Positions 1 to 64,000 of a stretch of DNA of 64,000 nucleotides are shown piece by piece; the first letter of the stretch is position 1; every line of letters starts with the position of its first letter. Both the position numbers and the translations under genes were made by a program. Below the pieces are notes generated by a model. That model worked only from the letters and a program-made list of their open reading frames with translations, ran no database searches and was not told where the DNA came from. Origin of the DNA: Argopecten irradians (lineage: Eukaryota > Mollusca > Bivalvia > Pectinida > Pectinidae); assembly GCF_041381155.1 (NCBI RefSeq), contig NC_091134.1, positions 17,238,008 to 17,302,007 of the forward strand, given 5' to 3'.

Positions 1-1165
1 CTGACCACCTCTGTACATAGACCACCTCTGTACATACTGACCACCTCTGTACATAGACCACCTCTGTACATACTGACCACCTCTGTACATAGACCACCTC
101 TGTACATACTGACCACCTCTGTACATAGACCACCTCTGTACATACTGACCACCTCTGTACATACTGACCACCTCTGTACATAGACCACCTCTGTACATAC
201 TGACCACCTCTGTACATACTGACCACCTCTGTACATAGACCACCTCTGTACATACTGACCACCTCTGTACATAGACCACCTCTGTACATACTGACCACCT
301 CTGTACATACTGACCACCTCTGTACATAGACCACCTCTGTACATACTGACCACCTCTGTACATACTGACCACCTCTGTACATAGACCACCTCTGTACATA
401 CTGACCACCTCTGTACATAGACCACCTCTGTACATACTGACCACCTCTGTACATACTGACCACCTCTGTACATACTGACCACCTCTGTACATACTGACCA
501 CCTCTGTACATAGACCACCTCTGTACATAGACCACCTCTGTACATAGACCACCTCTGTACATACTGACCACCTCTGTACATACTGACCACCTCTGTACAT
601 ACTGACCACCTCTGTACATACTGACCACCTCTGTACAAAGACCACCTCTGTACAAAGACCACCTCTGTACATACTGACAACTTCTGTACATACAGACCAC
701 CTCTGTACATACTGACCACCTCTGTACATAGACCACCTCTCTACATACTGACCACCTCTGTACATAGACCACCTCTGTACATACTGACCACCTCTGTACA
801 TACTGACCACCTCTGTACATACTAGACCACCTCTGTACATATGACCACCTCTGTACATGACCACCTCTGTACATAGACCACCTCTGTACATACTGACCAC
901 CTCTGTACATAGACCACCTCTGTACATATAGACCACCTCTGTACATAGACCACCTCTGTACATAGACCACCTCTGTACATAGACCACCTCTGTACATAGA
1001 CCACCTCTGTACATAGACCACCTCTGTACATAGACCACCTCTGTACATACTGACCACTCCTGTACATACTGCATGACTACCTCTGTACATAGACCACCTC
1101 TGTACAAAGACCACCTCTGTACATAGACCACCTCTGTACATACTGACCACCTCTGCACATAGACC
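1..1165. repeat. 17/19-bp satellite, GACCACCTCTGTACATA
   Basis: The stretch is built from GACCACCTCTGTACATA (17 bp) and a 19-bp form with a leading CT, mixed in irregular order; an alternating 36-bp dimer is common in the first 400 bases. Variants increase toward the right end (acaaag, ctctac, gcacat), as expected at the decaying edge of an array. It begins at base 1, so it probably extends out of the window. The long reading frame on the minus strand here is only the repeat read in frame. Confidence 0.97.
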
Positions 1166-2550
1166 AACTGCTTAATAAGACTGCTTTTTGGGGGTCGTAA
1201 AAAGCCATAGTATACATTTTGACCTGTGTATTAAGATCACTTTACTATATAGACAATAATTTTCTCATGATTACTGTGGTAATCTTTATAGTTAGACTTC
1301 ATATAATCAAACAGAGGTGAGATGGGATGTGATAAGACATAAAGGGGTAATAGAGCTGACATCGCTATTGTGTATTATCTTATATAATAGGGATGAAGGG
1401 ATATGGAGACATCAGGTTTAGTCCCCTAGTTTAATCTATTAGTCAGACACCCTAAATCCAAATTCAATCTTTAAGGTGTAATACCTACCAGGCAATCAAG
1501 TCCTACATTTTACCCTATATAGATATAGCCTCTCAAAGGCTTGCAATAGATGACTTATATCACAAAACAGCTGAAGTACAGAAAATGTAGGTCTACATTG
1601 ATATAGAAACACCAGCTTAATTCTGATAAAGATATGAACTCTGACCATGCGTCTAAAGTTTCAGTTTAAACAAAATCCATGGACCTGCATTAATTGAACA
1701 TTATATACACAGCAAGTACGAACCCCCTTCAACCAGTAATATTTCAAGTCTTCAAGTTCTGTCACGATGGGTTTTTTTTATAACTGCACCTAGCTAGACA
1801 TTCTTAAGTGTGAAACTCTTAACACTGCCCTCCCAATCAAAAAGTGAGAAGGAAATCAAGGAGGAAACTGAAGCCTACATGGTATTTTTGGACAATTAGC
1901 CTTATTTATAAAGATCTCAACTTCTAGCTGCGATAATATCATATTTCCACAAAATTAAGCTTAACTGGAAATTTCTCCATGGCTAATTTGGAGAAGTGAA
2001 GGAGACAAGTCCTTGAGAAAACTCAAGATAATAGGAAATTGGTACAATGATACTTGATTGTTATTTGAGGATGGAGGTTTTGGGGGTGATGGTAAGATCC
2101 TTTAACGAGAGTTGTCATACAAGTTGGAGATATTAAAACAATTTTAGGTGCCTTGTGTTATACAGTGATGTATAGTTATATGATAAGCATTGATGGTTCT
2201 GGTGAAATACAGGATATTGGGGAGTTTTGTTTTGTTTTCAATATGGCATCAGTGGAAATGGTTGAATAAACATGGCCTCCATTATTTATGTAATAGATAG
2301 TTGGATAAATAATTCTCAAGATTGTTCTGAAAGAAAGCAGTATATCTGTATTTGATGCCATTTTGTATTACTTCCTACAAGGAGCTTTACCCAATAGAAA
2401 ATCCTGGCGGCATTGCGGTACCAATTCCCGGCAGGATCCCTGTGGGATTCCCGCTCATATTTTCTCTTGGATAGTATTATTGAAATATATTACAAAATAT
2501 ATCCAGCAGGATTATAAGGGTTATGGTGCCAGTAGGATCTTATAGTATTA

Positions 2551-2690
2551 CCTCACTGAACCACACAGCCAAAATCACCAGTAGGTCATGTGATACTCAA
2601 TCACATTATACTGACATTATAGTGCCACCTCACTGAATCACACATCCAAAGTCACCAGTAGGCCATGTGATATTTGATCACATTATACTG
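2551..2690. repeat. Two-copy degenerate tandem repeat (~77 bp)
   Basis: Two adjacent copies begin at about 2551 and 2628. Both contain 'cctcactgaa/tcacac', 'caccagtagg' and 'tcacattatactga'. They differ by several substitutions, so the duplication is not recent. No coding sense is apparent. Confidence 0.75.
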
Positions 2691-5574
2691 AAAACAGATG
2701 AACCAATCGCACCACTCCTAAGAAACATAATACAGTCAACGAAAATAGCAAAATTATGATAAAGGTCGTAGTTCAGTGGTCCATGGCTACATAATGATCT
2801 AAAACTTCTAATACAACTATATGTAGAAGTATACACTTAAATTGACATGTCTATAAAAGCATTCTAGACCTTGCATGCATCCCAGGGATAAAGAGAGAAT
2901 GGTTTTAATGGTCAAGTGATCTTTATACACAGAGTATACATTCCAACAATCTCTGTATATCATCATACTGGTACGATACACACAAGAAAGTCACATCTTA
3001 ACAAATAGATGGTCTTTATACAAAGTAAACAGGTTTTACAGTATATCAGTCTATCATTATACAGATCATGCCAAGAAATATTGAATATGAGACTTAGTGA
3101 TATTATTTTAATATTTATTACATTGAACATCGTGGACACTAAAGTCAGTAAACCCTTGATCTTTACCAATGCTCAATTCTACATAAAAATTTGAAATCAG
3201 ATTTAGAGATTAAGTTCATGTATTTAAGCTTCACTTCTTGCATGATGTATATCCGATACATAACTGTTGGAAACTGTTTAACTTTGTTGCTAAAATCACG
3301 ATTTTCACTAGAAGTTTGGCGACGTCGATAACGAGAGCGTGCTCTTCAATCTTGACTAGAGCACTCAGAACGAGACTGGGTTCAAATTAATTATCATGAT
3401 AGTAGAGTCAGCCTACAAACAATGCTTGACAATTTTGTTTTAAACACATAATTTTCATGGTTGTGAGAGACGTATGGTTATGATCCAACACCTGATAAAT
3501 CATTACACTACATGATATCATGACCGTGTCCCGCTTCAAAGCAAACAAACATGAATTATGGATAATTATGCTGATTAGGCGTGACTGAATCCGAGTAGTA
3601 TATATGTTCACACAGTGGAATCATTGTCAGATTTTCATATATTTTGTTAGAATTTAGAGAAGATAGAGATTACTTTATGAATGTTTGGCTGAGATGAACA
3701 CTTCATGGCTTTAATAAAAGGAACGGTGACCAAAGGAGACATTGCAGTTTTATGGAGCATTTCCCTTCATGTTCAAACTCTCAATTTTTAGAAAATGCTA
3801 CATGCTACTTTGGAATGTAATTTTGTATTTCTTATTTGGAGACATTCTTTGAAATCCTCAATATGATTAAAATTTTCAATATACGTTTTTTTTTATTTTT
3901 TATTTGTTCATGAAAGTTCATTAAGTATCATATTCAATTGCAAAACAATGCCAACTCAATTTCAAATCAAGGCTTTTCTAATCATGAGGAAAACCTTCAG
4001 CAGATTACATTTTTGTATAACACTATCAAATATTTATACCAATACATATTTATACATACATTATTTTATTTCACACAACGAGGCTTTACATTAAAAGCAA
4101 AAACATTTTATATAATCCCTTTTGGTTGCTCACTGCTACATAAAACTCCCATGTATTGGGAATTAAAATACACATAATTCCCTACGTATTTATACGTTTA
4201 ACAATTTCTTTCAAAGGCCTTGTATTTACCTGTATTTTACCTATATCACTAGTAGATTTTTCATGCTAAATTTAGTTACTATTGTATACAGAGTGCCCTG
4301 ATTAATTGTACATGTTTCTACTAGTTCTACATAGTTTTTAAAACAAATAATTGATTTCATGCCAAATACATATTTTTCTCCACTTTGAAATTAAACCGAC
4401 TGCCTTACAAATTAAATGGATTTGGTATAGAATGCTATCAAGACTTATTTTGTCTGAGTTATTTGACCAGAACTAAAGTTTGAACAAGGCATTGAACTCG
4501 TCACAATGGCTGTAGTTCGGTGTTGCTAAGGCAACAATGCCTCAATGCCTTGACGCAAATCAAATTTATAGACATAAAATCATGCGCAAAAGAGGAAATT
4601 TTTGGACTAGGCGACGGTCGCCACTTGACTGCGAGCTCTACCTGAGTTTTAATATTTCCACCTATCAGTGTTTGTATTATATCAACGTTTCTGTCAGATT
4701 AAGCTAAAACCAGCTATTTATAGGCTTTTTCAACTTATATAAAAGCAGACTAGTCCAGTGGATTTGGAAATGTACTTTAATTGTGATCGATAAAAAAGGA
4801 TCTACCTATTTATTGCACACCAGTTTTGAGTCGTCTTATTACTTATGAAACATAACACCAAATAATTCTTTTTAAATAATCGTGTACTTAAACAAAATGA
4901 ATAGATACAACACATCATGGCAACATGAATAGATAGAATACATAAGCCCCGTACTTAGTACTCAGAAATTCATATATACACAAGTAAAATGTAGCTCAAA
5001 CTGTAAATATTTAAAAGCGTGTGAGAAATATCTCCTATATTTGTCTAGTCTCTGTACATGTATGTAGAAACAATATTTAATTTACTACCCCATACAATTT
5101 GTGGTTGTTATGGCGACCAATGATAACAGATATTCTACCCTAACATTCTTTCATACCTATAGGTCTTATCTGGGAAAAGAAGGAGAGTTTTATATGGTAG
5201 TATACAAATATCCAGCCCTCGATATCCACACACACAAATCTCAATAAATATCTTGGTCACCATGATTTTCTATCTTTTAATATATGAGTTTTCACTCATA
5301 TATTATTAATTATTTTGACGATATATCATTTTATGGCTTCACATAGAATCTTTGAATACCAACCATAACCTTCAAGCAAACTTGACCTTGAAATTATATT
5401 GATATGAGAAGAATTTAGAAGCCTACAATTTGTGATATTTGGATATGTTAATAGTAAGCTATAATTAAATGACACTTATTCAATCTATCGATGCATGATC
5501 AGGTGACAAGATTAAGGAAAAGAATGTGGATAATAATATATAAGCCAAAGTAATAAAAATCAAAATGGATTCGT

Positions 5575-5720
5575 TTGGTTTAGTTATAGTATTACGTCCT
5601 ATTTACAGCAAGGGCCATTAAAGGTTGTGTCAGATTTAAATAATGGAGGGAAGCCGGAGTACCCAGAGAAAAACCATCAACCTTTTAATGTGATATATCT
5701 TAACCACTCAACCACTGTGG
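5575..5720 (-). mobile_element. SINE-like fragment, reverse orientation
   Basis: The plus strand reads 'attacgtcctatttacagc', then 'gggccattaaagg', 'gccggagtacccagagaaa' and 'cttaaccactcaaccactgtgg'. This is the reverse complement of a common mollusc SINE layout: tRNA-like head with A box (TGGTTAAG), body, then tail GGACGTTA. The family assignment is from memory. The copy is degraded. Confidence 0.55.
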
Positions 5721-7766
5721 CTTCATCCAAATCATTTTTGTCTATAATATACTGAGGATGTCAAGTTTAGTAAAAGGATGAAAATCTTATGAAATGTTTA
5801 AATTAAAAGTTTACATCATTCCCTAAGTAAGAAAACAATAAAAGCACTTATATTTGAAAACTAATGTACTGGCATTTATATGTATAGCTCTTTTTTGAAG
5901 AAGAATAAACCTGAATGTCAATAAATGTTGGTTGTGAGGCATAATTGAGACATATAGTGTGTACATACTTGTCGATGATAACATATAATTGACTAAGTTA
6001 ACATGGGACAACCCACCCCAGTAACCACATAAAATAGCTCAATACACAAAACTCTGTCATTGGACAACTGAATGCATGGCAACATATCAACTTCAATTCA
6101 TCATTCACGTCAATACCAATTAAAATGTATACATGTATTGCGCGGTTTGTACACAAAATCGAGTTCCAAGTAACACCACTTTGGAAAGATCTATACTGTA
6201 TTGAGTGAAAATTTGTCGATTCGTAACTCTATTTTCACAGTAAAAGCTGGATCTTTATAATAATACTATGGTAAACAAATGTATTCATTGATTCCGAAAT
6301 CAATCCAGGTATGTGTTGTCAGCGTACTGACCAAGAATCAATTTCCTAGGGGATCGTGTCGTTAAAGTGCCATCGGTTGCCACAGCGATACGAGATTTTG
6401 CCCCAGGAAAGATCTTTCCTCGACAATTAAGTCGACTCCCTACACTGATTAACATGAAAAATTAAACATAAATTTATTTACTTTCAAACAATGTAATAAA
6501 TGTCGGGAGGCGTGAAAACAATAAATTCCCATACAGTGTATATACTGTACAATAACTGCTGCCTTGAATAGCAATGAGATTAAGCCTATAAAATGTATGT
6601 ACAGGTATTTTGTGAATAGAAAAAAGTATGAATTTCAATTTTAATTTCCTTAATGAAAAACAGTTCTGAAGATGGGGTTAATAAATTTCTACTAGCTGTC
6701 AGTAAAGGTCTCCAAAGATGACAGATGACCTGAACGAACCCCGAAATAATAAATTCTAATTTTCGCACTTGATCCATGAAATATATAATCTGTACATGTA
6801 AATGAAGAATAATTCTCCATCATTTCGGAAAACACATACATTATGTCAAAAATCTTTTCCCTTTCAGGAAAGACATCTATTATGTAAAAATTTCTTTTTT
6901 TCCGCATTTTTATGTGAACAAATTAGTTTTAAAACTTTGAATTTGGACATGAAATGAAAATCACCCACTGAATAAATGCTTTAATTTATACAGTTGTCAA
7001 TCATATCCTTATCGTCGTCAGTTTCCAGGTGACCGTCCGTACATTGACAATATGGACTGAGTGAAAGCATTAAAGAAGCATTAAACAATGACAAAATGAT
7101 CTTTATTTCATTAATCAGGACACACTCAGGCATCTGGTACTAATCACCCTTATATTACAATACAGTCATCAATACTTGACTTGATATGATTTTTTTTCTT
7201 TCTCTCTCTCCTCCCTCCTTTTCTTTCTGCCCCGCCCCCCACCTCCAAAATAATTACAAAATCAACAAGATATAATAGGTCGATCTTTCTGTGAAAAGAA
7301 TCTGGAGCCCTAAAATCAGAAATCCACTAAGTCAAGGTAGTGATGAGTTAATTCCTTTTCACTTTTGATTGCCACACATTGCAGAGATCAAGCTTAAAAT
7401 TTATTGAATAGTTACACATGGCTTGTTCATGCAGACTTAGTAGATCGTCTTAGTTTCTGGCTTATCAGATGCTGCAGATTTCATACATAAATGTATAAAT
7501 CAGGTCTCTGTGACCTATATTTTTTGCTTCACTTTAGGGACTCCCATTTGGTAGTGAATAAAAGATTTTTTTCAAAGATATTTCCTTGTTTTGAAGGATA
7601 TTTTAAGTAATTTGATATAATATAATGGCCATTTAATTTCACAATTTATTGGCATAAAGAACTATCGTATACTGATACCTGTAAATGCAGAAACCGTTTC
7701 AGGATGATTTACAAAATGTGTAAATTAACTGCACATGTAAGCTTGTTTACAGTATATTTGTCTTAC

Positions 7767-9387
7767 CTTCTTCACTCTGTTTTCCTGCCTTGCTGACATG
7801 AGAGTTGACGTAATTGACGTAGATTCCGGCCTTGCCTGCTGGAGATGTTGTGGGGGAATGACCCTGTAGAGTGTCACCATTGACCGTCGGATCTAGCTGG
7901 TAGTTCTTTGGTAGGATTGGACGGAACTTATCTTTACCTGGAATCAACGGCACTCCACCATGTGCTAGTATCTTATTGGAAGAGAAATTTTCAGGGTGAA
8001 CTTGCCCGGTGACTGAGTCAGCAGATCTGCTCAGACCATACATCTGTAGAAGTTCATTCATGGTGTTCTCCGCATAGTCCTTTAGGGCAGATATTTCAAG
8101 ATTGTCTTGCTTGGAGGAATTTTTTGGTGTTGGCTTTGGCACTGTTGATGATTTATCTATGGATGTTGCTACACGTAGATCTTCTGGTGAATTTCGTCCC
8201 GACTCGCTTCTCAGAGACATCTCATCCCCATCCATACTGTATTCAAATTCGGAACTATCACTGTCCATGTAACTGTCGGCGTCGGTCCGGCACACAGATA
8301 AGTCTAGTGGCATATTAAAGCTTGGTGTCATCTGAGGCTTCCTAGTTTTCCTTGAGTTGCGGCCTTCTGAAGACTTAGTAGTGAGGTTTAATGAACTAGA
8401 GCTATCATTAATACTACTAGGTACTGAAGTAATACTGGTTTCTGGTGATTGAATCAGACTCTCTTCCATGTCCATACTTTCATTTACAGTTCTCACATTC
8501 TCTTCTTCATCCATATATTCATCGTCATTTTCTGGAGGTGGGAATGTTGTATTTTGGTTATTCAACTCATACTCTGCAAGTTCGTCTTTATCATCTATAC
8601 AATCATACTGTCCCATAATTTCCCGTACTTGAGATATATTACGTGGGGTTGCTTTCCGACTTTTTCTCCGACTTGCCCCAGACACTTTCAACTGACTAGA
8701 AATAGTTGGTGTAGAGAATGCTGATGGTGTTGATGACGATACAGGTGATATGGCTGGTGTACAGACCGATGACGTTGCTAAACCTTTCACTGATGATAAA
8801 TCAACACTCTTCCCATCCATATCATCACCCAAATCATTTCCTTCACAATTTTCCATGTCCTTATCATCGTTTCTCTGCGAAAGTTCTAAATTATTTGTAA
8901 CATCACTATGGTTGCTACTGAGATCGTGCGACAATTTTTCAGTCAAATCGTTGTTATTATTTTCACATCTAAGTCCTTCCTTGTCCGATTCTGAAGAATA
9001 AACATTGCTCCCTGAAGAATCAGAACCAGGATTCCCAGTGTTTGTGCTTTCATGTTTTCTAGTCACAAGAGACAATACCTGATCTTCGGATTCTCTACAA
9101 TTTTGCAAAACATCACTTCTTATTTCTTCTTTGCCTGATGATACAACCTCACCTACATTATTTTGAAGAATTGAGTTAACTTCGGGTGTTGCATCTTCAA
9201 CCATTTTATTTGACAGATTGATTGGACTGGCATGGTTGAAACTGGCCTGTGTCAGAGGTTCTTGGTGACACAGACTGGAAGTGGAGCCAAGACCAGGAAG
9301 AGACAGAGGCGAGTCATTGCTGATGAGTTTTAATTTGGCACAAATGGCATCTAACTTTCGTGTTTTCGTTGAGACTACGGAGGCCAT
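7767..9387 (-). CDS. CASZ1: Castor/CASZ1 homologue, N-terminal coding exon (partial gene)
   Basis: Castor/CASZ1 is a nuclear multi-zinc-finger transcription factor used in neural and cardiac cell-fate control. This exon encodes about 540 residues, mostly acidic and serine-rich. Two blocks match vertebrate CASZ1 as I remember it: LDAICAKL at residues 12-19 (human LNAICAKL) and LKDYAENTMNELLQMYG at about 435-451 (human LRDYAASTMTEFLGMFG). PLDLS at 360-364 is a canonical CtBP-binding motif, and a basic patch RRKSRK lies at 240-245. The start is the first ATG after the exon's acceptor; the exon appears to begin at 9493 (AG at 9494-9495). The frame runs on to a stop at 7747, but GAAG|GTAAGA at 7767/7766 is a good donor in phase 1, so the true exon should end at 7767. 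No zinc finger is visible in this window, so the 3' part must lie beyond base 1. Alternatively this is a truncated gene. Confidence 0.82.
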
Positions 9388-11146
9388 GTTGGTGAAGTGG
9401 ACGGCAGCAGTGTAAAAGGCTTATCGAAACAAAGTCACATCTTGTTTATAGGTAGATGTTGGTTGTCCTTCCAAAGTCTGGGACCATCGCCTCCTGAAAT
9501 CATACAATATCAAATGTGAAAGGCAATGCATTAAATACTGGAAGGGACATACAAACTTCTAACTTTTTATACTCACTTTGTAAATAAATACGTTATATTT
9601 TTCCATGTTTAATTCATTAATCTAAATCAATGAAAATATTTTCTTGGTGCTAAAGAAAATCTTTTCATTACATATTATATTAAGTTAGGTTTTCTTAATA
9701 AATACTTGATTAACTCTAAGAATTACCATGGTCCCATCAACCTCAGGCGAACAAAGTTTGGCAGGATTTCTTAAGTCACTCCAGTAAAGAATGTCTAAAC
9801 TGAAGTGATGGAATTAAAAAGTGACTTTACTGGCCGTATGCTTTGTTTTCCAATCAGTTGCTTGGAAGGCAGTTTACATTATCCAATCAAATTTTTAGGA
9901 AGAAAACTATATGTTATCCAATTAGAATGAATATTCCCAGATGTATTGTGTTAAATGATTATTTTGAACACAATTGGAGAGCACTATACGTACAATAAAA
10001 GATAAAGAATGAATAATAATTCTTAATTAATCAAGCTGGATACAATTATATACCAATCTAGCAAAGATTACATTTATATATGATGAAATATAATCTTCCT
10101 GACGTTATAGTATAATATAGCCACAAGGATCCTAGTATAGAGACCCTTAGAGTGCTATCAGATTTCCTTTCTCTAAGTGATGAAACGTTGAGCAGTTTAT
10201 ATTGGAAAATTTCTACAAACTGAAAAATATGTTTTTGTTTGCATTTCTATCCCCCTGATAAAGCCTAACTTTATGTTTTACATATATCACACATGGTTGT
10301 TTAAATATAACAGAAGGAATAATCTAAATAATTTGAGTAATCTAAATATCTTTCATGTCTATTTAACAAACCTCAAAACTGACCACCACTTTGAAACATT
10401 ACATAGTTTTAGATAGCAACATAACATATAGAATTAGAGAGAATATGTAAATATTCTGAAGAATTTTGTGATAATCACAATGCATGGGTCTTCATTTTCA
10501 AATGTTTCACTGTAAACTGAAATGTCCTATATGTGTAAAGCTATTATCTACGTGGGAAAAGCATTCCAGTATTGGAGAATGCATCAAAAGTGTCAAATAT
10601 GAACAGAATCAAAATGTCAGTGACATTTTAGCAATACAACTGGTGAAAACAGTAAATGTTTGAAAGGTCATTTTCTCATGAACATGACAAAACCTGAATA
10701 TTTTTGTAAAACTGCTTTCATTGGATATATTTATGCCCTAAAATCAAAACTCTAAATGTCAGTTTTTTTTAAAAGTTTGTACCACCCCAATTTTATCATT
10801 AAACACAAAGTATAGCCGGAGTGCTAGGCCCACATCCTCTTTTTACTGAAGAAACTCTATATTTGTGTTTCGTTCTCCAAATTATTTTGAATGGCACACT
10901 TGAACTTCCACTTAACTGCTAACTATAGTGACACAAAAATCCAAAGTGTACAAATAAATCAAACCCTACCAAACCCTTTAAAATGAGTATTTCCTTATAA
11001 CGACCATGTTACAAGCATGGATACAAAGGTCCATAAACAAAATATTGCATTTCTATTCTTAACTACTTATCATCCTAATATCAAACCTTCTCTGAATGTT
11101 TTACATAAATAATAAGTTTCTTATAAATATTAATAAATAAGATAGT

Positions 11147-11365
11147 CTATAAACCAGTTTTCTTCTGTGTGTGATTTATTTTCATGAATTTTACTATTTT
11201 AAGTGAATTCATGAAAATTTATATTCGCGAATTAACATCTACATCATTGATATTGATTGGAAATTCCATTAAAATTTCAAATCCGCGCATATCAATCGTT
11301 GCGAACTTGTTTTAAAATGGAAATCGCAAAATTATTATCAGCAAAAGACAGTTGGTTTACAGTAA
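11147..11365. mobile_element. MITE-like element, copy 1
   Basis: Imperfect terminal inverted repeats: the left end reads 'ctataaaccagttttcttct' and the right end 'aaaagacagttggtttacag'. Inside are short complementary blocks such as 'gtgtgatttattttcatgaa' and 'gcgaattaac'. It has no coding capacity. The second copy at 14012 shares the ends and the 'gtgtgattta' block in opposite orientation, which supports a mobile family. Confidence 0.5.
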
Positions 11366-14011
11366 AATTCTTAATCAAATTTACAGCTGTATATTTTCTT
11401 TATTTGCTATATAATATTTTTATTATCTTGATCGATCTTTAAATATATCTTGACATGATATTTTAACTGTCATATCCTATTTAAAGATGAAATTCCTATG
11501 TTTGACCCTATGTTAATGTACACCTGTTTCCCTAACTCCTCCTCCTATTCGAGGTCTTATTTATTTAAGTTCCTATCTTTGCTTAATCAATGCATACTGA
11601 AAATAATTCCTTTATCTTAATTCTTTTTTGTCAAATGATATATAACGCTATGATTTTGATCTGTTGCTTGTTGATGTATTACAAGGTAACACTACTTGCA
11701 GTCTACTTATTACAGTACATTGAAATTATTGTGTATAATCATTTTGGATTGTTTATAATGCAATGACTGTTATATTTAAAAGATACAGTTATGTAGTTAG
11801 TGCTAAAACACGATAACCACTAAAATGTGTACATTCACAGTATTACACGTCATGTGATATAAATCAAACTCTTAATTATTTATTGAACAAAGAATTCACA
11901 AAGTTTACTTTACCTCCTACAAAATGACACAAAATCATTAATTTTGTTTCAGAACTGAAGTCTCTTACAATAAAACTATTCCGTATGAAATAACATGAGA
12001 CATTAGTTTTGCGGCATCATTATAATGATCAAAGAACACCGTTATCTTGAGCCATCAGACAATTCCACACCATTACCATCCATATTTGTAGATCTATAAT
12101 CAAACTGGAGACATCTCGCGATTTTTTCTCATTTTTTGTTATTAAGTCCCTCATATATAAAGCTGTGAGGAACATCTCCAGATAAAACCCTTCAACACAA
12201 GCTTTGGGACAAAAGAGTGACATTTTACCTCACATTCATTGGAAATCAATTCGCTCTTTCGCATTTCATTGAATAATAACTCTGAAAAAGGATTTTCTCG
12301 TCAGACATTGATCATGGAGTTGGTCTATTAAGAGGATTTCATCACCAAAACGGCAAAGTCGTCACTTCACAATGCAAAATATCGCCATAAACGAGGAATA
12401 GTCATATCGGATTTATTATCACTGAAAAATGTGAAGAAGTAACAGCTGAGGAGAATATCAATAACTTCTAGCCATATCTTTCCATAAAATTCTGTTGACT
12501 CATGATTTAATTCAGAAGTCAAATAGTTGCTTCTGTGGGGTCACAAAATAAATGTCAAACTCAGGCACAGTCCACCCTCAAATATATTGCGGAGAAAACA
12601 AAATCTTCTGCAATTGAAATCATTTTCAAACAACCTATCAGATTCATAATTTCAAGTTTTCAATATTTTCACCTAAATGAGCATTTAACTTTTCAAAAAA
12701 ATGAAAAAAGTTAAACTTCAGGTTTGTAGGAATCTTATTGATCTCTTTAAGTAACAAAAAACATCAATACCTAAATCAAGGTCTAAATTAAGAACTATTT
12801 TAAAACTCTTGGCCTTAGATTTTTTTTAAAAATATCTTCTTTTCTTCATTTCATATGGGTACATAATAATAAATGAAAATTGAAACCAACAATTCTCTTT
12901 TATGGAGGTCAATCAAAAGTTGTTTTTGATTTTAAATTATTTGACTATAATTGTTAAATAACACATGCATTTGATCACAGATGAAAAATGGAGATTAGCG
13001 ACAAAGAAATGTGAAAATGTTTTTTAAATAAAAATGAAGTAAAATGAGTGCATTGTAATTCAACAAAGAACGACGAATACAAGAAAATTTCATATGACCA
13101 AAAAAAAAAGATCATAGCTGTCATACTGTTTCAGATTCCATCATGTTTAAAGGTTTTGTTCAATTTATAAGGAAGGACGTTCACAAAATATCTAATTTTA
13201 AGAGAACACGAGCATAGAAAATGAGCAAAAACTCATCCTCTGTGTTAGTTTTTTGTGTATAAAACAGAAGAAACTATATGGTACAGGGCCCTGAAATGAT
13301 CACCAACTGTCACAATATAAGACATATTTCTTTTACTTGAAACACAAGATTTGAACATAAAATAGCTTCAAGCCCTGTCAGTGTATTAATTTGTCTGTAA
13401 ATGCCAGGCAAACGGTCATAAAATAACTCAAGCTATTTTTCAGAATAATATTCCTCTCGCTGTCAAAACTGTAAACTTCTATGAAATTAATTGAATTATT
13501 GTGTGTAGGTTTTCATGAGAGGCTGGTTAAATGATATCCTATTAAAACAGTGGCTTTTGTTCTGTCGTGAGAGGGGAAAGAGAGAAACATTAATCTCGAC
13601 CATCAGTTAGCTGTCAGCTACGATCCCTCTGTTATTGACAAATGATTAAATTAGGCTAGTGAATATGACCTTAGGGCATGGTCTATCTCTACATAAAAAT
13701 AACATTAAACTCCTCATAATTATTAATTCTTATAAACATATCATTTTGTTATAAAACTGAGGCTACAAAAACGGCAGCAATAAAAATGATACGTGAAATT
13801 CGATGACATGATCATAAATCATATACCTCGCAAAACTATAGGAAAACTAGTTATTGAGTATGAATCAAACAAATACTTAAGACAATTCAGCGAAAAGGAA
13901 AAATGTTGATCAAAAGATTTTTAAGTAAAAAGTATTTTTAAAGCTAAGCTGCAACACAACAGCATCTTGATTCTCATCATCTTTTCTCTAGCTATGTTTG
14001 GTAACTATAAA

Positions 14012-14224
14012 TATGTAAACCAACTCTCCAGCATTTCTGCATGGCTATTTTGTTTTGTAGTTTTCAATACAAGTTTTTGAAGATAAACGTTCGCTTACTG
14101 GAAATTTCTATCAATATAAGCGATGTTCATATTAATAATTGGAGATAAATATTTGTGAATTTACTTAGATCACGAAATTCGCAGAAGTAAATCACACATG
14201 AAAAATAGTTGGTTTGCAGTATAT
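14012..14224. mobile_element. MITE-like element, copy 2
   Basis: Ends are 'tatgtaaaccaactctcc' on the left and 'aatagttggtttgcagtata' on the right, an imperfect inverted pair. The right part carries 'cgaaattcgcagaagtaaat' followed by 'cacaca', the reverse complement of the pattern at the left of the 11147 element. It is non-coding and about 210 bp long. Confidence 0.5.
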
Positions 14225-17113
14225 GTCATTATACAATTATAACCAGCATCGTATGTCTCTATATCTTTCTACAACTCTCTGATCATTACCCCATTACTAC
14301 CATTCTGGCTCATGGCTATGTAAAAAGTCAGACATTCTGCCACTTATATAACAACCACAGTGACTATAACTAAAGTGTTGTTATTCTACTGCTACAGCCC
14401 TCTACTTCAGAGTTGTGGTGGTATACCCATGTTTCCACCTTATTACAGATTTATCTCCCTTGTAGGACAGTATCGATTCTGACATCATTATTTTGTGAGC
14501 AAAACATTGTTTTCTCACAAAAAATATGACATTGCACTCGCAAACACATAACATAACAATCAATATCTACCCTCAAAGGCAGAAAACTCTTTAATATGCA
14601 AAGTTGGAATGAAGTGCTTGATATTCTACCACCATAAGTTAAGGCATCATATTTTCAACCATATCTTGGTGGTATTGACAGAGTGTCTGACATTCTTATA
14701 ACACTTTATATCTATAAGTCATGGTGACCAACTGGTTATGTTGGCATTCTACAGCTTGTTAATCCTATTGAATTGTGATCAAGTTGTGGTTATAAGGTTT
14801 TAGGATCCTACAAGACTCGGCATCAGTTTCATCACGAAAAACTCATTTTCTACAGAAAAGTTTAAATATTACAAGATTATCTCCCCCTAGTTTGAATATT
14901 TCTTTAATATTCCATTCCCTCTCTGCAATATCTAACGGATTATCCTTAAAATGTTCATTACTATATCGTTCTAAAAATGCACCAATAGTTTGATCTGTAT
15001 ACTAATTACAAATGTATTCATATAGAATATGTTAATAAGCCAATCACTGGTTTTACAAATTAAAGCAGACCAAAGAATTTCCATACGTTTTCCCCTAAGC
15101 TTAACACCTGTTGATAATATTCTTGAAAGTATTAAAACTTTTAATGCTAAGCAGTTTTTTACCATTTCATTTGCAATACACTTTTAATACTTACTTGTTC
15201 CCTAGCTTCAAATAAGAATAATAGTTAAGTTTTACAAAATTGAGATCACACAATGACTCATATACAAGCTTTTACATAAACATGAATTCTCGAGAAGTAG
15301 GTATTAGATGGAAACGATTGAATAATATAATACAGAAAATCATTATATATATATGGTTTTCATGTTCATATACCGGACAATATAATACCGGAGCCCTGGT
15401 GTGATTAACAATACACTAAATACCTATGTACGACCCTTTGTTCAACTTCTGCCACTAAGATTATGGTTTTTGGCAAAATATCTCCCGTGTCAATGAATTA
15501 TGGCAATAAGTTGAGTGTTAATAAAGTGACGAATTGAACTGTACAAAATACCTGTGCACATGTAAGAGCCACTTTAGCAACGTGATACACAGGGGTATTA
15601 GCTGGAACAGCTCATTGTCCTCCAAACGTTTCTATACAAACAAGTATTCTTAAACCACCAATAAATTTATTACAGTGTATGTTAGAAGTGTACAAAGATT
15701 TAATGGAAACAGAATTAAAAAAAAAACACAAAACAGTGTCTGGTCTTTGTCTTAGCTTACATAAGGTCTGCACCAAAATATCATAGAAAGAATCAACAAA
15801 CTTCAAAGATTTCTGGAAAAAAGTACTCTTGAAAACATATTGAAAATACAGACATGCACCATGCATTTATATTGCACATATAAAAAATCAACATATTTAT
15901 CAAAATTTTTTAGGAATAAACTCCTGATTATTGACAATTCCACAAACTAAGCTACCATAAAATTACTACTGACATACCTGGAATATATATAAAAGACATC
16001 AAAATGTCTACATTCCTATAATTGTAGTTTACTTTCTGAAGTAGAGTGAAGATAAGATTAGGATCAATGTAACTTCTAGCCATTGTGACCTCGGGACTAT
16101 TTAAAGTTAATTACACTGATGTCCGTTATCACGATACACCTTTTGCCACACCTGGGTAAGCACCATTCACTTAGCTGTCTATATATTTACCTCCTTACCT
16201 CTGTACCTGTGATAACCATTCCTTCTTAAGATTTAATGAGCTTTCCTTACCTGTATCCTAAACCTTGTTACCTACCTGGTAAGTTCCTAACTAAGGCACA
16301 TAGTGGTCTGTTTGATGTGTCGATGCTACGTCAATTTCATTACGTTTAATATCGACAAATAAAGGATACAATTCAGACATCTCAATCATCAACTTTAATT
16401 AATTTTATTGGTAAAAAAACCCATCAGATAATCTTTAAATGCTAACCTAACATAGAGAAATGAAAATCTAATCTATATCTACAGTAGAAAACAGGCAGAC
16501 GACCATTACATATATCAATTTTTTTCATTTTTATTTTTCATTTTTTTTACAAAACACAAATCACTAAATTTTAATGTGTTACACCCCTCTCATATAACTA
16601 TTTAATAAGTACATACCTTCATGATGTAAAATGACACTGAATTCCAAGGTAAAGTAGTCAAAGATAATGGAGATATGTGTGTAACGCGATACAGATAAAG
16701 TCTTTACGTAAAAACTGTCTCTTCATTAACAATTTATAACCATAGATCTTTCTAAGATATCAATCTTAAAACGTGTACTATCGAGAATTTATTGACTTCA
16801 AAACGTTTGTAACAATTATGACACTACTGAATTTTAAGTATCTATAGATATTTATCTTTAAATAACTTACTGTTGATCCTGAGGCACTGACGATCGGACG
16901 TCCCAGCTGATGAAAAGCTTGACAACACTTTTACCTTAACGACTATCACAATGGTTTCAATATATAGCGTTAACATCGGGACATTGAAAACTAGCGCCCC
17001 ATATAGATTTCAGCTATCCTTGCATGGAGAAAAAGTCGATCTCCTATCAACAGGACTCCCGAACACAATTCTATCTAACGGCCTTTACCTGGATCCCGTC
17101 TACCTGTTCTTAC

Positions 17114-17170
17114 CTGCAAATTTGGGTGTTGCCATGACAATGCCAACAACGTTCCACTAGCGGCATGCAT
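17114..17170 (-). other. Possible non-coding 5' exon end (minus strand)
   Basis: On the minus strand 'ccaaatttgcag|gtaagaac' is a full consensus 5' splice site. About 20 bases upstream lies 'ttgtcatggcaac', which matches most of an RFX X-box. With the castor exon acceptor at 9494-9495 as partner, this could be an alternative first exon. There is no transcript evidence, and isolated donor matches are common. Confidence 0.2.
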
Positions 17171-19079
17171 AAATAATGGGCAGGTTGCTATAACAATCTG
17201 CACTTCTGGTGAGGCATTCAACAATGGAAATTACTGCAAATCAATTCTACTCGGCTAGGACAAAAACTCCACAATTTTTATAGAAAGGAAAATATCTGTG
17301 ATTCTTCAGTTGAACATGACTGGCATACGGGATGATATGAGTGGAGCATTAGAGTTGGCTTTTAATATACACAATCAGTAGTTTATCTATCTAAAACCTA
17401 GGTGTTGTCATTCAAACACTTTTCACACATGGCCGATTTTTATGGCCCGTTTAACTGTCATATTTCGGTGATATAATGAATTTTGCACAAGACGTATTCA
17501 GAGTGGTATCGACTCCAGACTCATTGCGTTGCCACGCAGTTCTGAGGGGAGCGCTAGAAATTCATTCACATAGAATTATGTAGCAATATAATTCTTGTGG
17601 TCAGAGTAATATTGGTGTTGACTTAAACGCTGAGAACCAAACTATTAATCATAGAAAACATAAACATATGCATGCATCTGATTAATTCGTGGTTTCAGCA
17701 TCGTGAATGAGAGAGCTGGTCTACACACGGCACAAATAACGCTGATTATTAATCAATGAGGCTATTGATAAACACTTAAACTCTATTGACAGCCGATGAA
17801 ACAACAGTCAGCCCAATACAACATGCCCAACACGTTACATAGTGTTGACACAAATTAAACCAATACTGACAATCCATACTACTCCATCACAATTAACACT
17901 TCTTTTGTTCTTTTTAATCCAATTTAATTTGTTGATTGTTGCTTTAATTACAGCTTAAGTTATCTGGGTTTTTTTATATATATAAATGTATAAATATTTA
18001 CTTGATGATTTTCTTTATGTTGAAAAGTTCAATCTAAATCTGTTATATGAATTGACATAATTTAGCATTTACACATGTATATAAGTCACCAGAAATCAAA
18101 TATATCAAATTAAATCATTTTCTTCAAAATTAAATAATAATGTTTTATATAAAGTTTTTTTGTGAGGTATAACTACATTTTAACCTACTTCAGTTTTCTT
18201 GTTTTTTATGTCAAGAACAATTAAATTTTATTGTCTTTTTTTCTCATGATTTGTATTTTTTTTCCATGAATTATTATTGATAGAAGTATAAATTTCTATT
18301 TCTATTTTTAATTTTTTAATATATTTCACAGATGTTTGATTTTCCTTACCCTTTGAATATCATTAGATTTTACATCAATCTTCGTGTCATAGAGATTATA
18401 TTTTTATTATTTTCTAATATTTCTCTTTTTAAAATAAAAAAAAAACATTCATCAAGTGTAAAGCTTTGCTCTAGATCATTATTTAAAGAATTATTATCCA
18501 CTGAAGTAGTTTTAGGCTGAATTCACGAGTTTTTTTTTCTCTAAAATTGCCACTTTACTAAGCATCAAATAAAACTGTCAATTTTTAACTTGTGACACAT
18601 GAAAGATAAAATATTAGGTCATATCTATCCTTATCATTCTGTCTGGTTTCACAAAATATTATTAAAAAGAAGATAGAAGAAATTCTGATAATCTAAATAT
18701 TGGTCAAGGTGTCTGGCATCAATTTTGACTACAGTTTTAATAACCGTTTTTTTTTTATGGTTTGAAACTAACATCTCACCGGAGAATTTTAATGATCAGA
18801 AAGTTAAAACAATAAAATTGTTTAATTTTGTTGCTTCAGAGGCACTATATGATATAGAGGGATTGGATTGTAGGAGGCATGTTGAGGGAGATCTAAATTC
18901 TAGGTCGAGAGGTGCGATTTTATGCTAAAATGCAAGTTTGTAGGAATAATAAAAGAATCATGACTTAGATTAAAAAAACATAATTGCAAGAGGTGATATC
19001 TAATATATATATAATTTATATTGATGGATAAGATAAGAGGAGAAATTAAGGATAATTAAGGATTACAGAGGCTGAAGGG

Positions 19080-19560
19080 TGGGAGTGTGAGGTAGGAGGG
19101 GGGGATTGTAGGAGGTACTTACATATAATGTTGAGGGTGGGATTGTAGGAGGTACTTACATATAATGTGTTGTGGGTGGGATTGTAGGTAGGAGGTACAT
19201 AATATATGTTGGGGTGGGATTGTAGGAGGTACTTACATATAATTTGGGGGGATGGTACTGATGTTGTGGTGGGATTGTGGAGGTATTACATATAGTTGGG
19301 GTGGGATTGTAGGAGGTACTTACATATAATGTTGTGGGTGGGATTGTAGGAGGTACTTACATATAATGTTGAGGGTGGGATTGTAGGAGGTACTTACATA
19401 TAATGTTGAGGGTGGGATTGTAGGAGGTACTTATAATGTTGAGGGTGGGATTGTAGGAGGCACTTACATATAATGTTGAGGGTGGGATTGTAGGAGGCAC
19501 TTACATATAATATTGAGGGTGGGATTGTAGGAGGTACTTACAAATAATGTTGAGGGTGTG
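19080..19560. repeat. 37-bp minisatellite carrying GTAAGT on the minus strand
   Basis: About 13 units of 'gggtgggattgtaggaggta' followed by 'cttacatataatgttga', with length variants. Related degenerate copies run to about 19760. The plus strand is G-rich. On the minus strand most units contain GTAAGTACC or GTAAGTGCC, an ideal splice-donor sequence. Confidence 0.93.
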
Positions 19561-22091
19561 ATTGTAAGAGGCACCAAAATTTAGGATAGGATTAAAAGAA
19601 GTCTAAATTCAAGGTTGAGGGATACAATGTAGGAGGGACTAAGGTTTACGCTGAAAATGGGATTGTAGGAGGCATTTATGTTGAGAGATGGGATTGTATA
19701 GGAGACCTAGGTTGAAGAGTGAAATGTACCGGTAGGAGCTGGGCCTAAGGTTCAGGTGGGGTTGCGGATTGCACATAGAGTAAATATCTATGAAGAAAGG
19801 GGGTGTCACAGTATATACCGGATGACTGTAACTGAATTTGGAAACAATCATATAGCATTCTCGAAAATGAAAAGAAAACCTGTTGAGACACTTTAGAAAA
19901 TAAAATTATTAATCAATATTGAAGATTGAACTGATTTATAAACCATCAACATGGTAAAACGAGCTTGCATTTAACAGAATACAGGATAATGAACATTTTC
20001 TGGGAAAAATAAATCTTACTTTTCTCGTTTTCTTTTTTATCAGTGATTTTAATAACAAAAATGTTATTTTGATCATTTTCATTTATGAAAAGATCTGTGC
20101 ATGTCAAATGACACTAACACCAGCTGACATGAAATCAAAGCAAACATTTTACTGAGACAGCAAATGTCATATTAAAGTCCACCAAACCTGTAATTTTAAA
20201 TATGATATTCTATGGACAATACTCATTCTGCATGTATATTTTTTGTTTGCATTATTTCTATATAATGTTTAATACATGTATATAATTATATACGTACAGC
20301 TTTGGAAGCGTAGAAACTTTAGATTTAAATTTAAATACCAAATCGAGCTGAACACTATCTCAAAATATACTTATATTTTAGATTTTATCAATAAGACATG
20401 ATCATTGAATAAAAAAAGTCAATGCACACCAGGATTACAAAAAAAATCGCCTTCAAAGTCACTCAATACATAACCTGCCAAGTTTTGTGCTATACAGCTA
20501 TACACCACTTCAGAAATTTTCCTTGTTAATTTATATATAACAACACTATTATTATTGAAGTTGCTAGTGGCAACCTACATGTGAACATTTGACATACTAC
20601 TTAAATATACACTAAATCATTCCAGTGTTATAGAACCATTTATCAATCGAGCAACCTTTAAAATACCCCACTTGAATGGTAAAACGTCCTAATTTCTCGA
20701 TAAATTGATCAGGATTTCGTCTACTAGAATATCAGCTTAACAAAGTCTTTGGAAAAATAAATACACAGTATTTTGTTATAGAGCTCAAACATTTACGGCA
20801 TATATCTAAAATCCTTGTAAACTGCTTATTCAGAACATTATGTATTAAAAGAAATTGTTTACTTCAAGTTGGGTGCTTGCCAAGTCACTGAGTTATAGAT
20901 TAATCTTTAAAAGTCCCTGGCTGAAAACAATGGCTATCTAGTTCCTATGACAACCCTAGCAGTCCAATATAAAACAAATTTGAACTTGACAAGAGAACAT
21001 GGCATTGTTACTACACATGTTTAAGCTGGGTAGATTATATGTGGGGCGTCCACATGACCAGGCATGTATTATTGGTATAATGTGACTAGTTTCTATGACA
21101 ACTCAAATATACAACAGGCTAACAAGAGGCCTATTATCATTCAAGTACACTAAATAAATAAATAAAAAAAATACTTTTATCACCAATTTTAGGATTTTTT
21201 TTATAATATGTGGTTACCAAAGGAATCATGTAAATTTTTAACACTTGGATAGTAAACTGTGAATAGTAGTATTATAAAAATGTATGGTCAACTTTTTTAC
21301 AGGTAACGGGATATCCAAAGCAAAATGTCGTCTGCTAAACTTGTACAATAACATTTTAAATTATTTAATGTCTCCATTACAAAACCATTGTTTTGGAAAT
21401 TTTAATATTTCAAGCCATAAGATTATAAAGCAAATAAGCTATAAATATTAAATGCAAAAATCAAGTGCAATTTGTGCAGATTGCAAACATGCATACAAAA
21501 TGTAAACACAAATGCATTGTAAGATAACAATGCATATTATCATAATTATTTAGAACTTAATATAATGTGGGGTTCATTTACTTTATCAACATTTAAATAA
21601 TTTAATCGTGTCATGAAACTTGGTATTTTTTATCTATCCAGATATCACTGTTGTTCAGCAAATTTTATCAAATCGAAAACCAGGCCAACACCAGCTATCA
21701 GCTCTCGTGTCGATGTGTATTTTCACATTCAAACTGTACGTTTCGACAGTTTCTTCAAAAAACATTAATATAAAATATAACATACAATAATATATCAATA
21801 AAGTGAAATATCTTGGCACCTAATCAAATACCGTACATACGTATATGTTTAACGTAGCTGACCTTTGAGGCGTGAATTTGCGATAATAAACTTTTGGGTG
21901 AAAAGTTCGAAATCTGTCCATAAAACTTTTCGAAGTTTATAAGTGTAAAAGTGTTAGTAATGAGCTAGCTATTACAAGAAACAAAAGATGCATGTTTTAA
22001 AATGTTGGTACGTTAATAAGGCGAAGTTATGAGCCCTAAAAATTGTTTAAAACAATACAAAAAGTAACATTAAAATAGGTTAAACATTTAC

Positions 22092-22210
22092 CTTCAAGCC
22101 TCTTCGATCATATGGGATGAATACCGAAACCACGCCGATTCTCGTTTTGTGCGAAGTTCTACGAGAACATCGATTTAGCACAAAAACTGATGTTTCCAGT
22201 CATACAATAC
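22092..22210 (-). other. Possible divergent first exon opposite LRRC23
   Basis: The minus strand reads 'cgaagaggcttgaag|gtaaat', a usable 5' splice site at 22092/22091, about 350 bp upstream of the LRRC23 start codon. If real, it would make the LRRC23 promoter bidirectional, and the transcript could be a castor 5' exon. This is inference from one splice-site-like sequence. Confidence 0.2.
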
Positions 22211-22324
22211 CTTTTTATGCTGATATATCTGGGCAAACCTTAATTAAAACTCGGAAAGAGTTCAAATTAATACGCAAATCTCAACTAAGCTATTAGAATA
22301 ACCCATTAGATTGGTAATATCTCA

Positions 22325-22443
22325 AGCGGTCTCCTTGACAACGGTCCGCCATTTTTTGTAATCAACTTTTCGACGTGTTTACGTTTCTCCTGTGGTTCAA
22401 GACGTGTTTTGTCGTTGGTATTGAACGGTGACAGTTGTAAAAT
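22325..22443 (+). promoter_or_regulatory. LRRC23 proximal promoter / 5' UTR
   Basis: This is the stretch just upstream of the start codon. It contains 'gtccgccatttttt', which resembles a YY1 site, and GTCTCCTTGACAAC at 22329-22342, which has X-box spacing but two mismatches to the RFX consensus (GTNRCC N2 RGYAAC). RFX control would suit a motile-cilium gene, but the match is weak. No TATA box is obvious. Confidence 0.35.
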
Positions 22444-25400
22444 ATGTCTGACCAGGAGGAAACTTTAGGTATGGATGAGGAGGAAACACAAGAAGAAGGA
22501 GGAGGGGAAGAAGAGGCAGGCGATCAGGAAGAGGCAGAAAATGAACAGGAAGAGGACATCGACTTCGAAGAGGAAAAAGAACTAGGAGAGGAAGAAGAAC
22601 AGAAAGAAGAAGAAGAGGTTAAAATTGGTTTTCATTAATATTCAATTCATTTTTTTGTTTCCTAAGATAAGCAAGATATTGTAATGGCTATTTTATGAGC
22701 TCTTTTGCTAAACAGCTAAATGCAAATTTCCACAGGAACTCATCTTTGAAATCCTAAAATGCTAATAGTACCAGTATACATTTTTTTCATGCTTTTTCAC
22801 GCATCGAACAACTGTAAAACACCCTAGGCCTAGGTGTTGGGACCAATCCTATGAACTGTTTCCCGAGGCCAGAGGCTGATAGAAACAGTTCACTTGGTTG
22901 GTCTCAACACCTCGGGTAAAGAGTTTTTGACTGTTGAATGAAAAGGTATAAAATAACTGTTTTAATTGTTACCTTCAACTGCAATCTTAAACTTATCACA
23001 ACATCTCGAGAGAAAGACTTTCCCTGAAAAAATACAAGTTTTTGTTCCCGAGTGCGGGGCTTTATGACATTTAAAATTAATTATGACATTAACAATAAAA
23101 AGCGCATGCAAACATTTCGCACCGCAGGTCTAGAGTCTAATTTACTATTGACCGGTCAATTGTCGAAATTACTTTATATTCACGTTAATATATATATATA
23201 GAATCAGGTAACAAAAATAATTAAAGGACATTTTAACTGTTGTTTATATCGACGTTACTGCCAGTATGGCTATTTTGAAGTCTTTACCCTCCAATTTGAA
23301 GAGACAGAAGATTCTAACGTTATACCATCAATATGGGTACTATAGAATAGTTAGCCAGTTATTGTAAGGGTAGATTTAGGAGAAAATGTAACACTAGCCA
23401 GATCAGGGTTTGAACCCAGGATCTCAGAAAATTAGTCAGATGCTAGATAATAACGATTTGGTAATCTAATTGCCAAAGGGAAGATTCAGCCAATATACAC
23501 TTTTTAGCTCACCTGGCCCAAAGGGCCGGCGAGTTAATGTCAAAGCGCTGCGTCCATTGTCCGTTGTCCGAAATCCGTCCGTCAACATTTCCTGCTTAGT
23601 AACGTCCTCTATCAGAAAAAGAATTTATTCATGAAAATTCACAAGTAACCCTACAAATACAGTAACACATATTGCATTAAATTTTGACATATGATTAATG
23701 GCATCCCTGAAATTAGTTGATCATACAAGAATTTAGAAAATTGTTAAAGTATACTTTTTTACTATCTTATGGTCTGACATACTCCTGATATAATGATAAC
23801 ACTTTTGTAGACTTAGAACTGTAAACTATATAAAAATACTGTCTCTTAAAAGACTAATCGAGTTTGAAACTTTTTGATTTATGCCAAAACTTCAGATGCA
23901 TTTTATTAATGAATATGAATTTAAAATATAAAGTACCATATTCTAGTAAACTAATTAATTGTATTTTTATTTTCCAGAAAGTACCAGAAAATCCTTTGAC
24001 AGAGGAAGCTGTGGCAGAAAGTCTTTCACTTCTATGTAAAACAGGGGATGGATTGTCACATGCATATGTCCGTCTGGATGTTCATGAAAAGTAATTAGAC
24101 ATCTTATCAACTCTACAAGTACAAAAGATATTTCAATATTTTTTTACACAGAAATGTTACTCTTTTCAATCAAAATGATTATTTGCTAAAACATGTCATG
24201 CATTCTGTATTAAAAAAAAAAAAACATCCTGAAGTTTTGGAAATAAATCAATCTTGATAGTAAATGTATTTCCCATAAGATAGTTATATTAAAACAATCT
24301 ACATGCATTCAATAAAAAAAGGGATGTGGGGTGTATCACAATCTTAACAGAATCGGTGCTGAAGGAATCATGTACCTTAAATAATTTAGCAGAAATTTAT
24401 TTTAAAATTTGGTAAAATTGCAATATTAGATCAATTTCGGTATGTAAAGGGAGATAACGTGAAAAGGAATTGGATGAACTTGAAGATAATTGGTTAAAAG
24501 TTTTACCTATACATCACTATTCAATTTAGAAATGATTGTTATTATTTTTCCAGAGAATTAACAAACATCAGTATTCTGAAGTCCTTTATCCACCTTCGAT
24601 ATGTGGATGTGAGTAAAAACAATCTAAAAGACCTGTCTTCTCTCAGTGCATTGACACATTTGTTGACATTGAAAGCTGATTACAATATGTTAAGTAGTGT
24701 CCGTCTCGAAGAAATGCCATTTCTACAAGTTGCTAGTTTCAATTTCAACAAAATAAACACATTGGAGGGAGTGAGTCACCCGATGCTGGAGCATTTATGT
24801 CTCAATAGTAAGTATAACTTTAATACCGTACTTATTCTGGTTAGTGCTATGCAATTTAATACTTTCCCTCTACTGTATTCCACCATTCACCAGAATTAAA
24901 TGAGTTTTGTGTTTAAATGTGTTTCACTGATGGCCACCACTGGTCAGTGGCCACCACAGCCCAGAGGTGAAGGACTAGTGGTAGAATGTTGGATACTTTA
25001 ACTACTGGCCACCACAGCCCAGAGGTGAAGGGCTAGTGGTAGAATGTTGGATACTTTAACTACTGGCCACCACAGCCCAGAGGTGAAGGACTAGTGGTAG
25101 AATTTTGGATACTTTAACTACTGGCCACCACAGCCCAGAGGTGAAGGACTAGTGGTAGAATGTTGGATACCTTAACTACTGGCCACCACAGCCCAGAGGT
25201 GAAGGACTAGTGGTAGAATGTTGGATACTTTAACTACTGGCCACCACAGCCCAGAGGTGAAGGACTAGTGGTAGAATGTTGGATACTTTAACTACTGGCC
25301 ACCACAGCCCAGAGGTGAAGGACTAGTGGTAGAATGTTGGATACTTTAACTACTGGCCACCACAGCCCAGAGGTGAAGGACTAGTGGTAGAATTTTGGAT

Positions 25401-28400
25401 ACTTTAACTACTGGCCACCACAGCCCAGAGGTGAAGGACTAGTGGTAGAATGTTGGATACTTTAACTACTGGCCACCACAGCCCAGAGGTGAAGGACTAG
25501 TGGTAGAATGTTGGATACCTTAACTACTGGCCACCACAGCCCAGAGGTGAAGGACTAGTGGTAGAATGTTGGATACTTTAACTACTGGCCACCACTGGCC
25601 ACACAATTCAGAGTTTGAGAGCCAGTGGTAGAATGTTGGATACTTTATCCACTGACCACATCAACCCAGAGGGGGAGGGCTAGTAGTAAAATGTTGGATG
25701 CTTTAACAACTGGCCACCACTGGCCACCACAGTTCAGAGTTTGAGAGCCAGTGGTAGAATGTTGGATACTTTAACCACTGATCACCACAACCCAGAGGGG
25801 GAGGGCTAGTAGTAAAATGATGGATGCTTTAACAACTGGCCACCACTGGCCACCACAGTTCAGAGTTTGAGAGCCAGTGGTAGAATGTTGGATACTTTAT
25901 CCACTGACCACATCAACCCAGAGAGGGAGGGCTAGTAGTAAAATGTTGGATGTTTTAACCACTGACCACCACTGGCCACCACTGCCCAGAAATGGAGGGC
26001 TAGTGGTAGAATGTTGGATACTTTAACCACTTGCCACCACTGCCCAGAAATGAAGGTCTAGTGGTAGAATGTTTGATACTTTAACCACTGACCACCACTG
26101 GCCACCACAGCCCAGAGGGTGAGGGCTAGTGGTAGAACTTTACTTTAACCATTATTATTTTCCACCACAACCCAAAGGTGGAGGGCGGTAAATGGTAAAA
26201 TTTTTGAGACATGATAATCCTGCTGTCACCTTAACCCAGAGATGGACGACTGTAATGTCGAGCGTCTCTACACCTCGACCAGTATGACTAAGTGATATGT
26301 AGGGTTAGAGCATCAGACACATACCTTACTTAATAACCATTCCATTACCTGATGTGTAGGTTTTCACTAAGATTAGATTAATAACTGAAACTGGAAACAT
26401 TTTTTGCAATATAATGAATGTCAACCTTCTTTTCTTGTAGATAATGAAATCACAGAAATATCAGGACTGGATGAAGCTAAATTGGCACGACTACACACAT
26501 TAGAGTTGAGAGGGAACAAACTAAAAACCACAGGAGGAGTTCACCTTCCTAATCTCAAAAATCTCTTCATGGTAAGTTCATATGCAAGTGCTAAACATTC
26601 CCAGTAAACAAATCAGGGTATCTTAAGAATCTGAACAAATATAAAATGTCACATCCTACCATTTATGTGTCCACTAGTGGTTCCGTGGTCTTGACTTTCT
26701 TCCACTACCATATATATTTTATATAGATTCAATCCCTCCATGATTGCAAGTTCAAACTCCTACATAGAGTAGTTGGAAGGTTCTGAATGATTTTATGGGG
26801 TTTTCTCTGGGTACTCCAGTTTTTATCCATATCTTAAACCTTGTATTATTTTTCAATGACCTTAGCTTTTTTGAGGATGATGACTTTAAAAAACATCTGC
26901 ACTGAATTAAATATGTCACTTTGAAATACATATGGCCTGAATTGTCTATATCTCTGTCCGTTTACAGGCTGCCAACACAATAGACAAAGTTGAGGATATG
27001 GAATCCCTGAAAAGCTTGACAACATTCCATCTTAGAGATAATCAAATAGAGAACCTAGACGGCTTCACTGACAAGCTGTCTCTTCTTCAGTACATTAACC
27101 TCAGGTAGATTTTATATATCTAATTGTTTTATTAATAACAAAAATGCAATTTAAAACAATAATGGAAAAGGAAACGTGAAAATGAGGTTCTGGATCAACA
27201 GTAAGGATGTACCTATAGGGACATGACGTCTTCCTAAATGTACTCCTGTAGTGACTCGTTATTATTGATAAATATCACGTCTACTGAATTGTCCTTTGTC
27301 TGTCCACACTGTTAATTTTATCAAAATAGATTTACAAACATCATTTTTTGAATTGCTGTATTTTTGTTAATTTCTAAACCTTAATTTCCAATTTCATTAC
27401 ACTTTGACTTATAGAGACTTTAAAGCTTTATTAAAAAACATTATCACGATGGTGGTCTTATGTTACACACATTATTTATTGTATACATAATTATGATATA
27501 AAAAAGATATTATATTATATATCATGCCCCACTTTCAACTTTCAAGATTTTCCATTGATGATGATTTAAGCTGTGCCTACTTTGCAAAAGTGTACTTAAA
27601 AAAAAAAGTGATGAATTTATAAAACATGGAATGACATGCTACACAAGAATTCTATCATCAGTTTGCCTTGAAATCATTTAAGATATTTTTTAAACATTTC
27701 AGAGGAAACAACATCACATCTGTGAAAGAACAGGTACCAAAGATGGCATGTCTTCCCATGCTCCGTGCCTTGGTGCTGTTTGGTAAGATTTCAACTCACT
27801 TGGCATTTTTATGGTGAACATGTATTTCACACCCTCCTGTCATCCCATCCCATCCTGTCCCCTTGTGTCCTGCCCTGTCCCATCACATCCTAGCTCTCAT
27901 CCCATACTGTCCTCTTCCACCTTGTCAAGTCCTAGCCCCCTGTCCTCATCCCATCCTGTCCCCTAGCCCCCTGCCTCATCCCATCCTGTCCCCTAGCCCC
28001 CTGCCTCATCCCATCCTGTCCCCTAGCCCCCTGCCTCATCCCATCCTGTCCCCTAGCCCCCTGCTCATCCCATCCTGTCCCCTAGCCCCCTGTCTCATCC
28101 CATCCTGTCCCCTAGCCCCCTGTCTCATCCCATATGTCCCCTAGCCCCCTGTCTCATCCCATCCTGTCCCCTAGCCCCTGTCTCATCCCATCCTGTCCCC
28201 TAGCCCCCTGTCTCATCCCATCTGTCCCTACCTGCCCATCCTGTCCCCTAGCCCCTGCTCATCCATCTCCCATCCTGTCCCCCTAGCCCTGTCTCATCCA
28301 TCCTGCCCTCATCCCTCATCCATCCTGCCCCTACCCCATCCCTCCTGTCCCCTAGCCCCTGTCTCATCCCATCCTGTCCCCTAGCTCCCCTGTCTCATCC

Positions 28401-31400
28401 CATCCTGTCCCCTAGCCCCTGTCTCATCCCATCCTGTCCCCTAGCTCCCTGTCTCATCCCATCCTGTCCCCTAGCTCCCTGTCTCATCCCATCCTGTCCC
28501 TAGCCCCCTGTCTCATCCCTCTGCCCCCTGTCTCATCCCATCTGTCCTAGCCCCCTGCCCCCTCTCCATCCCATCCTGTCCCCTAGCCCCCTGCCTCATC
28601 CCATCCTGTCCCCTAGCCCCTGTCTCATCCATCCTGTCCCCTAGCTCCCTGTCTCATCCCATCCTGTCCCCTAGCCCCCTGCCTCATCCCATCCTGTCCC
28701 CTAGCCCCCTGTCTCATCCATCTGTCCTAGCCCTGCATCCCTCCTGCCCTATCCGTTCACTCTGCCCCCCTGTCTCATCCCATCCTGTCCCCTAGCCCCT
28801 GTCTCATCCCATCCTGTCCCCTAGCTCCCTGTCTCATCCCATCCTGTCCCCTAGCTCCCTGCTCATCCATCCCATCCTGTCCATCTGTCCCCTAGCTCCC
28901 TGTCTCATCCCATCCTGTCCCCTAGCTCCCTGTCTCATCCCATCCTGTCCCCTAGCCCCCTGTCTCATCCCATCCTGTCCCCTAGCTCCCCTGTCTCATC
29001 CCATCCTGTCCCCTAGCTCCCTGTCTCATCCCATCCTGTCCCCTAGCTCCCTGTCTCATCCCATCCTGTCCCCTAGCCCCCTGTCTCATCCCATCCTGTC
29101 CCCTAGCCCCCTGTCTCATCCCATCCTGTCCCCTAGCTCCCTGTCTCATCCCATCCTGTCCCCTAGCCCCTGTCTCATCCCATCATCCTCCATCCCCCCC
29201 TACCCCCCTGCCTCATCCCATCCCTGTCCCCTAGCCCCCTCTCATCCCATCCTGCCCCTAGCCCCCTGCTCATCCCATCCTGTGCCTGCTCATCCCATCC
29301 TGTCCCCTAGCTCCCCGTCTCATCCCATCCTGCCCCCTAGCCCCCTGCCTCATCCCATCCTGTCCCCTAGCCCCCTGCCTCATCCCATCCTGTCCCCTAG
29401 CCCCCTGTCTCATCCCATCCTGTCCCCTAGCCCCCTGTCTCATCCCATCCTGTCCCCTAGCTCCCCTCTCTCATCCCATCCTGCCCCCTAGCCCCTGCCT
29501 CATCCCATCCTGCCCCTAGCCCCCTGCCTCATCCCATCCTCCCCTAGCCCCCTGCCTCATCCCATCCTGTCCCCTAGCCCCCTGCCTCATCCCATCCTGT
29601 CCCCTAGCCCCCCTATCTCTCCCCTGTGCTCATCCCATCCTGTCCCCTAGCCCCCTGCCTCATCCCATCCTGTCCCCTAGCCCCCTGCCTCATCCCATCC
29701 TGTCCCCTAGCTCCCTGCTCATCCCATCCTGTCCCCTAGCCCCCTGTCTCATCCCATCCTGTCCCCTAGCCCCCTGTCTCATCCCATCCTGTCCCCTAGC
29801 TCCCCGTCTCATCCCATCCTGTCCCCTAGCTCCCTGTCTCATCCCATCCTGTCCCCTAGCTCCCTGTCTCATCCCATCCTGTCCCCTAAGCCCCCTGTCT
29901 CATCCCATCCTGTCCCCTAGCCCCCTGCCTCATCCCATCCTGTCCCCTAGCCCCTGTCCTCATCCCATCCTGTCCCCTACCCCCTGTCTCATCCATCCTG
30001 TCCCCTAGCCCCCTGCCTCATCCCATCCTGTCCCCTAGCCCCCTGTCTCATCCATCCTGCCCCTAGCCCCCTGCCTCATCCATCCTCCCGCCCTCCTCAT
30101 CCCATCCTGCCCCCTAGCCCCTGCCTCATCCCATCCTGTCCCCTAGCCCCCTGCCTCATCCCATCCTGTCCCCTAGCTTCCCGTCTCATCCCATCCTGTC
30201 CCCTAGCTCCCTGTCTCATCCCATCCTGTCCCCTAGCTCCTTGTCTCATCCCATCCTGTCCCCTAGCCCCCTGTCTCATCCTATTCTGTCCCCTCCCATC
30301 CTGTCATAGTTTGAAATATGGAGGAGGAAGCAAAAATATGTAATACATAAAGATGTTTCTGGTTTTTATCTCATATTCTAACTAAAAATGTCCAGATCAA
30401 GTTGAAAAATGATCTTTGCTTCACTATCAAGTAAAATATTGCATCAACATTATGGTGTATTTTGCTAGATATCAAGAATTTGCTCCTTGTTTGATTGAAT
30501 TTTGGTGCAGTTTTAAATTAAGACTTAATTAACATAATTTTTACAATTAAATAATTGTTTGCTTATCACAATGATTTTTTTGATATCACATTTTTAACAA
30601 ATGTCACTATAATTAAAATAAAATCCTACTTTATCAGAGAACCCAGCTCACGAGGAAGATGAGTACAGACTGGAAGTATTAATAGCGCTCCGGAAGCTGG
30701 AACGACTGGACAAGGACGAGTACTCTGAGGAAGAGAGGAATGAAGCAGAGGAGATATATGAACAACGCCTAAAGGAAGATGCAGAGAGAGAAGTAGGTTG
30801 AGAACTTGGTTTAAAAAAAAGTCCAGTTTAAAAAGCATATAAATTTCCCTCCCCGATTGAGATACATTCAAAGGCATCCTAAACAATTATTTCAGATCCC
30901 AATGAAATTAAAAAATAGTGACTTCAATGCTTACAATTAATTTTCCAGACTACTTTATAAAATGAAATATGTTTACACGTATGATTCCATTGATTTTTTC
31001 TAAGGGATTATTTTTTCCAAATCAATACGTAGCGTCAATGTTTCTGTTGTGATTTCACAATAACGTCGGGTTTTGGCGCCATTCTCGGATATTTTTTTTC
31101 CATTGTGGAATGAAAAAAATGAATAGGCCAATCAGAAAGCCAGAAACAAAGAGAAAATGAATTATTTTTATTTAAAATCTTGGCGATATGTTGTTTAAAG
31201 TCAATTTTTTTTTCAAATTATCAAAGTGTCAGCTTGTTTCCTTTGAATGATTTCCAGAAAATGATAACAATAATGATCACAAAATTTATTTTGTGGATGG
31301 TTGTGAAAGAGTGTTGTTCAGAAGTTGCACCTTTGTTAAATGGTATTTTATCCTGCGGCCAAACAGCAATTATTGAAAAGACAGACGATAATTTGGAAAG

Positions 31401-34400
31401 CATAATATTTTCATTTAATTTATATGTATTCATCTTTTCATTTTAAACATGGATTTATAGATATCTTTATTCGTGGTTTATGGCTAAATATATGTTGTTG
31501 TTTTTTGGTTTATCTATTTATTTTGTTGATTGTAATTGTTTTTGTAAACAAGGAAATGGGGCCATATATGGTGGTAGTGGTTTCATACCAATGTATTTGA
31601 TTCAAAAACTGTTTATCAGGGTATTATATTTGTCTAAATCTTATAAATACATGTTTGATATAATATATGTGAAATGTCTTTGTATCTGATATATCACTGT
31701 AATAATTTAATATGGCGTGTGATGTATGTTTATTCCTGAAAGAGACAAACTCACAAGAGAAGGCAAATGTTTATTTTTAATTACCACAAAGTCTCAGTAG
31801 TTTCTAGACTCTGGAATAATAAAGGTCACAGTTTCCTTTCTAGACTCTGGAATTATAAAGGTCATTGAAATTTGGTTATCTCCCCTTATCATCAAATGGA
31901 AATATTGAAGATATAATTATTACCATAAATAGATTATGTTTGAAGAAAAAATTCCAAAAGATTCCTTAATATTACAAAAAATATTAAAAATGAAAACCCA
32001 AAAAAAATTGTTTTCATGAATTTTGATCCATATCAGTAAGAAAATACATATTTGCTTTTTTCAAGATTTTGTCTCATAATGAAAATTGTCACATTATGAA
32101 AGCACAGGATTGTTGATGTTTTGCCCTTTGACCTTTCACCACACACTGTGTGACCTTTGATTGACAGGCTAATGGAGAAGAACAGCAAAATGAGGATTGA
32201 TGGGAAAAGAGTATGTTGCTATGGCGATGAAATAAATTCTTTGTAACCATAACAATAGATTCGAGCTATTGAGGCTGTAGACCTAGTGCTAATGTTACCC
32301 TCTTCTTTATTAACCAATCAGACTGTTTGATTTTTTTATGCTTTCCTTTGGTATTGATTTTTGTCAATAAATGTTGAATTATCTCCCCTTGCTCAACCTG
32401 CAAAATTACCTTTGCTATTTATGGCCATAATGACCAATGACGTTTATATGCTTGTTATCTATACAAATCCATTTTTTGAAATGATTTATTATCCAATGTT
32501 TCTCCAAAATAACATTAAAAGTTTTATATTTTGAAAATAAACTCAGTATTTATGCCAGATTGACTATGTATAAACACTTTGTCATATGACACTTTCCTGG
32601 GACCTTAATTTAATTTCATAATTTGAGATTATCTACCCTTGTTTTGGTGGTTGGTGCTATGTTTTATGTGTTATCTGTGTCCCGTGTGAGGCTGTGTGTG
32701 ATCCCAGATTTTACCTCGGACTTGTGTAACATGGAATCCCAACACTAATACATACCTATTTTATTACAGCTGTCCTACATTTTGACATGCATGTTCATTT
32801 AACATCAACATATAATAAGATTATGATTAAGGAAATGACTTCTGTCCTTCTAACTGTCTAACCTCCTTAATTATCTACATTTTTTTTTATAATTGTGAGA
32901 ACTTTCTGTTGGAGCTCACATTTGATCCTTTTAAAACTTAAAATCATTTTCGTTTATTTTTTTACTATTTGATAAATTTACATAAATCTATCAAAACAAA
33001 TTACACAAATCTCATCAAATTTAATAATACACTGCTTAATTCAAATAGCCTGTAATTCAAAAATATCTAAAATATAATTAGATAGGTCAGACCTAGAAAA
33101 CATATATAGTGTCAGCAATAGAGGAAGGGAGATAACTCTGTTGTTAAGTGTATAGTTCAGTTAATGCCAGTTCTCATTAAACATTATGCATTTGTGCTAT
33201 TATGTAGGCAAAGTATTGATAACAAGAATAAAAGATACATCAATGGCCTAAATATTTGTAACTCGATCCTCCACTGACAAGCCAATCTATATTTGTTTCA
33301 GCAAAAAAATTATTAAGCATTCAACATGACTTATTGTGTAGCTTGTTGTTGGTAAGAAAGAACACAAGTTGATGAATTCCTATTTTTGAAAAATTCCTTA
33401 TCTTCATTTTTCTTTTAAACAGAATTTTTTCTTGCTTTAAAAGTGTGCTGAAAGAGTTTCAAAACAGTATAAACTTTGTTTTTTTCTTTCTTTATTTCAT
33501 TTTTCTGTGTACGTGTTTGTATTGTGATTTCTAGTGGTATCAACCCTTCAAAAAAAATTTTACTGCGTTATTTACTTGAAACTTTACAACAAATTTTATC
33601 ACATGATCTCTGCCCAATACCTGTATATTTCTAGATCTTATCTCAAGAATTCGGCACAGTTTAATTTTTTATAATTTTGCTTTGTAAAACTCATTATTGA
33701 AAGTTTGTTTTATTTTGTACACATGATATGTAATCTTTCTATCCAATATACCGTAAACACTCATTATAATTTTTGTCTTTTGAAATAATGTGCGATACTT
33801 GTTTCACAGATTATAAAAATACCTTAAAAGAGTTCTATTTCAGAACTCAAATATGGCAATCGACTTATTAAAAATGATAGCTAGTCATCTAGTATATATT
33901 CATTTAAATTTATCTATTATGTACTTATGTATGCTCACTTCATATCCATTAATAAAAGATTGATTATAGGTGCATATTAATTTTGGGTATATTATGTTGC
34001 ATACTAAAATATGAAATAAATTACCAGTTACCCACAGTTTTAATCCACACTATTTGAAAATAACTGGTGTCTGATGAAATTTCTAGTCATTGAAAATTTC
34101 AATTTTTAACTACTTCAATTATAATTCAAACAATTCTAAATGACATTTTAAAGAATATGGCATAAAATAAATGACTGAAATTGTAAAAATGAAGTTTAAA
34201 AAAAACACACAGATAGCTCATTTTCTAGAAATTCAAAAATTTCAAAAACCCAGTAATCTCCCTTACTAATCCAAAATCTGGCAGAAACTTTATAAAATCT
34301 TTAATGAGATTTTCATAATTATGATTATATGAAGGGGACATAACTTAGTTAAGGTTCTTATTGATCCCTTGATTTTTGAAGGTGTTGGAAAATTCTGTAT

Positions 34401-34600
34401 CATTAATTAATTATAAGTATATTTTAATTGAGTATTGTTGAAATATGTTGATTAACATGTAGTTACAGCTTTAATGTTAGGAATTTTTATAATTAGTGTT
34501 CCAAACATTATGTAAACAAGGTGCTCTCAAAATACATTGTACTAAGATTTTATCGAATTGTTTATTTCAGAATGAAGATAACTCGGATGAGGATGATTAA
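22444..34600 (+). CDS. LRRC23: LRRC23, leucine-rich repeat radial-spoke protein
   Basis: LRRC23 is an axonemal protein needed for radial spoke 3 in motile cilia and sperm flagella. Exons were joined by frame: 22444-22617, 23978-24090, 24554-24807, 26441-26571, 26968-27104, 27703-27782 and 30638-30792, then a last exon of either 32168-32200 or 34571-34600. All introns are GT-AG and all phases agree. The product is 358 or 357 residues (human 343, from memory). The first 58 residues are almost all Glu/Asp/Gln. Next comes SLLCKTGDGLSHAYVRLDV, very close to human SLLCKTGNGLAHAYVKLEV. LRR blocks follow: HLRYVDVSKNNL, HTLELRGNKL, TTFHLRDNQI, QYINLRGNNI, then an LRR cap ending in LERLDKDEYSEEER and a charged helix. 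Start is the first ATG of exon 1. Intron 3 and intron 6 carry large minisatellites. Identity is secure; the choice of last exon is open. Confidence 0.93.
22791..22948. repeat. Foldback element in LRRC23 intron 1
   Basis: Two arms of about 60-70 bases are inverted copies: the left contains 'ggtgttgggaccaatcct' and 'gaactgtttc', the right 'gaaacagttcacttggttgg' and 'tctcaacacct'. The loop is about 18 bases. Arms are imperfect, so this is probably an older foldback/MITE insertion. Confidence 0.75.
23380..23500 (-). mobile_element. tRNA-derived SINE fragment
   Basis: The reverse complement contains 'tgggttcaaaccctgatctg', a near-perfect Pol III B box (GGTTCAAACCC), after a degraded A-box region. 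It lies in LRRC23 intron 1 in reverse orientation. It does not fold as a complete tRNA by eye, so I call it a SINE head and not a tRNA gene. Confidence 0.45.
23507..23600. repeat. Interspersed-repeat end: AGCTCACCTGGCCCAAAGG
   Basis: The stretch has a small GGCCCAAAGGGCC stem followed by 'gcgtccattgtccgttgtcc' and 'gaaatccgtccgtcaac'. This GTCCGT-rich end is one I associate with a widespread mollusc repeat. Family and full length are not determined. Confidence 0.4.
24931..26160. repeat. 58-bp minisatellite with 126-bp higher-order units (LRRC23 intron 3)
   Basis: Eleven near-identical 58-bp units start at 24951 ('ccaccacagcccagaggtga' through 'actttaactactgg'). They are followed by three 126-bp dimers keyed by 'cagagtttgagagcc' at 25609, 25735 and 25861, then decayed units. 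The unit resembles the reverse complement of the tRNA-like head of the mollusc SINE seen elsewhere here (A-box side, 'taaccactggccacc'). Confidence 0.95.
26655..26885 (+). mobile_element. tRNA-headed SINE, forward (LRRC23 intron 4)
   Basis: A degraded full-length layout in order: A-box-like 'ccactagtggttccgtgg', B-box-like 'gcaagttcaaactcctac', 'gttttctctgggtactcc', then the tail block 'caatgaccttagctttttt' and 'gactttaaa'. This mirrors the reverse-oriented fragment at 5575-5720. It has many substitutions and is old. Confidence 0.5.
27840..30300. repeat. 30-bp C-rich minisatellite, ~2.4 kb (LRRC23 intron 6)
   Basis: Unit: 'ctcatcccatcctgtcccct' followed by 'agccccctgt/c', 30 bp, repeated roughly 80 times with small deletions and C/T variants (agccccc versus agctccc). 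The plus strand is almost free of G; the minus strand has runs of 4-5 G. Since 30 is a multiple of three, frames stay open and translate as a repeating 10-residue block on either strand. These are artefacts and not genes. Confidence 0.97.
32231..32236 (+). other. Poly(A) signal for the short LRRC23 last exon
   Basis: AATAAA lies 31 bases after the TGA of the 32168-32200 exon. This spacing fits a real terminal exon with a very short 3' UTR. Confidence 0.5.
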
Positions 34601-34792
34601 ACAAGATTTTCTAGAAGGAAGATCAGAGAAAATATTCATGACTACTGTCTAATGGTGTAGTATCAGCTGATGTGATGGGATAAAGGACATTTTAAAAATA
34701 ATACGTTAAAAGTGAAAAACTCCTCACCCAATTCTATCTGTGATATTTAACATTTTTAAGGGGTCAACAGATTTATCATGTTTTCACAAAGA

Positions 34793-34849
34793 AATAAAAT
34801 TCAAATATTGAAAAATATCATTATTTTAAAAAATATCCTGAAAAATAAA
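34793..34849 (+). other. Poly(A) signals for the distal LRRC23 last exon
   Basis: AATAAA occurs at 34793-34798 and again at 34844-34849, about 190-245 bases after the TAA at 34598-34600. Either would end the longer transcript before the convergent HES gene. Confidence 0.5.
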
Positions 34850-36336
34850 ATACAGTGAAATGATTGTACTATGTACTATTGTAAATATCATTATTATTAT
34901 TTATGTAAATAAAAATTTCCATTTTTAAATCTAGCAGTTGTTCTTTGTATTTCGATATATTATGGAGATATGAATTGTCTCCTCTTACTGTTGTCTGAGC
35001 GACATATGTATTCATGATACTGTACTTGTGCTCAAATTCCCTTGGTACAAAGTCAGATATCGTAAACAAAAGTGCATTATACACACAATTTGAAGGTAAT
35101 TTGGCAAACCTTGCTAAAAAATTATACTTATGATAATATTTTAGTTTTTCATTATATATATTCTCATGGCTTTTTAAAAATTCTTTGGTTAAATTAACCA
35201 TAGAATCATTTTAGCATTGGAATATAGTATCATGAATACAAACTGAGAAATAAAAACAAAAATATGACTATATGTTAATCATTTTTATTTGTTTTTAATA
35301 AAATATAAAAATAAACCATACATCACAGAAAAAAAAGAAAAATACATCTGATGTATTTTCAAGACATATTTTTGTGCCATGGTGATCAAATCACAGTATA
35401 TGTTGATCACAGAGCTTAAATTTATAAACGTTAGTCATTAGGATAATTAATGAACTGAAGTAAACTTGCTCGCAATTATCATTAATTCACTGACTTATTA
35501 ATTAGATTTAATTATCATTAATAAAGACAAAAAAAATTTATTGTCCTTAATGTACAATATTAATCTTGTTCAAATCAGCATGTTTCTGTGTTTTTATCAC
35601 CATGGTAACATATGTCTTTATAAACAGCACGAAACATGTACATATTTGGTTATGTACAAAATTACATAACATATACAACACATATACAATAATAAATTAT
35701 CTTTAAATACAATCTAAATAGGAAAAGTGTCAGTTTCAATTCTTGTTGGAATCTTATTTTTCATAACCGTTCTGTTAAAATGATAATCCTTTAACTTCCA
35801 TAAATCACTGTTAAATGGATAATGTTCTTACTCTTAAAAATTCTAATAATACATAATGCATATTCTTAGGAATGAAAAATGAGTTTTTAAAATAAGATCA
35901 ATAGACTTTCCATCTACTGAGCCTATACAAAGCTGTTGGTTTACTAAAACACTATTTCATATGAAGGAGTTAAGTCTTACAAGATGTCTTGAAATATATT
36001 AGTAACAATATCCTTATCATAAAGCACAACATTTATTAGCTTCAAACGGAGGTTTCTAGCCACTATAACTTTTGGATTTCATTTAAAACAGGTATATTAT
36101 ACTGAAAACATATGAGCACATTATTCACTTAAAGTGAAAGAAAAGTTCAACCAAAGTCTAAGGGAGATAATCCAATTCCTGTCTTCAGGAACCATATTTT
36201 ACAGGTACAATTGTATTTCACATCACTATCAGAGTGTTAATTCCAAGATGATGTCACAAACTATTTAGTACAGTCATCACTTGAAGTGTTCTTAAAATCT
36301 GTTTCTATGTTCAATATTTTGTTACAATGGCAACAA
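34850..36336. other. Convergent intergenic stretch; HES 3' UTR
   Basis: No coding region is credible here. The part from 36336 down is expected to be the HES 3' UTR. TTTATT at 35284-35289 reads AATAAA on the minus strand and could end it. The 110-codon frame on the minus strand at 34869-35201 has no recognisable content and sits in AT-rich DNA. Confidence 0.5.
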
Positions 36337-39300
36337 TCACCATGGTCTCCACATAGAAGAACTGGAACTGTCGCTGTACATGGATGCACTGTCTGGAGAG
36401 GGGGCCTTGGAAATCTCGGAAACTCCAGCTGAACTAACATCCGGGCTTACAGAGCTGACATCTGGACTCGAATTACTCCACTCAGAATATCCTCGGAACC
36501 ACTCCATGCTGGACATGTTAAAGCCATTCGGGGTACACAAAGGAAGGGATGAAGAAGAGGAGTCCATAGCCGACTGGTTGAAGGACGGACTGGAAAGAGC
36601 TGTTCCAGACATCTGATCCGGTGACCACCGGTGATGACCTTGAGTGGGCAGGTGAAGGTCATTGGTGTACATGGAATGTCCTGGGGTAGCGTAACCTGGT
36701 AACACTGGACAGGTGTAATCAGCAGAAAGGTTGGCAGGAGACAGGTCTACGTTGTAGTTGGTGACTGGTGGAGGGGTCTGCTGGGGAGATGGGAAACGGG
36801 ACAGGTGATAAAACAGCCTCATCTTCACATCGTTGTTAACGGAAACGTCCTGGTTCAGAAGTCGGAAAACCTCCTCCTGACAGCGAGAAAATCCGGACAT
36901 GTAATCTGAGTTCTTGGAATGACCTGAAATATAAAATAAAGAAATGATATTTGTGTCACATTTAATAACATATATATAGACCCCTCCATATCCAATTTTT
37001 TTTATCAACATACCACATTTATTGACCCATGCAACCAATCAAATTGATGACAATGCAGAATATCTATGCCAAAAGAAACCATTTAAATTGTAAAGCTAAC
37101 TTAAATAAATAATAGATTAATTTCATAGATTGAATTGGGTACATGCTTTTCCCAAAATGTTTATCATTGACCCTTAACCTTCAATACCACAGAAAAATGA
37201 ACAAATTTACATTATTCTCTTCCATAGGATGATTATGACCTGTAAACCTTTGACCCCTATATCACATTTGATTGACCCATTTGACCATAATGACGTACTG
37301 TTTATAAATTATCTACATGTATACATATTTGACCCCATGACCTTTTATTTAGTTAATTCAGATACAAATTTACCAAATCATTGTGACCTAATGCTAGAGG
37401 AACCTTAGCTACTGTTATAGCGGAAAAGATATCACTTTCTGATTAGCTTTCCGTCAGAAGGTGATATCTTTTCCTGCTACAACAGTAGCTATAGAGGAAC
37501 CAGACACTGATGTTTGCTGATTCCTTCGACCTATTTTGATATTGATATCTATAATTAATCCTTTTCTTTCATTTGTCAAAACTTGACATCTGACCTATAT
37601 TGTGACCTCATGACCTTACCTGTGGGTATGTCTTTCTGTAGATATTGGACTGTCATTTCCAGAATATCGGCCTTCTCCAGTCGACAGTGTTCATTCTCCT
37701 ACAAAAATGGACAGCAGTGTTATCAATGACAATAAAATACAATGACAATAAAAATATACAAAAATTATTCATCTATGGTAAAAGTTTGAAAAATCAAAAG
37801 TACAAGACCCAATTTGAATTTATAGTGGTAAGATTGGTCAGGACTGATAAAATGCTTACATGTTCTTTAAAATCATTTTCTACCTCAATTTTTAAAGGAA
37901 AAAAATCATTTGGGAAATATCCTAATGTGAAATTGTGGCATAATTTCAGCGATGAAATATGCTTACTATGAAGAGAGAACTGCTATTACAATATGAACAC
38001 AGTAATCTATTAAAAAATTAACATCTTTCAAACATAGAACTCTTCAAAAATAAGGTACCGTTTTACAGCAATCTAGCATACAGACTTAACTAAAATATTA
38101 TTTTTGCCTTTTAACCACAGTATATACTGTATGTTTATTAAAGCTCTGTAAAGATAGCTAGATTATACAACAGATATCTTGTCTATCTATCTACCTGTAA
38201 TTAATTAAACAATGCTTCCTTCACACCTGGATTATGTCTGGTGCAGAGATCATGTTACAACAATGGCATTTCAAAATTATCATTTGATAAACAATTAAAT
38301 ATTAAAGCCTAATCTATGAAATTTGAGTTAATGTGTGACACAAGTTTAAGATGGTGGTCCTTTAGCGGTGCATGTCAAGTGTTCAATGTTGAAAAAATAT
38401 ACAATAACGCCAAAACATGTACATGTACTCAAAATAGTTTTAAACAAGTTTTCTAGCTAAAAAAATTAACAACTGCTTCTAGAGTATATTTATTTCACAA
38501 AAACAAAATAGAAATACATTCCATTAGTCTTTATTTAACACAAATCAGGAAATTAGGAGACAAAGGTTTACAATCGTTATTTTTAGAATAGCAGAAATAG
38601 ATAAATGTAATCAATTTTGAAGAAGAAAGAAGAAGAAGAAGAAAAGAATTTTGAGAACGTTTGATCTCTTGATCTCTGTCTACTTTTATCGAATACGATT
38701 TTCAAAAACCAACTTAACAAGTTGAAGATCATTCCTATAGCAATCTACACGATGAATATGATTTATATTTGTGGTATGGCACATGACCTACACCCCAAGT
38801 GTCACAGCGGTAAATTAACTACCTTATAACCGTTAAATGTTTCTCTTAGTGATTTATCCTTTATCTGTATAACGACAAATTAATTTCCCTTAAGCTGTTT
38901 GTAAAATTATGTAGTTAACATAGATTTTGACAGATCGATGTATCGCTGGTTAGCGCTACGGGGCGTCTTTAGAAGTAGTTATAGCAAATTTACGCGCGTT
39001 CCGTTCTCAGTAGAAGTTGACACTCACACCTTAGCAGTATACAGGTATTTCATATGCAATTAAGTATTGTAATTAGTATGTCTACCTGGCCAGGTAAGGC
39101 ACGGGATTGCAGGTGACCTGACGTCGACAGTCGCGTGTCACCAATTATAGTTGTAAATGGATTAAAAATGTCCTGCTGGGCAACGGATCTAACACGATTG
39201 ATTTGTTATAATTTATCTGTGTCATCACATTCGTTTGACAGAAGGGACAAAATGCAAGTAGAGGGCTAACATGACATACTTAGGGTTTTTTAACCTTAAA

Positions 39301-42073
39301 TAAGTAATTGTAAAAATCACTATTGATATGTTTTTAAATGCAGAATATATTATAATATCACACAATAAATAGAGAACATAAATTGATAGTGTAAAAGAAG
39401 ACAATTATGTGTACTTTACGTATAAAAAATCATATTATATTGGCAAGCAAAAACATCAACAGAACTAGCTAATTAAACTCATTGCTTTAATGAAGAAGTA
39501 TAAAATATTTTATTTGCCAATAAGTGACAGATTAACAGCGATATCTCAATCTTAAGCTATCAAATAAAATTTCTAGAGAGTTCTGATAGAAGCGCGTTTA
39601 AAATTAGGAAAAATGTTTCTTGCTCAAGACATTTAATATCGCAAATCACTTATAGAAATAATATGATTCTATAAAATTTGATTGGACATCCCAAGTGAAA
39701 ATTTAGTTTTTATTGAAATAATAATATAGCAATGTATTGTAGTATATAAATTAATAATTATTTGAAAATCATGATAATGATAGATTAAAAAAAAATATTT
39801 CAAGTTTTCTTACTGTCTATTATATTATCTGTAGATTTAGCACGACTTGCCACAGAAATTTAAATTAAAGGATTTTGATACATATAGGTTTGTTTAAATT
39901 TTACTTTCAAATTTCATAACCTTTTTTAATTCTCTTTGTAAAATAAGAGTATAGTAGAAGATAAAAACAATTCAGAAATACAGATTTTATAGGATTCCAG
40001 AGACTAATACGAACTCGGACTGATTTATAAAATATGAGGATATTTTAGGGGAACCTGGTGTTCAACATGTAACAAGTAATGAAATTAATTAGCACTATTT
40101 AAGACTATTTTATAAGTATACAAGAAAGTTAATTAAATATCATATTTTATACTATTGATTTAAATATCATGATACTAATATCGAAATACAGATCTATATT
40201 GTATAATTTATGATAAATTAGAAACCAAACTCACATAAAATAGATACATTTAGGACTCTATATATCAGATTAACATCATTATCTAAAGGAAAATATACAA
40301 AGACAGCTTAACTTATGAAAAGTTGGCATGAAGTTTGAAAATATTTAATTTACGAATTTTACATGTTTATCATTATTTTTAACCATATACATAAGTAAAT
40401 TGGCTGAATTAAGAACATAAAGAAAATGTTTAGCCAGATAAAAACAAATGTAAAATTCAATCAATTATTTAGTTTCTATGTGAATGTATTTCACATTGCT
40501 TGTCACCATACATTGGCAATTCAATTACATCTCTTTTTGAAATACCTTTTTATCTATTTTTTTTGTCTTATCAACGTTTTGAAATTTGATACTGAATGAC
40601 TAACATTTTTTTCAGACTCATAATAATCGTAATGAATGGACATTCATTCGTTTGAAACGGCTTTTATGTGTCGAAATTGAATTAAATGGCAAATATTTAT
40701 TCGCTTTAGATGAAAAGTAGCAGAATATTTACATCAAAAATAGCATAATATAAAAAGATGAACCTAAAGTAATCATAATTACTTGATTTGAAGAACACAA
40801 AAAAAAAGAGAAAAAAAACGACAATATTTGTCAATACAAAATCAGCTTGATCGATTTCACAATCTAAAGGAAAATATACAAAGACAGCTTAACTTATGAA
40901 AAGTTGGCATGAAGTTTGAAAATATTTAATTTACGAATTTTACATGTTTATCATTATTTTTAACCATATACATAAGTAAATTGGCTGAATTAAGAACACA
41001 AAGAAAATGTTTAGCCAGATAAAAACAAATGTAAAATTCAATCAATTATTTAGTTTCTATGTGAATGTATTTCACATTGCTTGTCACCATACATTGAAAA
41101 TTCAATTGCATCTCTTTTTGAAATACCTTTTTATCTATTGTTTTGTCTTATCAACGTTTTGAAATTTGATACTTAATGACTAACATTTTTTTCAGACTCA
41201 TAATCGTAATGAATGGACATTCCTTCGTTTGAAACGGCTTTTATGTGTCGAAATTGAATTAAATGGCAAATATTTATTCTTTAGATGAAAAGTAGCAGAA
41301 TATTTACATCAAAAATAGCATAATATAAAAAGATGAACCCAAAGTAATCATAATTACTTGATTTGAAGAAACACAAAAAAAAAAAGAAAGAAAAAAAACG
41401 ACAATATTTGTCAATACAAAATCAGCTTGATCGATTTCACAATCGGGTACTGTATCATAAATCTGTGTTGTGTGTTCAAATAAAGAATTGCCCGTTTAAA
41501 AACATTTTAACAAATATCCACCAACCCAACAAGAACATACCTTGCGATCAGTTTTCTGTAGGATGAGGGTCTTAAGCTGACTCAGGAAGTTGTTGATTTT
41601 CTCACGGCGCTTCCTCTCCGTCAATGGTTTGTTGGACTGAAATTGTAAAAAAAAGGTAGAAAATTAAAATTCATATTCGAAACTTTTCTTCGGACTAGGA
41701 GCAAACAAAAATACTAAATCATACTTTTCTTTTGCGTTGTTTTTTTTCACCATTATGCTCTATGTTTATGCAAATTTTCAAAGACAATATAAAATACTCA
41801 CAGACAATTTCAACAATTTGCAGTTACAGTTTGACAAGAAATTATTACGTTACACTAGAAACTATCTATAAAATAACTAAATTAAAAAAAAATAAACCCC
41901 AAAACTATTTCAATATAGATGTGTGCGATAAATCGGGAAAAGATTTGCTAAGATTTTCATCTTTGAAGAATAGGAAATTTGTTTTGATGTGTCAAATGAA
42001 ATTAAAATTGAATAATTACCTGGCGTTTCCTAGCTACTGATGGTGTAGAAGCTCGCTCAATCTCTGGATGCAT
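36337..42073 (-). CDS. Hairy/Enhancer-of-split (HES) bHLH-Orange repressor
   Basis: HES proteins are nuclear repressors, usually Notch targets, that bind N/E-boxes and recruit Groucho/TLE. Four exons join in frame: 42073-42020, 41636-41541, 37698-37620 and 36923-36337, giving 271 residues. Exon 2 carries the basic region and helix 1 (NKPLTERKRREKINNFLSQL) with the family proline. Exon 3 carries helix 2 (RLEKADILEMTVQYLQ). Exon 4 carries the Orange domain (GFSRCQEEVFRLLN to RLFYHLSRF), a Ser/Pro-rich stretch and the C-terminal WRPW Groucho tetrapeptide. The start at 42073 gives MHPEIERASTPSVARKRQ, a short N-terminus usual for the family; an in-frame upstream ATG at 42238 would add 55 residues that do not look conserved. 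All splice sites are GT-AG. Which HES paralogue this is cannot be told. Confidence 0.93.
37407..37490. repeat. Near-perfect hairpin in HES intron 3
   Basis: Arms of about 36 bases: left 'agctactgttatagcggaaa' continuing 'agatatcactttctga', right its inverse with only a few mismatches, around an 11-base loop. It is flanked by direct repeats TAGAGGAACC at 37395-37404 and 37492-37501, which look like a target-site duplication. It lies about 130 bases into the intron after exon 3. Confidence 0.85.
40281..41443. repeat. ~582-bp tandem duplication in HES intron 2
   Basis: The segment starting 'atctaaaggaaaatataca' at 40281 recurs at 40862, and 'cagcttgatcgatttcacaa' closes both copies. The copies differ only by scattered substitutions and small indels, so the duplication is fairly young. 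It ends about 100 bases before the exon 2 donor and contains no exon. Confidence 0.95.
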
Positions 42074-42184
42074 GGCTACTAGATGTAAGTACTGAGATAT
42101 AGGTATATTAAGGATATATGTGTGATCAAGCTGTATGTCAAATGCAAATTGTGCTACTGTTTCGGGTACCTTCCACCTATATGC

Positions 42185-42740
42185 TACCCGGTCACGTGAC
42201 GGGTACGAATACTCGCCCCACCCCCACGGGCCAGACAATTAGATCACCTGCAGTGCTGCACGTGGCGATAGACAGGTAACTACCGTTAATTATTGTATAA
42301 ACGTCGCATCCCTACTACGACGCAGGTGGGCGGCTTACCTGGGGCGCGTGTCGGTGACACGGAACAGGTATTGTACACAAATTGCAATAAAAACTCACCT
42401 GGATACCTGAACAGGTAGATAATCAAGACCTACGTGTACTCAACCATCACAAACAAGTACCTGGCCTATCAACATTGTAGTCGGCTGATTGATGGGGTGT
42501 GTACGGTACGGAGTAAAGTTTGTATAGAGATTAGTGTTGTAGAAACAGATACTATTTCAGGTGACACGTGTGTGCATAAAGATTATGTCACGTGCGTATG
42601 TAACATACACAACACCGTATACAGACATTTGACGAGAGAAGAATAAAATATAACGGATATAAGTTGTCTGTATAATATGCCTCAAAAGCCGAATTCTTAT
42701 TAAACAAATGTATTCTGTGAGCCATTAAAGGACACGTGCG
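42185..42740. promoter_or_regulatory. CACGTG box cluster upstream of HES
   Basis: Five CACGTG hexamers lie at 42193, 42259, 42565, 42589 and 42733, plus CGCGTG (CACGCG on the other strand) at 42345, all within 0.7 kb upstream of the start codon. CACGTG and CACGCG are class B/C sites bound by HES/HEY-type bHLH repressors. A candidate Su(H) site TGTGAGAA is at 43157-43164. Autoregulation of this HES gene is a reasonable inference. Confidence 0.6.
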
Positions 42741-43799
42741 CCTCTTGCGTTTATAAATTACGATCCTTTATTAATTAATTAAGTGTGATGAGAAAAATGA
42801 TAGCTATTTTTCTTGCATTATTGATAAAGTATACTAGTATACATAGTTAAAAGTACCATCAAATATATTGTAAATCTATTAATTGCTATTGTATAATCTA
42901 TTCTTAACAGTTTTAAACAAAATCTTTATGTAAATCATGCCTATATATGTTAAAGTGTAGATAGAATCATGCCGGTGTTAATTATTTCTCTACATTGTTC
43001 AGTTATATAAGAAATCGACACTAAAAGTATACATAGTACTTAAGATTTAATTCTACAAACAATAAATTCTGATTTCAAAAATGAAACACTAAAAATGTAT
43101 ACGATTCATCATCTGGTTCATGACATCATCATGATCTACGTAGAGAAACATTTGCATGTGAGAATTTTACAGGATTCACAGTACTAGAACTTTAACATCA
43201 ACTTTACGGAATGACATAAAAACAGCTTGAACGAGTTATCCATATCGACCATTTTTTAATTTCTAATTCGACTGTAATAGATTGATCAGATACTGTTTCC
43301 CAGTGGTCTGTTTCAAAGCTAAAACTGACCTGGTTACATTCAACTCTACCTCATACGAAAAAAGTTACTTTAGATTTAGAAGAAAAAAAATAAAGGAGGA
43401 AATAAAACGAACCCCTGTGAAATTCAAAGTTATATGTGCCTAAATTTTTATACTCACAGATCAAAAAGAGCCTTTAATATTTTATTTATCGCCAAAAATT
43501 GGCACCGTTTTAAGAATAATATTAAAAGTACAAATAAGTCTTTTAGGGCTGAAAATGAATTTTGACAGTACTACCAAAAATCACTATATTAACGTCTACC
43601 GTGTATGCAGTACAATTTCTTTTCACATTTTTACAGTGTGATTCAGGTTTTGAGGTAAGAGGGGGCGTGGGACCAAGCAAATTAGGCGAGGGGTCAGGGG
43701 GCCGCCTAGGCCCCCAGAAGCTCTCGAATAAATGGTGCAAAATCCTGCATTCTGAGGATTTTATGAACAAATTTTCCAGAATGTAATTGAAATCATTTA
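42741..43799. other. HES upstream DNA; no gene seen
   Basis: AT-rich, with one GC-rich patch at 43660-43725 ('gggggcgtgg', 'cagggggccgcctaggcccc') that looks like the edge of an unidentified repeat. Open frames of about 100 codons on both strands here lack recognisable content. Confidence 0.5.
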
Positions 43800-44047
43800 A
43801 AGGTGCTCCACCGCCGACAGAGCATAAATGATATTTGAACAATGAATGGTGTTTAATCGTGTATATATATGCCTAATTAACACAAAAATAAAATTTATTT
43901 CGCCTTTGGTGCATGCGCAATCAGTACTTCATTTCATATAGAATATAGTGCCACGGATTTTTTTCAGGATGAAATTAATTATTTTTTCATATTTTTAACT
44001 TGAAGTAAAATTAGAAGCTCAAACTTTTCAGTGGTGGTAATGGTGTA
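43800..44047. mobile_element. MITE-like element, degenerate TIRs
   Basis: The left end 'aggtgctccaccgccgacag' matches most positions of the inverse of the right end 'cttttcagtggtggtaatgg'. The interior is AT-rich and non-coding. I associate the left end with a common bivalve repeat; this is memory, not a search. Confidence 0.4.
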
Positions 44048-44059
44048 AGTGATGGTGCG

Positions 44060-44560
44060 AATAGTATCCAAATACAGATTAATTAAGTGCCCATTCTTTG
44101 AACATTGAAACTGGTAGATACACCGGTATCCCTAGACCACAATGGTTGTGTACTTGTTGTGATAGCCATGAGGTTGAAGATGAAGCCCATTTTATTTTAT
44201 TTTGTTCAAGATTTTTAGATTTAAGGGTAAAATATTTGAAACCATACTTTTATCGTCGACCATCTGTTTTCAAGATGATTGAATTGTTTTGTAGTACCCA
44301 TGTAAAAAAACTTTAAGAAATTTTGGTAAATATTTAATTCAGGCAACGGCTACTCCAAACAAGAAAGCACTATCAAGTAGTTAAGCAGATTTTTATATAA
44401 TACATGTATTGAACACATTTTTTTCTATAATTCATGTAGTTTGAAAACTGCAATTGTAAATTAACTGTAACTGTATGATACACATATATTTTGTTTCTTG
44501 TTTTCTTATGGCAAACTTATTAATATTCACACATGCTTTTTGTAATGTACCTATAATATT
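44060..44560 (+). mobile_element. LINE 3' fragment (C-terminal zinc-knuckle region)
   Basis: An open stretch to 44316 encodes LNIETGRYTGIPRPQWLC, then TCCDSHEVEDEAHFILFC. This is the Cys/His-rich block that follows reverse transcriptase in many non-LTR retrotransposons (C-x2-C ... EVEDE-HF ... C). Upstream, remnants of 'LSAHSLN' are interrupted by a short insertion and a stop. No RT core is present, so this is a dead 5'-truncated copy. The 3' part to about 44560 looks like its AT-rich UTR. Confidence 0.7.
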
Positions 44561-44572
44561 TTGTGTTGTATT

Positions 44573-47500
44573 ACATTGGCTGTGTTCTCCGTAGCTGCAA
44601 TATTATAGCTCAAAAAACTTATAGACAGAAAATGGTGTCGTCTTTAGAGCTACAATTGGTGCCTATTACTGCTAATGGAGCAAAGTAATGATAAACGTAC
44701 TTGTTTGATATGACTTAGCTACTAGGCAATAAAACTGAACCACTTTAAATATAAAATTCTCATTGAAGCATTATATTTTTACATAATACATATGAAAGTC
44801 TTTCTGAAGGGAACTTATACGGCAAGTCACAAATTGTGAATTTGACGTGTGAGCGGTACGGTAGATATTAAGAATAGTAGTTATGTTTGTTTTGGACAAA
44901 AATAATATGTAAATGCATGTATACGCATAAAATAGTTGGAAACCTACAAAAAAGTATAGAAAACTGTGCCCGAGTGATTTTCGGAGGCAGTGCTCCACTA
45001 CGACACATAGGGACCAATTCGTACCCGGCCGAAAGGTATAGACCGGGTACGTATATTCGTTCTAGGGAACCACGTGCACACTGGATTTCATAAATGTATA
45101 TTTTCATATATTTTTGCAGTAAACAAGTCACATGCTTATACGCCATTCATGCCATTGGCCGAATAAAGAAATGTATTATGGGTAACTAGTGATCACGTGA
45201 TTGTGTGTTTACTTCCAAATATAGTGATAGTTTGCTTGCCATTTTTTCGGAAAAATTGATTAAGTAGAAAATATTTATACACCAAAATGTTATTATATAT
45301 TGCATGCATATCATTTTGACTTGCGCATATGTACTGTTTTACTATAAATAACGGACTGAAATGAGTTATAAAGCTGTCATTTCCACGTTTTATCTATAAA
45401 TGATATAATGAGAATTGATAAATCCAATCGGTCAAATCCATGTGTGCTATTGGAGCAGTGCCTCAGAAAATCACTCGGGCACACTAAACTTTGTTTTAGG
45501 TTTCCAATTATTTTAATCGTATACATGCATTTATGTATTAGTCGTTTCCAAAAGAAACATAAGGACCATTCTAAATATCTACTTCACCACTCATTAGACG
45601 TCAAATTCATAATTTTTGGACTTGCCGTATAATTTTCCTTCGAAAAGACCATAATATTTATAGGTGGAAAAAAGTGAATTTGATATTTTATACGGTTCAG
45701 TTTTATTGCCTAGTAGGTAAGAGCTATAAAACAAGTAAGATAAAATTCGTACAGACGTTTTAATTAGGGTTTGCACAAATATTTCCATTAGTAGTAATAG
45801 TGGAGTGATTTGTTTACATTTTGCGATGTCTAATACGGAGCATGCGGTGATTTTACGTACGTTAATTTTACAATTTCAGAACCAGACGAATTAAGATTTT
45901 CATTAACATTGAAAGGTGCTATTAGAAGTAAAATTTTTCCATGGTTTGTAAGATGGTTGAAATTTGGCAAAATTTACCCTACGTTAGCGAGGGACGGGAT
46001 CGGGGGAGGGAGGGGGGACCCTATTTTAGCTGGGGACGGCGCATGGGTGGGCCCCGCGTGGTTACGTTACGTATATATCCGTTAGGCCTACATTAATCTG
46101 CAGAATGATCTCCTCACTTAAAATCAATTTAGATGAGTCTAATTTCCATATACATGATTTATAAGTTCATATAAGTTTATAAAGTTCATATAAGTTTATA
46201 AAGTTCTACATTGATATTGTCGGAGACCTAGATATCTAGGTCTCTGATATTGCAGACAAATAATAATCAATCATAAGCTCTGAAATAAATTTTGATTCAC
46301 ATATCTTATTTATTGATTTTGTTCGTTTGTTTATATCATTTCGGATGGAATACCTATCGACATTATATCTGCATTGAAAACACGCAAAAGTTGCAGATAA
46401 TGTGTTATAATTCCAGCATATTTATATTTTACACTTCTGAATCGTATCATTAGTTAATTATGTACATACCCAATGCATAGACATATTAACAGACACAGAT
46501 GGGGATACAGGTATATAGTTGTGTAATAATTGCACCTAATATTTAGATAGAGTACCTGTAACTATCTACAGGAACATACCTGTAGGTCTGTTGTTATGAC
46601 CACCAGGGCCTTTGATTTTCCACGTTACCCCCATTCGACTCATTCCCTGGGGCCATTCCCTACCCAAATACCAAACGTAACACCTTAATTATCTGATATG
46701 ATGATCAGTCAAGCGTCACAGCATGTAGGTATACGTCATTGTTACCTAATTAATCTATCTCCAGGGGGTCCGTTTATAACGACAGTCTAGCTACATCTGT
46801 ATGTACCTATATACTTTTAACTAGTAAACTAAAGTCTACGCTCTAGACTTCTCCATGTAGTTGAGTTCCAAACAAAACAAAATAAAATGATAATTTTAAC
46901 TAAACCTAGATTATCTACTTATCTTGTGAAAATCTACTTTATTTCATTTGAAAATTTATGCAAGTATTTTTATTGTATTTTTCTCAAGTATTACTGTACA
47001 TATAGTATGTGTTCAATCAAGACAATACCCCCTGAGCTAACTAACTAACATCCTGGCTTAGGTATGTACAGGTACTTGTCCTAAGTTGCAACATATTTAC
47101 ATAGTGTTGTAATTAATTACCTGAATGAAAGAAAGATATAAACATACACATATAGCTCACCGGATTCCATGTGTAGTTGGAATATCGAGTAATTGTAATT
47201 TCTGAATGAGATTACATGACACTAGTTTATAATTTATAAGGCTAACCAGTTACAATATAGCGGCAAAATAACACTCACTATGATATTCATGGACGTGCTC
47301 ATCCAGGCAGCCGTCGCCGGCTTTCGGCCTCCTCACCAATACATTGTACCTCCGTCCCCAGTATATTCACAATTTCATCAAATCGCCACTGAATTACACC
47401 AAAAAATTCGTTACAAATTAATAAACAAACATCTAACATCAATTATGTATATTTACACACAGATTTAAGTACGTAAAACCACCGCATGCTCCGTATTTTG

Positions 47501-47905
47501 ACATCGAAAGATGTAAACAAATCACCCACGCCCCTACTCGCATGACTTATGTGGCTTAGCTTGAACCAATCGTGCATCCTTGGCTTCAATCAACACATCT
47601 CATCGGTAGAATGGAAATCACTCTACATGCAAAAATTGTTGGTTTTTAATTTTCCTCTCAATATCTGTCGCATCGAAAAAATGTAAACAACTGCCGTCGG
47701 CCATTTTCTCGCTTCGAGCTCCCCAAATGCCGCCTCAGCACCCCCTAAGTCAGAGGTACGCACCTCCTGCGTACCCCGATTCCGTTAACCTTCTTCACTG
47801 TGAATAAGCACCAATTGTTGCTCTAAAGACGTGTACGATACCATTATCCGTCTTAAAGTCTTTTGAGCTACTATATCACAGCTACCTATACATGCACAAT
47901 GTAAT
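44573..47905. repeat. Nested inverted-repeat cluster (foldback/DNA-transposon debris)
   Basis: Three inverted pairs are visible. (1) 44573-44690 against 47812-47905, sharing 'caccaattgt...gctctaaagacg' and 'ttttgagct'. (2) 44700-45000 against 45450-45735, sharing 'cagttttattgcctagtag', 'acttgccgtata' and 'aaaatcactcgggcac'. (3) 45785-45865 against 47465-47535, sharing 'accgcatgctccgtatt' and 'tgtaaacaaatcac'. Pair 1 could be the ends of a 3.3-kb element, with others nested inside. No transposase was recognised. GC-rich patches (45985-46060, 47695-47790) lie within. Confidence 0.7.
46221..46246. repeat. 20-bp perfect palindrome with flanking extension
   Basis: AGACCTAGATATCTAGGTCT at 46224-46243 is its own reverse complement and extends outward with one mismatch per side. 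It lies inside the inverted-repeat cluster. Confidence 0.9.
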
Positions 47906-48473
47906 GGGAGACTTAGGGGAAATTCGTGGAACTGTGTACACTAAAGTGCAATTTTAAACGAAATATTAGGTGTTTCTAAACGAATGTGTTTCACCAACTT
48001 GTAAAACAAAATTGATAATTTGTAAAGTGGCAAAAGTTATTGACTTACCGTTAATATTTTTCTAGGTTTATCATCACCTTCTGTACAACTTATTGAAATA
48101 AACAAAGTTTTCATATAAATATTTGTTAATAAATAATGCTGTTTGTGGCAGCCTAATTAGCTTTTTGGGAACTTAATACTTCGTTCCACCTACAAATGGA
48201 ACTAGATTTCATTGAAAAAATGAGTTATTAACTTCAAGACAATCAAAATTCAGAATAGTTTTAACACGAATGCTTGTTTTACGCCCGATTCTCAACGGAA
48301 TATCAGAAAGTTGGAATCCGAATCCGGACAGCAACAGGCAAATGCTTGTAACACAAGGATCAAGCGTCTGATTCAAGCGTTCTTGCTACATGACTATCCT
48401 GCGTTAAACTGCAAGATGGCGTGAATTGCTTATGAAACCAATGCAACTGCTACGCCTCAAGCGGTGTAGCAAT
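47906..48473. other. Spacer before the triplicated locus; no gene seen
   Basis: AT-rich DNA without a recognisable coding region or repeat. 'gcggtgtagcaattagcgg' near 48461-48479 marks the approach to the left edge of the triplicated unit. Confidence 0.5.
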
Positions 48474-48489
48474 TAGCGGCAACCGTTAA

Positions 48490-49115
48490 ACTTTGGTCGT
48501 TGTCAGTGTAATGTGACCGAGTGGGACGTTCGGTGTCTTCGACGGCATGCTTCAGTAAGACAAAACTATAAAAGGTCAAGAGTTCCACTATTACAAAGAG
48601 ACACAACACGGACATATTAACAATTTATAAACGGAATCGCAAGCAGTAACTACATATTATACATAAACAGAACCACTATATGGGAAACTCTCCAATATTT
48701 AGAAACGGTACCACCAGCGTTTATGAATGGAAATAGCATTACGGCACGGGAATGGTATATCATTCATAAACGGAACCGCTACAGAGAATTGTTCATAAGT
48801 CAAAACCCGGATTGCTAACGGAAGCTGCACACCTACCATAAACGAGATCAATAGCAGTAACTGTACATCATTCAGAAGCTGGTTATATAGCACTATACAA
48901 AAGGCAAGAGTTCCACTAAACAAGCACACACAACATGAATATACCACAGTCTCCCAAATACACACCCGCACTTCATACTCGCAACAAACCGCATACATGG
49001 GAGACTGTCCTTTCATGACCCTGGCGGTTTATAGGACGTTAATTTAATAAATCAATCGAACAAACAAACCGCTAGCGGTAATAACCGCTAATCAAGGGAA
49101 CCGCTAGCGGAAACT
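48490..49115 (+). repeat. Copy 1 SINE modules and 36-bp palindrome repeats
   Basis: In order: 'gttgtcagtgtaatgtgacc', a TATA-like 'aaactataaaaggtcaagag', a shortened run of degenerate 36-bp units, then a second SINE 3' part with 'catacatgggagactgtcct' and the tail 'gaccctggcggtttatagga' ending in 'aatcgaacaaacaaa'. After it come two CCGCTAGCGG palindromes (49069, 49104). About 280 bp present in copies 2 and 3 are missing. Confidence 0.75.
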
Positions 49116-49175
49116 GTGCAGCATTCATCAAACCCGTCCGCTAGCACTCTCTCCATCTAAACAGAGACAGTAGTA

Positions 49176-49217
49176 TGACGTAATAATGGTGGTGACGAAA
49201 AGCTTGTTATGACGTCA
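49176..49217 (+). promoter_or_regulatory. CRE/ATF site cluster, copy 1 promoter
   Basis: TGACGTAA at 49176-49183, TGACG at 49193-49197 and a full palindromic CRE TGACGTCA at 49210-49217 lie 100-140 bases upstream of the start codon. The same cluster is kept in all three copies. CREB/ATF/XBP1-type factors bind such sites; actual use is inferred. Confidence 0.5.
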
Positions 49218-49315
49218 AATACATGTTGCCAGGCTGCGTAGCAATAGGCCATGGTGGAGATGATGGGTCTCTACGCGAGTAGCTGATTGCTCGTTTGATA
49301 ATCGCGAGTACCAAA

Positions 49316-50360
49316 ATGGATATCAAGATCTTACTGATATTTATGGTAATTCTTTGCGCCGCACAGCAGGGCCCTGTTGCTTATCGAGGCTTTACATGGT
49401 AAGTTTAGATATTCTCCGGGATATTTTGTTTTTACATAGCGAAGGCAAGCTCGTCTTGGAACTATCAGAAGGTTCATTTATTTGATGCCATTTTAATGCG
49501 TTGTTTTGTTTTACCCTTTTGTTTTAACTTACTTTTGTAGCGTGGAACCCGAAGTAGGATACATGGAAAGGATGATAAATTACTTCGTCGCCCGAAAAGT
49601 CGAGAAAACATGTCCAACTCACGGAGCTTTATTGTTGGTAAGTATAATAAACTTTTACCTCGGCCGACGTATTGTAAAATACATTATCTACAATCACTAT
49701 TTTTAACGTTTCGTTTGTTTTATTCGGTGTGTATAAAACCCTAGAAATTAATAAGCATTTTTTTCCTTTCAGAGAATCGGAAACGAGGTCTTTTGTACCG
49801 TTCTATGTGCAATAACATCACTAATATTGGTCTACACGTATATGTATGCACTGTTGGTTGGAAACCATGCAAGGAAGTTCTGGAAAGCCATCGGTGTGAT
49901 GTTTCGAGAATGGAGAGCTCGTAAGTACAAATGCATATCTTGATATAATGTATCATCCCCCAGTTGATCAAACTCTGTAATCAGATAATGTTTATCAGAA
50001 CCGTTCGGTGTGTCATATATTGTAGTCCCATTGCACGTTTTAAAACATATATTATCGGTTTGTACAGGTCGATCCCTCTGTCGCTTCTGCGGAACCGACC
50101 CGTGCCAGGCCAGGAGAACTTCCTGGAGACGCCATGAGGCCCGCATGTTAAACCATATGGTCGATTTCGAAAAGCGATCTCACGCGATGTGGATGTTCAG
50201 TCTTGGACTGGAGCTCTCTGCAACCCTAACAAAGGAGCTACCCCGAGACGAGAAGTACTGGGCACGAAAATATTGTGCCGACTTTCAGGAGGAACACATG
50301 GCACTTTTTCCTTTGTGCGTACAACGCCAGATCAACGCCTGGTACCCTTTGCCACGCTAG
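49316..50360 (+). CDS. Unknown single-pass membrane protein, copy 1 (intact)
   Basis: Exons 49316-49398, 49541-49637, 49773-49920 and 50068-50360 join with matching phases (2, 0, 1) and GT-AG sites to give 206 residues. Residues 1-16 (MDIKILLIFMVILCAA) look like a signal peptide cleaved before QQGP. A short ectodomain with Cys28 and Cys52 follows, then a hydrophobic span at about 66-89 (VFCTVLCAITSLILVYTYMY...). The tail is basic, then cysteine-bearing (CRFCGTDPC at 114-122), ending in YWARKYCADF and FPLCVQRQINAWYPLPR. The TAG is the last codon of exon 4 and is followed at once by GTAAGG, so a 3' UTR exon from 50669 is likely. I do not recognise the protein. The end loosely resembles the P2X7 C-terminal ballast domain, but this is tentative. 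A short upstream ORF (ATG near 49252) precedes the start. Confidence 0.65.
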
Positions 50361-52284
50361 GTAAGGACATTCTTAATCACAAGTAATTTCTGATAATATG
50401 TGGTGTTTAATAACAAGGCAGCTTTTTCCTGACTAACCTTACTCATTGCTTGTTGATAAACATTGCTAATATATTGACCGCACATTCTGACGGCAGTATA
50501 ATCATGTCATGTACATTAGACTATATAACTTCTTTAAAAATAAAGTCCCTTCGGGTCTAACTACGTCTCGTAACGAACTCATCCTTGTAGATGTAGATGA
50601 TGGAATAATAGGTCTTTACTGTAACTGTATAAGTCTGTCATTCTAAAGATTGAATTGTTTTCTTGTAGATTCGCTGAGCTGTTCGAAGAGAAAAATGTCG
50701 ATGATGGCACAAAGGTGGTGACCACGCCAGGGCGCCCTGCTGGCTCCTTCCGTTTCTCTTTCCAGTATTATCTCCAACTCTCGTTCTTCTATGTTTCTTG
50801 GTGTCGGCGTGTAGATACGAGGATATGTCGACACCCAGTTAACATATTCACGATTTGGAGAACATTGGAGTTTTGTTTAAATAATAATTTCAGTAGCATC
50901 TTGGATGTCGATGGTTTTTCGTATTTATGATGTGATCAATGGTGCCTTTGTGTGTCTTGGTCATTGATGTCTTAACTGGGAAACCATTAAAATCAGTTGC
51001 TATTGTAACTTTGAGTTGTGTTATGACTAAGCCCTAAAAACATTTGAGTGTTGTAGTACGTCAATTTGTTTGCGTGGTACAAGAGTAGGTAGCAGATGTC
51101 AGAAGGACAGCCTGGCCATGTGTGATATTCTCACTAGGCGGGAAACCCCTAGTTTGAGACATGCATAAAAAATTCTATATACAATGTATTCTAAAATTGG
51201 TGCAATCAGTATGAATAGTTCTTTTCATTTTCTAATATAAACATGAATATTTTTTTCTGGGAAACAACGGAAGTGCGTCTACACCGGAAAAGTCAGCTTT
51301 ACTTGTGATCTATGATTTTCTAACAAAAAGGATATTCGATTTAAGTAATGACTTTGTATGCTTCACTGCCATGTTAAACGCCTGTCCTTCGGAAGTATAT
51401 TAATAGGGATACACTTGATGTAATATTTCGGTATAAAAACACACAAAAAGACACTTGCCATGCTGTTATCAAAGGAATGGCGGAATGATATAGAATGTTT
51501 GACTCTCCGCGTCCTTTTTTAAACACCAGTACACCTGTCTCAGCATACATTGTTTATTGATATGCCATTTGGGCTACAGGGTAACAAATGTATCTTGATA
51601 TACACAGAGAAAATTTCTCATGTATTTTACAGGAATCACGCTCTTAAAATTTGGAATGAACAAATAGGCGAATGCTCAACTTTGGCAGAAAATCCGTACG
51701 AGTTATCTTTCTTTGGTCATTTATAACTAAAATAACTTAATTGTATGCGTGTTGATAATCGCCGTGTTGATAAGACTAATCATTGTCATTTATAATAGAT
51801 TCTGGCCAAATGGCTACATACATACACTTACCTGTACCTCAAATTTTGGGGAAATGAAACAGAATTCATGGATTATGGAAAAAGCATCAGTATCAAAATT
51901 TTGTTTATCAAAATTCGTCAGATAAACCTGTAAACGAGTAAGAAAAAATAAAGAAACAGCTAAAACGTATCCCTGTCGAATGCCCCGATGGAATTTAAAA
52001 GCGGGTGTCTGACATAATAGCAGCATGCGAGTGTCACATACCGTACAGTGTACATATTAAAACACAAGAAACACCAAAACGTTGTACGTAATTGAATCAA
52101 TGTACACACGGATCCGAAATTTTTACACAGTCATGATGGTATAGTAACAAGTAATATAAACAGGATAATAAACACATTCCTATGTATGCAGTGTATAAGG
52201 AATAGTTGAATTGATGTATTCATGGTATTTTGAAACAACGGCGCCGTCTGTGGTACCTGTTTTACTGTTCATTAAAATATCCTT
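50361..52284. other. Copy 1 downstream exon and spacer
   Basis: After the stop comes an intron, then an acceptor 'gttttcttgtag' and a GC-richer segment from 50669 that is probably 3' UTR. Its 91-codon frame is not reachable in phase from exon 4. The rest to 52284 is spacer shared almost exactly with copy 2. No further gene is seen. Confidence 0.5.
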
Positions 52285-52294
52285 TAGCGGCAAC

Positions 52295-53220
52295 CGTTAA
52301 ACTTTGGTCGTTGTCTGTATAATGTGACCGGGTGGGGGTGTGTTGTCAGTATAATGTGACCGGGTGGGATGTGTTGTCAGTATAATGTGACCGGGTGGGA
52401 TGCTGAGTGAGACAACACTATAAAAAGGTCAAGAGGTCCACTACTACAAAGAGACACAACACAAAAATACCGCAGCTTCCCAAAAAACATAGATAAGTAC
52501 ACATCGCGGCACTGGGAGACCGTCCTTAGGTGACCCTGGCTGTTTATATGACATCAAACTTACTAAACCCAATTTTAAACAATTCATAAACGGAATCGCT
52601 TGTAGCAACTTTACATATTTCATAAAAGGGATTGCTAGCGGTAGTTATACAAAATTAATAAACGGGACCGGTTGTGATTACTGTACACAATTCATGAACG
52701 GGACCGCTAGCGGCACATGTAAACAATTTATAAACGGAATCGCAAGCAGTAACTACATATCATACATAAACATGACCGCTATATGGGAAACTCTCCAATA
52801 TTTAGAAACGGTACCGCCAGCGTTAATGAATGGAAATAGCATTACGGCACGGGAATGGTATATCATTCATAAACGGAACCGCTACCGAGCATTGCTCCTA
52901 AGTCAAAACCCGGATTGCTAGCGGAAGCTGCTCAACATCCATAAACGAGATCACTAGCAGTAACTGTACAGCATTCAGAAGCTTGTCAAATAGCACCATA
53001 CAAAAGGCAAGAGTTCTACTAAAAAGCATACACAACATAAATATACCACAGTCTCCCAAAACACACACCCGTACTTCATACACGCAACAAACCGCATACA
53101 TGGGAGACCGTCCTTTCATGACCCTGGCTGTTTATAGGACGTTAATTTAATAAATCAATCAAACAAACAAACCGCTAGCGGTAATAACCGTTAATCAAGG
53201 GAACCGCTAGCGGAAACATG
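52295..53220 (+). repeat. Copy 2 SINE modules and 36-bp palindrome repeats
   Basis: First comes a triplicated 'cagtataatgtgaccgggtg' motif, then 'caacactataaaaaggtcaa' and a SINE tail 'ggtgaccctggctgtttata' (to ~52565). Next are 36-bp units such as 'aattcatgaacgggaccgct' + 'agcggcacatgta' (52566-52985), then a second SINE 3' part ending in 'aatcaaacaaacaaa' (~53170) and two CCGCTAGCGG palindromes. Confidence 0.75.
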
Positions 53221-53265
53221 GCAGCATTCATTAAACGCGTCTCCGTCTAAACAGAGACAGTAGTA

Positions 53266-53307
53266 TGACGTAATAATGGTGGTGACGAAAAGCTTGTTGT
53301 GACGTCA
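53266..53307 (+). promoter_or_regulatory. CRE/ATF site cluster, copy 2 promoter
   Basis: TGACGTAA at 53266-53273 and TGACGTCA at 53300-53307, in the same arrangement as copy 1, about 100 bases upstream of the exon 1 ATG. Confidence 0.45.
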
Positions 53308-53404
53308 AATACATGTTGCCAGGCTGCGTAGCAATAGGCCATGGTGGAGATGATGCGTCTCTACGCGAGTAGCTGTTTGCTCGTTTGATATCGCGAGTAC
53401 CAAA

Positions 53405-54455
53405 ATGGATATCAAGATCTTACTGATATTTATGATAATCGCGAGTACCAAAATGCACAGCAGGGCCCTGTTGCTTATCGAGGCTTTACATGGTAAGTTT
53501 AGATATTCTCCGGGATATTTTGTTTTTACATAGCGAAGGCAAGCTCGTCTTGGAACTATCAGAAGGTTCATTTATTTGATGCCATTTTAATGCGTTGTTT
53601 TGTTTTTACCCTTTTGTTTTAACTTACTTTTGTAGCGTGGAACCCGAAGTAGGATACATAGAAAGGATGATAAATTACTTCTGCGCCCGAAAAGTCGAGA
53701 AAACATGTCCAACTCACGGAGCTTTATTGTTGGTAAGTATAATAAACTTTTACCTCGGCCGACGTATTGTAAAATACATTATCTACAATCACTATTCTTA
53801 ACGTTTCGTTTGTTTTATTCGGTGTGTATAAAACCCTAGAAATTAATAAGCATCTTTGTCCTTTCAGAGAATCGGAAACGAGGTCTTTTGTACCGTTCTA
53901 TGTGCAATAACATCACTAATATTGGTCTACACGTATATGTATGCACTGCTGGTTGGAAACCATGCAAGGAAGTTCTGGAAAGCCATCGGTGTGATGTTTC
54001 GAGAATGGAGAGCTCGTAAGTACAAATGCATATCTTGATATAATGTATCATCCCCCAGTTGATCAAACTCTTTAATCAGATAATGTTTATCAGAACCGTT
54101 CGGTGTGTCATATATTGTAGTCCCATTGCACGTTTTAAAACATATATTATCGGTTTGTACAGGTCGATCCCTCTGTCGCTTCTGCGGAACCGACCCGTGC
54201 CAGGCCAGGAGAACTTCCTGGAGACGCCATGAGGCCCGCATGTTAAACCATATGGTCGATTTCGAAAAGCGATCTCACGCGATGTGGATGTTCAGTCTTG
54301 GACTGGAGCTCTCTGCAACCCTAACAAAGGAGCTACCCCGAGACGAGAAGTACTGGGCACGAAAATATTGTGCCGACTTTCAGGAGGAACACATGGTACT
54401 TTTTCCTTTGTGCGTACAACGCCAGATCAACGCCTGGTACCCTTTGCCACGCTAG
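53405..54455 (+). pseudogene. Membrane-protein gene copy 2, broken in exon 1
   Basis: Exons correspond to 53405-53492, 53636-53732, 53868-54015 and 54163-54455. Exons 2-4 are open and nearly identical to copy 1 (YFCARK for YFVARK, Ile for Met in exon 2, Val for Ala in exon 4). In exon 1 a 16-base stretch of copy 1 is replaced by 21 bases that repeat 'aatcgcgagtaccaaaatg' from just upstream of the start. This shifts exon 1 to phase 1 at its donor while exon 2 needs phase 2. All ATGs in the exon share the wrong frame, and the ATG at 53341 meets a stop. The signal peptide therefore cannot be joined to the rest unless another first exon is used. Confidence 0.65.
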
Positions 54456-56384
54456 GTAAGGACATTCTTAATGACAAGTAATTTCTGATAATATGTGGTG
54501 TTTAATAACAAGGCAGCTTTTTCCTGACTAACCTTACTCATTGCTTGTTGATAAACATTGCTAATATATTGACCGCACATTCTGACGGCAGTATAATCAT
54601 GTCATGTACATTAGACTATATAACTTCTTTAAAAATAAAGTCCCTTCGGGTCTAACTACGTCTCGTAACGAACTCATCCTTGTAGATGTAGATGATGGAA
54701 TAATAGGTCTTTACTGTAACTGTATACGTCTGTCATTCTAAAGATTGAATTGTTTTCTTGTAGATTCGCTGAGCTGTTCGAAGAGAAAAATGTCGATGAT
54801 GGAACAAAGGTGGTGACCACGCCAGGGCGCCCTGCTGGCTCCTTCCGTTTCTCTTTCCAGTATTATCTCCAACTCTCGTTCTTCTATGTTTCTTGGTGTC
54901 GGCGTGTAGATACGAGGATATGTCGACACCCAGTTAACATATTCACGATTTGGAGAACATTGGAGTTTTGTTTAAATAATAATTTCAGTAGCATCTTGGA
55001 TGTCGATGGTTTTTCGTATTTATGATGTGATCAATGGTGCCTTTGTGTGTCTTGGTCATTGATGTTTTAACTGGGAAACCATTAAAATCAGTTGCTATTG
55101 TAACTTTGAGTTGTGTTATGACTAAGCCCCTGAAAACATTGCAGTGTTGTAGTACGTCAATTTGTTTGCGTGGTACAAAAGTAGGTAGCAGATGACAGAA
55201 GGACAGCCTGGCCATGTGTGATATTCTCACTAGGCGGGAAACCCCTAGTTTGAGACATGCATGAAAAATTCTATAAACAATGTATTCTAAAATTAGTGCA
55301 ATCAGTATGAATAGTTCTTTTCATTTTCTAATATAAACATGAATATTTTTTCTGGGAAACAACGGAAATGCGTCTAGACCGGAAATATCAGCTTTACTTG
55401 TGACCTATGATTTTCTAACAAAAAGGATATTCGATTTAAGTAATGACTTTGTATGCTTCACTGCCATGTTAAACGCCTGTCCTTCGGAAGTATATTAATA
55501 GGGATGCACTTGATGTAATATTTCGGTATAAAACACACAAAAGACATTTGCCATGCTGTTTTCAAAGGAATGGCGGAATGATATAGAATGTTTGACTCTC
55601 CGCGTCCTTTTTAAACACCAGTACACCTGTGTCAGCATACATTGTTTATTGATATGCCATTTGGGCTACAGTGTAACAAATGTATCTTGATATACACAGA
55701 GAAAATTTCTCATGTATTTTACAGGAATCACACTCTTAAAATTTGGAAGGAACAAACAGGCGAATGCTCAACTTTGGCAGAAAATCCGTACGAGTTATCT
55801 TTCTTTGGTCATTTATAACTAAAATAACTTAATTGTATGCGTGTTGATAATCGCCGTGTTGATAAGACTAATCATTGTCATTTATAATAGATTCTGGCCA
55901 AATGGCTATATACATACACTTACCTGTACCTCAAGTTTTGGGGGAAATGAAACAGAATTCATGGATTATGGAAAAAGCATCAGTATCAAAATTTTGTTTA
56001 TTAAAATTCGTTAGATAAACCTGTAAACGAGTAAGAAAAAATAAAGAAACAGCTAAAACGTATCCCTGTCGAATGCCCCGATGGAATTTAAAAGCGGGTG
56101 TCTGACATAATAGCAGCAAGCGAGTGTCACATACCGTACAATGTACATATTAAAACACAAGAAACACCAAAACATTGTACGTAATTGAATCAATGTACAC
56201 ACGGATCCGAAATTTTTACACAGTCATGATGGTATAGTAACAAGTAATATAAACAGGATAATAAACACATTCCTATGTATGCAGTGTATAAGGAATAGTT
56301 GAATTGATGTATTCATGGTATTTTGAAACAACGGCGCCGTCTGTGGTACCTGTTTTACTGTTCATTAAAATATCCTTTAGCGGC

Positions 56385-57310
56385 AACCGTTAAACTTTGG
56401 TCGTTGTCTGTATAATGTGACCGGGTGGGGTGTGTTGTCAGTATAATGTGACCGGGTGGGATATGTCGTCAGTATAATGTGACCGGGTGGGATGCTGAGT
56501 GAGACAACACTATAAAAAGGTCAAGAGGTCCACTACTACAAAGAGACACAACACAAAAATACCGCAGCTTCCCAAAAAAACATAGACAAGTACACACCGC
56601 GGCACTTGGGAGACCGTCCTTAGGTGACCCTGGCTGTTAATATGACATCAAAACTTACTAAACCCAATTTTAAACAATTCATAAACGGAATCGCTTGTAG
56701 CAACTGTACATATTTCATAAAAGGCATTGCTAGCGATAATTATACAAAATTAATAAACGGGACCGGTTGTGATTACTGTACACAATTCATGAACGGGACC
56801 GCTAGCGGCACATGTAAACAATTTATAAACGGAATCGCAAGCAGTAGCTACATATCATACATAAACATAACCGCTATATGGGAAACTCTCCAATATTTAG
56901 AAACGGTACCGCCAGCGTTAATGAATGGAAATAGCATTACGGCACGGGAATGGTATATCATTCATAAACGGAACCGCTACCGAGCATTTATTCCTAAGTC
57001 AAAACCCGGATTGCCAGCGGAAGCTGCTCAACATCCATAAACGAGATCACTAGCAGTAACTGTACAGCATTCAGAAGCTTGTCAAATAGCACTATATATA
57101 CAAAAGGCAAGAGTTCTACTAAAAAGTATACACAACATAAATATACCACAGTCTCCCAAAACACACACCCGTACTTCATACACGCAACAAACCGCATACA
57201 TGGGAGACCGTCCTTTCATGACCCTGGCTGTTTATAGGACGTTAATTTAATAAATCAATCAAACAAACAAACCGCTAGCGGTAATAACCGTTAATCAAGG
57301 GAACCGCTAG
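56385..57310 (+). repeat. Copy 3 SINE modules and 36-bp palindrome repeats
   Basis: Same layout as copy 2: TATA-like 'caacactataaaaaggtcaa', first SINE tail, 36-bp units (~56655-57040), second SINE 3' part with 'catacatgggagaccgtcct' and 'gaccctggctgtttatagga', then CCGCTAGCGG at 57272 and 57304. Here the units stay open for 138 codons as a 12-residue periodic peptide (FINGIAS...), probably by chance since 36 is a multiple of three. Confidence 0.75.
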
Positions 57311-57365
57311 CGGAAACTGTGCAGCATTCATCAAACGCGTCTCCGTCTAAACAGAGACAGTAGTA

Positions 57366-57407
57366 TGACGTAATAATGGTGGTGACGAAAAGCTTGTTGT
57401 GACGTCA
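57366..57407 (+). promoter_or_regulatory. CRE/ATF site cluster, copy 3 promoter
   Basis: TGACGTAA at 57366-57373 and TGACGTCA at 57400-57407, as in the other two copies. Confidence 0.45.
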
Positions 57408-57504
57408 AATACATGTTGCCAGGCTGCGTAGCAATAGGCCATGGTGGAGATAATGGGTCTCTACGCGAGTAGCTGTTTGCTCGTTTGATATCGCGAGTAC
57501 CAAA

Positions 57505-58540
57505 ATGGATATCAAGATCTTACTAATATTTATGGATTCTTTGCGCCGCACAGCAGGGCCCTGTTGCATTATCTAGGCTTTACATGGTAAGTTTAGATAT
57601 TCTCATTTTACATAACGAAGGCAAGCTCGTCTTGGAACTATCAGAAGGTTCATTTATTTGATGCCATTTTAATGCGTTGTTTTGTTTTTACCCTTTTGTT
57701 TTAACTTACTTTTGTAGCGTGGAACCCGAAGTAGGATACATGGAAAGGATGATAAATTACTTTCTGCGCCCGAAAAGTCGAGAAAACATGTCCAACTCAC
57801 GGAGCTTTATTGTTGGTAAGTATAATAAACTTTTACCTCGGCCGACGTATTGTAAAATACATTATCTACAATCACTATTTTTAACGTTTCGTTTGTTTTA
57901 TTCGGTGTGTATAAAAACCCTAGAAATTAATAAGCATCTTTGTCCTTTCAGAGAATCGGAAACGAGGTCTTTTGTACCGTTCTATGTGCAATAACATCAC
58001 TAATATTGGTCTACACGTATATGTATGCACTGTTGGTTGGAAACCATGCAAGGAAGTTCTGGAAAGCCATCGGTGTGATATTTCGAGAATGGAGAGCTCG
58101 TAAGTACAAATGCATATCTTGATATAATGTATCATCCCCCAGTTGATCAAACTCTTTAATCAGATAATGTTTATCAGAACCGTTCGGTGTGTCATATATT
58201 GTAGTCCCATTGCACGTTTTAAAACATATATTATCGGTTTTGTACAGGTCGATCCCTCTGTCGCTTCTGCGGAACCGACCCGTGCCAGGCCAGGAGAACT
58301 TCCTGGAGACGCCATGAGGCCCGCATGTTAAACCATATGGTCGATTTCGAAAAGCGATCTCACGCGATGTGGATGTTCAGTCTTGGACTGGAGCTCTCTG
58401 CAACCCTAACAAAGGAGCTACCCCGAGACGAGAAGTACTGGGCACGAAAATATTGTGCCGACTTTCAGGAGGAACACATGGCACTTTTTCCTTTGTGCGT
58501 ACAACGCCAGATCAACGCCTGGTACCCTTTGCCACGCTAG
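57505..58540 (+). pseudogene. Membrane-protein gene copy 3, broken in exons 1 and 2
   Basis: Exons correspond to 57505-57586, 57718-57815, 57952-58099 and 58248-58540. Exon 1 has lost two bases after the second ATG and gained one further on, and the frame meets TAG. Exon 2 is 98 bases instead of 97 (an extra T in 'aattactttctgcg'), a second frameshift. Exons 3 and 4 remain open and match copy 1 closely. The unit's 3' side is truncated near 59030. Both lesions make this copy very likely dead. Confidence 0.72.
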
Positions 58541-59030
58541 GTAAGGACATTCTTAATCACAAGTAATTTCTGATAATATGTGGTGTTTATAACAAGGCAG
58601 CTTTTTCCTGACTAACCTTACTCATTGCTTGTTGATAAACATTGCTAATATATTGACCGCACATTCTGACGGCAGTATAGTCATGTCATGTACATTAGAC
58701 TATATAACTTCTTTAAAAATAAAGTCCCTTCGGGTCTAACTACGTCTCGTAACGAACTCATCCTTGTAGATGTAGATGGTGGAATAATAGGTCTTTACTG
58801 TAACTGTATAAGTCTGTCATTCTAAAGATTGAATTGTTTTCTTTTAGATTCGCTGAGCTGTTCGAAGAGAAAAATGTCGATGATGGAACAAAGGTGGTGA
58901 CCACGCCAGGGCGCCCTGCTGGCATCCTTCCGTTTCTCTGTCAATAATATCTCCAACTCTTTTTTCTATGTTTCTTATGTCGGCGTGTAGATTACGAGAT
59001 ATACAAAGTTAACATATTCACGATTTGGAT

Positions 59031-60520
59031 TCAGTTGTTTGAAAAACAGTCGCACACCTATTTATAACGTCAGAAAGTTATCAAGTCACTATGATATTTA
59101 TTCGAAGACCATGTGATATGGCAGAATAGACCAAAGTTAGTTGATAACTATAGATAAACGTGTACGTGTCCTTCCGCATTCCTAAAACTCCCCTCTGACA
59201 CTATATCGTACAGATTTCATAGAAGCTTATCTATACATTAAGTACATGTAAGTAGGGTCAGTAACTGACCTGTCCGAATTATCAGGTCTTTCTTTCGTGA
59301 GTCTTTTAAAATAAATCCCTTAGGCCGGTCTATGTAGTAAGACGACAGAACGGCAGAATCTTTACTCATTATGTGCTTTATCTGTACATTGTAACTGTAA
59401 ATCGGGGTGTACTACAATCCAATACACTTGATATTTTCTTTTATTTTTCTTAACGCTGTGATCACAATCAAGTAGAAATCCTCCAGGATTCGTAAAAAAA
59501 AAAATAATTCTGAAGTTGTGGGTTGTTTTTTTCCAGAATCACGGAGTACATTACTTTAAATCATGTAAAGCAACGAAGACAATATTTAACCAAATGCAAT
59601 TTATCACCCTTTTTATACAATGTATCTTAATTTGATGTACTGGCATCGCGTGACTGTATTACGTTTTGTCACAAAAACCAATGCATCCATTAACCAAAAA
59701 CTTCCCACCCCGAAAATAAAAGTACTTTGTAATTACAAGTCAAGCTAAAAACATATATCCAATTAGAATCTGTAATGTCAGGTACAGGTAACGGTACCTT
59801 TCAGTGACGGCGTTTCTCCATAGGGAAGAAAAGTAAGTGAACTATGCTGTCTTTTAAAAATTTCGATATCCACAAAATTGAACCTGTCAAATTGATTTAT
59901 TTTCTGTTTTCGGTGAGAAGTGAGTCGATAAATATGTATGACACCACGGATCCGTTATTGTAATCATACATTAAATCAAACAAATGCAGTTTTTATTGGC
60001 AAAATTGAATAATAAGTATCTGATGTTATACTATATATTTACTACTTGTTTATTATCCTATTAACCTTTTGATAGATCTACTATTATCGGACCACCATAA
60101 ATTTATTATCTCAGTACCATTTGGCGACATGTCCGTATATCTATTATCTAGAATAATTGTTAAAATGAAAACTTTAAATGGACGGATTTCCGGTTCTATA
60201 TATCGGTTATTGGGTGTGTAATATATTCATAGACTTTAGAAAGATAGCGATTGGTGTGGTAATCGTCTTACATTTAAATTACAAGACAAAAATAATCTTA
60301 TCCAAAACATTTCACAACAAGTGTTAGAGTTACGTCCCTTTAATCTTGATTTTTAAGAAATTGTAATGTACAAAGGTACACAACTCTGGTGATCCTAGAG
60401 AAATTGGACTTTTAAAGGTCGACTACGAGAACGAAATTTAAATATAAAGAAGATCATGTATCCATGATGTTTTACGATTTTTTATATAAATTAAGAAATG
60501 AAAAACACCATAGATATCTC
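59031..60520. other. Unique spacer; no gene seen
   Basis: AT-rich sequence with no counterpart in the other copies. Homology to the triplicated unit stops after 'gttaacatattcacgatttg'. No repeat or coding region recognised. Confidence 0.5.
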
Positions 60521-60521
60521 A

Positions 60522-62165
60522 ATCAGTGACCCCGTCATTTCAGCGTGACGACACTATAAATACGTCCGTCAGTGACCTCGTCATTTCAGTGTGACGACAC
60601 TATAAATACGTCCGTCAGTGACCTCGTCATTTCAGTGTGACGACACTATATATACGTCTGTCAGTGACCTCGTCATTTCAGCGTGAAGACACTATAAATA
60701 CGTCCGTCAGTGACCCCGTCATTTCAGTGTGACGACACTATAAATACGTCCGTCAGTGACCTCGTCATTTCAGTGTGACGACACTATATATACGTCTGTC
60801 AGTGACCTCGTCATTTCAGTGTGACGACACTATATATACGTCCGTCAGTGACCTCGTCATTTCAGTGTGACGACACTATAAATACGTCCGTCAGTGACCC
60901 CGTCATTTCAGTGTGACGACACTATAAATACGTCCGTCAGTGACCTCGTCATTTCAGCGTGACGACACTATAAATACGTCCGTCAGTGACCTCGTCATTT
61001 CAGTGTGACGACACTATATATACGTCCGTCAGTGACCTCGTCATTTCAGCGTGACGACACTATAAATACGTCCGTCAGTGACCTCGTCATTTCAGCGTGA
61101 CGACACTATAAATACGTCCGTCAGTGACCCCGTCATTTCAGCGTGACGACACTATAAATACGTCCGTCAGTGACCTCGTCATTTCAGCGTGACGACACTA
61201 TATATACGTCCGTCAGTGACCTCGTCATTTCAGCGTGACGACACTATATATACGTCCGTCAGTGACCTCGTCATTTCAGCGTGACGACACTATAAATACG
61301 TCCGTCAGTGACCCCGTCATTTCAGCGTGACGACACTATAAATACGTCCGTCAGTGACCTCGTCATTTCAGCGTGACGACACTATAAATACGTCCGTCAG
61401 TGACCCCGTCATTTCAGCGTGACGACACTATAAATGCGTCCGTCAGTGACCTCGTCATTTCAGTGTGACGACACTATATATACGTCCGTCAGTGACCTCG
61501 TCATTTCAGTGTGACGACACTATATATACGTCTGTCAGTGACCTCGTCATTTCAGCGTGAAGACACTATAAATACGTCCGTCAGTGACCTCGTCATTTCA
61601 GTGTGACGACACTATAAATACGTCCGTCAGTGACCTCGTCATTTCAGCGTGACGACACTATAAATACGTCCGTCAGTGACCCCGTCATTTCAGTGTGACG
61701 ACACTATAAATACGTCCGTCAGTAACCCCGTCATTTCAGCGTGACGAAACTATAAATACGCCCGTCAGTAACCCCGTCATTTCAGCGTGAAGACACTATA
61801 AATACGTCCGTCAGTGACCTCGTCATTTCAGCGTGAAGACACTATAAATACGTCCGTCAGTGACCCCGTCATTTCAGTGTGACGACACTATAAATACGTC
61901 CGTCAGTGACCTCGTCATTTCAGCGTGACGACACTATAAATACGTCCGTTAGTGACCTCGTCATTTCAGTGTGACGACACTATAAATACGTCCGTCAGTG
62001 ACCCCGTCATTTCAGCGAGACGACACTATAAATACGTCCGTCAGTAACCCTGTCATTTCAGCGTGACGAAACTATAAATACGCCCGTCAGTGACCCCGTC
62101 ATTACAGCGAGACGACATTATAAATACGTCCGTCAGTGACCTCGTCATTTCAGTGTGACTACAGT
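60522..62165 (+). repeat. 46-bp array with TATA-like and CRE half-site units
   Basis: About 36 head-to-tail units of 'gacgacactataaatacgtc' + 'cgtcagtgacctcgtcattt' + 'cagtgt'. Period 46 bp was checked by position (60547 to 60593). Variation is limited to a few sites: acc(c/t)cg, cag(c/t)gtg, tata(a/t)ata. Each unit holds TATAAATA or TATATATA plus three TGACG/CGTCA half-sites. A final unit sits at 62626-62672 beyond an inserted SINE. Confidence 0.97.
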
Positions 62166-62625
62166 ATATACGGCCTCCCATGTATGCGGTGTGTTGCGTG
62201 TATGTTGTGCGAGGTGAGTGTACTGGGAGACTGCGGTATGTTCGTGTTGTGTCTTCTTGTATAGTGGAACTGTTGCCCTTTTTATAGTGCTATATCACTG
62301 AAGCATGCCGCCGAAGACACCAAGCAACACACCCCATCCGGTCACATTATACTGACAACGGACGAACCAGTCGTCCCAGAGCAGTAACTTCCACTTTTAT
62401 AGACTTTGGTGTGTCTCGGCCAGGGGACAGAACCCAGAGCCTTCCTCACAAGGGCGAACGCTCAACTCAATGCCAAAAGTGAGGCGGTGCCAAGGGAGGC
62501 ATTAGGAAAGATAAAGTCAGTTAGGAAGAAGAGAAAATATAAGATCCTAAATTTAGTCGCCTTTTACGATCATGCAATAGGGGCAGCAGGTACAATTCTA
62601 ACGCCCTACCTGCAGGGCAGACGCC
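62166..62625 (-). mobile_element. SINE with tRNA-like head and TATA-like body, reverse
   Basis: Read on the minus strand: 'aattgtacctgctgcccc', then B-box-like 'ggttctgtcccctggccgag', 'gttgtcagtataatgtgacc', 'agcactataaaaagggcaac', and 'cgcatacatgggaggccgta'. The later part matches the modules upstream of the triplicated gene. The usual 3' tail (gaccctggctgtt...) is missing. The flanking 46-bp array resumes at 62626, so it interrupts that array. Confidence 0.7.
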
Positions 62626-62672
62626 CGTCAGTGACCTCGTCATTTCAGTGTGACGACACTATAATTTCAGTG
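62626..62672 (+). repeat. Outlying unit of the 46-bp array
   Basis: 'cccgtcagtgacctcgtcat' then 'gtgacgacactataatttca': one unit, decaying at its right edge, separated from the main array by the SINE. Confidence 0.85.
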
Positions 62673-64000
62673 TGGTCAAACTATATCTATAGTTACATCT
62701 ATCAAAGTTTAAACAATCACGTTATACAGTATTATCTTTTTTGAAGATGCTGATAAGAAGTAATCCATGATTTTAGGTAACAATTTAATTTACATTAAAT
62801 TATCTTTATACTAATTGATATTCAATGGGAAATACGTTATACGAAACAACTTATATGATAAAATCCCTTTTATCTGAAGCGTATTTACTTTAAAGGATCG
62901 GGATGAAGAAGGATATCTCAGTGATCTCTTGATCACTTGTCTGAAACTGGACAAATCACACTGGTCATTTCAGGTAAACTGACCAGCGGAGTTGTTATCT
63001 GACCCACCATAGCTTTTGTTGACACACGGCTGACCATAGAGTTCACTGATGTTGTTAAATAGCCATGAAATCCTACTTAAAATTCCTGTATCTGGTCCCG
63101 CTGACCGTCGGTCAAACGTGTGACAAATCTTCATGTTAACACCTTCAGGCTCAAGTCTTTTGGACCGTGTTGACATTTCTTCTTACTTCAATATTTGTGT
63201 CTGAATAGTAGTAGGTTGTTGTCACTACTGAATCAGCCACATATACACTGTATTATGTTTGGGATAGAGGCAGATTTAAATATACTAGCATACACTGTAT
63301 TATAAAAAGGTAAAAAAATCCATATATCTAGTCAATTGCTGCAAACAGAATATTTCATTGGTAATCTTAACCAATGTTCGAAAAAAGTATGTATGTTCTT
63401 ACTTAATTCGGAGTGGTATCCTGTATTACTTACAGAGAACATCCCTCTCTCCAGACCAATTAAAATACACATCATAGCAAAACATGACATCAGTCACATC
63501 ATCCCTTCAGACTGGCTAATCAAATTACATCTTCCCTATATTTGGAAACGAACTGGAAACGAACTGATGTGTTTACTCAGATTGGCCCTTCTATTAAAAC
63601 ATAATTTGAATTGCACATTTACAAATCTAATATTGTCTCTTATATTTTACAGACGCACATTTTCCAAAACAATGCTCATTACTATTTCCTCGCATATATT
63701 TGATAACTTCCTAATTAACCACACTATAGTATTGGTTTTTGAAAATGACATGGAGAATACTAGAGCTGCATTTTAATCCGATTGTGCAACTTTTACTATT
63801 ATATGTGAAGTAGGTTTGTGGTTTTATAATAATATGTGGGCTGGCCTACTCTGTGACCTGTCTAACCCGATCTATACTAATCCACAGGTGTCTATAATGT
63901 TATTAAATTAATTCTATTGTGACCCACATCCTACAATCGTATTTTTAGTATGTGTGCATGTAAAATGTACCTGAAAGTTAAGTCGATAGAAAACTAATAC
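62673..64000. other. Window end; one unexplained 146-codon ORF
   Basis: A plus-strand frame at 63336-63776 encodes a hydrophobic, Ile/Leu-rich 146-residue sequence beginning MLQTEYFIGN. I recognise no domain, and the surrounding base composition is the same AT-rich background. It could be a decayed transposon piece or chance. Nothing else is seen in this stretch. Confidence 0.3.

What the first reader, a model, noticed from the sequence alone, without database searches (positions are those of the whole stretch)
48474..59030. Recent tandem triplication of an unrecognised membrane-protein gene
Three consecutive ~4.1-kb units carry the same four-exon gene with its promoter and spacer, nearly identical even in introns. 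Only copy 1 has all phases intact; it predicts a signal peptide, one membrane span and a Cys-bearing tail. A young tandem family with mixed intact and broken members is typical of fast-evolving immune or stress loci, and I cannot name the family.
Basis: partly seen in the sequence, partly recalled or inferred. Interest (0 to 1): 0.8.

Follow-up and report, generated by a model that had tools for sequence, protein, structure and literature searches.

The report
Scallop-only multicopy membrane-protein gene family
Three side-by-side gene copies in a bay scallop genome are a small outpost of a family of dozens of copies, found so far only in scallops, that encode a small membrane protein of unknown job whose tail is kept intact by natural selection.

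Summary
48474-59029 carries three near-identical copies of a four-exon gene; unit 1 is shortened and unit 3 truncated. Only copy 1 is open throughout (206 aa).

The product is an annotated but unnamed Argopecten irradians protein (100%). All 55 clusters returned by the profile search are from four scallop genera. The same assembly holds about 93 last-exon copies (my count of the rows listed) in several arrays, with units of about 3.6 to 8.2 kb, and about ten single loci. Exon plan and proximal promoter are shared. So this is an offshoot of an older family, not an isolated triplication.

The protein looks like a signal peptide, short ectodomain, one membrane span and a cytosolic tail with four invariant Cys and a well-modelled helical end without a significant match among solved folds. 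The tail is under purifying selection (dN/dS 0.06-0.24 where measurable), which argues against an immune arms race. Kinship to the P2X7 ballast domain was tested and not supported. The array's right flank is duplicated at about 99.8% identity 4.8 Mb away, so recent rearrangement or misassembly is possible. Function is inferred only.

The parts
48474..59029 (+). tandem array, about 2.6 units, three gene copies
48474..52290 (+). unit 1 (3817 bp; about 0.28 kb of the 5' spacer of unit 2 is missing)
   Evidence: unit borders set by me
52291..56385 (+). unit 2 (4095 bp)
   Evidence: unit borders set by me
56386..59029 (+). unit 3, truncated some 0.5 kb after the gene
49166..49315 (+). proximal promoter and leader of copy 1, conserved in paralogues
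49176..49183 (+). distal CRE-like site TGACGTAA (TGACGTCA in B, C, D, C6, C9 and C10 paralogues)
49210..49217 (+). proximal CRE-like site TGACGTCA
49225..49244 (+). conserved imperfect palindrome GTTGCnnnGCnGnnnRGCAA
49316..49398 (+). copy 1 exon 1 (signal peptide)
49541..49637 (+). copy 1 exon 2 (most of the short ectodomain, with Cys52; the Cys28 codon spans intron 1)
49773..49920 (+). copy 1 exon 3 (membrane span and basic juxtamembrane helix)
50068..50360 (+). copy 1 exon 4, coding part to the stop (CxxCGTxPC knuckle and helical C-terminal domain, Cys193)
53405..54455 (+). copy 2 of the gene, frame lost in exon 1
53435..53455 (+). 21 nt in copy 2 exon 1 identical to copy 1's 5'UTR plus ATG (49298-49318) and not to copy 2's own variant: looks like templated replacement
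57505..58540 (+). copy 3 of the gene, frame lost in exons 1 and 2
59043..64000 (+). right flank, duplicated inverted at C1:12450920-12455878 without an adjoining array (61851-62299 not itself compared)

Best explanation
This is one small array of a multigene family so far seen only in Pectinidae. The family encodes a secretory-pathway type I membrane protein of about 200 residues: signal peptide, ectodomain of about 35 residues with two Cys, one membrane span, basic juxtamembrane helix, and a cytosolic domain with four invariant Cys followed by a compact helical end. Gene and proximal promoter are copied as a DNA unit by unequal exchange and segmental duplication, with sequence exchange between copies. 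Purifying selection keeps the tail while single copies decay. Most likely mechanism: the protein sits in a membrane and the cytosolic Cys4 (probably zinc) domain acts as a docking or adaptor module, expressed under CREB/ATF-type control, with many copies giving dosage. Shown: gene structure, family, arrays, selection pattern, conserved promoter. Inferred: copying mechanism, topology, zinc, adaptor role, CREB/ATF control, dosage.
For: Gene model and copies. Identical annotated protein. 55 clusters in the profile search at E<=10, by my tally of the printed names 12 Argopecten, 11 Pecten, 24 Mizuhopecten, 8 Ylistrum. 42 DNA and 212 exon-level matches in the assembly. Same exon plan in array types A, A', B and C. 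Little beyond the gene and about 150 bp of promoter is shared between A, B, C and D units. TGACGTCA in 10 of 11 upstream regions of 260 bp, three of them the near-identical window copies; 5 of 11 hold two, against 0 of 182 windows of 260 bp in window 1-47500. Cys52, 114, 117, 122 and 193 in 36 of 36 rows and Cys28 in 35 of 36 of A3, which holds 36 of the 55 clusters, chosen by me as full-length. dN/dS for residues 112-206: 0.07 (A/A') and 0.08 (B/C), whole protein 0.15 and 0.19; exon 4 alone 0.06-0.24 in the 13 of 55 paralogue pairs with a finite ratio. 9 of 16 type A/A' copies open throughout. C-terminal blocks from residue 141 at mean pLDDT 83-96. Species-specific expansions on older shared lineages.
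Against: No expression, localisation or binding data were available. Overall model confidence is moderate (pLDDT 77, pTM 0.39) and the Cys knuckle region is low (blocks at 52-60), so zinc is not shown by the model; weak zinc-ribbon Pfam matches over the knuckle in two members stay below the curated cut-off. 7 of 16 copies are broken. Copy 1 against the intact copy near C1:12566 kb differs by two nonsynonymous and no synonymous changes, both in the ectodomain, too few to judge. Some frameshifts and the array size could be assembly errors, and some unplaced contigs could be second haplotypes. CRE matches are consensus matches.
Confidence: 0.6

Rival explanations
1. Fast-evolving immune or stress gene family: copy number and ectodomain variation serve recognition of microbes.
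For: Large lineage-specific expansions; mixed intact and broken copies; the ectodomain and membrane part vary more than the tail.
Against: Ectodomain only about 35 residues and itself at dN/dS 0.18-0.38 in five pairs; the tail is strongly constrained; array copies are nearly identical rather than diversified; no Pfam domain above its cut-off.
Confidence: 0.15
2. Passenger or coding part of a mobile or satellite-forming element: copying is selfish.
For: Many dispersed loci and arrays with different unit lengths; dispersed repeats lie in the units and beside some single loci.
Against: Alignable blocks between loci cover promoter, exons and parts of introns without common element ends, by inspection; introns are conserved; no transposase domain above cut-off and no relative confirmed in viral contigs; the protein evolves under constraint, though element proteins can too.
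Confidence: 0.12
3. The tail is a strongly diverged P2X7 ballast (P2RX7_C) domain tethered to a membrane without the receptor.
For: Same register of the last motif P-x-C-x4-I-x3-[FY]-P as in the published ballast consensus (passages of PMC7016195) and in scallop ballast genes; hhalign picks that same register; Foldseek's weak PDB list has rat P2X7 at ranks 2 and 3 of 5, E 8.8.
Against: No PF20478 match in 12 members scanned; profile comparison probability 0.2%, 125 of 200 column shuffles and the reversed profile score as high; second Cys cluster absent and first one spaced differently; VIA-align matched P2X7 to model residues 1-99, not to the tail.
Confidence: 0.1
4. The three copies in the window are an assembly or haplotype artefact of the arrays near C1:12.43-12.68 Mb.
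For: Right flank recurs inverted at C1:12450920-12455878 at about 99.8-100%; copy 1 differs from three 12.55-Mb copies at 0.9-1.4% of intron sites, and from two of them at 0-1 synonymous sites.
Against: Window copies differ from each other by private substitutions and indels; the non-repeat left flank gave no second match among the 40 of 1892 candidates scored; the 12.45-Mb site has other sequence where the array would be. Even if true, the family and its other arrays remain.
Confidence: 0.2

Closest known systems
Uncharacterized Pectinidae proteins (e.g. Pecten maximus LOC117322831, Mizuhopecten yessoensis LOC110445794)
   Same: Homologous over the full length, same Cys pattern, about 200 aa
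   Different: Only names, no function; the window copy belongs to a subgroup of 205-206 aa that in the tree holds only Argopecten and Pecten rows
P2X7 ballast / P2RX7_C domain (PF20478) and standalone ballast proteins
   Same: Cys-rich domain on the cytosolic side (P2X7); final motif register P-x-C-x4-I-x3-[FY]-P
   Different: No profile similarity above shuffles, no LCC...CITT cluster, different Cys spacing, no receptor part
Tandemly amplified bivalve gene families (e.g. C1q-domain genes, PMC6835236; seen only in the search listing)
   Same: Expansion by tandem duplication in bivalves
   Different: Those have a recognised domain; here no known domain and strong constraint on the tail

Membership tests
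P2RX7_C / P2X7 ballast (PF20478) | match to the Pfam profile | tested here: not met
   no PF20478 hit among 12 members at E<=10, HMMER filters on
P2RX7_C / P2X7 ballast (PF20478) | profile-profile similarity beyond chance | tested here: not met
   probability 0.2%; 125 of 200 column-shuffled profiles scored at least as high
P2RX7_C / P2X7 ballast (PF20478) | three Cys clusters PxWCxCx2C, LCCRx3GxCITT, PSC..IR..FP | tested here: not met
   only the last has the same register; first is CxxCGTxPC, second absent (against the consensus)
P2RX7_C / P2X7 ballast (PF20478) | same fold | tested here: inconclusive
   Foldseek E 8.8 for rat P2X7; VIA-align covered model residues 1-99, not the tail
Scallop family | full-length sequence homology | tested here: met
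   55 clusters, all Pectinidae; 37 of the 55 cover 99-100% of the query by my count
Scallop family | four exons with conserved lengths and phases | tested here: met
   A, A', B, C: 83/97/148/290-293 after taking off the base past the stop; single C6: 83/97/124/about 293. The same automatic transfer failed for singles C1:30.9 (wrong exon 3) and C10 (unusable), not counted; D was not modelled
Scallop family | membrane insertion and zinc binding | not testable with these tools
   sequence inference only

The most novel reading that the evidence does not exclude
Scallops have amplified to about ninety copies a membrane-tethered cytosolic Cys4 helical domain that is either a new fold or a ballast domain stripped of its receptor, i.e. 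a new lineage-specific signalling module under CREB/ATF-type control.
Probability: 0.15. Interest if true: 0.65.

Novelty: new member of a known kind. Interest (0 to 1): 0.4.

Why it matters
The family is large, restricted to one bivalve family as far as searched, and strongly conserved in a domain without a recognised relative, so it is a clean case of a lineage-specific gene kept at high copy number under constraint. Arrays of different unit length around the same gene and promoter allow a test of whether gene dosage is selected. It also warns that the window's triplet cannot be read without the rest of the genome.

Tried and rejected

Mobile element: pairwise comparison of ten single loci and one unit showed no common element ends, by inspection of alignment ends only. 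RFX-type X-box for the promoter palindrome: considered from memory, spacing does not fit, not claimed.
Full report
What is there. The window is C1:17238008-17302007 of an 846-Mb assembly. The product of copy 1 is 100% identical to an annotated Argopecten irradians protein on a contig of 75,513,862 bases, the length of C1. Positions 48474-59029 hold a head-to-tail array with repeat spacings of 4082-4103 bp. Unit 1 is about 3.8 kb and unit 3 ends at 59029, so it is about 2.6 units with three gene copies. Exons are 97.3-99.2% and introns 98.8-99.3% alike between copies. Copy 1 is open for 206 codons over four exons with GT-AG introns and ends with the stop at 50358-50360. Copies 2 and 3 are broken by small changes in exons 1 and 2. 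In copy 2, 21 nt of 5'UTR plus start codon replace exon 1 sequence. They match the variant found upstream of copy 1 and not copy 2's own, which points to copying between units.

The family. A single-sequence search found 16 clusters at E<=0.001 and a profile search 55 at E<=10, all from scallops: 12 Argopecten, 11 Pecten, 24 Mizuhopecten and 8 Ylistrum by my tally of the names. The database does hold other bivalves, since a ballast query returned Crassostrea, Magallana, Mytilus and Pinctada. The search reaches only relatives that share short exact words, so more distant ones may exist. The tree of 36 full-length members (of the 55) has species-specific expansions on starred branches (9 Mizuhopecten, 7 Ylistrum and twice 3 Argopecten rows) and older lineages shared between species (P0042 with P0043, P0044 with P0048). 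The window copy lies in a starred group of three Argopecten and two Pecten rows; 13 of 33 inner branches are unresolved.

The genome. A DNA query found 42 matches and a protein query 212 exon-level matches, lower bounds by the tool's own statement; the list is cut. Counting last-exon matches in the listed rows, partial ones included, I get 93: 16 on C1 (13 near 12.43-12.68 Mb and the three here), 13 on C464, 13 on C487, 12 on C499, 8 and 14 in two places on C8, 7 on C190 and 10 single loci. Some unplaced contigs may be second haplotypes. Unit lengths are about 4.1 and 4.6-4.8 kb (C1), 3.59 kb (C499), 3.70 kb (C8, 36.3 Mb) and 8.2 kb (C190). A and A' units align over most of their length at about 85-88%. 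Between A, B, C and D alignments cover mainly the gene, or only its last exon for D, and up to about 150 bp upstream; B and C share about 320 bp more, and other shared bits are short and partly inverted. Of 16 type A and A' copies examined, 9 are open throughout. One B and two C copies modelled were open too.

Promoter. Of 11 upstream regions of 260 bp (three of them the window copies) 10 hold at least one TGACGTCA and 5 hold two; the exception is C1:33.06 Mb, where other sequence lies upstream. All 11 hold the imperfect palindrome GTTGCnnnGCnGnnnRGCAA, with GATGC instead of GTTGC at C1:33.06 Mb. In window 1-47500 0 of 182 windows of 260 bp hold the 8-mer; in a wider set that includes the single loci's own promoters it is 12 of 522. 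CREB/ATF control is inferred from the motif.

Selection. By Nei-Gojobori counts, A against A' gives dN/dS 0.15 overall and 0.07 for residues 112-206; B against C gives 0.19 and 0.08. Over five pairs (A/A', B/C, A/B, A'/C, A/C6) the ectodomain gives 0.18-0.38 and the span with juxtamembrane helix 0.25-0.42. The signal-peptide value of 0.52 (A/A' and B/C) rests on 3 changes each. Copy 1 against two 12.55-Mb copies has 2 and 4 changes, too few to judge; one pair reads 0.84. On exon 4 alone 13 of 55 paralogue pairs have a finite ratio, 0.06-0.24; in the others synonymous sites are saturated or, for D against C9, unchanged. A codon-model test was not run.

P2X7 ballast. I noticed the shared register P-x-C-x4-I-x3-[FY]-P and tested it. 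The scallop genome holds 68 exon-level PF20478 matches, from which and from a database search I built a ballast alignment of 18 rows. Profile comparison gave probability 0.2%, 125 of 200 column shuffles scored at least as high, and none of 12 members hit the Pfam model. Rat P2X7 appears in Foldseek's list at E 8.8, but the second look aligned it outside the tail. It may work like a membrane-attached ballast, but it is not filed as one. Ballast consensus motifs come from passages of PMC7016195.

Placement. The right flank recurs inverted on C1: 59043-61850 at 99.8% over 2808 columns and 62300-64000 at 100% as rounded, together C1:12450920-12455878, where the array is replaced by other sequence. 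The left flank is a dispersed repeat to about 47803 and then gave no second match among the 40 of 1892 candidates scored. The array therefore sits at an edge of a recent inverted duplication, or at a misjoin. I cannot decide between these.

Verdict. The gene is a member of an unnamed, amplified scallop family that looks functional. Its function is open, with a membrane-anchored docking domain as my best guess.

Noticed in passing
genome G000, e.g. L040-L047: 68 exon-level P2RX7_C (PF20478) matches in this scallop, several nearly identical and dispersed over contigs.
   Followed up: partly
59043-64000: Right flank duplicated inverted at C1:12450920-12455878, about 99.8%.
   Followed up: partly
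60523-62168: 46-bp satellite, about 36 copies, part of the duplicated flank.
   Followed up: no
27931-30294: 30-bp C-rich satellite with strong strand skew.
   Followed up: no
1-1166: 19-bp tandem repeat, about 64 copies.
   Followed up: no
46900-47803: Dispersed repeat of about 0.9 kb with many copies, mostly 80-92% identical, on many contigs.
   Followed up: no
50358-50668: The stop codon TAG (50358-50360) is followed directly by GTAAGG, a donor-like site, with an acceptor-like TTTTCTTGTAG ending at 50668: possible 3'UTR intron.
   Followed up: no
49316-50360 against the A' copy: Synonymous divergence (dS 0.23, 27 of 134.7 sites) exceeds intron divergence (40 of 417 sites) between A and A' copies; cause unknown.
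   Followed up: no
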